From Catonia carolina (Eukaryota; Arthropoda; Insecta; Hemiptera; Achilidae): 64,000 nt of DNA. Of this stretch, positions 1 to 64,000 are shown piece by piece; position 1 is the stretch's first letter; the number at the start of each line of letters is the position of its first letter. The notes beneath the pieces were generated by a model. That model was given only the letters and a program-made list of their open reading frames with translations, ran no database searches and was not told the DNA's origin. The stretch covers positions 432,277,545-432,341,544 of the forward strand of contig JAQMRL010000001.1 of NCBI GenBank assembly GCA_035578175.1, read 5' to 3'. The position numbers and the translations under genes are program-made.

Positions 1-67
1 TTAGTTTTTGTTCATCACTTAAACTTCTTACAACAGTTTGAATTAGCAAGTGACTTTACCTTATTTA

Positions 68-462
68 AACACAGTACTGTTGATCAGAGGTGAATCTAAG
101 CCATTATTCATTTTTATTTAGTTTGACTCAAGTATGTTAACTGTTAATTAATTGCTATGAACATGATTTCTGATGTGTTTTTTTTTGTTGTTGAGGAAAT
201 TAAAGTGTGATTCATCCTGACAACTAACAAATGTATTTAGTGTAGTCATCAGAATAATTTGCGTGTCCTTGAAAAGTAGCGATGGCTGAGCCAACAATTT
301 AAGGCAGATATTGTTCTCTCTGGCAAATGTTTCATTTGTTACTATCTAATCTTATCAACTACAAATAAGCCTGTATCCTGTTCATAGCAATTAATTAACA
401 ATTAACATTTTTCAGTCTAACAAAATGAATAATAGCTTAGATTCAGTTAGTCAAGTGTTTCT
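68..462. repeat. Fold-back (inverted-repeat) element
   Basis: Two arms of about 80-95 bp face each other. The left arm is near 68-165 and the right near 380-462. The best-matched stretch is about 30 bp ending in GCTATGAACA on the left, with its reverse complement TGTTCATAGC on the right. A second matched block carries GAATCTAAGC and its complement. No coding potential was seen in the 210-bp spacer. It resembles a non-autonomous DNA-transposon remnant; no target duplication could be fixed. Confidence 0.55.
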
Positions 463-544
463 TCTTTGAACATTAGAGCTAGTTGGCTGGCATTTTAGTA
501 CATACATACATATCCAGATCCCATTCCAGCTAATGTCATGTCTG

Positions 545-1510
545 GATGTTAACGTCTCTCCATCTTCTTCAACCTGCCACTATGTGTTTCCTCTCCCGTC
601 CACATAGTCCTTCATTCCTTCCTTCCATCTTCCTCTAGGGTGTCCTTGTGGTTTTCTTCCACCATCTCCAGCTCCTTCATTCTCCCATGTATTCTCTCCT
701 TCTTTTAACATGTACATACCAGCATGACCTAATTTTCTCAGATCTCTTTGTCTCTTTTTTATATAATAAATTTCACTAACCTTTTTCAACTGCGTCGACT
801 TTTATCTTTACTTACACGTGTTTCAGTGGATCCACCATCATCAGACTAAATAACATAATTAAAACTAAATAAAATTTTCACTTATTTAAAATCTATAGCA
901 GATGATACACCTTCAGTCATTTGTATAAAACTACTCTTTATCTCTCATACTTTCTGTTTACAAATTCTTTCCGACATCCACGTAATATCTCCTTGTATAT
1001 TTTCTTGTTTTACCCTTTATTGCTCGTAGAAATTTCATCTACCCTGCTTGAAATCTATACCAATCCCTTTCTGTTATTTTTCAACATTCTGCACCATTCA
1101 GTATAGCTGGCTTGTAGTACATTTCATACCCAAGATACACTTTACCTTTTTTTAGTACCTTCTTTGGTACTTTTATATTCCATACCATATTTTTCTTTAC
1201 CTGATACTATTTCCCAACTTTCTGGAGTCTTATACATAATTCATCATGATTCCTTTATTTGCAGAAATCTCATTTCTCAAATATAGAAAACTTTAACCTG
1301 CCTCAAGAGTTCTACATTTAATTCAATATATCCCTCTCTGTATTTCTTTTCGGTTCAGAAACCATCACTTTACTCTTAACTTGGCTTAACTTCAGTCCAT
1401 AATTTTTCATTGTGCTCGACCAATTGTCCAACTGACTCAATATCCTCTGCTGTTTCACCCCACCTTGTTTTATCATCTATAAATGTTATCTTATTAAACT
1501 ATTATTCTGT
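545..1510 (-). pseudogene. RTE-like LINE reverse transcriptase fossil
   Basis: On the - strand, pieces of a reverse transcriptase tail can be read through many stops and shifts. Near 1500-1390 there is ITFIDDKTRWGETAEDIES, like the F-x-DD catalytic region of RTE-type elements, then a block like the lysine-rich region after it (SKVMVSEPKR). At 790-580 a stretch with RDLRKLGHAGMY and GHPRGRWKEGMKDYV resembles the usual C-terminal blocks with GH, GRPR and RW. No complete ORF remains. The assignment rests on motif order only. Confidence 0.45.
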
Positions 1511-1686
1511 TGACTCAAGACACCACTAAAATGCAAGAATTGTAACCTGAATGGGCATTTCTTAATGCCTATATATATTGTACAGGTTTGTGAACAGCAC
1601 TGAATGTAAAGAATCAATCTAATTTGTTTCTGACATTGCATTCTATATTTAACAGGGCCAGATGAGTTGAAAGTGGTTTTTTTACT

Positions 1687-2160
1687 TTAGAGTGTTTCAA
1701 AAGAGGACACGACTCTTTTTTTAGATGACATGAATGTTGTACAAAAATATCAAATTAGTGAAATATTTATTGTAATTTTATTCAACAATAATAACTTTAT
1801 AATTGTTCAAAATAATTCCCTGTGATCTAAATACAGGTTTGTACACTTTTCGTTATGTTTACTCATCAATAGTAGAAATCTCACATTCGGTGTTCACCTT
1901 CAATTCATCGTATGTAGATTGTTTTTAAAAACAACACTTTTTAAAATATATCCCACTAGAAAATGTCTGCTGGTCATAAGATCTGGAGATCTTGGAGGCC
2001 ACAACCCTTTCAAAATCAAACGATGGCTAAAAAAGTCCTGTAAAATGTCTAGCGTCGTTGATGGTATGGTTGTGTTATCGTGCTGGAACCAACCTATTTG
2101 TTCATAGAAACCTAACATTGCAATAAACTGATGGGTTAAGTCATGATAAACCACACCATC
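1687..2160 (-). pseudogene. Tc1/mariner-type transposase remnant
   Basis: An 84-codon - strand ORF (2154-1900) contains WFQHDNTT, then WPPRSPDL, then GYILKSVVFKNN. These are the second and third catalytic-aspartate regions and the C-terminal LWGY-type block of Tc1/mariner transposases, here with substitutions. The first catalytic region is not recognisable. Possible terminus-like sequence (GTGTTTCAAAAGAGGACACG) lies at about 1692, but no matching inverted end was found. It is an old, inactive copy, distinct from the mariner at 26 kb. Confidence 0.6.
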
Positions 2161-2683
2161 CTCAGATTTGTCAAAAAAAAAATAAAGACCCTATTTCATG
2201 ATGTCAAGAGATATACTTTTGCGATCTTGTACACTCCCACTCTCACAAAATTTATTTAATAAACCCAAGATTTGTCGACTTATTTAGAATAATAGAGTCG
2301 AGAAGTATTAACTGAAACTTTTTTTACTCGTTGATAAGATTTATAAGCGAAATAAGTCTCCAGAATAAACACACGTTCTTCTTTGGAAAATGACATCGTT
2401 GACACAATAGAGACGGATGGATAATGGTATAGCATTGGTGCAAAATAACAACAATTGTTTCAAGCTGTTAACCTTAAATATAGTTTTGCGTACTGTCGTG
2501 TAAGGAAATATGAAATTTACCTATGCGTTACTTTTACGTTCTTAATGTTACAGTTGCGTTTGTTTTGAAATACCCGTTACTTCTAGTTTTAAATGTTTCT
2601 TGAATTATTTGAGAAATTGTATTTATAGACCAGTTTTATATAAAAAAAATTGTTCATTTTGTTTTATTGTTATGATTTTTTGT

Positions 2684-3082
2684 TAGTTTGGTCATCAGCC
2701 AAAAGGCTGGTTTGAACCTCCATAGAGGCTTTACTAAGTAAAAGGAGGAGTGAGGTGGTTTACCATTGCCTTCCTTACTGATTGGGAAAGTATGCTTGTC
2801 AGCATGCCAGGCTCCGGAAATCATCTACTTTCCACTCTGCAAATGACACCTTCACTTTTTTCACCGCAGGGTCTGGCTGTATAGTGAAATTCATTACTCT
2901 CAGAGGAGATAACTGTGACTCTGAGTGTCTTTTACACCTCTACCTATTCTGTTGTTAAATGCTTCAGTCATATACTTGGCTTACCATGTGATAAGAAACA
3001 GAACTATTTTTTGTAGCCCTTGAACTAGCAGATCAAGTGCAAATAATTTAGCTTTTTACCTGCCTGTTATGGGCATATATGA
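2684..3082 (-). repeat. Family F retroposon, near full length
   Basis: A reverse-orientation copy of the roughly 392-bp family F, also seen at 3547, 28933, 39660, 45385, 49328 and 63028. It starts (family sense) near GCCCATAACAGGCAGG and ends near GGCTGATGACC. The conserved core AAGGCAATGGTAAACCACCT is present. It lies just upstream of the first visible AAGAB exon, inside or before an AAGAB intron. Confidence 0.75.
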
Positions 3083-3241
3083 TTTTTTATAAACGTACAA
3101 ATTGTGAACTTTATCTCTCGATTAATAAACCAGCGAATAAGAGCTTTTGTTAAAGTCTCATGTACATTATAGTATTTTTTGTGATAATAATATTCTGTTA
3201 TTAATATTGCATTGTGTTGTTTGTTTTTGCTCAAACTGAAG

Positions 3242-3400
3242 CTCAAGAATGGTGTGTCAAGAAAGGTTTTGAACTAGTCGAACTAGATCCTGAACTTGAT
3301 GATGAATGGGAAGCCGAACAAGATTTCATTGAAACAACCGGAATAAAAAGAGTTATACAAGCACTTCAAGCACATGTTTGGCCATATCTAACTATGAAAA
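3242..3400 (+). CDS. AAGAB: AAGAB (alpha/gamma-adaptin-binding protein p34), internal exon
   Basis: This is an internal exon of the p34 protein, a cytosolic chaperone that binds AP1 and AP2 adaptor subunits and assists clathrin-adaptor assembly. The exon encodes AQEWCVKKGFELVELDP, an acidic stretch, then ETTGIKRVIQALQAHVW. Human p34 has the same order: an EWC-x-GFELVEL block, an acidic run, then STGVKRIVQALNANVW. The acceptor is the AG at 3240-3241 after a T-rich tract and the donor is GTATGT at 3401. Phases are 2 in and 1 out, matching the next exon. An ATG at 3214 that would give MLFVFAQTE is intronic and not the start. The N-terminal GTPase-like half must lie left of the window. Confidence 0.9.
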
Positions 3401-3546
3401 GTATGTAAATAATAAATTTTAATACATTTTTGGTGGCAACGTTTAAAATTGTCATCTATTATTTTCTTATCTCCGTCTGTCACATCTAGATGTCAAAAAC
3501 TGCAAGAGATAGCAACAAATTGTTTTTGGATTCGTAATCTACACAA

Positions 3547-3647
3547 GAGGAAGGCAATGGTAAACCACCTCACTCCTCGTTTTACTTAGTAAAACCTCTA
3601 CAGGTTCAAACCAGCTTTTTTCGGCTGTTGACCTAAACAACAACAAC
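3547..3647 (+). repeat. Family F retroposon, 5'-truncated with TSD
   Basis: Only the last 101 bp of family F are present (from AGGAAGGCAATGG to a CAACAACAA tail). An exact 11-bp direct repeat AATCTACACAA flanks it at 3536-3546 and 3648-3658. Severe 5' truncation plus a target-site duplication marks LINE-type retroposition. It lies in the AAGAB intron after the 3242-3400 exon. Confidence 0.85.
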
Positions 3648-3694
3648 AATCTACACAAAAAGTTAGTGTGCCTGGATTTGGTTAAACATTTAGG

Positions 3695-3890
3695 TTTCGA
3701 CCGGAAGTGGCCCAGAACCGGAAGTCAAGAAATCAGAGTTGGAATTTGGGAACAAAAATAGTGTCATTTAATTCCTTTTAAAGAGTAGATATGGAAATCA
3801 TTGGGTTTGAAGTTCCAGTTTCGACCGGAAGTGGCCCAAAACCGGATGTCAAGAAATCAAAGTCAGAATTTAGAAACAAAAATAGTGTCA
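3695..3890. repeat. Two direct repeats carrying ETS-like motifs
   Basis: A block of about 75 bp near 3695-3770 recurs with a few changes at about 3822-3890, an offset of about 127 bp. Both begin GTTTCGACCGGAAGTGGCCC and end AACAAAAATAGTGTCAT. The core ACCGGAAGT, which matches the ETS-factor consensus, appears three times exactly, with a fourth changed to ACCGGATGT. The block lies in an AAGAB intron; a regulatory role is only a possibility. Confidence 0.6.
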
Positions 3891-4254
3891 TCGATCCTCT
3901 TACGAAGTAACTTTTTTTCTTAGCTTTCCTTCAAAAGCTAAGTGAGCTTGATCTTATTATGAGGAAGGATAACCCTGAGCTAAGTGAACACGCAGTGTAA
4001 TTTTAAGGAATCATTCATTTTATAAAAAATTATATACAAATAGTCATGGGATGAATGACTAGTTTTCATAGTGGAATCATTTTTATTCAAAAAAATATTT
4101 TATTCAAATAAAATTTCTGAATAAAGTTACTCGCAGCTACACGCAGCTTGAATGTTGATACAGTCTATTCGGTACCTTGAACATACAAAGGTATTTGAAT
4201 AAATGCAGTTTATCCGATTTTGTTATGAACACATCACTACGACTGTCTGCATTG

Positions 4255-4255
4255 A

Positions 4256-4289
<34 letters not shown>
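4255..4289. repeat. CT/CA microsatellite
   Basis: A run of CT dinucleotides changes into a run of CA dinucleotides. It is intronic in AAGAB. Confidence 0.9.
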
Positions 4290-4612
4290 CATGTGACTAA
4301 TTCCGCTTTCCCCACTGTTTCTCTGTTCTTTGACGTCCAAAGACGCCCAAACCCTTGTGTTCTTTTGTGATTTGCATGGTAACACTCTTAAGAGGTATTT
4401 ATGATTATTCTTCTGTCTTTCAGTACTTAGGTCAGAAAGAATATATACTCAAAGAAATTGGGTTGTAACAGGATTCGAATATTAGTCAGGTTTTCACCTT
4501 TCCAATGTTTTGCTATCATATTCATTAAGTTAGTAACAAAATGGAGCGGGCTTGGATTGTCTCTTTGTTTTAGTTTACTATCTATCTGAAAAATTGAAAG
4601 GTTTTTCCTTAA

Positions 4613-5120
4613 CCCATTGACTATCCCATATTTTTATGATTTATTTTTTTCTAAATGATCATTCATTCTTTATTTTACATTTCTATGTAAAAAACCACTT
4701 AAATTACAGAAAATAATTAAAAAATATTTCCAGTTTTGTTTGATGATGTATTCAAATTTCAAAATATTCATCATCACTAAATAATAACAACTCTTTAATT
4801 ATTTTTATTTGCATGATTTGCACTATTATATCCCGAACTCATTTTGTAAGCAATGAAACACACATGACACGGTTAGTTTCTACACTGACAACAATGGTAA
4901 TAATACGTAAAGAATACATACACATCAGTACTGAACTGCTACTGAGATCTATCAGACCCTCTCAAAGTTATTATGAATTACCAAAATTTCATCAAAAATA
5001 TACAGTGAGCAACAATCGTCAAAGACAGTCAAGGAATGGGAGCGGCGAGTCTAGCTTGTCAAAGTCACCATTGTGTTTTTAAATGGTGGAGAGTCTGAAT
5101 TGCCATAAGTAGTTAATGGG
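4613..5120. mobile_element. TTAA-flanked piggyBac-like MITE in AAGAB intron
   Basis: TTAA stands at 4609-4612 and 5121-5124. Inside, the ends are inverted: the left begins CCCATTGACTATCCC and the right, reversed, begins CCCATTAACTACTTAT. The TTAA target and CCC-type termini fit the piggyBac superfamily. The 508-bp body has no transposase; an 89-codon ORF at 4813-5082 lies wholly inside it and shows no family features, so I do not call it a gene. The element fills part of the intron between the AAGAB exons at 3242 and 5195. Confidence 0.65.
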
Positions 5121-5194
5121 TTAAAATTATAAATATAATTTGTAGTGTAACTGTTGAAATAGTACATTAACTTTAGTTTCTTGTGTGTTATTAG

Positions 5195-5335
5195 ACCGTC
5201 AAGAGCCCACAAGTTTTAACGGTTTACTTCATGGTGGAGAATCTAATTTATCAAATGATTCTAATTTAAGTGAAGAGTTGGAAGATCTTCATTTAGGCAC
5301 TGGATTGGATCAAGCAAATATAGAAAACAAAATTG
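5195..5335 (+). CDS. AAGAB: AAGAB (p34), variable linker exon
   Basis: This exon joins phase 1 to phase 2 from the previous one, giving MKNRQEPTSFNGLLHGGESN at the junction, close to human MKNDRNQG. It encodes a Ser/Asn/Glu-rich linker (SNDSNLSEELEDLHLGTGLD) matching the poorly conserved middle of p34, where vertebrate proteins also carry serine- and acid-rich sequence. The acceptor is TTATTAG at 5188-5194 and the donor is GTCAGT at 5336. The fit is by position and phase; the residues themselves are little conserved. Confidence 0.85.
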
Positions 5336-6612
5336 GTCAGTTTAATTGTAAAATTTTTCTGCAAAACATATTGTTAAAATTAGCGTTTAAAATTGTTTGC
5401 GACTTCAGTGAATTTAAAAAAGTAATAATTAATGATTTTTAAGAGTAATAATATCGAATTACTTCCAGGTCATTCCCAAAAAATAAATGTAAGACCTTCA
5501 GCTTTCCATTACGCTTCTCTGTCATAAGGGCTTTTAAGTAGAATTTTAGTATTTTCTAAACTGTTAACACAATTTCGAAACTACAGGATTCAGATGGGTT
5601 GTGTTTATTCAATAACTTCCGATACCCTAAGAGAAAGCTTTTTGAGAATAATTACATAAAACAAAAATTTATTTTCTGGTATTTAATGTGACCATGAAAT
5701 CCTAATGTATATATTCAAACAGGATAAGACGTATTGAAAATATAAGGATTTTTGGCCAGTTTGGTAAGAGTTCCCACTCGACTAATTCCACTTCACTGTT
5801 TTTCTAAATGAAACTCTCCATGTTCAGATTTACCAGCACAAATTGTTTTTATTTCCCAACTCCTAAATAACATAGAACATTAAAGTTTTCTTTATTACTA
5901 AAGTTTTTGTAGAATAAGAATCTCTCCAATGGCATCCTTAATCAATTTTTGGCCTCCATAAAAACTTGATGCTTTATTTTAAAGAAGTTCTCTTCATTTC
6001 AAACAAAATTATACTGTTTTGTTTCCTTGCCGAGTCTGTGTTTGCAAAGAAAACATTGCACAAAATTTTCACGTAAAAGTGCGACCAAAAAAATTTCAAA
6101 TTGTATTTTCATTTAGGGGTACACACTTATCAGTTCAGCAATCTCATTTTCAGAACCTATGCCAAAAATTAGGAGAACAAAATGCCTTTCATTTTTCGTT
6201 TTTATTTTTCTATTTTATTATAATCTTTTTGTGTAGTAGTAGTAGTAGTTGAAAATTGTATTAATGGGGAATTTTTGTTATAAATTTAGAGTAGCCCATT
6301 GTTTAAGTTGCTGACGAGCTCCCTTTATGATAGTTTGGTAAACTATTGCATTGACCTAAGGCAATTGCCAGATTTGTAACATCAGCTTTAATAATTATAT
6401 TGGTGTAAACAAACCCCCTGTGAAAATTTCTAGCTCGCTGAGACCAGCTATTAGCCTTTATGGAGTACAGGTTGCCAATAGGAAATTCAAGAAATTTTTT
6501 TAATATTCTCCTGATCATAAAATTAGCGTATATTATTAAAAATAAATTATCATATAATATTAATTTATTGTCATTAATTATAATCTAGTTAATTGTGGTG
6601 TTTTGCTTTCAG
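5336..6612 (+). other. AAGAB last intron
   Basis: It starts GTCAGT and ends TTTTGCTTTCAG. It is AT-rich, with a short GTA trinucleotide run near 6235. I see no further gene; ORFs of 71-77 codons here lack any family feature. Confidence 0.7.
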
Positions 6613-6812
6613 AGGAGCTTTTTGGAGGAGTTTCATCGTCAGATGGTGAGATGGACTTTGCGTCGTTGTTTGGCCAGTTACAAGAAATGAAAGAAAGAGT
6701 GTCATCGCTATCTAATGATCAAAGGAAAGCATGTGCTGAACAAGTTGTTCTTGCTTTCTGGAAAGCTATTGGTGGCGATAATGATGAAATCGACATGCCA
6801 GAAGATGGTTGA
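6613..6812 (+). CDS. AAGAB: AAGAB (p34), terminal exon
   Basis: The last coding exon of p34 carries the most conserved C-terminal helix region. It encodes FASLFGQLQEMKERVSSL, then SNDQRKACAEQVVLAFWKAI and GGDNDEID before an in-frame TGA. Human p34 ends with the same pattern (FxKLKEMKxxxxxLPHEQRKxxAEKVAxAFWxAIGGDxDEIE). This segment is the part reported to drive p34 self-association and adaptor binding. Acceptor CAG at 6610-6612 restores the codon begun with the last G of the previous exon. The three exons together give 166 residues, against about 315 in human p34, so roughly half the protein is off the window. No clear AATAAA was fixed downstream. Confidence 0.92.
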
Positions 6813-9800
6813 CTGTGATAATTTGTGTTTATGATAAATATTATCTACGATTACATATAAAATTATGGCTCGGCTTGTTCAAAAAATTAAATAGCATATC
6901 TCGATTCATTGTCTGGTTTGTAAAGTAGCAGTTTTGTTTGTTTATTTTTTGTATCTGAAGATAAAATATTTTTTGCAACAGAGATCAGATCGGTAATATA
7001 GCATTAATATACAACAAACTTGATGGTAGTCACCATGTTTTGCTAGAAAGTATTTTCTGATCATTGTGGATTAAGTATTTACTTGGAATAATTATTATTT
7101 TTTAACTTTGTCAACTATTTTTCTAAAAAATGTGAGCATTGATTTGCAAAATGAATGATGGCTAGATAACTGAATTTGTTTAAAAACATTAGTAATTGTT
7201 AGCGGAGTAAGATTGTTTAGAGAACTGGATTGAAGTCAGTTAATGTGCTCTAAAAGTACATTTGCAGTACCCAACAAGAAGGTACATGTATTAAATGCCC
7301 AAACATCATTATGATGTTTTTTTTTAAAATTCAGTTAACATCTGTTAGAGGTAGTACATTTTCATAACAACTCTGCACGAAGTCAATGAGTAGGTTGACA
7401 GCGAGTCTATAGTTGTCACATGATGAGTTAGTTGTCACATGATGAACATAGGACTGCCCACTTTTCCTATAATACTTCTGTACACTCCTCCTGCCCCAAC
7501 TCTTACTAGCTAAATACTCGTTTTATGTTTATTCTCTATTAAAAATACTTATAGTCGTGAGAAAGGAAATCCCCTTCCACTCCACATCATGTGTAATACT
7601 AGCCGAGCCGCATAACAACGGCAGCTTGAACGCTACTACTCTGCCTGATATTATTAGCTACTATTATAAGAAATGAAAACCAATGATACACCAGGTCCCT
7701 CTTTCACTTCCCGGTCAAAAAACATTATCACACTATTAATAATTTTACGACTTTGACTATACAAAACTTGATCTTTTTTGCCGACTTTATTTTTTCCTCT
7801 ATTTTCACTCATTTATATGAACTCAGAATGAACCGAGTCAACAAAAAAGTAAACAGCTTTGAATAATATGAGACACTACATTAGAAATTAAAATCCGATA
7901 AATAGCAAAATAGTAAACGATAAAAATAAATACAAGAACAACAAAGATAGATTATAACATTTGTGTAGAATAACACTTCACTACAATAACTAACTAATCA
8001 CTAAATAATTAATTATATCTAATTAATCACTTCACTACACTAAGGTTAGAACTCAACTACAAAATTGTCAAGTTGCACTACTCACGCACACCCCTCTCCT
8101 TATTAAATGGACTTTTCCATACTGACTACTCCCACCAGCTTAGACTGGCCCAAGACACTGTGACGTCACTTTTTTCTTTTACAGAATATTTTCACGGTAC
8201 GTTTTTAGAAGCTTCAACTAACTATATTACAAAAAAAACTAAAACTTGGCTTGAAATTTCACAATTGTTGATTTACTCTTCAGGTTACTAATTTCATCGA
8301 ATGTCAAAAACCGAAAGTAATTTGTTGACTCACAGTTTAACACGTTGAGGCCGACTTACGTGTTAAGGCGGCAAATTGACTTTGTTCCCAGGGCCGACTG
8401 ATGCCTTATGGCATCATATACCTTACTATGTTTCTATAGCTTTTGTTTAATCACCGGCACACTGGCAGTGTTGGTAAATGTTGTTCAGGTATTCAGACCG
8501 TACCTACGAGCGCTACAGTGAAGGTAGTCTTTTATTACCTACTGCCAGCAATTTTTGAACGGATTTCAAAAGTGTTGACAATTCAGACCACCTAGTGTGG
8601 CACAATTATACCATTATAATAAATAAATAATTTATTCTACGAATTTCTCTATTTTTAGCGACTTATTTTTACCAAGAATAGGTAAGAATAATATATTTTT
8701 ACAAAAAAATAGTTTAAATATTACTCAAAAGTAATTTCTATTACTTCAAGAAGTCACTTTATATAATAAATAGACTAACTACGCATGATGTATGCGAAGC
8801 ACTATACCCATATTCGTACTCCATTCGTTCTTAGGCTCACTCGCTAGACCCAATGCAAATCTCAAAAGTTGTTATGGGATTTTCCAACCTCTGACCCAGT
8901 TCTATCAGGATTTTGAGGATCTCAAATTATTGGATATCGAAATACATCTGTTTTAATATTTCAAAAATACAAATCCTATTAACACTACATTTTTTCAATT
9001 TCATGGAAACTTTTCTGGTGACAGTAAAAGTTCTGTCTAAAAATACGATGCACCCTGATGTATCTTCTGTCGTAAAAACTGTCAAACCATTAGAATAGAA
9101 TTAGATGATCTAAAGAAATTTTATTGTAATCTACTTCCTCAAAGCAGTCTTATGACGGTCATAAATCTTTAATTTCAGATTTTTATTCATCAGACAAGTT
9201 AATGTTTATTTTAGTTACATCATAACTTTTGTAAGTGTAAAGACAAACTATTATTTTTATGTTTTCATTGTATTGTTACTTCTAGTCCGTAAAGATTAAT
9301 TTGTAATTAGAGGAGAGTGGTAAATATAAGATTGTATACGTATCTAATAAATTTTATTTAATTTGTTTTAAGTTTTTAATGAATTTTGTTGTACAATACC
9401 TAACACATTACTTTTCAATTTAATGGTAATTTATCATTACAATATAAGCACAAGAATACAGATCAGAAGCTTCTCTCACTTTTTTGTATCAAACATGACT
9501 GCAGTGGACAGCAAGCTCATACTATTTCATGATCCTGCTGTAAACTTGTTTTCTGCAGGATTTTCCTTTGTAATTATGAATTTATTTTGCATAAATTAAT
9601 TTAAATTTAGTATTTTCATGCATTTAATTACTTCATATAACAGTGGATAAAGGTGACGCATGTAGTGCAATTAGCTGCAATGTAATAAAAGAGAGAGTTC
9701 TGATTTATTCTCTAGTCAATTTCTGAAAGAAATAAAATTTATACAGCCTAGGCTAGTAAAAACAATTGAATTAATTTTCTATGTATCTTGTAAATAACCA

Positions 9801-9979
9801 ATAATCTATTCCATATGAATTAAAAGAATAAAATTTATTCTCATACATTTAATGTAATAGTTTTAGGCATACCACTGCCTAAATTTCAGGCTCATGCTTT
9901 CAAAAATAAGTGAAAAGTTGCAAAAAACCCCCAAAAAAACTAGTGGATTATTAAGTATCTGTGAGACTCCTGAGAGTAA
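6813..9979. other. Intergenic, no recognised gene
   Basis: AT-rich DNA downstream of AAGAB. It contains a short direct repeat TAGTTGTCACATGATGA near 7410-7445 and a small TTAA-bounded palindromic block at 8337-8366. ORFs of 60-72 codons show no family features. The AAGAB 3' UTR must end somewhere near the start of this region. Confidence 0.6.
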
Positions 9980-10897
9980 AAAATCTGGTGTGAAACACTC
10001 ACACAAATTTCTCTTCCCAATGCAAATAATGAACATTATAATCTAACATTAGTAATAAAACATCAGAAATAAACAAAAAAACTAACCTCAATAAACATAA
10101 CCTAATTTTAATCATGAGTGAAAGACACAAAATGAACATAAACCTCAGTTTAGCTTAAAAATACGGAAAATCCCTCTCACGCTAAACTAGGCTCTGTAGA
10201 GAAAGATGCTCTGAATAAAAGTTGTAGATCTTTGATTTTCTTATAAATTTGATTATAATTTTCTGTTGTAAAATGCACATAGGCTGAAATCTTTAAAAAA
10301 TCGATTTTTTTTACAAGATTTTGTGGGAAAAAAAACAAATCGCTAATTACTGCTAAACTAAGCGTTATACAAAAAATTTTTGAATTAAAAGTTGTGGGAA
10401 TTTAAATTTTCTACATTTTTTGTTTATAAATTTTTGCGCTTAAGTGCATATTAAAGTCGCAATCTTAAAAAAATCAATTTTTTTGCGAGAGAACAGCCTT
10501 ACCAAGAATTTCAGCAGACATGGCGCTTACCCTATCTTGTAGAGCATAAACAATGTAGTAAATGAGGCAATTTTAACAAAAATCGTAGCAGCCGTTTTTG
10601 AGAAAATCGCCAAAAAGTAAAAAATGACACAAATAAACTACTTCTTCCGGTTGACAGATTTTTAAGAAAATGTTATTGTCGGGTCCGGTAGCGGTGTCTA
10701 ACTTACGTTTCAAGTTCGTACAATGTTCCGTTCTTGAGATATTCTGTTCACACACACACAGACCAATCGCTAATAACATGTTTTTTGGATTCAGGGGGTC
10801 TGAAAACGTGTAGATCCGGTGAAAACTCAATTTTGAAAAATCCGACATGAAAACAATACTTTCCTTTTTATATATTCATATAGGCAAGAGAAAGTAA
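9980..10897 (-). mobile_element. Family H (HINE-like) copy H1
   Basis: A reverse copy of the dominant repeat. In family sense it starts at the right (10897) with ACTTTCTCTTGCC and ends at the left with a short hairpin GTGTGAGTGTTTCACAC followed by CAGATTTTT. Internal blocks shared with other copies include CGGACCCGACA-like, GGTCAACCGGAAG and AGGGTAAGCGCCATG-like. The CA run is short here. No long ORF. Confidence 0.8.
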
Positions 10898-11983
10898 AAA
10901 ATGTAAACTACACATACTAATGTGCAAAACAATGTAGAACATACACATATGTAGAACATGCAGGTACAGTAGGCTGATCGACCTGCTGTAATCTTTTCAC
11001 TAATCTGGGACACGTGGGGAGAGCTAGGTGTGTATATTTACCATTAATATCTCCTCTGTCATGGCAACCTTGCTCACACTGGAAGACGTGGCGGCCACCC
11101 ATGTAACTCTTCACTTAGGCATTTATTATGTATATTAAAACATTTGATAGCACTCTAAGCAGATACAATAATTTTATGTACTTTTTTTACAAGACAGTTC
11201 TTCACTTATTATAAAACAAAGAATAATAATAGCTTCTGATTTTTTGAGTGACAGCTTATCCTGAAAAGCTGCCACTGTACCACTGGTTGACATTTTGAAA
11301 ACAACTATTAAAATTTAATCATATTACTGAAAGAAATACAATTTGTAGATTTAAAAAAACCACATTTAAACTACTTTTCGAGTTTTTTTATGTGTGAGAA
11401 AGTTTTTTAAAAACATTTTTGAAGATAAAAACATCTGCTGAAATACAATTTTTTTTTTTTTTAAGGAAACTCTGACATTGTTTTTGATGACATTTAAGTA
11501 CTGATAAAATACAATCATTTATATCAAATTTAAATTACAGATTCTTGAAAAATAAATGAAAATTTTTTGAAGTTTCACAAAAGTGAAAACCCTCGAAAGA
11601 AAAATATTTGTTATGATGAGATTTAATGGCTGTGATGGTTTGGACTGATGACAAAAAAATCTTTAAAACAACCACTGAACTATAATAATTTTAGGTACAT
11701 TTCTCTTATTTTAAAATTGATGTATCTGCTTTGAAGGTTTATGTTTTTTATATGAAATCTATCAGGTTTTTGTAGTATTCATTAATATTAAACAGGAAAA
11801 CTAATTAATAATTTAATTTGAAGATGAGAAAAATTCTTATAATTGAGCTAGCTCTGGCCCCTTGGAGTGCTAGTGCTGCTGTTGGCATTTTCCACCACCA
11901 ATACTGAATATATTAAACTGTGAAGCATGAAAACATTTTCTAATTTATTAATGAAAATTAACTGTTGAAAGCCATAAATATAT

Positions 11984-12447
11984 AGGGTGATTCAAAACTA
12001 TACGGCAATCTCTTGGGATCTCATTCTATAGCTAAAAATAAGAAGAAAAGTTCATATAAACATATACCTGAAAACGCTTAGTTAGCGAGATACAGCTAGC
12101 AAAAAATTTCACCTAGAACTCTGTACCCTGTGTTATTTCTTTGCATCAATTCGTGTGTTTTATGTAAGATATCTCTGAAAGTATTGAATTTACAGCTCTG
12201 GAACCAATTTTATTCAATTTTTCAGATTAAAAAACATAAGAAACAATCGTATTTGTATCTTTGTAACTACCTTTAACATTTTTATAAGGCCTTACTTCAC
12301 AGAGGGTACAGAATTCTAGGTGAAATTTTTCTTTAGCCGTAACTAAACTAAGCGTTTTCAGGCATATGTTTATATGAACTTTTTTCTTATTTTTAGCTAT
12401 GGAATGAGATCCCAAGAGATTGCAGTATAGTTTTGAATCACCATGTA
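11984..12447. mobile_element. Long fold-back MITE
   Basis: Two arms of about 145 bp are inverted copies: left about 11986-12136, right about 12296-12445. The outer ends read GGTGATTCAAAACTATAC on both sides, and matched internal blocks include TCTTGGGATCTCATTC and AACATATACCTGAAAACG (GCCTGAAAACG on the other arm). A 160-bp spacer holds no gene. TA-rich flanks suggest a TA target and a Tc1/mariner-derived MITE, but the superfamily is not proven. Confidence 0.75.
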
Positions 12448-12786
12448 TATGGCTAAAAATAATGTTGACGCAATATTTTCACAATCCATGTACTGTACTT
12501 GTGAAATGATCTTCACAAAGTAGGAGTATATAAAATCTGTTGAAACATTACTTCATATTTAAGCAAATGCTTGTTATCAATATTTTTTCACTTATTTCAA
12601 TTTGAAGTTAATAAAACTTCAAAACTTTTAAGATATTCACAATAGCGGACTTGTATTTTTTGGGACCATAATAATTATTAAGCATTATAATAATTGTTAC
12701 GATCCAAAGATTTCATTGGTTTACATAATTAGAACAAACATAAATGCAAAGAAAGAATCAATTAACACAGAATTCTCTAAAATACT

Positions 12787-12792
12787 TTTATT
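12787..12792 (-). promoter_or_regulatory. Polyadenylation signal for slimp
   Basis: The - strand reads AATAAA here, 45 nt beyond the slimp stop codon. It would serve the terminal exon shared by slimp and ZNF593. Confidence 0.6.
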
Positions 12793-12836
12793 TCCAAGAT
12801 AATTAACAAAAATTGACTACATTACAAAAAACAAAC

Positions 12837-14210
12837 TTAAAAACCAATCATTTTATCTTTAATAACTTTAGGAATACAAATTTCTTCTTTGCTATTTTCT
12901 AAAACACTAGCAATTAATATTGGTATTTTAACAGCAGTACAAGAAATAACATTGAGGAAACACTGTTTATTTTCATTACTGTTATAATAGGCACGCAGTC
13001 TTTTACTCAAAAAGTTTCCAATTAAAGAAACATTACCGATTTCAACATAGGCTTTATTAACAGGCGAATATAATTGAAAACTAGTACATAAACTTTCCCA
13101 CGGTTTTAGTTCATGGACGGGTACATTAACTACTCTAAAATGTACATCTAAAGTTTTATAAATATTAATTAAATTGCTTACAATATTATCAAATTCTAGA
13201 GATATATCATTATCATCCGAAACACCCACAAATAATTCAACAGCTGTTGATTGCCAAACAGAATAAAGCCCACTAAAATTATTTAACGATTTCGGATTAT
13301 ATTGTCTACCTTGAGTAACATAACGAACTGGTAAATAATTTTCATTAATAATTTGTTTCGTATGTAAACCAAAAAATGGTATGAACGAAGCTCCACCAGT
13401 TAAATAAACTTTATTTTGTTGATTTTTCTCGGTATTTTTTAAAACGAAACTTACATCTGGTGCTTCATCTTTTAAGGTGCAACCTTCGATTAAAACGCTT
13501 CTTGCGAAATCAGCGTTACAAGTTTGTACAAAATTATTATTTTTAAATTCATCCATGAAATATTGGGTTGTAATTATTTCGAATAAAGCAAGATCATTTT
13601 TTAAAAAATAATATGATGTATCGTGAAAATCTAAACAATTAAATTTTTTACCGACTTCTAAATGATCTAAACCAGAATCCGGTTTATCATTGAAACAATC
13701 TATGACAGTTTCGGTAATCGGTACTCTTGAATCCAATGTATTTGGTACCTGCAATACTTTTAAAACTACATTATTTTCGATATCCCAAATAGTTTTCGTG
13801 ATATTTTTCAGATCATCTCTAACCAATTTAAATTTCAGTTTTAATGCATCAATTTCATCATCTTTGTTTCTATCACTATTACTACTACTTAAAAGGTTAC
13901 TTAAACTTAATTTAATTTCCTTTCTATTCGATTCCAATTTATTTTTATAATCTTGTCTTGTTTTATAGAACTCCCATAATTTTTTTAATTCATGTACATC
14001 GATATCAAGTTTACGTTTCTTAATATTTTCATTTAATTCTTCGATATTTTCAACTCTTTCATTAAAATCTATGTAAGGCTGTAATGGAGAATATAAGTCT
14101 CTTGCTTTATCGCCTGTCACAAAAAGGTAACTAGATAAATGTTTACAGTTAATATTGGTAATGAATAATTTATTATAATTTTTAAAGATGCTTAAATAAA
14201 CAGACTTCAT
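12837..14210 (-). CDS. slimp: SLIMP, seryl-tRNA synthetase-like insect mitochondrial protein
   Basis: A 457-residue single-exon ORF with the layout of class II seryl-tRNA synthetases: a basic, hydroxyl-rich N-terminus (about 1-30) suited to mitochondrial import, a coiled-coil arm (about 45-150), then a catalytic-like domain. The active-site motifs are decayed. The serine-binding TAE-type region is replaced by LTGGASFIPFF (270-280), motif 2 is only hinted at by GRQYNPKSLNNFSGLY (301-316), and the motif 3 region IPILIASVLENSKEE (429-443) lacks the canonical arginine. This is how SLIMP differs from true SerRS. In flies SLIMP is known to pair with mitochondrial SerRS and affect mitochondrial function; that is family knowledge. 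The ATG at 14210 is the first Met in the open frame after the ZNF593 stop, with only 6 nt between. A true mitochondrial SerRS is disfavoured by the lost motifs. Confidence 0.9.
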   Translation of the reverse strand: MKSVYLSIFKNYNKLFITNINCKHLSSYLFVTGDKARDLYSPLQPYIDFNERVENIEELNENIKKRKLDIDVHELKKLWEFYKTRQDYKNKLESNRKEIKLSLSNLLSSSNSDRNKDDEIDALKLKFKLVRDDLKNITKTIWDIENNVVLKVLQVPNTLDSRVPITETVIDCFNDKPDSGLDHLEVGKKFNCLDFHDTSYYFLKNDLALFEIITTQYFMDEFKNNNFVQTCNADFARSVLIEGCTLKDEAPDVSFVLKNTEKNQQNKVYLTGGASFIPFFGLHTKQIINENYLPVRYVTQGRQYNPKSLNNFSGLYSVWQSTAVELFVGVSDDNDISLEFDNIVSNLINIYKTLDVHFRVVNVPVHELKPWESLCTSFQLYSPVNKAYVEIGNVSLIGNFLSKRLRAYYNSNENKQCFLNVISCTAVKIPILIASVLENSKEEICIPKVIKDKMIGF

Positions 14211-14216
14211 TTTTAA

Positions 14217-14451
14217 TTAATCGGCAATATCTACGACCTGATTTTCTTTGATTTCTTCTTCGTCTTTACTATCGGATTCTAATTTTTGCGTTTCAATTTT
14301 TCTTAGTTTTGCTTGTTTGAAGTTACCAAATCCAGCAGCTCTTTCAGATTCTTCAATAGAGTATGGTTCTAACTCTAAAGCTTTAAGTCGCCTTTTATGA
14401 ACTTTAGTTTTAAAATGACTTTTTAATGCACCCTCTTCAATAAAGTATCGC
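14217..14451 (-). CDS. ZNF593/Bud20-like zinc finger protein, exon 3 (terminal)
   Basis: The exon completes the zinc finger and the C-terminus of a 143-residue protein. It begins by finishing an Ala codon, giving [20 protein letters not shown] at the junction, with finger residues Cys62, Cys65, His78 and His84 (C-x2-C-x12-H-x5-H). Then come [20 protein letters not shown] and GFGNF, the signature tail of ZNF593/Bud20. The end is acidic ([15 protein letters not shown]). The acceptor is TTTTTTCAG at 14452-14460. The family shuttles with pre-60S ribosomal particles and helps their export; yeast Bud20 is the studied case. The stop TAA at 14219-14217 is followed by TTAAAA and then the slimp ATG in the same frame. 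Confidence 0.92.
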
Positions 14452-14704
14452 CTGAAAAAAAGAAATTCAATGAAAAACTCGCATAGATATTTGTTGTGAA
14501 TTTATTCACTTTCTTTCACACTCTTTCAATTGGTTCTGAACAAATCTGACATAAGATCCATTCATTAAAAAAAACAACACTACCACCTTTCAGCTGTCAT
14601 AATTTTACCAGGAGTAAAAAATTCAATGTTTGATTGAAACTTAATTTTATGCAGTATTATGTACAAATTAAATTTCAATTTTAAAGCATCAATTGCATCA
14701 TCTT

Positions 14705-14891
14705 TAATTTTTTTTTAACATTGCATCAACTACAACGGTCATTAGCGAAGACGTTGGGGTGTAACTTTTTGTTTAATGGAGGATGAAATGATTTTTTGTA
14801 ACGTATGAAAATATGCCGTGCCTGAGTGGGATTCGAACCCAGGACCGCATGATGAGAGGCGAGCATGTTACAAACTGTGCCAATGCGGCTG
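14705..14891 (-). repeat. Family A tRNA-SINE with TSD
   Basis: Reverse copy: T-run at 14705, tail, then tRNA-like head ending at the right with GCCGCATTGGCACAG. The B box is GGGTTCGAATCCCA. Direct repeats GCATCATCTT at 14695-14704 and 14892-14901 flank it. It interrupts the slimp-derived fragment. Confidence 0.88.
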
Positions 14892-14920
14892 GCATCATCT
14901 TGTTTCTATCACTAATATAC

Positions 14921-15287
14921 TTTTCACAGTTGATGAGCTCTGCTATTCCACACGTTTGCACCAATCAGAATGTTTGCCAGCGTTGCCAGATTGTACCTGA
15001 CAAACATTACATGTGCATGTGTATAAGAGCCGCCATAGTCTTGCACTCTCGTCTTTCATCTCGTACTGAACACATCGATTACACAATGCGTTAACATGCA
15101 ATACTTTATAATATAATCAGCTGATTGTATGTATATAGGTTATAATTTTGTTATTAAAAGACCAAAAAGATGGCTGACAAAATATTAACAGAGCTACATG
15201 AGCAAGTAGTGGCAACGTTGTTGGCAAGTAAATGGCTAGCTATAAAGTGGGTAGGGGACAATGTTCAGAGCTCATCAGCCTTGAAAA
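14921..15287. mobile_element. TIR MITE inside slimp fragment
   Basis: Inverted ends of about 23 bp: left TTTTCACAGTTGATGAGCTC, right (reversed) TTTTCAAGGCTGATGAGCTC. Slimp-derived sequence lies on both sides. ORFs of 60-93 codons overlap it without family features. Superfamily not determined. Confidence 0.65.
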
Positions 15288-16290
15288 ATAGTATAACTAC
15301 TTAACTACTTAATAGGTTACTTAAACTTAATTAAATTCCTTTCTATTCAATTCTAATTTATTTTTATAATCTTGTCTTACTTTATAGAACGTTTGCTTTA
15401 TACAATAAAAAAAAATAGAGATGTATCGATTCTCAATACCACCAGATCCTTGAAAAAATAATCAGTATTGAAAATCGATGGTAAACAGGCGAACTCCAAT
15501 ACAGATTCTCTAGTTTTCGAAATGTGGTAAAATACCGTAATTTTCTAAAATATCAGATATTAAATATTAATACAGTTGGATAATTCTGACTTGGGGAGTA
15601 AAAAGAAAATACTTTACCATTTGAAAAAATGTTTTAAATTGTTGCATTTAATAACAACTAATTTGACAAATTTTAATCTCATACTGGAAACAGACTGCTT
15701 GTTTTAATATTTGAATACGGCTATCCAAAAAAGGAACGAATACAAATGATCAAACTATAAAAGAAACCAATCACGATTCAAAACAATCAGTTCATGAGAT
15801 TAGGTTTCATAACGAATAAATTTTAGTGTATTATACACTTATACTGCTTGCATAGGTTTTCTTAAAGTTTTTGATTCATTTTATTACATAAAAAGGTATG
15901 AACAAAAAATAGTGAATGTGTCAAAGTGCACTAGATTAATATAAAACTAGTATATAGAGCGTATTTAGTGTGGTCTACAGTGACCTAACCTAAAATTAAT
16001 AACAAAGTAAACTTTGTGTTATTTTTTATTTTATTTTATTAACTTTATTTATGAAATTCACAACTGTTACAAGATAAACAACTAGTGAATATGACGGTAG
16101 GTGAAAGAATGAATGAAATGACATGAGTGACGTGCATGGAAGCACCATCCACTGACAGGGCTCCGACATGTTATTAGTTACTTCTTACTAAGTCAACGAT
16201 TAATTCATCAATTCATTCATTAATAACATTAACCGTTTTTAAAACAGGAGGTTAATTAAATTCCTTTCTCTTCCTAAAGAGGAGGTTTCT

Positions 16291-16323
16291 TAAGGAGGAA
16301 GAGGATGCTCCTCTTCCTCCTTA
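16291..16323. repeat. Perfect 15-bp hairpin
   Basis: TAAGGAGGAAGAGGA at 16291-16305, a 3-nt loop TGC, then the exact reverse complement at 16309-16323. The preceding 40 bp (CCTTTCTCTTCC and AGAGGAGG) can extend or compete with the fold. It is intronic in ZNF593. Confidence 0.85.
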
Positions 16324-16664
16324 ATCATCTTTAAACATCGTTTGGTAGATGACAGGAGAAAAGTTTACGTATCAGTTCGTTTGGATGAGCGAAAAGTCTT
16401 GTTGTGAAAGTTTTGATAAAGTAGAATAAAAACATTTGTCACTAGAGGGATGTTGAGGTCGTTATGTAAGATAGGTAGGTTTGTGTTATTGACTAAAATT
16501 TTCTGGATGATACTTTCTAAAGTAAATACATAATGAATTTAACATAGAGTTAAAACATAGAGAGAAGTTATTTATCTTGACTTGTCCTATACTCCCTTCA
16601 TGGAGTCTTCTGGATGCAGTTTATTTAAAAAACATACATCTTACGGATGACAAAAATTTAATAA

Positions 16665-17570
16665 AAAATCTGGTGTGAAACACTCACACAACTTTCTCTT
16701 GCCAATGCAAATAAAGAACAATATTACCTAACGTTAGTAATAAAACATTAGAAATAAACAAAAAACTAACCTGAAACAACATACCCTTATTCTAATCATG
16801 AGTGAATAATGTAAAATTAAAATCAACCTCAGTTTGGCTTAAAACTACAGAAAATCACTATTTCACGGTAAACTAGGCTTTGTAGAGAAAAGTGCTCTAA
16901 TTAAAAGTTGTAGATCTTTTAATTATCTATAAATTTGATTATACATTTTTCTCACAAAATGCATATGAAGGCTGAATTCTTTAAAAAATCGAATTTTTAC
17001 ACGTTTTAGTGAGAAAAAAACAGAAATTGCTAATTACAGCTAAACTAAGCGTTATACAAAAAAATATTGGAAATAAGAGTTGTGGGATTTTAAATTCTCT
17101 ACTACTTTTATTATATATATATTTTTGCGCTAACATGCATTTTAAAGTCGCAATGTTAAAAAAGAATTTTTTTTTACAAGAAAACAGCCTTCCCAAGAAT
17201 TTCAGCAGACATGGCGCCTACCCTATCATGTAGAGCATAAAAAATGTAGTAAATGAGGCAATTTTTACAAAGTCTAAGGAGCCGTTTTTGAGAAAATCGC
17301 AAAAAAGTGAAAAATGACATGAATAAACTACTTCCGGTTGACCGATTTTGATGAAAATGTTCGTGTCGGGTCCTCTAGTGGTATCTAACTTAAGTTTCAA
17401 GTTAATATGATGTTTCATTCTTAAGAAATTCTGTTTACACACACACAGACCAATCGCTAAAACATGTTTTTTGGGTTCAGGGGGTTTGAAAACATCTAGA
17501 TCCGGTGAAAAATCGACATGAATACAATACTTTCCTTCCTATATATTCATACAGGCAAGAGAATGTAAAA
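16665..17570 (-). mobile_element. Family H (HINE-like) copy H2
   Basis: Reverse copy from AAAATCTGGTGTGAAACACT at the left to GGCAAGAGAATGT at the right. Both subterminal inverted blocks and the 3' hairpin are present, and the CA run is only a few units. Small ORFs within it are by-products. Confidence 0.82.
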
Positions 17571-17948
17571 AGGGAAATCTCATCAAAAATCATTTTTGAT
17601 CAACCAGAGGAAGGTACGAGACCTCTGAGCCCAATAAGAAACAGTACATTTTTTGCAAAATACAACAGATATAGTAGAACATTATTGCAAAACCATATTT
17701 TTTGTTAATAAGGTCCTTTTTCAACGGTCAGTTCAGTTCTCATATCAATTTCCATTTCATATTAAATATCAGTTAAAATTGATGTGTAAACATCAAAACT
17801 AAAGGCTTGAACTGAAGGTGAATGCTGGCTCAATTAGAAAACCATCGAGCCACTTGTCAGTTACCCGTTATCCATTCAAACGGCCATGAGTACATTTCTG
17901 TACACACATTACATTCTAAATGTACATTATGTACATTTAGTTCATTTT

Positions 17949-18633
17949 TTTTTTTTTTTTTTTAGGGCGAACAACCTGGACGGTTATCATCGCCCGTTGT
18001 TCTACACACGGGTGTAAAGGGCCCAAGTGTAGAACGCACTCCCTGTATTACAATATAAAACTTAAAACTAGAAATATTAGAAGTTAATTTATAAATAAAA
18101 TTTATATTAAAAATAAAACTTATAAGATACACATACAAACACAAACTTATATCTAATATCACAGTAAGATTGAACAACAATTACAACGTATGAATTAAAA
18201 ATCTTACAAACTAGTATCACAGCAATGGCTGTAAAGGGGCCACGAAAATATAAAAAACATACACAAATACACATATAAAACATTAAAAATAATAAATACA
18301 CAAACATATAAATATACACTTATAGTAACTAATATAAAACATACACTATAAAATATAACAGAATAGAACAAATAAAACATTACAGATCACCCTAGACTAT
18401 CAGACACTGTTGTAAACACTGATGGATCGTAAAAATTTTAAAGTTGCGTCCAAAATAGGGCTTTCGTCACCGAGTATATTCCTTATGTCAGAGGGAATCT
18501 TGAATCGCCGACGCAGAGCTGCGTAGCAGACGCAATCAACCAATACATGTTTGACTGACAAAGGACAATCGCATCTGCCACAAACTGGAGCATCACCAGA
18601 CGTCATGAGATACCCATGGGTTAATCTGGTGTG
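17949..18633 (-). mobile_element. I-type LINE 3' end, 5'-truncated, with TSD
   Basis: The - strand starts in a reading frame TRLTHGYLMTSGDAPVCGRC, then CPLSVKHVLVDCVCYAALRR, ending at a stop at 18400. This is the Cys/His C-terminal block usual after the RNase H region of I-superfamily LINEs. A 3' UTR follows and ends in a long A tract (T-run at 17945-17963). TTAGTTCATTT occurs at 17938-17948 and 18634-18644, an 11-bp target duplication exactly at the 5' truncation point. Confidence 0.85.
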
Positions 18634-19226
18634 TTAGTTCATTTCATGTGTGTGCTCATTTCTGTCATAACCTTGTCCGTACCTGATGTCAAATAACGAA
18701 TTTGTAACAGATTTCATTGAATTATTTGGCAGTTTTCTGTGTCTGTAGAATAAACAGGAATAAGCTGATACTGTACTACTTTTACACCGGTCCGTAGTTC
18801 ATATTTTGCCCACTGCCGACGCTGTGACGGGGTTGCTGCTGCCGATAGCGCAGCGGTCACACCTCTCGTAGTGCATGTGCCAAGTGGCAAGATGTATCTA
18901 CGCACTGGCAGATGCGATAGTTGAAGGTGACCAGGCAGTATCGAGACTAACGTTATCGAAGGTCGATACGGAGGAATTGCAGCTCAACTTTGAGTCAATT
19001 CTTTCTGCTACTACACCTCCCTTCCCTACCCCTCACTTCACTGGCGACTGCTCCTAATCATTTAGGCAGTGGTAAGACGTCCTCCCCCTTCGCTTGCCAG
19101 CAGCTGCTCCTCTTTGAGGTAGCAGCAAAGGCTTCCCCAATCATCTGTTTTACTTTTTAACTACGCCACTGGATGCCCGGCCGGTTCTATGATGAGCTCT
19201 ACAGACTTGTTGCCCGGTTCTATGAT

Positions 19227-19969
19227 GATGTATTTATTCATAATAATAGTTTAGAGCATGTAGAAACAGTGAAGTTCCTGGGCGTATCTCTAGATAGATC
19301 TTTGTCTTGGGACTTCTATACCAATCAAGTTTGTAGTAAAATATCATCTGGGGTATTTGCACTAAAACAAATTGCCAGATTAAATGATAAAAAATTACTA
19401 ATGGCAGCTTATCATGGCCTCATTCTGTCTCATATCCGTTATGGTATCTTAGTATGGGGTAATTCTAGCATGGGTAATATGAATAGGGTTTTTAAAATTC
19501 AAAAGAAAGCTATTAGGTGTATGGTGGGAGCTAACCTCATGCAGGCCACTATTTAAGGAGCTTAAATTGCTTACAGTTCCCTGTCTCTACATTTTTGAGG
19601 TGATTATGTATGTTAGGCAAAATAATTTTATGCAGAATTTCAATGTTCACAATCATAACACGAGAAACAGGAATGATTATTATGTGGCTAATCACTCCAC
19701 AAAATTGTTTGAACAAAAACCTACTTATGCAGGGAGAAAATTCATAAATAAATTACCCCAATCTTTAAAGTGTTGTGAGGATTTGAATTCCTTTAAAAAA
19801 AATCTGAAAAATTACTTGATCGGTGAAACTTTTTATAGCGTACAAGAATTTCTTTCTTGATAGTAGTGATACATTGTGTGATTCTTATATGTATTTCAGG
19901 TGTTATATCTGACGACATGTCCTATATTCCTCCTGGAGTCTCCAAGGCGCAAAAAAAAAAAAAAAAAAA
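19227..19969 (+). mobile_element. 5'-truncated sister copy of the 21.5-kb LINE
   Basis: From GATGTATTTATTCATAATAA to an A tail at 19952-19969 it is nearly identical to the 3' end of the LINE at 21541-24780. It lacks 8 bp of a GCTAACCAGCTAACC region, which breaks the frame at 19556; two ORFs (19173-19556 and 19567-19860) are the halves. An ATG at 19173 lies in flanking DNA. Confidence 0.92.
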
Positions 19970-20779
19970 CTGCAACTACAAGCCGGTGGCGACAAAGTTA
20001 CCATAATACATTCAAACGAGAAGATGCGAATAATAAGTTGTTAATTCAGTATAAAAAATAAGATCCATCAGCTCTCCTTTGGTTTGTTAATGCTAATGAC
20101 AGCCCAATTGCAAATAAGCAAATTGTCATCCATTATTAACATGAGAACTGAAGTGAAAAGAGTAGAAGCATATTTTTGTTAACTGAACTGAAACTGATAC
20201 AAGAACTGAACTGACAATGTAAAAGGGGCTTAATGTTTCTGTAATGAACATTGCAGACAACTAAAGATGTCCGATGAATTGAAGGCCCATAACCGAGCAA
20301 GTGAGAGGGAGATATGTGGCATAACTACACATGCGCTCAAAGGTCTTTACGGTTATAATTCAGATCTAAAAACACTCTATTGTCATTATCTTGGCCCGTG
20401 CTACTGTGCACGTGTGTGTGTTTGTTCTTTTCACATTGTTATAAATAAGCGGCGGAAAATAAAATTAGCTGTTCATAATCAGCTGACTGATTAATTACAA
20501 AAAAAGATGCACTCGAATATTGGAGGCCATGGTAGTTTTGAATGGCTGATGTGTTAGTGGCCTAAATTGTAAGGGATTCTTCGTTACAGTGAAGTTTGTT
20601 ATTTTGTCATAAGACATTGTATTTTACGATTGATTTGGTAAGGGAAATTGTTTATTTTATTGTGGATAAATTGCGTTGTTTTAAAAGTTTAATAACTTAT
20701 TTTCATGAACTCATTATTTCCATTGTTGTCATTTTTATTGGTTAGTTTTTTTGTCAAATAATCTTGTTGAATATTTATT

Positions 20780-21110
20780 AACCCACAGGGTTGGTCTAGA
20801 GGTAAAGTCATCGCTGCGAGTCAGCTGTTCAACAGCTAATTTTCGGAAACGAAGGTTCCTGGTTCAAATCCTAGTAAAGGCAGTTACTTTTATATGGATC
20901 TGAATACTAGACAGTGGTTATCGGTATACTTTGACGGTTGGGGTTCAATTAACCATACTCTCTCAGGACTGGTCGGCCTGGGTCTGTACAAGACTACACC
21001 TCAATTACACGTCATACACATCATCCTCATCTCATTGGGTCATGGGGTTGCTAATTGTTCTGAATTGAACAGATTGCAATGTACACAAATTAGGAATAAA
21101 AAAAATATAT
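20780..21110 (+). repeat. Family E SINE
   Basis: About 330 bp. Head: A-box-like TGGTCTAGAGG and B-box GGTTCAAATCC, with a palindromic AGCTGTTCAACAGCT between them. Body shared with copies at 24863, 32216, 38148 and 49908. Ends in an A-rich tail. ATATTTATT flanks it at 20771-20779 and 21111-21119. The 88-codon ORF inside is a by-product. Confidence 0.85.
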
Positions 21111-21328
21111 ATATTTATTCAACATATGTTAATATATATTCACATTTGCGAGCTAATTAAATTAAAGTTTAAAATTTTACTTTACTATAACGAGTTGTAA
21201 CAATATTATACACTGTTCTCTAGCAAAACTATTCATTCGATCGGTATTTATTGTGGGACTCTGATTCTTACTAGCCTACATATAATTTTAACTGAAACTG
21301 AGATTTCGCGATGCATTTTATGTGCCAT

Positions 21329-21540
21329 AAAAATAATGTCTACTGATGTAAAAATTCATTAACATAGGCAAACAATCCATAACGGAGAAAGAAAACTGAT
21401 ATTACACGTATTAAAGTGCTTTGAGGAGGAAGCTAATTTTAATAGACCTTATGTCCCTATTAATAAAACAGTTGAAAGAACTTAAAATATTGCAAAACAT
21501 CCCGAAAAACAATTCGATGGTTAAAGAAAGAAGAATAAGA
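21329..21540 (+). pseudogene. Possible helix-turn-helix protein fragment
   Basis: One frame reads MSTDVKIH, stop, then RQTIHNGERKLILHVLKCFE and EEANFNRPYVPINKTVERT before another stop. The pattern resembles N-terminal DNA-binding segments of transposase-like proteins, but I cannot name the family. It abuts the LINE and may be its 5' chimeric flank. Confidence 0.35.
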
Positions 21541-24500
21541 CTGCTTGTTAGTTTACTAACAAGCAGTTTTTTAATGAGTTGGCTGAAACAAGGGATAAAG
21601 AGATAGGAAATATAAGGTTAGGTTTTATTGGTGAAACGCAACTGAAGAGGAGATCACAGGTTTTTAATTACAGTAACGGTAGGTTAGGTTTACATGATCT
21701 CAGGTTAGTAAATAGGCTGCGACCAGCTTCCATAATTGGAGTCAACACAGTTGTAGATAACCAAAACAATCAGGAAAATAATGCATCCCACTTCTCTATT
21801 TTACATCAAAATATTCAATATTTAAGTAATAAAATAGACAGGTTAGATATATTTTTAAGTTCTGAGAACCCAGATATGGTGGTATTTACTGAACACGGTT
21901 TAAAATGTAATGAGATGTCACTAATAAACTTTTCAGGGTTTTCTATTATTGCTTCATATTGTAGGAAAATGCACAAAAGTGGGGGGGTTTGTATTTTAGC
22001 TAATTCAAGTAAGAAACTTGACACTCGTAATTTACCTTATCTAGAACGGTTTTCTCGGGAAATGGTTATTGAAGTGGCTGGGGTAGAAGTTAGGTTAGAA
22101 AAGAGGGGAAAGATGGTTGTGGTGGGTGTCTATAGATCCCCTAATGGTGATTGGGGTCAGTTTTGTTCATCGTTCAGTGAACTACTGGAAGTTTTAACAG
22201 AACGATACATAAAAGTGGTAGTTTTGGGTGATTTTAATGTAAATCTTGCTGTTGAAAATAAAATGGCTGAAGAGTTTAGGGATATTGTGGAGATGAACAA
22301 TCTTGATATAAAAGTTAAAGGTTATACAAGAATTACTACTCACTCACAAACCATAATAGATAATATTTTAACAAATATGGAGAGTTGTCAGGTTAGGTTA
22401 AGGGGTTCAGAGCTCTCTGATCACGGCTACCAAGTATTAGAGATTCAGGATTTAGGTAGTCATGTCCCAAATCAAAAAAATATTAAAGAATTTAGGCAGG
22501 AAGACCAAGGGAATATTAATTGTTTGTTACATAGTTTAGCCAAAGAGGATTGGAAGACGGTTTTCAATTCATCTGAAATTAATCAAAAATATCATAATTT
22601 TATTGAGACATTAAAATTTCATTATAATAATAATTGTCCAATTAAAAAGAAAGATGTAAAAAATATTGTCAGTGAAACAGATGAGTGGGTCACAGGGGAA
22701 ATTTTGCAAATGAGGTCTGAAGTTAGAGATGCATACTCAGATTTTCTTTCACATAGGACTACCTTTAATGAACAAAGGTACAAAACTATTAAAAAACATT
22801 ATGCCAGAGAAGTCCAGAGAGCTAAATGTAAAAAAACTGCTGAAGTTCTTCATAATTCACCAAATCTAAACTCAGCAATATGGGAAATAATTAATAAGAA
22901 TCGAGGTGTAGTTAGCAACAAAAGTTTTACTGACATACCTAATATTGTTAACAAAAACAATGAACTTATAGAGAATGGTATAGAAATTTGTAATTATTTT
23001 AACAAATATTACCAGGAAGTAGCTTTAAAACTTAAACAACAGATTAGGGAAACAGTGGGATGTTATGATCCAAAAGGTAACAAGGTAGTTAATCAATTCT
23101 TATTTAGCCTAGTTTCAAGGGAGGAATTAGAATCAGTTATTGATAGTTTGAAAAGTAAGAAAACATGTGGGTTAGATGGGATTTCTAGTATAATAGTTAA
23201 AGAATGTAAACATCTTTTAATTACTCCTCTCCTTCATTTGATTAACTTCTCACTTGAAGCAGGTGTATTTCCAAACAAACTGAAGGAGGCAAAAATATTG
23301 CCTATATTTAAGAATGGAGATAGCCAGTTAGTTAAAAATTATAGACCCATAAGTATTTTAAACACAATCAGTAAAATTTTTGAAAAGGTAGTATTTATTA
23401 GGTTAATCAGTTTCTTGACTGAAAACCTAATCATCTCAGAGGATCAGCATGGTTTCCAAAAAGGTAGATCAACTAAAACTGCAATTGTTTCACTTGTGGA
23501 GCAAGTAGTTGATATATTGGACGCCGGGGAGAAAGCATTGGCAGTGTTTCTGGATCTGAGTAAAGCTTTCGATTGTGTTGATCATGAAATTTTATTGAAA
23601 ACACTAGAGTCATTAGGCGTTAGGGATGTAGAGTTGAAATGGTTTCAATCTTACCTTATTAATAGATTACAGTGTGTGGAGTTAACTAGGGTTGTTAGAG
23701 GGAAACTTACAAAAGTTGTATCTGGAAAGCTTGAAGTCAAAGCAGGCGTTCCACAGGGGTCAGTTTTAGGTCCAATTCTGTTTCTATTGTACATTAATAG
23801 GTTACCAGAAGTCATATCTAATGGCAGAGCTTTGTTGTTTGCTGATGATACTTCAGTAATCAGTAACAGTTCACTGGTAGATGCTCTTGAAGTAAATACA
23901 CATGTTAACATAGAGTCCGTAGTGCAGTTCTTGAATCAAATGTTATTAACAGTTAATGGGAAAAAGTGTCAGTACTTGCAGTTCAAAAATAAACATAACG
24001 TTAAAGAAAGTAGAGAAGTGGATGTATTTATTCATAATAATAGTTTAGAGCATGTAGAAACAGTGAAGTTCCTGGGCGTATCTCTAGATAGATCTTTGTC
24101 TTGGGACTTCTATATCAATCAAGTTTGTAGTAAAATATCATCTGGGGTATTTGCACTAAAACAAATCGCCAGATTAAATGATAAAAAATTACTAATGGCA
24201 GCTTATCATGGCCTCATTCTGTCTCATATCCGGTATGGTATTTTAGTATGGGGTAATTCTAGCATGGGTAATATGAATAGGGTTTTTAAAATTCAAAAGA
24301 AAGCTATTAGGTGTATGGTGGGAGCTAACCAGCTAACCTCATGCAGGCCACTATTTAAGGAGCTTAAATTGCTTACAGTTCCCTGTCTCTACATTTTTGA
24401 GGTGATTATGTATGTTAGGCAAAATAATTTTATGCAGAATTTCAATGTTCACAATCATAACACGAGAAACAGGAATGATTATTATGTGGCTAATCACTCC

Positions 24501-24780
24501 ACAAAATTGTTTGAACAAAAACCTACTTATGCAGGGAGAAAATTCCTAAATAAATTACCCCAATCTTTAAAGTGTTGTGAGAATTTAAATTCCTTTAAAA
24601 AAAATTTAAAAATTTACTTGATCGGTGAAACTTTTTATAGCGTACAAGAATTTCTTTCTTGATAGTAGTGATACATAGTGTGTTTCTTATATGTATTTCA
24701 GGTGTTACATCTGACGACATGTCCTATACTCCTCCTGGAGTCTCCAGGGCGCAATAAAAAAAAAAAAAAAAAAAAAAAAA
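21541..24780 (+). mobile_element. Non-LTR retrotransposon with intact EN-RT
   Basis: It carries one long ORF (21552-24662), a short 3' UTR ending in a near-palindrome CCTGGAGTCTCCAGG and a poly(A) tract at about 24755-24780. The left boundary is uncertain; a perfect hairpin (21541-21566) precedes the ORF. No ORF1 with zinc knuckles is seen, so the copy is 5'-truncated or of a type without one. A truncated sister lies at 19227. No target duplication was fixed. It lies in the sense opposite to ZNF593. Confidence 0.88.
21552..24662 (+). CDS. LINE endonuclease-reverse transcriptase
   Basis: About 1035 codons are open. The N-terminal third is an APE-type endonuclease (LHQNIQYLSNKIDRL, GDFNVNL, DNILTN, SDHGYQVLEI), which nicks target DNA. 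The middle is a reverse transcriptase: YRPISILNTISKIFEKV, DQHGFQKGRSTKTAI, VFLDLSKAFDCVDHEILLK, AGVPQGSVLGPILFL and the catalytic LFADDTSVI. All three catalytic aspartates are visible. The C-terminus has an IRYGILVWGNSS block common in Jockey/CR1-like LINEs. The start is unclear: no ATG lies near the beginning of the frame (the first codons follow a stop at 21549; TTG at 21579 is not a normal start). The element could be active only if translated from a longer or non-ATG start. Clade not assigned. Confidence 0.9.
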   Translation, partial: FTNKQFFNELAETRDKEIGNIRLGFIGETQLKRRSQVFNYSNGRLGLHDLRLVNRLRPASIIGVNTVVDNQNNQENNASHFSILHQNIQYLSNKIDRLDIFLSSENPDMVVFTEHGLKCNEMSLINFSGFSIIASYCRKMHKSGGVCILANSSKKLDTRNLPYLERFSREMVIEVAGVEVRLEKRGKMVVVGVYRSPNGDWGQFCSSFSELLEVLTERYIKVVVLGDFNVNLAVENKMAEEFRDIVEMNNLDIKVKGYTRITTHSQTIIDNILTNMESCQVRLRGSELSDHGYQVLEIQDLGSHVPNQKNIKEFRQEDQGNINCLLHSLAKEDWKTVFNSSEINQKYHNFIETLKFHYNNNCPIKKKDVKNIVSETDEWVTGEILQMRSEVRDAYSDFLSHRTTFNEQRYKTIKKHYAREVQRAKCKKTAEVLHNSPNLNSAIWEIINKNRGVVSNKSFTDIPNIVNKNNELIENGIEICNYFNKYYQEVALKLKQQIRETVGCYDPKGNKVVNQFLFSLVSREELESVIDSLKSKKTCGLDGISSIIVKECKHLLITPLLHLINFSLEAGVFPNKLKEAKILPIFKNGDSQLVKNYRPISILNTISKIFEKVVFIRLISFLTENLIISEDQHGFQKGRSTKTAIVSLVEQVVDILDAGEKALAVFLDLSKAFDCVDHEILLKTLESLGVRDVELKWFQSYLINRLQCVELTRVVRGKLTKVVSGKLEVKAGVPQGSVLGPILFLLYINRLPEVISNGRALLFADDTSVISNSSLVDALEVNTHVNIESVVQFLNQMLLTVNGKKCQYLQFKNKHNVKESREVDVFIHNNSLEHVETVKFLGVSLDRSLSWDFYINQVCSKISSGVFALKQIARLNDKKLLMAAYHGLILSHIRYGILVWGNSSMGNMNRVFKIQKKAIRCMVGANQLTSCRPLFKELKLLTVPCLYIFEVIMYVRQNNFMQNFNVHNHNTRNRNDYYVANHSTKLFEQKPTYAGRKFLNKLPQSLKCCENLNSFKKNLKIYLIGETFYSVQEFLS

Positions 24781-24862
24781 CTGCATGGATAAACGCCTGC
24801 TCACAACAAAGAGTGAAATTATTCTGAATACTGTACTCTGAGTAATAACTTATTGAATAGCT

Positions 24863-25191
24863 TTTTTTTTTGTAATCCCTAATTTGTGTACGTTGCAATC
24901 TGTTCAATTTAGAACAATAAGCAACCCCATGATCCAATGAGATGAGGATGATGTGTATGACGTGTAAATGAGGTGTAGTCTTGTACAGACTCAGGTCGAC
25001 CATTCCTGAGAGAGTATGGTTAATTGAACCCCAACCATCAAAGTACACCAGTAACCACTGTCTAGCATCAAACCTGTATAAAAGTAACTACCTTTACTAG
25101 GATTTGAACCAGGAACCTTCGTCTCCGAAAATCAGCTGTTAAACAGCTGATTTTGGCGACGACTTTACCTCTAGACCAACCCGGTGGGTTA
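24863..25191 (-). repeat. Family E SINE with 11-bp TSD
   Basis: Reverse copy from a T-run at 24863 to the head at ACCCACCGGG. ATTGAATAGCT at 24852-24862 and 25192-25202 flanks it exactly. The head keeps a near-perfect palindrome AAAATCAGCTG/CAGCTGATTTT. Confidence 0.92.
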
Positions 25192-25357
25192 ATTGAATAG
25201 CTAAGATACTAATTTTGTAGTATCAATACTATTTCAAAATTTGAGACTAGATTCCTAACTCATGATTAGATGAAGATTAGAATTTCTATAATCAGATAAT
25301 TATGGTTAGGCTATACTTACAAAATAGTAGATAGTAAATATTTGAACTGATACTTAC

Positions 25358-25458
25358 GCACAGTGAAGACAATAAAACTGTGCATTACCAGGCTTATCAA
25401 CATCTACTTCCTGTTTAAGCAGTTTAACTGCATTTTCTTCTTTCATATCATTGTCAAT
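25358..25458 (-). CDS. ZNF593/Bud20-like zinc finger protein, exon 2
   Basis: 101 nt encode [20 protein letters not shown], then [14 protein letters not shown], with the last Ala codon split. CLHC supplies Cys62 and Cys65 of the zinc finger, matching the CLxCARYFI motif of ZNF593. The donor is GTAAGT and the acceptor AG at 25459-25460. The phase fits exon 1 (ends on a whole codon) and exon 3. Confidence 0.93.
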
Positions 25459-25962
25459 CTGGAACAATATTATGAAACTTATAGGCAAATTATACAACAC
25501 ACTTCCTACTAAACACCACTTTAAGATTTCAAAAAAGTAATTTTACTTTTTTTTTACATGCAAACCATTTTTCACAGTTCATACTTAGAAAAATATAAAA
25601 TTCTGTCATATATTTTATGCTCGTGTAAATTATATATTTAAATTAGGCACAAAAATACAATTCCAGAACCCGTGGATTCAAAACTTGTGATTTTTTTAGA
25701 TGTTCTTAGCGTTCAAGAAAATGATGTTACAAATTTGTTATTCAGGAGAAGTAATTATAACAAATAGTTTTCAATTTTCTGAAAAATGGTTGTAATGATT
25801 GTTTTTAACCTTTCATGTATGACCATTTCATGGCAAGTAGGTGAATTGGAGGTTCTACATTCTGAACAAATTTGGTTTTTAATTTGTAACCTAATGTGCA
25901 TTTCAAAACAAATGTGTGGATTACATAAATAATTATTATTTTTACTAGGTAACTGAATCTTA

Positions 25963-27265
25963 ACGGATGTTTTCTTTAGAGGTATAGAACTTTAAGTTGG
26001 CAGTACTGATTTCCATGGCGGCCATTTTGAAAATTGTTTTGTAATTTATGTTCAGTTTGGTTTGCCATTTTATAATAAATAGACTGACGCCTGAACAACG
26101 CTTGCAAATTGTGCAGATTTATTTTGAAAATCATGGTTTGGTTCGTGAAATTTATCGCACACTACGTCCGTTTTATGATCGACATAATCGTCCATCAGAG
26201 CAAATAATTCGCTCAACAATGAAACGTTTTCGGTCAACATTTACTCTGAATGACAGCACACATCCTTTGAGACGTCATACAGTGCGTAAAGAAGAAGCTA
26301 TTGCTGCTGTAGAGCGTAGCATTGAGGAAGACCCAAATGAGTCCATCCGTCATCTTCCACAACAATTGGAGCTGTGTCCATCAACTTTATGGAAGATTTT
26401 GCAGACTGATCTTAATTTGCGTGCTTACAAAATCCAACTCGTTCAGGAATTAAAGCCGAACGACCACCTGGCACGGCGTGCCAGGTGTTCCCAGAATGGG
26501 CTCAGAACATGATTGCTGTTGATCCTGATTTTCACATGAAAATTTTGTTCAGCGATGAAGCCCATTTTTGGTTGAATGGCTACGTAAATAAACAAAACTG
26601 CCGCATTTGGAGTGAATGTAATCCTCGATATATTGCTGAGAAGCCTTTACATCCAGAAAAAGTGACTATTTGGTGTGCTTTATGGGCTGGTGGAGTCATT
26701 GGTCCTTACTTCTTCAAAAATGATGCCGGGCAGAATGTTACAGTCAATGGTGACCGCTACAGAGCCATGATCAATGACTTTTTTGTTCCTGAATTGAATC
26801 GCCTTAATGTTGGAGAGCTGTGGTTTCAACAAGATGATGCAACATGTCACACAGCGCGTGCCACAATCGATTTACTGAAGGAAACGTTTGGTGAACGCAT
26901 AATTTCTGGACCTGTAAATTGGCCTCCAAGGTCGTGCGATCTAACACCGCTAGACTATTTTCTGTGGGGGTATGTGAAATCGCTAGTCTATGCCAACAAG
27001 CCACAGACAATTGACGACTTGGAAGGCTACATTCGCCGCGTTATTACCAATACACGGCCCCAAATGCTGCAAAAAGTGGTCACAAATTGGACGTCTTGAT
27101 TGGACCACGTCCGAGCCAGCCGCGGCGGCCACATGCCGGAAATTATTTTTAAATAAAAATGGCAAATAATTATCTTTAAAATAAAACCAATTCCACGTCA
27201 ATTGTTCAATTATTCTGTGTTTTATTTCATTTTAAAGTTCTATACCTCTAAAAAAAAACACCCTT
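25963..27265 (+). mobile_element. Mariner-like transposon (1.3 kb) with TIRs
   Basis: TA dinucleotides flank the element (25961-25962, 27266-27267). The inverted ends share TTTAGAGGTATAGAACTTTA within about 33 bp; the outer 16 bp differ slightly in T-run length and at a few bases. It contains a broken transposase. It lies in ZNF593 intron 1. Confidence 0.88.
26048..27099 (+). pseudogene. Mariner-family transposase, one frameshift
   Basis: The first part (26048-26512) holds helix-turn-helix DNA-binding sequence (RLTPEQRLQIVQIYFENHG, SIRHLPQQLELCPSTLWKIL). The second part (26485-27099) holds the catalytic core: FSDEAHFWLNG, WFQQDDATCHTA and WPPRSCDLTPLDYFLWG. The spacing of the last two aspartates is 34 residues, DD34D, as in mariner. 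The two parts are in different frames and must join near 26485-26505, at VFPEWAQNM. One indel explains the break, so this copy is probably inactive but recent. Confidence 0.88.
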
Positions 27266-28106
27266 TATTACCATAATAAATATTAACAATAGTCATTTTT
27301 GTTCATAGACATAATTACATCACTTCCAACCGAACACACCCAAATATATATCATCCATTAATAAATAAGTAAATTTAACGCACAAAAACCCTGAATCGAT
27401 ACCAAAGGGTATATCCAGGCTTCTTCAGCTAAGGCACAAATACCTTGGATGTTAAATTACTTGATGTACAATCTGTAACAATAGCCAGTCATTCACGATA
27501 GCTTTCATGAACATGCATGAATGTAGTGGAGTTGCCAGATTACTTTTTCATCTTCACAAACAAAACTTACTTATCTATACATAATGTTTCAACTGGCCAT
27601 AGTGTAGTGGTCAGCACAAGCTAAGACTTATGTAGACACAATAACTCAAAACAATTTCCTGGCTTAATAACATCTTCCAATTACTTCCTAACATTTTGAA
27701 AGCACTGTAATATAGCCCTCTACTATAATGTAACAAGAAAAACCCTCCGTATTTTTAAGGCGTCTTGCTAAACAAGCTAAAATAATAATAAGATTCAGAT
27801 ACACATATAATGAAAATCGGTTTAATATCATTTCAGTTAACTCTTGCGAAAAAACTACTTAAATTTCTCAAACCACATGTTAAATTGAGGTTATGAAAAA
27901 ATTCTTTAAAACATTTAAAGGATCGAGTACTTTTGCACAATTCTGAATGTTACAAAATACAAAATTAGTTTTTAAAAATTCATTATCAACAGCAATTTAT
28001 TTGTTAAAGAGCCAGCATATTCAATAACAGGCTATAACAGCCACGAGTTGACCTGCTGTTATACCAAGAACGTAATAAGCATGAGATAATTCAAGGCGTA
28101 TATTAC

Positions 28107-28202
28107 CTCATCTAGATCTTTAGTTCGCCTTTTAGTCCTCCACCTTTTTTTCAAATGAGTGTCACCAAAATGGTACTTTTTCCTTTTGGTAGGTCCAGGC
28201 AT
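28107..28202 (-). CDS. ZNF593/Bud20-like zinc finger protein, exon 1
   Basis: Thirty-two codons from ATG at 28202: MPGPTKRKKYHFGDTHLKKR, then WRTKRRTKDLDE, ending on a whole codon before the donor GTAATA. A basic start followed by KxRRTKDLDEI is typical of ZNF593/Bud20 N-termini, which carry nuclear localisation signals. Joined to the other exons it gives 143 residues. The intron to exon 2 is 2.6 kb and carries the mariner-like element. Confidence 0.92.
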
Positions 28203-28932
28203 ATCAAATCTTCACATACCCCGGAAAAAACAATGGGATTTAAAAACCCAGAAATCTGGCAGAAGAAAACTACTGCTTACAGTAGTTTTAATTGTTTTCA
28301 CACACAGCGCTGCTTTCGATAGTTTTGATCAGAGGGTTTAAGTTGTGATCGCTAGATGGCATTCATGTCTGTAACAGCAGTTCCAGTGGCCGCATATTCT
28401 CAGTTTGTTGCAGGATATTGAGCTATCTCACTCACTCCCCCACCATCCAACAACCACTAAATCATCTTTCTCACTCTTTCTCTACCTGTCCGCGCGTTGC
28501 GTGTGCACACGCATATGGAAATGCGTTGAGTGTGGTGTGCTTTTTACCACTGTATTATTTTGTGTAGCAAGAATTTTTTATAAAGCCCATAAGGGCAATT
28601 CACAGCCTGTACGAGAACCGGGCTTCTTGCAAGCATTAAGGTCGGTTCATATCATCATGGACCAGTCGTTTCCTACAATACAAATATTTTTTCATGCTTT
28701 GTAAATGAGAGCATCATATCAAGCGTAGCGTATGTATACGTTACGATGCGGCACGGTCCGTCTCCGTACGGGATTGTCGGCAACAATATTTGCCAGAAGT
28801 TGAACGTGTCGGAACGCATTGCTACCCATACAGCACGCTCAGTATGAAAACCTAATTTATATTATTACTGTATCTTTGGAATGAGCTATCGTACAGGTTC
28901 AAACTTTTCTTCGTCGTCCATAAGCTCTTTAA
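28203..28932 (-). promoter_or_regulatory. Likely ZNF593-like 5' UTR and promoter region
   Basis: Sequence upstream of the ATG. It holds a 10-bp perfect hairpin (AAAACTACTG, loop CTTA, CAGTAGTTTT at 28266-28289) and a more GC-rich part at 28480-28545. No TATA box was seen. An ATG-initiated 99-codon ORF on the + strand here shows no family features. Confidence 0.4.
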
Positions 28933-29324
28933 CTGCCCTTAACAGACAGGTGGAGTGTCAATTTATTTACACTCAATCTGTCCGTTGCAGGGCTAAAATA
29001 AATAGTTCTGTTTCTTATCACATGGTCAGCCAATTAAATGACTGAATCATTTAAGAACAGAAGAGGTAGAGGTGTAAAAGACACTAATTAGAGTTATCTC
29101 GTCTGAAAGTAATGAATTTCATTATACAGCCAGACCCTGTGGTGAATGAAGTGAAAGTGTCATTTGCAGAGTGGAAAATATATGCTTTTCAGAGGGCCCG
29201 GCATGCTGATAAGTGTACTTTTCCACTCATTGAGGTAGGCAATGGTAAACCACCTCACTCCTCGATTTACTTAATAAAACCTCTACAGGTTCAAACCAGC
29301 CTACAGGCTGATGACCTAAACAAC
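28933..29324 (+). repeat. Family F retroposon, full length with TSD
   Basis: 392 bp, flanked by AAGCTCTTTAA at 28922-28932 and 29325-29335. It begins CTGCCCTTAACAGACAGG and ends GATGACCTAAACAAC. A B-box-like GGTTCAAACC lies near the 3' end. The 75-codon ORF starting MNFIIQPDPV recurs in several copies but is just family sequence. Confidence 0.9.
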
Positions 29325-29335
29325 AAGCTCTTTAA

Positions 29336-30854
29336 ATAGAGTCCAGTATTCTCCCTCAATCTTCCTAGTTTTGAGCATTTTATGTACGGAAAATCTCTTA
29401 CATTTACGTTGATTGTTTTCTACGAAATCTTCTAATAAAATTGATACCACACGAATCTTCAGTAATTAGTAAAAATTTACGGACTTTAATTTAGTTCTGT
29501 TTTTCTTACACTCAAACAAAAACTCAAGAATAGTTTCTCAGATTATTGAGAGGCTAAACTCCTTGAATGTTCTTCCTAATTTTCAATTAAAAATTACAGA
29601 AAATTTTATACAACTCCATTAAAAAAAAACACCAATGTCAATATTGAGACTTTTTATTAAGTATAATATTTTTATTTTATTTTATAATATAGCCCAGATT
29701 AATAAAAGTTAAAAGACAATTCCTATCCATCATTTTGGTATAAAGATTCATATTTTTATAAAAAAAATTTATAACTAAAAAATTTGTCAAAAAATAGCTA
29801 TAATTAATTATAAACAAAAATAACAACTTTTTGTATGAAAAAATGTATGTACTGTATTATTCTATCAAATTGTAATAAAAAATTGTGTGCAGGTTTAGAT
29901 TATTACTGCATAATGGAAGTACAGATCAAATTTTAACTTGTTCAAAGTCCACCTAGTCAAAAACAATAATTTAATAAATGATAAAATAAATCTCAGGGCC
30001 ATGACCTATGTTTTCTGCATTAAAACAATTTTTTATTACATAATGTTTGTTTAATTTTTAGTGTTTCTTATTCTATAAAAAATGGTACTTTTGAGATTAA
30101 TTTCATTATTATCTTATTAAAGTGGGTGTGTTCAATTATAATTGATGCTTCATTTATCTTTGTATTTCATTTACATACATTTGCCTACTTAATGTAAATA
30201 TTTATTTAATGAAAATAGAAAATATTTCAAATACAAATCACTAAGAGTTACAAGGTACAACAAACTTCCCTAAAATCTTGTACTAAATATTAATTATATT
30301 TTATAATTTGACTTGTAAAATTTTTAGTCAAATGTAAACATAAAACTTATAATAAGTTTTCCAAGCATCCATCAATGAAAAAATTAGTTGGTTGTCCATA
30401 CTTATAAGAAAATATAGAACTATTAAACTATTAAAAGATTTTAATGGAACTATAAGCCCTGTCAAAATTGAAACTGTAGTCCAACTGACAAAGAGACGGA
30501 CTATCACTAATTCTTTTCAATTATAATTCCTTTAAAAAAGTGGTAAGAGAACGGAATAGAATATCATAAAAATTAAAATATTCACAAAAATACAAAGATA
30601 GAACCTACAATCAAATCTGTTAGCATACGTGTACAGATGATATTGCCAGATTTACAAAAACATTTAAGGGAGGCCAAAACTACATTTCATAAACTGGAAG
30701 AGTGCACAAAAATAGAATCGCAAATCTAACAAAACAGGATAATTATTGAATAGAAAAAACAGTAAAAAATTAAGCATTAAAATCTCAGAAATAAAGAGTA
30801 CTACAAATTAGATAAGTTATTTAGTACAAATTACAACACCAAGTAAATATACTA
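29336..30854. other. AT-rich intergenic DNA
   Basis: No gene, tRNA or recognised repeat seen. Long A- and T-rich runs. Confidence 0.6.
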
Positions 30855-31195
30855 CAGTCCAGCCTTTCTTAGTTTACTCCTAATGTAAACAAATAATGAC
30901 GTCACTGAGCATGCGCATTATGTAAAAATGAATACACGCTGATTAAAAAGTAACAACAAAATATTTTCTAAAAGTATTTAAATACAGAATACTTTTAAAA
31001 GTATTTTTATAAATGAAATTGTTAGGCCTATATCATATTATGACTGATGTTTTAAGTACTTTAAGTACTTATAATTTAAAACATAGTTAACTTAATAGGA
31101 ATACGTCATCCATAAAGTTGTGACTCTAGCGTGCACCCTGTAGTAGCTGGCTTTGGTTTGTTTACAGTAGGAGCAAACTAAGGATGGCTGAACTG
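30855..31195. mobile_element. TA-flanked MITE with CAGT ends, copy 1
   Basis: TA at 30853-30854 and 31196-31197. The ends are inverted: CAGTCCAGCC and (reversed) CAGTTCAGCC, continuing through CTTAGTTTxCTCCTA and TGTAAACAAA for about 40 bp. The CAGT terminus and TA target are Tc1/mariner traits. A second copy in the opposite sense is at 41474-41787. Confidence 0.85.
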
Positions 31196-31593
31196 TAGAG
31201 AAACTAGGTACGATAATCAGATTTCAACTAATGGAAATTGCATAAACATCTTATAAAAGATATTTACAACTAAAACTTCAAAATTAATGTATAAAAAACT
31301 ATAGATCTCCCAGAGCCCTTTATGGTGCGAATGTCTGTTTATATTTTCAGAGAAAGAAGTAAATAAAGGAATACAGAAAATTTTAAGAAAAACACATAGA
31401 CCGAAGTATGAAGATGGAGCGTATAAATTAAAAAAAATCAAAAGATATTTATAAATATTTTGAAAAAATTGAAAATACAAATCATCAAAATTATCAGGAA
31501 AAGGAGATAAAATTTTATAGACTTTTGCTTTAGAATGAATCGAAACAGATTAATAAATAATAAGTCCTTTTTTTAGTTTATTTATTAAAGTTG

Positions 31594-31722
31594 CAAACAG
31601 CTCAGTTATTAGCGACTACGGTGATTTATGTAATGGTAGTAATTTTCAAATCCTAGCCGGAATCAAACCTGGAACCTCTGCATTGTAGGCTGGCGTGCTA
31701 CCACTATGCTATAGAAGTGGCT
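31594..31722 (-). repeat. Family D tRNA-SINE, reverse copy
   Basis: Reversed, it reads ATAGCATAGTGGTAGCACGC, then a B box in GGTTCCAGGTTTGATTCCGG, then a tail with TAGTCGCTAATAACTGAG. Acceptor-stem pairing is poor, so this is not a functional tRNA. Confidence 0.75.
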
Positions 31723-32202
31723 GAAAAAAGTATATAATTTTTATGAAAATGGAATAAAAAATTTATTGATTTAATGAAATTGAAAGGAATTTTTAGTGAT
31801 TAAATATTTCAAAAGAGCTGACAAGAGACAATTCTAATTTTATAAATAAAAACATTGATGAGTAGATTTTCGGAGAAAAAACATAATTATGAATCCCAAA
31901 AATAGATAAGAGGAAGACAGGCAGAACAGAGTGAAAGAATGAAAGAGTTTTGAAAAAGAAAGAAAACTAAATGAATAGTAAACAATCATGATCCTTAGTG
32001 ATCAGAATATACAAAAAACGAGGCTGATTCAATTATTACATAGCTTAGTGGAACTTAATGTAAAATTTTTAGAATGTTAAAATTTTTTTTAATAAATTAA
32101 CTGTTATTGTCATGTAAAATTATTTTTTCATTTTTGTTATTTATTTACATTCAACTTTTTTGCAATAATTACTGCTAATGCAGAAGGCACGTAAAATTAA
32201 GG
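31723..32202. other. AT-rich intergenic DNA
   Basis: No feature recognised. Confidence 0.6.
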
Positions 32203-32215
32203 TACTTATATAAAT

Positions 32216-32543
32216 TTTTTTTTGTAATTTTTAATGTATGTACGTTGCAATCTGTTCAATTCAGAACAATAAGCAACCTTGTGGCCCAATGAGATGAGGA
32301 TGATGTGTATGAAGTGTAAATGAGGTGTAGTCTTGTACAGACTCAGGTCGACCATTCCTGAGAGAGTATGGTTAATTGAACCCCAACCATCAAAGTACAC
32401 TGGTAGCCACTGTCTAGCATTCAAATCCGTATAAAAGTATCTACCTTGACTAGGATTTGAACCAGGAATCTTCATCTCCGAAAATCAGCTGTTAAACAGC
32501 TGATTTTGGTGACGACTTTTACCTCTAGACCAACCCGGTGGGT
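32216..32543 (-). repeat. Family E SINE with 13-bp TSD
   Basis: TACTTATATAAAT flanks it at 32203-32215 and 32544-32556. The reverse copy has an intact head palindrome and B box (GGTTCAAATCC reversed). The perfect TSD indicates a recent insertion. Confidence 0.93.
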
Positions 32544-32619
32544 TACTTATATAAATGATTTTTTTTATCAAACATCCAATGCAGGATTATTAATAACCGT
32601 ATTATTTAAAATTTTAAAT

Positions 32620-32960
32620 ATATATTTCTAAACCACCAGAATACGGTAACAGTAAACACTTATCAATGTTTAGAGCATTTTCGTGCATACTGTGCACATC
32701 TTCAGAAAATGAAAATTAAAATTTTTTACAACACCATTTAAAACTTTCAGCTCCTACCATGGCAGATAAAAGAATAGTCCTTAAATTGTTCCTAATAGTG
32801 GACCATTCCTTATCTGCCGTGGTAGTAGTAGGAAGTTTTAAATGTTGATGTAAAAAATATTTTTAATTTTAATTTACTGAAGATGTGCACAAGATACATG
32901 AAAGCACTCTAAACATTGATAAAGTTTACTGTTACCGTATTCTGGTGGTTTAGAAATACA
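32620..32960. repeat. Near-complete 340-bp palindrome
   Basis: The left arm (from about 32620) and right arm (to about 32960) are inverted copies along nearly their whole length, with a short centre near 32785. Matched blocks include CTAAACCACCAGAATACGGT, AACAGTAAAC, TATCAATGTTTAGAG, TGTGCACATCTTCAG and GGCAGATAA. Arms of about 160 bp with few mismatches would fold as one long hairpin. Confidence 0.85.
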
Positions 32961-33034
32961 TGTTTCAAATATATAAATGAAATGCCACATTGTGGTGTAA
33001 GTATTGCAAAGGTTATGCGCTTAAATAGAACACA

Positions 33035-33816
33035 AAAAATCTGGTGTGAAACACTCACACAACTTTCTCTTGCCAATGCAAATAATTTACAATATAATTT
33101 AACATTAGTAATAAAATATTAGAAATAAACAAAAAACTAACCTCAAGAAACATAACCTTATTTTAATCATGAGTGAAACACTCAAAATGAAAATCAACCT
33201 CAGTCTGGCTTAAAAATACGGAAAATCACTATTTCACGCTAAACTAGGCTCTGTAGAGAAAAATACGTTAAATAAAAGTTGTAGATCTTTAAATTTCCTA
33301 TAAATTTGGTTATATACACTTTTGTCGTAAAATGCATACTAAGGCCAAAATCTTAAAAAAATCGATTTTTCACACGTTTTCGTGAGAAAAAAATCAGAAA
33401 ATCGCTAATTACTGCTAAACTAAGCGTCATACAAAAAAATGTTTGAAACAGAAGTTGTAGGTTTTTAAATTCTCTACAACTTTTATTATATAAGTTTTTG
33501 CGCTAAAATTTATATTAAAGCCGTAATCTTAAAAAAACAACGTTTTTACGTGAAAACAGCCTCACCGAGAATTTCAGCAAACATGGCGCCTACCCTATCT
33601 TGTAGAGAATAAAAAATTGAGTAAAATAGGCTAATTTAAAAAAAATCGTAGGACCAGTTTTTGAGAAAATCGCAAAAAACTGAAAAATTATACGAATAAA
33701 CTACTACTTCCGGTTGACCGATTTTGATGAAAATGTTCGTGTCGCGTCCGGTAGTGGTATGTAACTTAAGTTTCAAGTTTCAAGTTCGTACGATGTTCCG
33801 TTCTTGAGATATTCTG

Positions 33817-33872
<56 letters not shown>

Positions 33873-34024
33873 CACACACACACACACACCAATCGCTAAA
33901 AACATGTTTTTTGGGTTCAGGGGGTCTGAAAACGTATAGATCCGGTGAAAACTCGATTTCGAAAAATCGACATGAAAACAATACTTTCCTTCCTGTATAT
34001 TCATATAGGCAAGAGAAAGTAAAA
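33035..34024 (-). mobile_element. Family H (HINE-like) copy H3
   Basis: Reverse copy with the longest CA/TG run of the window (about 33820-33888). Subterminal inverted blocks CTTTCTCTTGCC and GGCAAGAGAAAG and the terminal hairpin are present. Two overlapping ORFs of alternating Cys-Val are translations of the microsatellite. Confidence 0.85.
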
Positions 34025-34782
34025 AGAGCTGTACAGACATTCACTTGTACTGTTCAAGAGAGAATGTGCTAAAACCTTGACCAATACATTACTTACTGTT
34101 ATAATAGTAATATTATAAAAGAAATCTCTGTGTTGCTTCACAAAATGTTTACTTAATGCAAATTGTGTAATTGTTGCTTATTGGTTAATTAACTACTTCT
34201 AAATAACAGAAACTACGAAACAATATCTAATTTAAAAAACCAACTAGGGCCTATGAACATAAATACACCATTGGAGACATTAACAAATAAAAATTAAAAA
34301 ATTATTTTTGGCAAGACCAAACTCCTTTTTACTCACTCTTGCCCTATCTGAATTTCTATCTATCTGATATTTATCTACTCTCTCTTGTCATACATGAATT
34401 TATCAGGAACAAGTACCTACTGTTTTCATTTCAATTTTTTCAAATTGAGTTGTCACCAGGAATACACATTTTAGGTCCCTGAACCCAAAATCCAAGTTTT
34501 TAGCGTTTAGTCTTGCGCCTGTGTGAACATACAGTATTTTAAGAACAGAATATTGTACTAAGTTAAAATTTGGAACTTAATTAGATACCACTACAATTTC
34601 TTTAAAAAATCACATATGAGTATATACTACATTTTTATGCTCTAAGAAAAGAGGGTAAGCACTATGCCTGCTGAAATACTTGGTGGAGGGCGTGTGCTCT
34701 CGTAGTAAGAACTGTTGTTTTAAGATTTCAGCATTAATATGCATTTTAGGGCAAAAATGTGTATAATTAAAGTTGAATAATT

Positions 34783-35010
34783 GGCCGTCTACGTAGCATA
34801 GTGGTTAGCACATAGCGCACTGGCCTGCCACGCGGAGGTCCTGGGTTCGATTCCCAGCCAGGGTCTGTAAATTTTTATGTTTCAAATCCCATAGTTAATG
34901 TTACATAACCAACTGTATGTAACATTAATACATACGTACGTAATATTAATGTTAATGTTACATAATGACCAAGCAGCTGATGCAACTTTAAATAAATTAA
35001 TTAAAAACAA
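34783..35010 (+). repeat. Family C tRNA-SINE with Gly-like head
   Basis: The head has TAGTGGTTAGCACA (A box), CTGGCCTGCCACGCGGAG (very like the anticodon arm of tRNA-Gly-GCC) and B box GGTTCGATTCCCA. The tail ends with AATGACCAAGCAGCTGATGC and ACTTTAAATAAATT, sharing pieces with families A and D. It sits inside H4. Confidence 0.82.
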
Positions 35011-35268
35011 GAAAAAAAGATGAATAAAATTAAAAAACATACAAATTTTATTTCAAACATTTTTTCTACAATGCTTAGTTTAGCATCAATGAATGATTTT
35101 TCTTTATTTTGCTTATTAAAATCGGTAAAATATGGGATTTTTTAAGATTGCGGCCTTAGTATCCACTCTAAGTCAAAAGTATACAAATATTAACTAAAGT
35201 ATAGAAAATTAAACAACCTATAATTTTTTTGAGAATATTTTTCTTCACAGCGTCAATTAGTGATTAAT

Positions 35269-35462
35269 CCCGGCCGCATTGGCGCAGTTGGTAACGTGCT
35301 CGCCTCTCATCATTCCTGGGTTCGAATCCCACTCAGGCACTGCATATTTTCATATGTTACAAAAATAATTTCATCCTTCATTGTACAATAGTTACACCCC
35401 AACATTGTCGCTAATAACCGTTGTAGTTGATGCGACGTTAAAAAAATAAATTTAAAAAAAAA
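35269..35462 (+). repeat. Family A tRNA-SINE inside H4
   Basis: Starts CCGGCCGCATTGGCGCAGTT, lacks a few bases of the anticodon region, B box GGGTTCGAATCCCA, tail TGTCGCTAATAACCG and GATGCGACGTTAAA, then an A-rich end. Confidence 0.88.
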
Positions 35463-35544
35463 TTAGGTTATTTTATCAATTCACATTGATTAATCATGAT
35501 TAAAAATGTTACTGTATTATATTAGATATTAAGATATTACATAA

Positions 35545-35546
<2 letters not shown>

Positions 35547-35615
<69 letters not shown>
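35547..35615. repeat. TTA microsatellite
   Basis: More than 20 units of ATT/TTA, inside H4. Confidence 0.95.
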
Positions 35616-35616
<1 letters not shown>

Positions 35617-35702
35617 AAATATTATATTAATAGGTTGTATAATAACATTTTTCATTATTTACATTGACAAGAGAAAGTCATGTGAGTCACACCAGATTTT
35701 TA

Positions 35703-36762
35703 AGATATAAGATTAGGCCTATAATATAACAAAGTTATTTTAATAAGATTTCTTCATTGGCTTTTTACTGGCAGTGTTTACATACAAGCGAACAAAAAAA
35801 TGGGACTTTAAAACTCAATTATTTTTTCGAGTTAATCTTCATACATAAGCAGAATAGAGTTTCAAACATGAATTGCATTTTTTGAGATTTATGTTTCAGT
35901 ATCTGTCAAAAAAAGTTAGATAAAGATAAGAAAGTTATTTGTTATGATTTGTCAAAAAGTAAAGAAATATTTTTAAAAATATTGTAATATTTTCTCTTAC
36001 TGCAGTGTAAGCAAGTTAAAAATTGTATTCCGTGTAGTAATATTGTACTTTTCCATTTTTTTGTCACCTTTAACATTGAATGACAATGCATTATTATTAC
36101 TATTAATAATGTTATATTTATTATACAGTATTCCATTTTATCAAAGGATGGTAGAGTATTGACAACTACACAGAGTAGGTGAGCCTATACAGATTTCTTA
36201 TTATTTATTTATTTATTACATAACAAGAGTTAACTGTCACCTATTTGCCGTTAATGGAAAATTTACTTAAAATATTATTTATTGACATTTTAGTCTACTT
36301 TTAAAATTACAAAGAATATTTTTATTATTCTACACTGATAATAAAGGATTTAGTATATTGTTTATGAAGCCTTAAATCAAATTAGTTTTATGATTTATCC
36401 TACAGCTGTATACAACTGCATGTTTGAAATATACAATACATACAAAAGATTTTCAAAATTTTATTTATATTATAAATTTTGTTACAATTACTTCTTTTAT
36501 TTTCTAACGTTAAGTTATGGAGTTTTTAAGAGTAAGTAATCAATTAAAATTAAAATTTCAATATTCTTTTTGCAAGATTTGAAGAATAAACAAATCCAGA
36601 ATATAGTTTGCAAATGTTTGACTATTCCTTTTCATCAAACTTTATACATTTTTATATTTGATCCACAGATCAAAGTGTTTAATTTCTTTATCTGTATTAT
36701 ATTTAAAAGGAATAAGGGTTGTTGTCGAATTTAGTCTCCCACTAGACTGATTCCAATCAACC
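35703..36762. other. AT-rich intergenic DNA
   Basis: No gene or recognised repeat; small ORFs lack family features. Confidence 0.6.
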
Positions 36763-37570
36763 TTTTTTACTTTCTCTTGCCTATATGAATAATATAGGAA
36801 GGAACGTATTGCCTTCATGTCGATTTCTCGAAATCGAGTTTTCACCGGATCTACAAGTTTTCAGACCTTCTGAACAAAAAAACAAGTTTTTAGCGATTGG
36901 TCTGTATGTGTGTGTGTGTGTTTCACTTTTTTGCAATTTTCTCAAAAACTGGTCCTTTGATTTTTTTTTTAAATCACCTGGTTTACTCAATTTTTTATGC
37001 TCTACAAGATTGGGTGGCGCCATGTTTGCTGAAATTCTTGGTGAGGCTGTTTCCACGTAAAAAAATTGTTTTTTTAAGATTGCGGCTTTAATATGCATTC
37101 TAGCGCAAACATGTATATAATAAAAAATGTAGAAAATTTAAAATCCTACAATTGTTATTTAAACATTTTTTTGTTTAACGCTTAGTTGAACGGTAATTAG
37201 CGATTTTATGTTTTTTTCTCACAAAAACATGTGAAAAATCAATTTTTTTAAGATTTTGGTCTTGGTATGCATTTTACGACAAAAGTGTATATAATCAAAT
37301 TTATAGAAAAATAAAAGATCTACAACTTTTATTTAGAGAATTTTTCTCTACAGAGCCTAGTTTAGCGTGAAAGAGTGATTTTCAATATACTTAAGCCAAA
37401 CTGAGGTTGATTTTAATTTTGCGTCTTTCACTCATGATTAAAATAAGGTTATGTTAATTGAGGTTAGTGTTTTGTTTGTTTTTAATGTTTTATTACTAAT
37501 GTTAGATTATATTGTTTATTATTTGTATTGGCAAGAGAAAAATATGTGAGTGTTTCACACCAGATTTTTA
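36763..37570 (+). mobile_element. Family H (HINE-like) copy H5
   Basis: Near-complete but with an internal deletion: the block with AGATACCACTACCGG and GGTCAACCGGAAG is missing, so the TG run is followed directly by CACTTTTTTGCAATTTTC. 5' block ACTTTCTCTTGCC and 3' block GGCAAGAGAAA plus hairpin GTGAGTGTTTCACAC are present. Confidence 0.85.
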
Positions 37571-37694
37571 AAATTAAAACTTCCGTGTACAGATTTGTCA
37601 CAACACATCGTTATTTCATTTCAAATTTCCAGTCATCACCAAAAATAGAAAATTAATGTTTCATTCTGTTTTATAAATATTATTATTTTCACTA

Positions 37695-37835
37695 ATGATC
37701 CATAATGATTTTCTTATATGTATTGTGGTGAATCCACCATCATAAGATTTTATAAAATATGACATTAAACAAAAAACAATATTTAAACTTACAGGTGTTA
37801 CATCTTCAGTCATCTTTATAAAAGATTTTTATATA
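37695..37835. repeat. Old dispersed repeat, second copy near 825-935
   Basis: GAATCCACCATCAT and ACATCTTCAGTCATCTTTAT here match GGATCCACCATCATCAGA and ACACCTTCAGTCATTTGTAT at about 828-925, in the same order and spacing. Identity of the family is unknown. Confidence 0.45.
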
Positions 37836-38147
37836 GATGACGGAAGCTGTAATCTTCTGTTTTAATTTTTTTTAACGTTCAAAATGTGTTTTCTAAAACT
37901 TTTAGTTTAGCATCAATTAGTGATTTTCTGTATTTTGTTCATTTAAATCGGAAAATATTGGATGTTTTTAAGATTTCAGCATTAGGATGGATGTTACGAC
38001 AAAAGTGTAAAATCAAAGTTGTAGCAAATTAAAAAATTCTACCATTTTATTTCAATAGTTATTTAAGTCGTACAGAGGTTAATTTTCAGTCTACATTATT
38101 CACTCATGATTAAAATTAGGTAATTTTTCATTTTACATCGTTTACTC

Positions 38148-38437
38148 ATGGTCTAGCGGTAAAGTTGTTACTGCAAGTCAGCTGTTCAACAGCTGATTTT
38201 TGGAGACAAAGGTTCTTGTTTCAACCCTAGAGGAAGTTGTTATATGGATTTGAATACTAGACAGTGGTTGACAGTGTACTTTGATGGTTGGAGTTCAATT
38301 AACCAAACACTTTTAGGAATGATCTACCTGAATCAGTACAAGACTAAGCCTTATTTACACATCATACACATCATTCTCATCTCATTGGGTCATGGAGTTG
38401 CTTATTGTTCTTAAATTGAACAGCTAGTAACGTACAT
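38148..38437 (+). repeat. Family E SINE, diverged
   Basis: Head GGTCTAGCGGTAAAG and palindrome CAGCTGTTCAACAGCTG; body GGATTTGAATACTAGACAGT. Its B box is weakened (GTTTCAACCC). Inside H6. Confidence 0.78.
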
Positions 38438-38443
38438 ACATAT

Positions 38444-38624
38444 TGGTCGGCCCGTTGGCGTAGTGGTTAGTGCAACTGGCTTCTACGCCGGGGTCCCGGG
38501 TTCGATTTCCCATCAGGTCTGGCATTTTTTGATCACTCATTTTCATTGTAATCATTATCCACCGTCTGCATTAGCAGAAATTGCAGAACAGTCAGATGTA
38601 AAACCAAAAAAGGGATAAAAAAAA
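38444..38624 (+). repeat. Family B tRNA-SINE
   Basis: Head GTTGGCGTAGTGGTTAGTGC, then B box GGGTTCGATTTCCC. Tail GGTCTGGCATTTTTTGATCA, AACAGTCAGATGTAAAAC and an A-rich end. A second, split copy lies at 53403-53559. Confidence 0.82.
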
Positions 38625-39120
38625 AATACATTGGCAAGAGAAAGTCGTGTGTATGTTCCACACTGGCTTTTTTTAATATTATTAAACAAACACTTAAATA
38701 TAATATCAACAATAATTTTATTTCAATCAGTAGATGACTTGTAAGAAAATTATCAATGTAAACTAATTTTGTATACTGCTTCTTGAAAGAAGCTGTAAAC
38801 ACCATTGATAAAAACATTAACCACTACACAAAACTAACACAAAACAAATTTAAAATTAGCTAGGTGCTGTTAGTTCTAGAACAGAGATAAAGGCACCAGA
38901 TAAATACCACCAGTCTAAAGTCCAATAAGAGATTAAATAATTGAATTGCTCTGGAAAACTCTTAGATTAAGATGTATGCACAGAAATCAAACAGATTAAT
39001 CTTATTGTTTAATTTATCAATATCAATATATCACCTCTTGTTTATTTATTTGAAGTATTTGTCAAATATTTGATACTATAATATTTAGAAATTTAAAAGT
39101 GTTGTTTTTAAGTTGGCTGT

Positions 39121-40413
39121 TTTTTACTTTCTCTTGCCTATATGAATATATAGGAAAGTAAGTATTGTTTTCATGTCGATTTTTCGAAATCGAGTTTTCA
39201 CTGGATCTACACGTTTTCAGACCCCCTGAACCCAAAAAAAACATGTTTTTAGCGATTGGTCTGTGTGTGTGCGTGTGTGTGTGTGTGTGTGTGAACAGAA
39301 TATCTCAAGAATGGAACATCGTACGAACTTGAAACTTGAAACTTAAGTTACATACCACTACCGAACCCGACACGAACATTTTCATCAAAATCGGTCAACC
39401 GGAAGTAGTAGTTTATTCGTGTCATTTTTCACTTTTTTGCGATTTTCTCAAAAACTGGTCCTACGATTTTTTTTAAAATCGCCTGGTTTACTAAATTTTT
39501 TATGCTCTACAAGATAGGGTAGGCGCCATGTTTGCTGAAATTCTTGGTGAGGCTGTTTTCACGTAAAAAAATTGCTTTTTTTAAGATTGCGGCTATAATA
39601 TGCATTCTAGCGCAAACATTTATATAATGTTAATATGTTAATATGTTAATATAATATGTTAATTAAATGACTGAATCATTTAAGAACAGAAGAGGTAGAG
39701 GTGTAAAAGACACTAATCAGAGTTATTTCCTCTGAAAGTAATGAATTTCATTATACAGCCACACCCTGTGGTGAATGAAGTGAAGGTGTTATTTGCAGAG
39801 TGGAAGATATGTGCTTTTCAGAGGGCCCGGCATGCTGATAAGCATACTTTTCCACTCAGTGAGGAAGGCAATGGTAAACCACCTCACTCCTCGTTTTACT
39901 TAGTAAAACCTCTACAGGTTCAAACCAGCTTTTTGGCTGATGACCTAAACTACAACAACAATGAAAATGTAGAAAATTTAAAATCCTACTATCGTTATTT
40001 AAACATTTTTTGTTTAACGCTTAGTTGAGCGGTAATTAGCGATTTTATGTTTTTTTTTCTCACAAAAACATGTGAAAAATCAATTTTTTTAAGATTTTGG
40101 TCTTAGTACGCATTTAACGACTAAAGTGTATATAATCAAATTTATAGAAAATTAAAAGATTTAACATTTTTGTTTAGAGTATTTTTCTCTACAGAGCCTA
40201 GTTTAGCGTGAAAGAGTAATTTTCCATATACTTAAGCCAAACTGAGGTTGATTTTAATTTTACATTATTCACTCATGATTAAAATAAGGTTATGTTTATT
40301 GAGGTTAGTTTTTTGTTTATTTATAATGTCTTATTACTAATGTTAGGTTATATTGGTCATTATTTGCATTGGCAAGAGAAAGTTGTGTGAGTATTTCACA
40401 CCAGATTTTTTAA
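39121..40413 (+). mobile_element. Family H (HINE-like) copy H7
   Basis: Full + copy with TG run (about 39264-39292), the GGTCAACCGGAAGTAGTAG block and 3' hairpin GTGTGAGTATTTCACAC. A family F retroposon has inserted near the middle. Confidence 0.87.
39660..39957 (+). repeat. Family F retroposon, 5'-truncated, inside H7
   Basis: Begins at AATTAAATGACTGAATC of the family and ends CTACAACAACAA. Nested within H7, so it is younger than that insertion. Confidence 0.85.
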
Positions 40414-41057
40414 TTGGTTTTTAAAAACATACTTTTGAAACATATTAAGCGAATAGAACTGCACCGAAATTTACCTTAGTTTTTACCTTAGATATCCGTA
40501 ATACGTAGTTTAGGGCTTTCTAATTATAATTTTGAAGATATTGCCTGTTGTAGGCGTACCACTCCTATGCGCAAAGTATGTTTTGTATTAAGGGGAGACT
40601 GTACTTTGTATCCCGCCAATGTTAAATTTGCTATTTTTAGGTACATTTTTCATAGGATTGGTAAAAGATAGGGAAATGAAACTTTACACCCTATAGGTGT
40701 CGAGGTTTCTTCTCGAGCTACTGACATTTTTCAATTTAATCTTTGTACCATACCATTTGTTTTTTAAATTAGGCTACGAATAACATAAAATATTTACAAA
40801 TTGATTTCCACGTGTTTTCCTTATTACTAATTTTTGGAGCACCTGAGGAAGTCATAAAAATGTCGGTAGATGTGGCTATACAAGATAATTAACTGGTAAA
40901 AATTTCAGCCTGGTAGGTTCATTGGTTTCTGAGAAAAATGTAGGCCCTACCTAAGTGTTAAAAATCTAAATTAACGGGAAAAGGTAAGAAACAAGAAGGC
41001 ACAACTCAAAAACAATATGTACACAAACAAATAAATTTCCCATCAACAGTTGTTTAG

Positions 41058-41234
41058 CCGGCCGCATTGGCGCAGTTGGTAACGTGCTCGCCTCTTATCA
41101 TGCGGTCCTGGGTTCGAATCCCACTCAGGCATGGCATATTTTCATACGTTACAAAATATCATTTCATCCTCATCACACACAGTTACACCCCAACGTCGTC
41201 GCTAATGACCTTGTAGTTGATGCGACGTTAAATA

Positions 41235-41277
<43 letters not shown>
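41058..41277 (+). repeat. Family A tRNA-SINE, young, 13-bp TSD
   Basis: AACAGTTGTTTAG at 41045-41057 and 41278-41290 is an exact target duplication. Complete head (CCGGCCGCATTGGCGCAGTT), B box, tail GTCGCTAATGACCTTG and GATGCGACGTTAAATAA, then a pure A tract of about 40. Length about 220 bp. Confidence 0.95.
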
Positions 41278-41280
<3 letters not shown>

Positions 41281-41408
41281 AGTTGTTTAGAAAGCTGAAC
41301 CAACAGCTGAGAATATTAAACACCGTGATGCAGTTATTTTAAAAACTAAAATTATCTTTGCACTAAAAGGAGCAGTATAAAATTATGAAAAATATTCGTT
41401 CTTCGTAA

Positions 41409-42133
41409 CAGGGGCGGTTTCAGAGAAGGGGCCATGGGGGCCATGGCCCCCCTCGAAATACTAGGAAAACTTACAGTTCAGCCGTTCTTAGTTTGTTCCT
41501 ACTGTCAACAAACCAAAGCCAGCTACTACAGGGTGCACGCTAGAGTCTGCGACTTAACGGATGTCGTATTCCTCTTAAGTTAACTGTTTTTTAAATTATA
41601 AGTACTTAAAGTACTAAAAACATCAGTCATGATATGATGTAGGCCTAACAATTTCATTCATAAAAATACTTTTAAAAGTATTTTGTTGTTACTTTTTAAT
41701 CAGCGTGTACACATTTTGATATAATGCGCATGCTCAGTGACGGCATTATTTGTTTACATTAGGAGCAAACTAAGAGAGGCTGGACTGTAGTTTAATATTT
41801 TCTATAAGCTATTATTTCTAACAAAACTGAATCCCAATACTCGTACCTATCAATTAACAATAATTATTTTCGTATAAAAATGAGTCAAACAGAAAGTATC
41901 TATTTTTAAATAGTATTAAGATAACAATAAGTGTCAGTAGTCAAAAGCCACTCGCATCCAGTCAGCACCTTGAAAATTTCTCTATGAATTAAAATTGTGG
42001 TTACAGCAATACAGCATAAAAGAGGACTTTTCAATGACTCAATTACAAACTATGTATTACAAATTATGTAGTAAGAGCTACATAACAACAAGATAGCCCC
42101 CCCCCCCGAAAATCAGCCCTGGAACCGCCCCTG
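41409..42133. mobile_element. hAT-like MITE with 8-bp TSD
   Basis: CTTCGTAA at 41401-41408 and 42134-42141. Inverted ends CAGGGGCGGTTTCAG and (reversed) CAGGGGCGGTTCCAG, followed inside by C- and G-runs. An 8-bp duplication and a CAGGGG terminus are hAT traits. No transposase ORF. A CAGT MITE is nested inside; without it the element is about 410 bp. Confidence 0.9.
41474..41787. mobile_element. TA-flanked MITE with CAGT ends, copy 2
   Basis: TA at 41472-41473 and 41788-41789. Same family as 30855-31195 but opposite orientation; shares CAAACCAAAGCCAGCTACTA, AGTACTTAAAGTACT and GCGCATGCTCAGTGACG. Innermost of the nested set. Confidence 0.9.
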
Positions 42134-42885
42134 CTTCGTAACATGATAATTTTTCAGTGTAAACCTGATAAAAACTTAATTTTTCATAAAAATTATTTTT
42201 TGACTTAATTTAATGTTTTTTTTCTGGTAGATCTGGCCTAAACTATAGAAAAAAATTAAAAACCAAAAATCGAAATTAAAACCATCGTGCAATCTCCCCT
42301 TAAGTACGAAAATTCCTGACTTCGTTCATAACGCGGGTCAGTTAATGACTCCCTACACTACGTCATAGCCAGGAACCACGATCTAAAGAAATTGGCAATA
42401 AGTAATTAGTGAATGTATACTACCCTACCTGCTACATACGTAAAATGCAAAAGTAAAAATAATCAGTGGAAATTCACAGTCAGTGAGAACTGATATGTTT
42501 TCCTATTATTTTGTTTGTTTATTTACATGATTAATTTATCATAAACAAAATTTAATGATCAAATTATAAGAAACTAATTATTAAAACACAATCCATAGTC
42601 CAAACTTTACTTGCAAAGGTTTATTCGTTTTGTTTCTTATCTGCGTACTTGTAGACTTATGTTAAATAATTTGAAAACTAATTAAAAATAAATTATTTTA
42701 TAATACTGTTCGTAAATAATACATACGAGTTAAAATTTCTGTACGTGCAAAATTTCTGTAATTGATTAAATAAATTTAAGATTTTCTTTGCATTTTAAAA
42801 AAAAATATTTTTTTATATCATACTGAACATTGTAATAATTTTAAGAAAATTCAAGAATTTAGAATACTCGTATATAAGATACAGA

Positions 42886-43042
42886 TCGCCTCCATGGTCC
42901 AGTGGTTAGCGTGCTAAACTGTCAAGCGGTAGGTTCCGGGTTCGAGTCCCGGCTAAGGCTGGAAAAATTATTACACGTTCAAACCCACCAATTCTTAACT
43001 CAAAGTAGCCTTAAATTACCAAGATGTTGGTGTGACTTTAAA
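42886..43042 (+). repeat. Family D tRNA-SINE
   Basis: Head TGGTCCAGTGGTTAGCGTGC, anticodon-loop-like CTGTCAA, B box GGGTTCGAGTCCCGG. Tail with ATTATTACACGTTCAAACCC and GATGTTGGTGTGACTTTAAA. The acceptor stem does not close, so it is not a functional tRNA gene. Confidence 0.8.
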
Positions 43043-43084
43043 TATAGTAAACAACAAGCTTTTATAAATACCAGATTACTGAAC

Positions 43085-43877
43085 ACAACTTTTTCTCTTG
43101 GGCTGTATGATAAATATACGAAACATACGTTTTTAGGCCTCCTGAACTCAGAAACGTAAGGATCTACAAGAGTATTAGACATAATATTTTCATCAAAATC
43201 GGCCAACCGGAAGTAGTAGTTTATTCGTCATTTTTCACTTTTTTGCGATTTTCTCAAAAACGGCTTCTACGATTTTTTGAAAAATCGCCTCATTTACTAC
43301 ATTTTTTATTCTCTACAAGATAGGGTAGGCGCCATGTCTGCTGAAATTCTTAGGGAGGCTGTTTTCTCATAAAAATGGGTTTTCTTTAAGATTGCAGCTT
43401 TAATATGAATTTTAGCGCAAAAATGTAAGCTATATAATAAAAGTTGTTGACAATTCAAAAATCTACAACTTTTATTTTAAACATTTTTTGTATAACGCAT
43501 CGTTTAGCAGTAATTAGTGATTTTATGTTTTTTTTATAAAAATCTGTAAAAAATGAATTTTTTAAAGATTTCGGCCTTAGTATAAATTTTACGACAAAAG
43601 TGTATATAATAAAATTTATAGGAAATTTAAAGATCTACAACTTTTATATAAAACATTTTTCTCTACAGAGCCTTGTTTAGCGTCAAAGAATGATTTTCCG
43701 TATTATTACGCCAAACAAAGGTTTGGTTTTCATTTTGTATCCTTCACTCATGATTAAAATTAGATTGTTTTTTAGGGTAGTTTTTTGTTTATTTCTAATG
43801 TTTTATTACTAAGGTTATATTGGTCATTATATGCATTGGCAAGGGAAAGTCGTGCGAGTGTTTCACACCAGATTTTT
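43085..43877 (+). mobile_element. Family H (HINE-like) copy H8, 5' part deleted
   Basis: A decayed start (TTTTCTCTTGGGCTGTATGA), then a deletion removing the TG run, then the usual body from TTTTCATCAAAATCGGCCAA to the hairpin GCGAGTGTTTCACAC. Confidence 0.8.
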
Positions 43878-44059
43878 TTAACCATCTTGTTATAGCTATT
43901 TTCCTAATAGGCCTACTCGGAGTGTAAACTATAGTTTTGGAAACCTTAGAACTGTTTAATAAGCTTTTTCTAAGCTAATTTCTATTTTACTCATTTTGTG
44001 CTCAATTTAAATTTGTTACATAACTTAGATTTATTTTTTATTTATTTTTTTTTATACTT

Positions 44060-45010
44060 TTCGCCCCAATTGGAGCATTTCAGTCACCCCATGTTCATTT
44101 AGTCTTTGAAGAACGAGCTGCGGAGTTAGCTAGTTACTGCCTCTTTTGCTCCCCACACCTTTTCATATTTTTTGATCTGGCAGCCCCTCATAATTTTCTG
44201 TTGTGATTATGTTAGGTTGTTTACTTTTATTGAAGGGGAGTTGAGTTAGCTTATTTTCCTTTAAGACCTTCTTTTTGTCTCTTTCTTTTTATAATTTTTT
44301 CAGTTATACCCAAGACCTTTATGTCGGATTTTATCTCTTGGATCCATTTATTTTGGGTCTTGCATTTGAGTTTGGTAATCTAAGAGCTGTTTAGTAAGTC
44401 GTGTGTTGGGTAGCCTGTAGAGGTGGCTAAAAAAAACCACTCGCCTTTTTCTCATTGTGCCAATTATAGACTCATTTTCCTTGTAGACTATGCTGTTAGA
44501 AATATCCACCATTTTCCTTGGTCTTGGTATTTGAAATTAATGGCTGTTCTTAATATTCTTTTGTCTATTTTTTTGGAGTTTTGTCGGTTGTAGATTGTGT
44601 ATTCAGTTTGAAGAGAGTTTCACCAGCGTATGTGGCTTCCGGTTTGGGCTACTGAGTTGTAGTGCCGTATTTTGGAGTTGATTGAGAGGGACTTCTTTTT
44701 ATAAAAGGTACCAGGTGATTCTTTGGGCTTGTTCAAGTTTAGTTACACGGTTCTCGATTAATTGTTTCTCGTTCAGATTCCATGTGATGATTTCACTGAG
44801 ATATTTAAATTTATGGACGATTTTTATTCAATTTCCATTATTTAGTTGAAGCCTTCGATGTTATTGTTTGAAGGTTGGCATTATTATCTGTTTATTTCGA
44901 GTGATATTTGGAGCCCAATTTTTGCTGCTATATCTTGAAGCACTTCAATTTGGTGTGCGATTTATTTTATTATTTATTAAAATAAGTTTTAATTTGTTAG
45001 ATGGCGTATT
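44060..45010 (-). pseudogene. LINE reverse-transcriptase C-terminus, decayed
   Basis: On the - strand, across shifts, one reads KKKSLSINSKIRHYNSVAQT, then MRKRRVVFFSHLYRLPNTRL and TKQLLDYQTQ, and near the end KKYEKVWGAKEAV. These match the KSLSRxAKIRxYNTVIKP, IRKRRLxFYGHLYRM and SxRMKxYWAxKRA blocks of an insect LINE clade, the same clade as the remnant at 50339. Stops are frequent. Confidence 0.6.
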
Positions 45011-45384
45011 TTATATTGTTTTTCTTTGGGTACTTGACTATTAAATGCAAGGCCTACTAGGGCACGTTGCCAACTGGGTCGTCGATTGGAATTAACACCA
45101 AGACACCATACTGCAAACATTGATTTCATTCATTTTTTCTAATTTTTGACCAAGTTTCTGTGAATTTTAATAAATTCTGAAACAGAATTTGAAAATTTGA
45201 AAGCAAGAAGTTTTTTTTACATAATTAGTAGATAATTGAGGTAAAATCAGACCTTTTCATTTCACATCACCACGTCTTAATAAAATCAATAACTAAAAAT
45301 TGAGTAGTAGAACACTATTTTCTGAGGACTTCAGTGACATGTCATCGGTGATCGGTTAATTGCGTAATTAACGCGTACTTTCCT

Positions 45385-45757
45385 CATCTACCCATAACAG
45401 ACAGGTCACCCTGTTAGTTCCAGGTCTTCAAAAAATAGTTCTGTTTCTTATCACATGGTCAGTCAATTAAATGACTGAAGTATTTAGGAACAAAACAGGT
45501 ATAGGCGTAAAATACACTAGTCACGAGATATATCCTCTGAGAGAGTAATGAATTTTATTATAATAGCCCTGTGGTGAATGAAGTTTTATTTTCAGGGTAG
45601 AAATTGTGGGCTTTTCAGAGGGCCGGCCTGCTGATAAGCATACTTTGCAACTTAGTGAGGAAGGCACTGGTAAACCACTTCACTTCGCGTTTTACTCAGT
45701 AAAACCTCTACTACAGGTTCAAACCAGCCTTTCGGCGGATAACCTACACTACAAACA
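45385..45757 (+). repeat. Family F retroposon, diverged
   Basis: From CCCATAACAGACAGG to GGCGGATAACCTACACTACA. Small internal deletions. The 60-codon ORF inside is not a gene. Confidence 0.78.
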
Positions 45758-45892
45758 ATTTCCTCGTAGCTACAAACCTTTCAAATGAAAATTAAAAGTA
45801 CACTAACGTAATCACAGTGGTATTTTGTTCTTAATTTTCTTCACTCGCAAAAATTCTGGTACACAATACTCCTCAATAAGATAGAAGATTAG

Positions 45893-46042
45893 ACTGTCTA
45901 CGTAGCTTAGTGGTTAGTGTCCTACACTACAAAGCGTAAAGTTGCGGATTCCACTCCTGGCAGGAGTTCGGAAAATTATTACATGTTCAAACCACGGTTC
46001 TTTAACTGAATGTAGTTGTTGATAACATTGACATGAAATTAA
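45893..46042 (+). repeat. Family D tRNA-SINE, diverged
   Basis: Head TACGTAGCTTAGTGGTTAGT; weak B box (GCGGATTCCACTCC); tail ATTATTACATGTTCAAACC. Confidence 0.65.
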
Positions 46043-46045
46043 AAA

Positions 46046-46386
46046 AAATCTGGTGTGAAACAAACACAAGACTTTCGCTTGGCAATGTGGATAACGAACA
46101 ATGTAAAATGAGAAACATAACCTAATTTTAATCATGAGTGAATGACGCAAAATGAAAATCAACCTCTGTAGGACTTAAAAATACGAAAAATCAGGAATTG
46201 CCTCCAAAATATGTGAAAAATGCATAAGTAAATTAGCTACTACTTCCGGTTGACCGATTTTGATGAAAATATTCGTGTCGGGTTCCCTTATGGTACCAAA
46301 CTTAAGTTATAAGATTTAACTTCGTACGATATTTCGTTCTTGAGATATATTTTCGTACCTACACAGACCAACCGCTAAAAACATGT
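46046..46386 (-). mobile_element. Family H copy H9, partial, reverse
   Basis: From AAAATCTGGTGTGAAAC (left) to ACCAACCGCTAAAAACATGT. The middle third is deleted. It abuts the + copy H10 to form an inverted pair. Confidence 0.8.
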
Positions 46387-46387
46387 A

Positions 46388-47298
46388 TTACTTTCTCTTG
46401 CCTATATGAATATGTAGGAAGGAAAGTACGTATTGTTTTCATGTCGATTTTTCGAAATCGAGTTTTCACCGGACTACACGTTTTCAGACCCCCTGAACGA
46501 AAAAAACATGTTTTTAGCGATTGGTCTGTGTGTGCGTGAAAAGAATACGTCAAGAACGGAACATTGTACGTACTTAAAACTTGAAACTTAAGTTAGATAC
46601 CACTAGAGAACCCAACACGACCGTTTTCATCAAAATCGGTCAACCGGAAGTAGTAGTTTATTCGTGTAATTTTTCACTTTTTTGCGATTTTCTCAAAAAT
46701 GGTCCTACGATTTTTTTTCAAATCGCCTGATTTACTAAATATTTTATGCTCTACAAGATACAGCAGCCGCCATGTCTGCTGACATTCTTGGTGAGGCTGT
46801 TTTCTCGTAAAAAATTGCTTTTTTTAAGATTACGACTTTAATATGCACTTAAGCGGAAAAATGTGTTTAGTAAAAGTTGTAGAGAATTTAAAATGCTAGG
46901 CTACAACTTTTATTTATAAGATTTTTTTGTATAACGCTTAGTTTAGCGGTAATTAGCGATTTTCTGTTTATTCTCACGAAATCGTGTAAAAATCTATTTT
47001 TTTAAGATTTTAGCCATTTTACGACAAAAGTGTATTTAACAAAATTTATAGGACATTAAAAGATCTACAACTTTTATTTAAAACATTTTTCTGTACAGAG
47101 CCTAGTTTAGCGTGAAAGAGTGATTTTCCGTATTTTTAAGCAAAACAGGTTGATTTTCACTTTACGTCTTTGATTCATGATTAAAATTAGGTGATGTTTA
47201 TTGAGGTTATTTTTTTGTTTATTTTTAACGTTAGGTTATATTATTATTATTTGCATTGGCAAGAGAAAGTTGTGTGAGTGTTTCACACCAGATTTTTT
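46388..47298 (+). mobile_element. Family H (HINE-like) copy H10
   Basis: Complete + copy: ACTTTCTCTTGCCTATATGA at the start, GGTCAACCGGAAGTAGTAG, then GGCAAGAGAAAGTTG and the hairpin. The TG run is very short. Confidence 0.87.
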
Positions 47299-47339
47299 TG
47301 GGTTCAGATAAATGAAACCCTTATTTCCGGTGATAACAT

Positions 47340-47438
47340 ATAAATGTAATGTAAAATAACTAAAATTGAAAAATTCGTCATGAAAATAATACTTTCCTTC
47401 CCTATATATTCTCATTGGGCAAGAAAATAGTAAAAAGG
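47340..47438 (-). mobile_element. Family H terminal fragment H11
   Basis: Only the last 100 bp of the 5' end (ACTTTCCTTCCCTATATATT and GGGCAAGAAAATAGT), reverse orientation. Confidence 0.6.
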
Positions 47439-48052
47439 TATTTAATCTGAACTAACATTCTTGTTGAAAAACAAAAGCGGGAAAAAGGCCACAATAGATC
47501 ATGGATTAACGAAAGAAAAATAATTTTTTAAAGAAAAGGTTGGAGAATAAAGTACGAGGAAAAAATTGAACAAAAAAAATAAGGCGGTAGTTGACCATTA
47601 TAATATTATAGAATAATCGTACTTCGACCTTTGAATCCCACTTGTCATTAATAAATACAATATTATTCTAGGCCTGTATGATTTATATAACAGTGCAATA
47701 AATCCAATTTTTTGTTTTAAATAAACTTTAGTCACGTTGGGTTTTTTATTGCACAGAATAATTGCTGCCGTCCTTGTAAATATTTTTAATCGTCTGGTTA
47801 TAACCCTATTGATAAATAGTTTAAAAAGATTTAACATAATAAGAATAGTAGAACTTTGCTGGCCTAGTCTAGCGACGCGACGCGATAGCTAAATCTGTTG
47901 GGTAGAAAAATAAACATGCCTTTCCTTCTCCCTCACTAAACAACACCAACTAATATTAATTAAATTTTATTATAGAAAAGTAAAAGTTTTGAAATAAATA
48001 TTTGTTAAGAAATAATTTAAAATATTTATTTATCACTTTAAATAAAGACATA
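47439..48052. other. Intergenic DNA, no feature recognised
   Basis: AT-rich; a 79-codon - strand ORF has no family features. A short block GCGACGCGACGCGATAG at 47873 is unusually GC-rich. Confidence 0.5.
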
Positions 48053-49052
48053 TTACTTTCTCTTGCTTATATGAATAAATAGGGAGGAAAGAATTGTTTT
48101 CTCGTCGATTTTTCGAAATCGAGTTTTCACCGGATCTAAACGTTTTCAGACCCCCTGAACCCAAAAAACATGTTTTTAGCGATTAGTCTGTGTGTGTACC
48201 TGTGCGGGTGTGTGTGTGTGTGTGTGCGTGTGGGTGCGTGTGAACAGAATATCTCAAGAACGGAATATTATATAAACTTGATAATATATAAACTTGAAAC
48301 TTGATACTTAAGTTAGATACCACTAAAGACCCGACAAGAACATTTTCATCAAAATCGGTTGACCGGAAATAGTAGTTTATTCGTGTAATTTTTCACTTTT
48401 TTGCATATTTCTCAAAAACGGCTCCTACGATTTTTTTAAAAATCGCCTCATTTACTACATTTTTTTTATGCTCTACAAGATAGGGTAGGCGCCATGTCTG
48501 CTGAAATTCTTGGAGAGGCTTTTTTCTCATAAAAAAATTGTTCTATTAAGATTGCGACTTTAATATGCATTTTAGCGCAAAAATGAATACGATAAAAGTT
48601 GTAGAGAATTTAAAATTCTACTACTTTATTTCAAACTTTTTTTTGTATAACGCTTAGTTTATCGGTAATTAGCAATTTTCTGTTTTTTTTCTCACGAAAT
48701 CATGTAAAAAATCGATTTTTTAAAGATTTCAGCCTTATTTAGGCCTATGCATTTTACGACAAAAAAGTATAATCAAATGTATAGGAAATTAAAAGACTAC
48801 AACTTTTATTTAGAGCATTTTTCTCTACAGAGCCTAGTTTAGCGTGAAAGAGTGATTTTCCGTATTTTTTAAGCTAAACTGAGGTTGATTTTTGTTTTAC
48901 GTCTTTCACTCATCATTAAAAAAAGATTATGTTTTTTGAGGTTAGTTTTTTTGTTTACCGTATTTCTAATGTTTTATTACTAATGTTAGGTTATATTGTT
49001 CATTATTTGCATTGGCAAGAGACAGTTGTGTGAGTGTTTCACACCAGATTTA
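48053..49052 (+). mobile_element. Family H (HINE-like) copy H12
   Basis: Complete + copy with a TG-rich run (48188-48243), the ACCGG block and end hairpin GTGTGAGTGTTTCACAC. Flanks are T-rich. Confidence 0.87.
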
Positions 49053-49327
49053 TTGTGTTTAGACGAGTCAATAATTAGGTAAAGAACGAGATAATACGTG
49101 AATCACTGCAAAAAAATGGAAGTACCCTGAAGTACGTATTAAGGGAAAACTTAAGTAAAATATTATTTAGAAAAGTCCACTGCATCGTAAATTACCACTA
49201 AAAAAGATACATTAAGTTCGTAAATTCAAAATTTAGATTTCTCAAATAGGCCTATATTTAGTAGGTATTGATCTGGCGTCCGTTTTTCAATCAAAAGTGC
49301 TGAGAATGGCTATTAATGCTCCCATGC

Positions 49328-49696
49328 TGTTTAGGTCATCAGCCGAATGGCTGGTTTGAACCTCTAGAGGCTTTACTATAAGGAGTGTGGTGGTTTACCA
49401 TTGCCTTACTCACTGAGTAGAAAAGTATGCTTATCAGCATACCGGGTCTTCTGAAAAGCATCTACCTTCCACTCTGCAAATGATACCTTCCCTTCTTCAC
49501 CAGAGTGTTTGGCTGTATAATGAAATTCATTATTCTCCTGAGAATAATAGTTTTTTTACACTTCTACCTCTTCTGTTTTTAAATGCTTTAGTCATATATA
49601 CTGACCATGTAATAAGAAACAGAACTTTTTTGTAGCCCTGCAAGTAGCAGATCGAGTGTAAGTAATTATACTTCACCAGCCTGTTATGGGCAAACA
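49328..49696 (-). repeat. Family F retroposon, reverse copy
   Basis: From TTTAGGTCATCAGCC to GCCTGTTATGGGC. The conserved GGTGGTTTACCATTGCCTT block is present. Confidence 0.82.
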
Positions 49697-49711
49697 TAAA
49701 AAGAAGTATTG

Positions 49712-49891
49712 GCGCAGTTGGTAACGTGCTCGCCTCTCATCATGCGGTCCTGGGTTCGAATCCCACTCAGGCATGGCATATTTTCATACGTTACAAAAAA
49801 TCATTTCATCCTCATTTACACACAGTCACACCCCAACGTCGTCGCTAATGACCTTGTAGTTGATGCGACGTTAAATTAAAAAAAAAAAAAG
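49712..49891 (+). repeat. Family A tRNA-SINE, 5'-truncated, with TSD
   Basis: It begins at GCGCAGTTGG, lacking the first bases of the head. AGAAGTATTG at 49702-49711 and 49892-49901 flanks it. Nearly identical to 41058-41277 otherwise. Confidence 0.92.
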
Positions 49892-49907
49892 AGAAGTATT
49901 GAACTAA

Positions 49908-50088
49908 TTTTTTTAAATTCCTAATGTGTTTACATTGCAATCTGTTCAATTTCGAACAATATGGAACCTCATGACCCGTTGAGATGCAGACTCAGTCCGA
50001 CCATTTCAAAGAATATGTTTAATTGAACGCCATCCATCAAAGTACATCGGTAACCACTGTCTTGTATTTAAATCCGTATAATTGAATC
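49908..50088 (-). repeat. Family E SINE, partial
   Basis: Tail and part of the body (TTGCAATCTGTTCAATTTCG, TCAAAGTACATCGGTAACCA) with an internal deletion and no head. Confidence 0.72.
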
Positions 50089-50338
50089 TAAGTTTTAAAC
50101 ATTAATTTTATCAATGTCACGGTATTTAAACGCTAGGTGCCTGCTAATAAATGGCGTTCTCCTCAAAATTTATGTAAAATAAGCTACAAATATAGTTATG
50201 TACTGGTTGTGCAGAGCCGCACAATTGTTGATTTAATAAAATAAGGTGAAAAAGCATTGATTTTTTTGAACCTCGTGAAGTACATTTCAGACAATTAAAT
50301 TCTATCTGTAAAAAAAATTAATTTGCCTACACATAATA

Positions 50339-51030
50339 GTGAGCACGAACAACAACAGACAAGGAAAGATGGCCGGTGCACTTCGAGGAACTCACCACTT
50401 GTGTGAGAAGAAATCGCTCTCAAGACAAGCCAAAATTAGGAAATATTATAGTACTGTGATAAAACCTGTATGTCTGTACGCGATTGAGTGCCTTAGAATA
50501 ACCGGGAAGGTTGGTGTAAGTGCAGCAAAGAAATTTGAGAGAAAGATCCCCGATTGAAAATAACTGTTCAAGGAAAATGAACACGATTAATGGAAACTGT
50601 TAGATAAAAAATTAAAATTTTACTGGCATCTGTATAGAATGGATGATAACCGGTTGACAAAACTAACTTTTAAGACACTGAACAATAGATCTAAGGCGTC
50701 AGATAAATGGTTTAAAGAAGTCAGAAAGGATATAGAGAAAACCGGAATAAACCGAGAAAGTTTTTAAGCTATTAGCTTTAAAGTATAAACTAATAAGCTA
50801 CAAATAACTATAATAATAAGCTATAAACTATAAAGCTATTAAGCTGGAAACGAACCAACTTCAGACAACCTAATAATGAACATTAAGGGCTTCGACGAAG
50901 AATAAAAACAGAACACCAGGTGTTTAGAAGAAAGGAGAAAAGCCTACAGTGAGCGAACGCTAAGAATGTGGGCTGCAAAAAGAGCTTCCAGAAACGCCTT
51001 ATGTCGTCACCTCATGGTCTAAAATTGACC
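50339..51030 (+). pseudogene. LINE reverse-transcriptase C-terminus, decayed
   Basis: Pieces in shifted frames: EKKSLSRQAKIRKYYSTVIK and LYAIECL (50390-50500), KFYWHLYRMDDNRLTKLTFK (50610-50675), then KWFKEVRKDIEKTGINRESF and, at about 50925-50990, RKAYSERTLRMWAAKRA. Order and content match the post-RT part of the same clade as 44060-45010. Confidence 0.68.
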
Positions 51031-51044
51031 CTATCCGAGAAAAA

Positions 51045-51400
51045 AGAAAATAAGTTAGCACGGTCAACACAGAGATCCATGGAAAGACTGACTCTGAATA
51101 TTAAATTGAATGACCAAGTAATAAATGAGTATATTCGCCAAAAAACTAAATTAATAGATGTAAAACAATACGTGGTAATACTAGAATGGACGCACAATGA
51201 GGCAGATGTATGATCGATGGAACAAGGAGATTCATTAGTAGAGGTCCCTGACTGGGAAGTAGAAATGGAGATCGTACAAAATCACGTGAAAATGATGGCA
51301 GGATTTAAATGGATAAGAACGGCACAAAATAGGAATTGGGGGAACAATCAGGGAAGACCTATAAATCCAATATCCAACCATGGATGATGACAGGCTGATG
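51045..51400 (+). pseudogene. Second LINE tail joined to the first
   Basis: KENKLARSTQRSMERLTLNI, KLNDQVINEYIRQKTKLIDV and, further on, MMAGFKWIRTAQNRNWG resemble the C-terminal QRxMER, IRxxTKVxDV and AGxxWxxxAQxRxxW blocks of another LINE group. This differs from the clade just upstream, so the 1.1-kb tract is a patchwork of two elements. Confidence 0.6.
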
Positions 51401-51499
51401 AAAGTGAACATCCGATCACTGATCCACATTTTGTGTATCAACTCAAATTCCAAAGGTGAAATTCGATCGGTATTTTCACAAAACATTTGACAGTTAGAT

Positions 51500-52090
51500 A
51501 AAAAATGTACGGTTGACCTTATAAATCGAACCCATATAATTAAAAGTTTTCGATATTTCGAAGGGATTCTTTTTTACCATCAATTTCATACATTTTTTTA
51601 TACAAAAGAGAAAAAATCTCTCTAATTCGAAATTCGGAAATAATAATATTCGTTGATTTGTTCGACATTTGATCACGTGTTCTTTAAAAAGCCCTTTAGA
51701 ACCGTTAATTTTTTTCATGTGAATATGTATTCATAGTATTTGTAATACCAACAACTACGGCTCTATCTATCGCTTGTTAGTTGGATTTATCACAGTATCC
51801 CGTTTTGATTGCATTGTAACCTATTCAGTGTTTTATGTTCATACCTGTTTAAAGTGGTTAACTCTCTACGTTTAAGTCGTTTGTGTAAATTATCAATTAT
51901 GACTGTAGTTAAAAATAACAAAACTTCAAAGCAAGAAGCCGATATTCTAAAATTAGTAGAAGTGGTAATAGGAAGAAAGAAAAATCACCGAAGAGTGCAG
52001 TATACTATTTCTTATAAGTATGTAAACGATCAATCTATTTAATCAGTCTGTGGACAAAATTCGAACTGGCACAACTTAGCTCTATGTGTA
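51500..52090. other. Intergenic DNA, no feature recognised
   Basis: Short ORFs only (74-77 codons), without family features. Confidence 0.5.
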
Positions 52091-52094
52091 CATA

Positions 52095-52304
52095 CAGTTC
52101 CGAATAAAGTATATCCATAACCTATTCTTTCAACAAGGTCTACAAATTTTAATGTACATGAATGTCTTCAACCTTATTTCAATGTACTTACAAATATACA
52201 AATAATTATATTATTTTAAAATATGTATTTAATTTGTCCCAGTAAAAATTTAAATTATAAATTACAAAAACTAAACTGCAAAAACTCACTAATGTTCGGA
52301 ACTG
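52095..52304. mobile_element. 210-bp MITE, first of a tandem pair
   Basis: TA-flanked, inverted ends CAGTTCCGAA and TTCGGAACTG. No ORF. The next copy starts 12 bp further on. Confidence 0.8.
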
Positions 52305-52316
52305 TATGTGTACATA

Positions 52317-52515
52317 CAGTTCCGAATAAAGTATATCCATAACCTATTCTTTCAACAAGGTCTACAAATTTTAATGTACACAAAAATGTCTTCAACCTTA
52401 TTTCAATGTACTTACAAACATACAAATAATTATATTATTTTAAAATATGTATTTAATTTGTCCCAGTAAAAATTTAAATTATAAATTACAAAAACTAAAC
52501 TGCAAAAACTCACTA
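52317..52515. mobile_element. Second MITE copy, 3' end missing
   Basis: Near-identical to 52095-52304 for about 195 bp (offset 222 bp), but it lacks the terminal TTCGGAACTG; the match stops at AAAACTCACTAA. The junction of the copies forms a palindrome TTCGGAACTGTATG/CATACAGTTCCGAA. Confidence 0.85.
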
Positions 52516-52645
52516 AACTATATGCTACAGACGCACGCAACTAAATAAACTAACTGGTCTGAATGTATGGGCCTATAACGAACAGAAAATCATGTAATAT
52601 GAAAACAAATTAATCACATAATTATGTCTGGCAGATTATAATTAA

Positions 52646-53275
52646 CCTTTTCTTACCCAGTGAGGCATAGATGTCACATTGGAGTGAAATAACAGACATA
52701 AAAACTTTAATTGTTAGCGACTACTTTTGATTAAAGAGTGCTGGATGTGAAGTGTAATAATTTTGTGTACCCTAGCCAGGTATCGAACCTGAGACCTCTG
52801 CTTTGCAGTGTAAGATGCTGACCACTACGCCACGGACGCGACCATTAGTTTCTTTTTAAAGTTAGTTTTAGTCTTAAATATTCGTGTTCATTTACTAAAA
52901 TAAAGTAGCATTTCGTCGAGTATTTTGAATGTACATACAAGTACTATATTTTTTAGGCTGTAAATACTGATTTTGTCCATTTTACCAATATTTTTGAATT
53001 GTAACCTTTTTTAAGTATTAAATAATGCTTTGCTACAAATCTAAGCAAGAGAATTTTGTTTAGGAAGCCTGTACATGATTTTTACTTATTCATATTGTTG
53101 GGAACTTTGATACCATCAAGCCCAATGTGACATATGCGTCACACTTTTTTATCATGCCATCAAAAAAGGCTGAAGGTCTAAAAGTGATTTTATTTCACTT
53201 AAATGTCAGTAAAGTGTATGAAACAATGTACACATATTTGTTTGTGTAAAGTTAAAAAAATTGGGATTGAAAGGG
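52646..53275. mobile_element. TTAA-flanked piggyBac-like MITE with nested SINE
   Basis: TTAA at 52642-52645 and 53276-53279. Termini CCTTTTCTTACCC and (reversed) CCCTTTCAATCCC. A second inverted pair lies inside: GCATAGATGTCACATTGG (52675) and, near 53125, its counterpart CCAATGTGACATATGCG. These are piggyBac-type ends. No transposase. Confidence 0.78.
52706..52842 (-). repeat. Family D tRNA-SINE inside the TTAA MITE
   Basis: Reversed it reads GTGGCGTAGTGGTCAGCATC, anticodon-loop-like TGCAAAG, then AGGTCTCAGGTTCGATACCT (B box) and a tail with AGTAGTCGCTAACAATTAAA. Confidence 0.8.
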
Positions 53276-53402
53276 TTAACAAGAGTGAAAACAAAGCGTA
53301 GTGACCGTGCGTGAGTCGCACATTACAGTAGCGATTGTATACTTTTGTGACTGTACCGTCGTTGCATTATTGCATTACTTTATTGCAACCCTTCCTGATG
53401 TA

Positions 53403-53559
53403 ATGGACGAAGTCAGGCAAGGCACAACTAGTTTCAACGCCAAGTTTTCCGGGATTCGATTCCCATTTAGGTCTGGCAATTTTTTCATCACTCATTTTTA
53501 TCTATCACCCTTCAACGTCTCTTTTAGCTGTAATTTCCAAAACAATCTGACGTAAAACT
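53403..53559 (+). repeat. Family B tRNA-SINE, 3' end split by the Jockey
   Basis: Diverged head ACTAGTTTCAACGCC, B box GGGATTCGATTCCC, body GGTCTGGCAATTTTTTCATC, tail AACAATCTGACGTAAAAC. The A-rich end resumes at 58036, on the far side of the LINE. Confidence 0.75.
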
Positions 53560-53684
53560 TTTTTTTTTAACACTTTTAATTGAAATTTAGTATCTGTTAT
53601 TAAATTAATATAACAATTTCTAAATGTGTAAACAATTTCCAAAACTTGATTTACTTGAAGGAGCGTGCAGTCATCACCACAGTC

Positions 53685-56377
53685 CTACAGTTGGCCAAGA
53701 AGATCTCTTGGCCAGAGGCGCTTCAAACGTCTGCGCTGAGTACCCGGTATCGCCCTAGTGTACATGTTTTGTATGAGAGGGTTGTCGTGTAGTTCAAATT
53801 TGTCATGCATCATCTTGTATAGTTGTTTCGCGACATCAATTACGTATGGCATTTGTAAGTCTTTGTGCAACATTGAGTTTGTGATGTAAAAGGGGCATTG
53901 CGTTATCGTTCGTAGAATCTTGTTCTGAATCGCTTGTATACGTTTCGTGTGTGAGGGTTTAGCAGATCCCCAAAGTTGAACTCCATATGTCCAGATTGGT
54001 CTTAAGACTGTCTTGTAGATTGTTAATTTGTGTGACATATTTAATTTAGAACGTCTATCGAGTAAGCGTTTTAGTTGATAGAAGCGTGTTTTGAGTTTGT
54101 GGCGTGTGTGTGTAACATGTGCGTTCCATGTAAGTTTTCTATCCAAGTGTAAGCCTAAGTAGCGTGTTTGAGTAGTGTGAGGTAGCGGAATATTATTAAT
54201 GTAAACGGTTGGGCAGTTTTGTCGTCTAAGAGTAAACGTCATTTGTTGCGATTTGTTTTCATTAATTTTAATTTTCCAAAGTTTAAGCCATGACTCTATC
54301 TGGTGTAAATGGTTTTGTGTCTTTCGAGTTGCAATTACAGGATCGGCATCAACCGCAAGAACTGCCATATCATCAGCAAACATAGCCATAGTTGTATAGA
54401 TACAATTTGGTATGTCACTGGTGCTTACAGAAAACAGCCTTGGTGCAAGTACGCTTCCTTGTGGTACACCAGCATTGACTTCGTACATTCCAGAAAGTTC
54501 GTCACCTTGTTTTACTCTAAAGTAACGTTCCACTAGAAACGATTTTATTACTAGATACAGGCTATCTGGAAGTATTAGTTTCAATTTGTATAGGAGTCCA
54601 TCATGCCAGACCCGATCAAAGGCTTGAGATACATCAAGAAACACGGCCGAACAATATTGTCTGTTTTCAAGAGCTGAAGAGATTATATCAATTAGTCGGT
54701 GACATTGCTGAAGCGTGGAATGAGATGAACGAAATCCGAACTGATGATCAGGAATTGTGTTTGAAGCATCGATAAACGGTACTAGGCGTGGTAGAAGGAG
54801 TTTCTCAAATAGTTTGGACAGAATAGAGAGTAAGCTAATTGGCCTGTAAGAAGTTAGTTGGTGAGGTGGTTTGTCTGGTTTTAAGAAGAGAATTATGATA
54901 GAATACTTCCACTGAATAGGGAAGTGAGTGACTCGGAGAATGGAATTGTAGATGTGAGTTAAGAGTATGATGGATTTCCTAGGAAGATGGCGCAAAAGTA
55001 TTGAAGTAATAAGATCATATCCCGGGGCTTTGCCTAATGGCAGGTCGTGAATTGCTCGGAAGAGTTCACCGGGGGAAATTGGCTTTGGGGGAAGGCTAAG
55101 TTGCAGAGGAGCATTAAGGAAATTTTCTATGTTCGGATGATCTTTGTGTTGTAGGTTGTGTGGTTGGAATGTGTTATGTAAGTGCTGAGCAAGCATTTCT
55201 GCTTTCTCTTTATTGGTGGTCGCCCAAGAACCATCAGGTCGTTGTAGACTAAAAATGAAGGATTGTTATAGTTAAGAATTCGTCTTGTCGTGTGCCAAAG
55301 TGTTTTGTTTTGAGTAGAGAGTGTCTCAGTGAAAGCCATAAATCTATCTGCTCTGTAACGCGAAAGGACAACCTGTAAACGACGATTTAGCCTATTAAGT
55401 TCTGCTTTAACGCTGGGGTATCTGTTTCTCTGCCATAAACGACGACATCGGCGCTTAGCAACTATCATTCGACGGATGTAAGAAGGAACGTTAGGTATGT
55501 GTTTAAATTCCATGTTCTCTCCTTCGCAACTGTCCCAAGCTGCGCTTTGTAGATTCTTTGTGAAGATTTCCACTCCACGCTCGATTTCACTAGGGGTTTT
55601 GAGGGAAATTCCCAGGTTTGTTGTTTCTGACAATATACGTTGGTACTTATTCCAGTCTATTTTACCAGATGTTAGGGAATGCCTGTACCTTAATTTGGTT
55701 GGTTGAGAGTTTAACGTAAGTATTACGGGTGTATGATCAGATGATAGATCAGGAAGAGTTTCAAGTTCGTAGTAGGGGAAGAATTTAGACGATACAAAGA
55801 AATCTAGAATATCTGGGAGGCAACGATTATTGTGGGGATAGTAAGTGGGTTCTGCAGGGGCATAATAAAAATATTTTTTGTGAGTTAAAACATCATATAA
55901 AGTTTTTCCCCGCGGGTTTGTAACTCGGCATCCAAACTGTTGATGTTTTGAATTAAAGTCACCACCTGCAATGAAATTTTTTCCTAGATAATTGAAGAAA
56001 TGTGTAAATTGTTTGCGCGATATATTATGATTAGGCGGGCAGTACACAGAAGAAAGGGTAAGGGAATGAGTGATTAAAGATACTTCTACCGTGGTAGCCT
56101 GAATGTACGATTTTCTGTACGGAGGGAACGAATTATGACTAATACTATTACGAACAAAAATAGCCGACCCTGCATGGCTAGTTCCATCTGGATGTGTACT
56201 TCGATATAGTGTGTAACCAGTGATATGGCAGTGTGTTGTGTCCTTAAAGTGTGTCTCTGTAATAAGTGCAATGTCTACCCGATTGTCATGTAAAAATTGT
56301 TTGAGTTCGTGAACATGACGTACAAGACCTGCTGAGTTCCAGAGAGCAACGACGAGGGACCTGCTGGTTTCAGCCAT
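53685..56377 (-). pseudogene. Jockey ORF2 (endonuclease-RT), one frameshift
   Basis: The start ATG at 56377 overlaps the end of ORF1 by 8 nt. Endonuclease: ALWNSAGLVRHVHEL, ITETHFKD, GGDFNSKHQQFG, SSDHTPVILTL. Reverse transcriptase: YRPISLLSILSKLFEKLL, HQFGFRSSHST, AVFLDVSQAFDRVWHDGLL, AGVPQGSVLAPRLF and catalytic FADDMAVLA. The C-terminus ends PRDLLGQL. The frame breaks at about 55251-55255, where five A (+ strand) seem to replace six; downstream SLQRPDGSW then reads in the other frame. All catalytic residues remain. The protein would cut target DNA and copy the element RNA at the break. Confidence 0.92.
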
Positions 56378-57725
56378 TGATATGACTTAGCAACTTGTTA
56401 ACGACCATATTAAGCGTAGTAATGAGAGGTGTCAAAAGGTCCTGAAAGCGTGTAAAAAAAGTGTTAAGAGTGGCTGTAAAATGATCATAAGGATTCTGAG
56501 TCGTTAAGGGATCTGTTGATGAAAGAGTTGAGAATGTCATGGAAGGCTGAGATGGCTGCTGAGAGGGCTGGAATAACTGAGATGACCGAGTATGCGATGG
56601 CTGCTGCCGAAGGGAAGGAGCAGCCATCTGAGCGTATGACCGTGAATTCAATCTCGGGTCACGAGAAAGGGGGACGGTGTGAGTATGAGTGGACTGTGTA
56701 TGATTTGACTTTACCGAGGTACTCACGGGGACTGCAACAGTGACTGGAGGCTCCAACATTACATGAGATTTATTAACAGAATATTTACCAAAATTAAAAT
56801 TTCTTTTATCTCTCAGTTCTTTATATGTTTGACATCCTTTGTACGTGGACGAATGATTGCCTTTGCAAAGAACGCAGACTCGGGGTTCATTGGCACCTCT
56901 TGGACAATCAGCAGTTGGATGAGAGTTGCTGCAGCGTGCACATCTGAACGGATGATTACAGTACGAGCGGGTGTGTCCAAATCGTAGACATCTTTTGCAC
57001 TGAACTACGTCACTTTTCTTTTTTGGCTCTTCAACCTTAATGCGTGTGCTTAACAAGGATTTAACATTAAAGATTTTCTCGTTATCTTTGTCAGGCTCAA
57101 GATCAACGAAAAATAATGGTAAGGGCACTCTTGTACCAGCCTGTAAAACATTGACAACGTTTCTTACCTTAAAAGACAGTTGTTCCAGAGAATCCTTGAT
57201 CTCACACGGATCGATACTAGGATGCAAATGACGTATTACGACTCTGTATGCTTTTTCGTGGGGTAGCTGATATGAATGAAAATTGCGTCCCAATTCTCTT
57301 AATCGGTGTACAAGAGTACGGTACGTTTCGGATGTTTTTGGATAAATGGTTACCCCGTCGTTGTTGGTCGCTTGAAATTCAAAGTCACCAGTTACTGTAC
57401 TCTTCAACTGAGACATTAAGTTTTTGTAGTCGCGCAGTTCTACGTTTTTTAAATAAATTGGTGGAGGCTTGCAAGAGTCTTCTTGTAACGATTCTAAAGG
57501 TCCGTATTTATTTGTTGTTGGGACTCGAAACTTAGAAGGAGGCAATTCCGAGTCAGCGGAACTCTTTTCCGTATCCAACGGACGTTTTTTACTAGACATG
57601 ACCTTAGTCCATGCCATTTTCTGCGTACCAGTTGTCTCAGGTGCGACATCTAGGTGAGCGTTGATCACCTTCAAGTTCTCTTCGTGATTGAAGAGATTGT
57701 CCATAACTCCCTGCTCCATAGTCAA
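56370..57725 (-). CDS. Jockey ORF1 (Gag-like nucleocapsid)
   Basis: Intact 451-residue ORF. Residues about 140-220 (RVVIRHLHPSIDPCEIKDSL, FFVDLEPD) match the domain that usually precedes Jockey zinc knuckles. Three knuckles follow: CKRCLRFGHTRSYC (243-256), CARCSNSHPTADC (262-274) and CVLCKGNHSSTYKGC (284-298). The C-terminal quarter is rich in Ser, Thr, Pro and Gln. It binds element RNA to form the retrotransposition particle. ORF2 starts within its last codons. Confidence 0.92.
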   Translation of the reverse strand: MTMEQGVMDNLFNHEENLKVINAHLDVAPETTGTQKMAWTKVMSSKKRPLDTEKSSADSELPPSKFRVPTTNKYGPLESLQEDSCKPPPIYLKNVELRDYKNLMSQLKSTVTGDFEFQATNNDGVTIYPKTSETYRTLVHRLRELGRNFHSYQLPHEKAYRVVIRHLHPSIDPCEIKDSLEQLSFKVRNVVNVLQAGTRVPLPLFFVDLEPDKDNEKIFNVKSLLSTRIKVEEPKKKSDVVQCKRCLRFGHTRSYCNHPFRCARCSNSHPTADCPRGANEPRVCVLCKGNHSSTYKGCQTYKELRDKRNFNFGKYSVNKSHVMLEPPVTVAVPVSTSVKSNHTQSTHTHTVPLSRDPRLNSRSYAQMAAPSLRQQPSHTRSSQLFQPSQQPSQPSMTFSTLSSTDPLTTQNPYDHFTATLNTFFTRFQDLLTPLITTLNMVVNKLLSHING

Positions 57726-58245
57726 TGGAAACAGGGAGGATTATTATACATATAACAATAGTTTATGAAAAATACTTACAAAAAATCAATGTAAACAGAA
57801 ACACAAACATAACCTCACACATATGCACAATTTCCGTGTCTGATATTCTATCTTCACCGTATTTTAAAATAAACTTCTCTTTCCCAATAAGAATAAAGTC
57901 TTTTTTTTTTCTTGAGAAATTAATTAATTAATTAATTTTCGATGGTTTCTCACAGAAAATCAGAAAATAAATTTATGAATGTTATTCACTATGTCGACAC
58001 CAGCTGATCAGCTGATCAAGAAGCGACGTAAAACTAAAAAAATATTATGAAAGGATTCGGATATTTACAGAAATTTCATCAACTTTTTTGTACGTTGTTA
58101 GAATAGTTTAGTTCATTTTTACACATTTTTACAGCCTTGTACATTTTTACGATTTTTATATAAATTGATAATTAAAATTAAATTTAAAAATTTTGAACAA
58201 ATTAAACATTTTCAAGTAATAAAATAAATATATACGATATACCAT

Positions 58246-58391
58246 TTTGGTTGCGTAGTGATCAGCGTATTATACTGCAAAGTGAAAGGTTCGGGGTCCG
58301 ATTCCCGACAAAGGTCTGGAGATTTATCACATGTTCAAACCCACCGATCCAAAGCAGTCGCTAATGACCTAGCTGTTTATGTGACAAACTA
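58246..58391 (+). repeat. Family D tRNA-SINE
   Basis: Head TTGCGTAGTGATCAGCG, anticodon-loop-like CTGCAAAG, B box GGGGTCCGATTCCCG. Tail GTTCAAACCCACCGATCC and CAGTCGCTAATGACCTAG. Confidence 0.78.
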
Positions 58392-59349
58392 TAAGTGCAT
58401 TTATTTATTATAACTAAGTTTTATTTATTTTGGTTTATTAAAAGCCACTTCAACTGCTTTGACTACTATGGGTTTCAGAATACAGTAGAATTGCTGGGTT
58501 CTGACATGTAATAATTCCATACACTAACCTGATTTAGGTCATTTATAGAGAAAGTTAATTTGTGGGTATCTTAAGTCAAAGTTACACTTCAATAAAAATG
58601 ACTCTAAAACTTTAAAATAACTCCAATATTTGGTTCTAAACAAAATAAACATTGTTGTCGAACGAATAATATTATCCATTTCTAAAATAAAAATGTCGTT
58701 CATACGTTAAAAATTTATAGTAAAAATTAAATCTTTCGTACAGTTTAACTATGTTGCGTAAAATTAAAAAAAAGCAATAAACAATTGTGAACAATCATAA
58801 ATGAATAAGATACACACAATTTTACGCAGAAGAAAGTGTAGAAAACTCTAGTTTAAAAATTAAAAACTTTACATTTTCAAATTCCTGTTACAGGTCCCTT
58901 AAAGAACTTAAAATACAACCTATTTTACTAAATAAATGATAAACTACTATATGTTCAGAACAATAATGGAAGTACATAATATTTTAAGAATTAATAAACA
59001 TATTAAAAAAAAATAAAAGCCTACTTTTCATAAAATGAGTAACAAATCTAAAAAAAGAATTTTGTTATTTATATGAAATGCAGTACTAGGTTTTAATCAA
59101 TAATATATTTTATAACGTCTTGTTGAATCTTAACATTAAAAATATGATAAGATTTACTTTTTTAGAACTTTGAACAATGGTCGGTCCGATGTGACAGTCG
59201 TTGAAGATTCTTCCGGAGCCGAGTTAAATTATATTATTTATTAAGTCTACGCAGATATGAATATGACGTATCGACGACCTGTACGGTCTAAGTCCGATAT
59301 TTATGACGACGAATTTAAGATAAAATTATTTGTTTACCAGTCAATAAAA
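58392..59349. other. AT-rich DNA, no feature recognised
   Basis: No gene or repeat seen. Confidence 0.55.
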
Positions 59350-59560
59350 ATATGAGTTATGATTGGTTGAAACGGGAGGCTCGTCGTGGCAAATTTCCAA
59401 TCAAATCTGACTACACCCCCTATAAAACACACCAGCTTTCTTCTGCATCTGTTTTTACCTATCTTCCTTCCGTATCTGTCAACTACTACCTACCAGTGAT
59501 ACACAACTATTAACTATTTATTTATTAATAATACCTGCTGAAACAACTTGTTATAGGTAA
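59350..59560 (+). promoter_or_regulatory. Possible core promoter and first non-coding exon
   Basis: An inverted CCAAT (ATTGG at 59362) and a CCAAT at 59397 precede CCCCCTATAAAACAC (TATA at 59421). Pyrimidine-rich CTTTCTTCTGCATCTG lies about 30 bp further, where initiation would be expected. A G|GTAAAT splice-donor-like site is at 59557. No coding sequence follows before the window ends, so a downstream gene or a repeat-borne promoter are both possible. Confidence 0.35.
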
Positions 59561-61025
59561 ATTACTTTCAAATTAATTACAAATTTCTAGTTAATTATAA
59601 TTTAAATTAATTTATATAAATATTATAGAAATTGGGTTTCTTTAAATAACAATAATTAAATTTCTTCAATTATGCTTTTACACATTATGAAGCAATACTA
59701 ATTTAATATTTATAAATTAATTATTATTAATAATTAATTAATATTTTAATTACAACATATTTAATTTAAGTTTTATAACTTAATTTATTCATATGATTAA
59801 TACTTGGTCTACTAATTTTGGATTTTGCTTAAGTTAACATGAAATAAAAGATCAGTTTATTAATATAATGTGAGAACGATCGAATGAAATTTTTCGGGGG
59901 TAATTAATTTATATTATTATATCCCAATTTTAAATTTAAGCTTTTCAATCTCAAAGTTCCTTATTGATCAAAGTCTTAAATTTAAATTAAGGGCCTGTTT
60001 TAAGATAAGAAAAATTTTATAAATCAACAGTAATTAAATTACATAAAATTTTATAAAAATTTTATTTGAGTTATTATATGATGAAATTCATAATTCAATC
60101 TGTTTAATTTATTAATTAAAATTGAATCTCAGTATCGTTTGTTTATTCCCAATTAACTTATTTAGATCGATTTTCTTAGAAGATATTCTTAGAAATGGGT
60201 AAGTTTAAGTAAAAATACTGACTACTTTACTATTTTTATAATTCATAATTATTCTGTTTTATTTCGGGTTTCTGAAAAACTACAGAAAATACAGTTCTTT
60301 GACCTAGGTTTAAATTATTCGCGTTAAAAACTATGTAAAATCTCAAAAATTTTCCGATAATTTACGGTCCTAGAATTTTAATACGATTTAATTTTACTGA
60401 AGAAGTAGAAATTACAGTTAAATCTTTTGCCAATATAACTTGCTAAAGAACCATTTCCGGAATTACTTTATTCTCTTAATTCCAAAAATTCATTCATGAA
60501 CTTTTTTGCTAAGCTGTTGAAACACCCTAGAGATTCAATTTTTAAACAAAATTTTCAAAAGATTTTATTCAAAATTTTACATGAAAATTTATTTTTCGAC
60601 CATTGTCTTCCGTATTATCAATACGCCACAAGGGCGAATAGTTTTAGCGTAACAAGTTTTTTGTTTAATCTATTCTAATAATCCGAATACTGTTTTTAAA
60701 ACCAACATTAGCTATTCAATAGACAAATCACAATTGTACAATAACTACAGTAGACTACTGTACAATTCACTGATAGATTTTTCATCGGCCTTTCTTTAAA
60801 GTTAATATTCACATCAAAATACTTTAATCATTGATTATTTTGGATTTGAAATACTTTATAAAAACGTGAAATTACCATCTGAGTCACACCATCGCTCTAA
60901 TTTCAGTAGGCTATTTTTATATTTTTTTAAATTTTTAGATTTTTATTATTTTCTAGAAGCTATTTATGTAGTGTGGTGATTATTGAAATGTGTATACGAT
61001 ATTATTCTTCAGGGAAAAACAATAA
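59561..61025. other. Very AT-rich DNA, no feature recognised
   Basis: Low-complexity TTAATTAA-like tracts; a 60-codon ORF at 60496 is not supported. Confidence 0.55.
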
Positions 61026-61440
61026 TCCATAATTTTCAAAATTATATTTTAAAATTTTATTGTTTTATAGTGTTTGTTTTATAGTTTATAGATTTTGACT
61101 TAGTGCATTACTAAAAAAAATTTAGTAAATTCGTAAATGTACTGATATGGAAAAACTGTAGCAGGCTGTAACTATGTAGTAAACATAAATTAAAACGATT
61201 TTCATGATACAGTGCATTGCTCTTTTTAGAAAATAATATTTTTCCATAATTTTCAAAAATATATTTTAAAATTTTATTGTTTTATAGTTACAGATTTTGA
61301 CTTAGTGCATTACTAAAATAATTTAGTAGATTCGTGAATGTACTGATATGGAAAAGCTGTAGCAAGCTCTAAGTATGTAGTAAACATAAATTAAAACGAT
61401 TTTCATGAGACAGTGCACTGCTCTCTTTAGAAAACAATAT
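61026..61440. repeat. 219-bp tandem duplication
   Basis: Two direct copies start near 61026 and 61245 with CCATAATTTTCAAAA. Shared blocks: GATTTTGACTTAGTGCATTA, GTAAACATAAATTAAAACGA and CAGTGCA-TGCTCT. A few substitutions and a small indel separate them. Confidence 0.88.
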
Positions 61441-61825
61441 TTTTTAGTGTTTTATTTTAAATCTAATCAAATATAGTGTGTATTGAATAGTTCGGTGGGC
61501 TTAACGCATTATAAAATTTCAGGCCCTAGTCCGGTGCTCAAACGTTGTAATTTCAATTTTTTTTCAGTACTTTACCAGAAGTTTTGCTTTAAAGACAACT
61601 TTTATCTTAAAAATGAGTTTTCGGTATAATAATTATTAAATTTTTTTTTTATTTATCACTGTGTAAGCCTTGAATTTTTTAAAATTAGATATTCATATTT
61701 CAATTTAGATCTGTACAATGATTAAGCAACACAGAATTTCCTACTATTTATGTAACATTTACGTATTTTATTAAATTCGTAATGTACAGTACGTAGATTG
61801 AACAGTAAATATGATTACAATATTT

Positions 61826-63598
61826 TTTACTTTCTCTTGCCTGTATGAATATATAGGAAGGAAAGTATTGTTTTCATGTCGATTTTAAAAAATCGAGTTT
61901 TCATCGGATCTACACGTTTTCAGACCCCCTGAACCCAAAAAAACATGTTTGTAGCGATTGGTCTGTGTGTGTGCTGTGTGTCTGTGTGTGTGTATACAAA
62001 ATATCTCAAGAACGGAACATCGTACGAACTTGAAACTTAAAACTTAAGTTACATACACTACCGGACCCGGCACAAACATTTTCATCAAAATCGGTCAAAC
62101 GGAAGTAGTAGTTTATTCGTGTCATTTTTCACTTTTTTGCGATTTTCTCAAAAACTGGTCCTACGATTTTTTTTAAATTCCTCATTTACTTAATTTTTTA
62201 TGCTCTACAAGATAGGGTAGGCACCATGTTTCCTGAAATTCTTGGTGAGGCTGTTTTCACGTAAAAAATTTTTTTTTTTATGATTGCGGCTTTATTATGC
62301 ATTTTACCGCAAAAATGTATAGGCCCTATAATTAAAGTTGTAGAGAATTTAAAATTCTACAACTTTTATTGCAAACATTTGTTTTGTATAAAGCTTTGTT
62401 TAGCGGTAATTAGCGATTTTCTGTTTTTTCTCACGAAAACGTGTGAAAAATCTATTTTTTAAAGATTTCGGCCTTAGTATGCATTTTACGACAAAAGTGT
62501 AGGTATAGCTATAGCCTAATAAAATTTATAGGAAATTAAAAGATCTACAACTTTTATTTAAAGTATTTTTTTTTACAGTGCCTAGTTTAAATTAGAAATT
62601 AAAACAATGTCAATTATGTATTCGGCATTGGCTATTCTAAATAGTTTTTATACGACATAATTTCGTTATTTCAAGACAAATTGGATGTTGTTTTCCAAAC
62701 ATCTTCAGCTAAACAAAAAATTAAATTCATTTTAAAACACTCGCTCTACCATGCGATTTTGTTCCATTACAAGTTAAATATTTATTATTAATTAAAATAA
62801 AATGCATTATTAAACGCGATGTCATGAAACTTGGTCACGAAACGTTGCTATGGTGATGGGGTAAAAAAAACCCAGTTACGGTATTTAATAGGTTGGACCG
62901 AGGAAACCCTAGTGTTATCAGAACAGTAAATTATTGGCTTATATTCTGTTGTAAGATAATAGGCTTTTGAAGTTAAGAAAAACAATTCCTGGATTCCTGG
63001 ATGTTTACAACTTAATAGATAATCCCCGTGCCCATGACGGACAGGTGGAGTGTCAAATTATTTACACTCAATCTGTTCGTTGCAGGGCTAAAATAAATAG
63101 TTCTGTTTCTTATCACATGGTCAGCCAATTAAATGACTGAATCATTTAAGAACAGAAGAGGTAGAGGTGCAAAAGACACTAATCAGAGTTATCTCCTCTG
63201 AAAGTAATGAATTTCATTATACAGCCAGACCCTGTGGTGAATGAAGTGAAGGTGTCGTTTGCAGAATGGAAAATATGTGTTTTTCAGAGGGCCCGGCATG
63301 CTGATAAGCGTACTTTTCCACTCAGTGAGGAAGGCAACGGTAAACCACCTCACTCCTCGTTTTACTTAGTAAAACCTCTACAGGTTCAAACCAGCCTTTT
63401 GGCTGATGACCTAAACAAACAAGATAATCCCCATGTTGATTAGAGACAGAGGTTTATTTTCATTTTGCATCATTTACTCATGATTCAAATTAAGTTTAAT
63501 TTTAAATTTTACATTGTTTTTACTAATGATTAAACATAAGTTATTTGTTTTATTTACATTGCGAAGATAAAGTCGTGTGAGTGTTTCATACCAGATTT
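61826..63598 (+). mobile_element. Family H (HINE-like) copy H13, interrupted
   Basis: 5' part at 61826-62590 from ACTTTCTCTTGCCTGTATGA to the CAGTGCCTAGTTTA block; 3' end at 63440-63598 with TTCATTTTGCATCATTTACT and hairpin GTGTGAGTGTTTCATACC. Unrelated DNA and a family F retroposon lie between. Confidence 0.75.
63028..63421 (+). repeat. Family F retroposon, full length with TSD
   Basis: AGATAATCCCC at 63017-63027 and 63422-63432. Starts at GTGCCCATGACGGACAGG and ends GATGACCTAAACAAAC. Nearly identical to 28933-29324. Confidence 0.92.
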
Positions 63599-64000
63599 GT
63601 GAAACAATAGTCTATTATTTTAACATTTTTTTATATTATTTTATTTTTTCAATATATTCGCTGTGGTGCTAACAATGCATTTTTTGCTAAACATTTTTTT
63701 CTTTAAATTTAAAATTGCGAGTTCCCCAAACGAAACAGAAAATTAAATTTAGTTTGATGGTAGATATTTTCACTACTAAGCTAAATACAAATTTATAAGA
63801 TTTTAATCGTAGATTTCATATTACTTAGGTCCTAAGTTGTTCTTTTCAAAATTATGGTCTAACGGAAGAGTTATTTATATATTATTCTCATTATTTAAAA
63901 CGTAGGTTTTAAGGGAATATTTTTAATTTACGATTTGGCCTAAAGGCGGTTTTTATACGTAACATCAAAGTAGCGTATTAATCTAACGTAGATAAAAATA
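63599..64000. other. AT-rich DNA, no feature recognised
   Basis: Nothing identifiable before the window edge. Confidence 0.5.

Follow-up and report, generated by a model that had tools for sequence, protein, structure and literature searches.

A ZNF593-like gene and slimp in one exon of Catonia carolina, most likely parts of one bicistronic gene

The two genes and their surroundings

The stretch of DNA analysed here, called the window, is 64,000 nt of the Catonia carolina genome. Its minus strand carries a ZNF593-like gene of three coding exons and, within the last of these exons, slimp, which encodes a SerRS-like mitochondrial protein. The coding part of exon 1 (28107..28202) starts with the ATG at 28202, has 32 codons and ends in phase 0 at the donor GTAATA. 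Reading is continuous with the homologues over its splice junction, and a search of the whole genome found the segment again at 28101-28202. Since the acceptor of exon 3 requires a codon begun by two bases, exon 2 was located by searching for a zinc-finger half site ending in a donor; it lies at 25358..25458, is 101 nt long and is bounded by the acceptor TTGTTCCAG and the donor GTAAGT. The coding part of exon 3 (14217..14451) terminates in the TAA at 14219-14217 and contains no ATG in any frame. Its acceptor, TTTCTTTTTTTCAG, stands directly before 14451, and among the AGs scanned from 14500 to 14205 only the one at 14452 had a pyrimidine-rich tract (0.78, the rest being at or below 0.50), which bears out the first-pass annotation in placing the end of the ZNF593-like frame and slimp in one exon. 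An AUGUGA start-stop at 28217-28212 (minus strand), 15 nt ahead of the ZNF593 ATG, would be a minimal upstream ORF if transcribed.

The three joined exons encode a protein of 143 residues, which the homologues match through both junctions. The exon 3 peptide matched the ZNF593 chains in PDB with an E value of 8e-13 and Bud20 with an E value of about 1e-6. Its Pfam match to zf-C2H2_jaz reached 20.9 bits against a curated cut-off of 22.6, as expected because exon 3 carries part of a finger only. The single C2H2 finger and the conserved flanks of the ZNF593/Bud20 family are present in the predicted protein, which is 82-83% identical to the protein P0027 and 65-77% identical to eight other aligned proteins. 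Judged from the alignments, ZNF593 is related to Bud20, and ZNF593/Bud20 has a role in pre-60S export. The zinc finger and an 11-residue stretch are common to this pre-60S factor and the protein described here; unlike in ZNF593/Bud20, the last exon here also bears the coding sequence of another gene. No relatives of exon 3 were found in viral contigs.

The slimp ORF (12837..14210, minus strand) is intronless and begins with an ATG in the context AAAAATG. Its frame is open from the ZNF593 TAA down to 12837, with 457 codons counted from the ATG at 14210. The best named relative was Slimp of Lycorma delicatula (64% identity, 95% covered); this match and that to the PDB ZNF593 chains agree with the gene identities proposed at first pass. 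In Pfam, tRNA-synt_2b scored over the cut-off and Seryl_tRNA_N under it. The five AlphaFold models had mean pLDDT values of 56.0-72.8, and the model with 72.8 fell below 50 at residues 1-45 and 233-287. The top Foldseek matches of the slimp model were the mitochondrial SerRS structures 1wle and 8ffy, with a TM of about 0.75, and the predicted structure has the class II SerRS fold of SLIMP. Helices 72-108 and 114-153 form a predicted long coiled coil. The N-terminal coiled coil with the tRNA-binding arginine (fly R123, human R146) is kept, R131 being aligned to human R146 in our own reading of the profile alignment; Lycorma and P0004, a slimp protein of another species, have a lysine there. In the profile alignment to mitochondrial SerRS from PDB, TAE is changed to GAS at residues 273-275, YRAE to YNPK at 304-307 and VPR to IPI at 429-431. 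We take these three motifs to be the catalytic signatures TxE, R-x-E of motif 2 and R of motif 3, and the catalytic pocket residues appear to be lost in slimp; the cytosolic SerRS from the same genome retains TSE, FRQE and TTR. Residues 1-33 contain four K/R and no D/E and constitute a predicted mitochondrial presequence.

Taken from its sequence and predicted structure, the ORF shows the marks of SLIMP: a SerRS fold, a retained coiled coil and the absence of the catalytic residues. All three are common to this ORF and Drosophila SLIMP, which the available text describes as having an ablated active site, a kept coiled coil and SerRS2alpha as its partner (PMC10570016). In that same available text the sole '-cistronic' word refers to a bacterial expression construct (PMC10570016). 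Slimp is also described, in the accessible part of another paper, as being without aminoacylation activity (PMC4826098). A protein scan of viral contigs and prokaryote genomes found no slimp relatives.

The cytosolic SerRS gene (L004 919-2418, plus strand) is a single uninterrupted frame of 499 codons, so slimp is not the only synthetase-type gene of this genome to lie in a single exon. A recent retrocopy origin, considered for slimp because it is intronless, was dropped since the cytosolic SerRS likewise has one open frame.

The locus is uninterrupted, the window being free of N and one stretch of an assembly of 142 contigs and 1.47 Gb. Searches of this 1.47 Gb assembly, in which the best candidates were scored, found neither a second ZNF593 gene (only the three exons were returned) nor a second slimp gene (the locus and one cytosolic SerRS at 24% identity were returned). 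A DNA search of the genome with slimp also returned a decayed, partial copy in intron 2 (14664..15390, minus strand), which is split by insertions and lies outside the working unit. It repeats a 148-nt stretch of slimp (13971-13824) on the same strand at about 90% identity, with two insertions of which one is SINE-like: 14705-14664 is 90.5% identical to 13865-13824, and 15390-15292 is 89.2% identical to 13971-13871. This fragment is a local duplication.

Several other repeats were recognized. The SINE-like repeat in the decayed copy (14893-14708) contains the stretch GGTTCGAATCC, which we take to resemble the box B motif of tRNA, and has three more copies in the window (41057-41238, 49708-49883 and 35267-35446) at 87-91% identity. 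Intron 1 (25459..28106, minus strand, 2648 nt) contains a transposase-like element on the plus strand (26045-27099) with two overlapping frames, the first of which matched the DUF4817 helix-turn-helix; the second matched no Pfam family, and the term transposase-like is our own reading of the sequence. Intron 2 (14452..25357, minus strand, 10,906 nt), which is also a candidate site for a separate slimp promoter, contains the decayed slimp fragment, the SINE-like repeat and a non-LTR retrotransposon ORF of 1036 residues on the plus strand (21552-24662) with a reverse transcriptase domain and a weak endonuclease match below the cut-off. A second non-LTR element at 53685-57740 (minus strand) has a PRE_C2HC ORF together with endonuclease and reverse transcriptase in two overlapping frames.

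The stop-start junction

On the minus strand the sequence reads GAT TAA (14219-14217), then the spacer TTAAAA (14211..14216, 6 nt), then the slimp ATG at 14210, exactly as the first-pass annotation had it. Its claim that both frames are the same is likewise correct: in the spliced model the slimp ATG lies 438 nt from the ZNF593 ATG, with a remainder of 0 on division by three. The shared frame alone says nothing, because it is expected by chance in one case out of three. Two ORFs lie on the same strand within one exon with no space for an intervening 3' end, and the 6-nt gap obliges the ZNF593 mRNA to continue into slimp. A candidate poly(A) signal, AATAAA, is found at 12787..12792 (minus strand), about 45 nt past the slimp stop; five more AATAAA occur within the slimp ORF (14174, 13943, 13415, 13058 and 12971).

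The slimp AUG has an A at -3. No RNA structure beyond that of shuffled sequences was detected at the stop-start site, a 111-nt stretch there being less structured than the shuffles (z +1.23). The A at -3 and this low degree of structure count in favour of slimp as a second cistron. TGGGA, a motif of viral stop-restart sites, is absent from the ZNF593 coding sequence, and an Rfam scan of the whole window returned no family at gathering scores.

Pairing in other species

Contig sizes printed with the protein matches were used to infer pairing outside the host genome. P0027, the first-ranked ZNF593 match, and P0004, which ranked second among all slimp matches and was the best of its source (60% identity), both had a longest contig of 1876 nt. 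Both came from a source marked 'lgn', taken as assembled SRA reads. Their coding sequences with stops add up to 1770 nt, which leaves 106 nt for leader, spacer and tail. Because P0027 is continuous across both sites of the 2.6 and 10.9 kb introns, the contig of this relative would most simply be a spliced mRNA, of the size of a two-gene transcript. In a jitter test (+-10% of length) the 1876-nt equality itself had a P of 0.003; for an equal size anywhere in the set of short contigs (32 of ZNF593, 24 of slimp) P was 0.12. The equality is therefore not the sole basis of the inference, which also draws on the fitting size and on each protein being the nearest relative of its source.

In the beetle Ignelater luminosus the ZNF593 and slimp proteins carry the consecutive tags ILUMI_22261 and ILUMI_22262, and both were assigned to a contig of 396,942 bp; the tags and contig size indicate that the two genes are adjacent. 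The slimp-like set comprised 33 matches, 32 of them with a printed contig size (the other 8 of 41 matches were far weaker), and 2 of these 32 records shared their contig size with a ZNF593 match among the 120 of 679 ZNF593 matches listed. The remaining records count for little as negative evidence because the list covered just 120 of the 679 ZNF593 matches and each cluster is represented by its longest contig alone. In Helicoverpa armigera the longest contigs differ (10,338,994 vs 11,629,846), the ZNF593 record being a cluster of four sequences, and this species may be a true negative for the pairing.

The adjacency in other insects that the first pass had suggested comparing is indicated by the beetle tags and the contig of the relative; the contigs of H. 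armigera may speak against it there. Judged from these records, the pairing appears to go beyond chance, through the linkage across species and not through the frame. Lycorma delicatula and Periplaneta americana each have a named Slimp and no named ZNF593 among the 120 of 679 matches listed (90% clusters). This pattern fits an annotation that keeps one coding sequence per transcript, and we regard it as only a lead.

Translation of slimp and its meaning

Bicistronic genes are already a known, minority arrangement in insects, and the statement at first pass that polycistronic mRNAs are uncommon in them was too strong: according to the part of the fly survey available, FlyBase lists 159 dicistronic pairs, of which 45 give dicistronic transcripts only; monocistronic forms exist for both genes at another 45 and for one gene at 69 (PMC4528330). 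In the same text, about 82% of the polycistronic loci of the fly carry dissimilar genes, and loci with only polycistronic transcripts have spacers of -34 to 319 nt (PMC4528330). The locus in C. carolina resembles these Drosophila genes in its pair of same-strand ORFs and its short spacer, 6 nt being within their range; it differs in that the gene pair is another one, the host is a hemipteran and the transcript is deduced indirectly (PMC4528330). Drosophila Sloth1/Sloth2 are likewise two proteins with a mitochondrial role made from one bicistronic transcript, as far as the accessible text goes; they are two small peptides, whereas here a ribosome-assembly factor is joined to a tRNA synthetase-like protein (PMC9681215). 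In the literature searched, with the FlyBase list of pairs outside its scope, we found no report of a ZNF593-slimp pair or of slimp in a bicistronic gene, and the gene position of CG31133 and CG3224 in Drosophila was not found there either. The matches to CG3224 in PMC2586362 proved to be CG32244.

A shared transcript, as proposed at first pass, is supported by the transcript-sized contig of the relative and by the neighbouring beetle tags, and from these we infer a shared mRNA; the further step, that slimp is made chiefly from this bicistronic mRNA and not from a shorter message, is suggested with less force. On balance we find it rather probable that the two genes form one bicistronic gene, with slimp translated as the second cistron of the shared mRNA. 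Transcription would begin upstream of ZNF593 exon 1, and after removal of the two introns the mature mRNA would consist of ZNF593, 6 nt and slimp with a common 3' end. ZNF593 would be translated through normal scanning and slimp from its own AUG, either by reinitiation after the UAA or by internal entry. With a start at its own AUG, slimp would retain its predicted N-terminal presequence. Animal ribosomes generally reinitiate poorly after an ORF of 143 codons when the gap is 6 nt, and this weighs against slimp as a second cistron, as do the lack of a structured element and of TGGGA and the presence of an ATG-free stretch with TCATTT.

The last point belongs to a different reading, which is possible without being probable, namely that the bicistronic mRNA exists and mainly serves ZNF593, and that slimp is transcribed from a separate promoter within intron 2 or exon 3. 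The slimp mRNA would then start in the ATG-free stretch 14483-14211, or in a first exon that escaped recognition and is joined to 14451, and the slimp ATG would come first. No ATG precedes slimp in exon 3 and the next one upstream is at 14484, but the lack in exon 3 is not significant (0 seen vs 0.91 expected from synonymous codon draws, P 0.09) and was set aside as a sign of selection. The initiator-like TCATTT at 14418 lies inside the ATG-free stretch, yet it is one of only two initiator-like matches (14791 and 14418) in 15000-14211, where no TATA[AT]A occurs, and these counts come with no chance estimate. Where a fly 3' gene has a monocistronic mRNA, this usually stems from a downstream promoter, and a monocistronic form is lacking altogether at just 45 of the 159 fly dicistronic loci, in the text available (PMC4528330). 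Since some FlyBase loci are exclusively dicistronic and others have monocistronic forms, both ways of making slimp are allowed. Against a separate promoter, the 1876-nt contig of the relative appears to contain the full ZNF593 coding sequence and slimp; because of this and of the weak promoter signs, translation of slimp as second cistron is slightly favoured.

The CpG observed/expected ratio was tried as promoter evidence and was uninformative, 14211-14484 (1.25) being similar to slimp (1.24); the 500 nt that precede exon 3 had 0.71 and the window a mean of 0.79. Leaky scanning was rejected, there being seven AUGs on the spliced route to slimp (the ZNF593 start and six more), several with a purine at -3, whose ORFs all end before slimp.

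Alternative splicing could also select the cistron. Exon 2, at 101 nt, is not divisible by three, and joining exon 1 to exon 3 would shift the ZNF593 frame and leave a computed upstream ORF of 36 codons ending 226 nt ahead of the slimp ATG, a layout that suits ordinary reinitiation. In the skipped form, however, a second AUG opens the ZNF593 frame again, with its stop 6 nt ahead of slimp, and we consider such a choice of cistron by splicing improbable. Stop-codon readthrough into a ZNF593-SLIMP fusion, for which the first-pass size of about 603 residues is accurate (143 + 3 + 457 = 603), is highly unlikely and disfavoured as the source of slimp. The frames agree and a lone TAA stands between the ORFs, but such a common frame arises by chance once in three, a U after UAA does not favour readthrough, and the fusion would bury the slimp presequence inside it; none of the 33 slimp-like matches exceeded 463 aa, although candidates could be as long as 1.75 times the query, the 7993 sharing most words being scored. 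Equally improbable are two independent close genes or an assembly join of two loci, the latter named at first pass as a possible refutation: close same-strand neighbours do occur in insect genomes, but here the ORFs lie 6 nt apart in one exon of an unbroken, N-free locus, the genome searches returned neither gene a second time, and the pair is indicated in records of two other species.

The ZNF593-slimp unit is thus most likely a real bicistronic gene and probably an old one. It is doubtful whether it is also an ancient, operon-like unit of insects that predates the split of Hemiptera and Coleoptera and yields a pre-60S export factor and the tRNA-binding subunit of mitochondrial SerRS in fixed ratio from a single mRNA, by termination-reinitiation over a few bases, which would link cytosolic ribosome production with mitochondrial translation. 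Such a layout would entail shared transcription but no regulatory purpose, and ribosome export might only hypothetically be coupled to mitochondrial translation. ZNF593 and slimp are unrelated housekeeping genes, one serving cytosolic ribosome export and the other, being SerRS-like, on the side of mitochondrial tRNA charging. Annotation pipelines with one coding sequence per transcript would presumably lose one of the two. A ribosome-export factor and a mitochondrial tRNA synthetase subunit in one bicistronic gene would be a concrete case of co-expressed translation systems, and should the linkage date back to the split of bugs and beetles, it would offer a natural series on how animal ribosomes start a long second cistron 6 nt past a stop.
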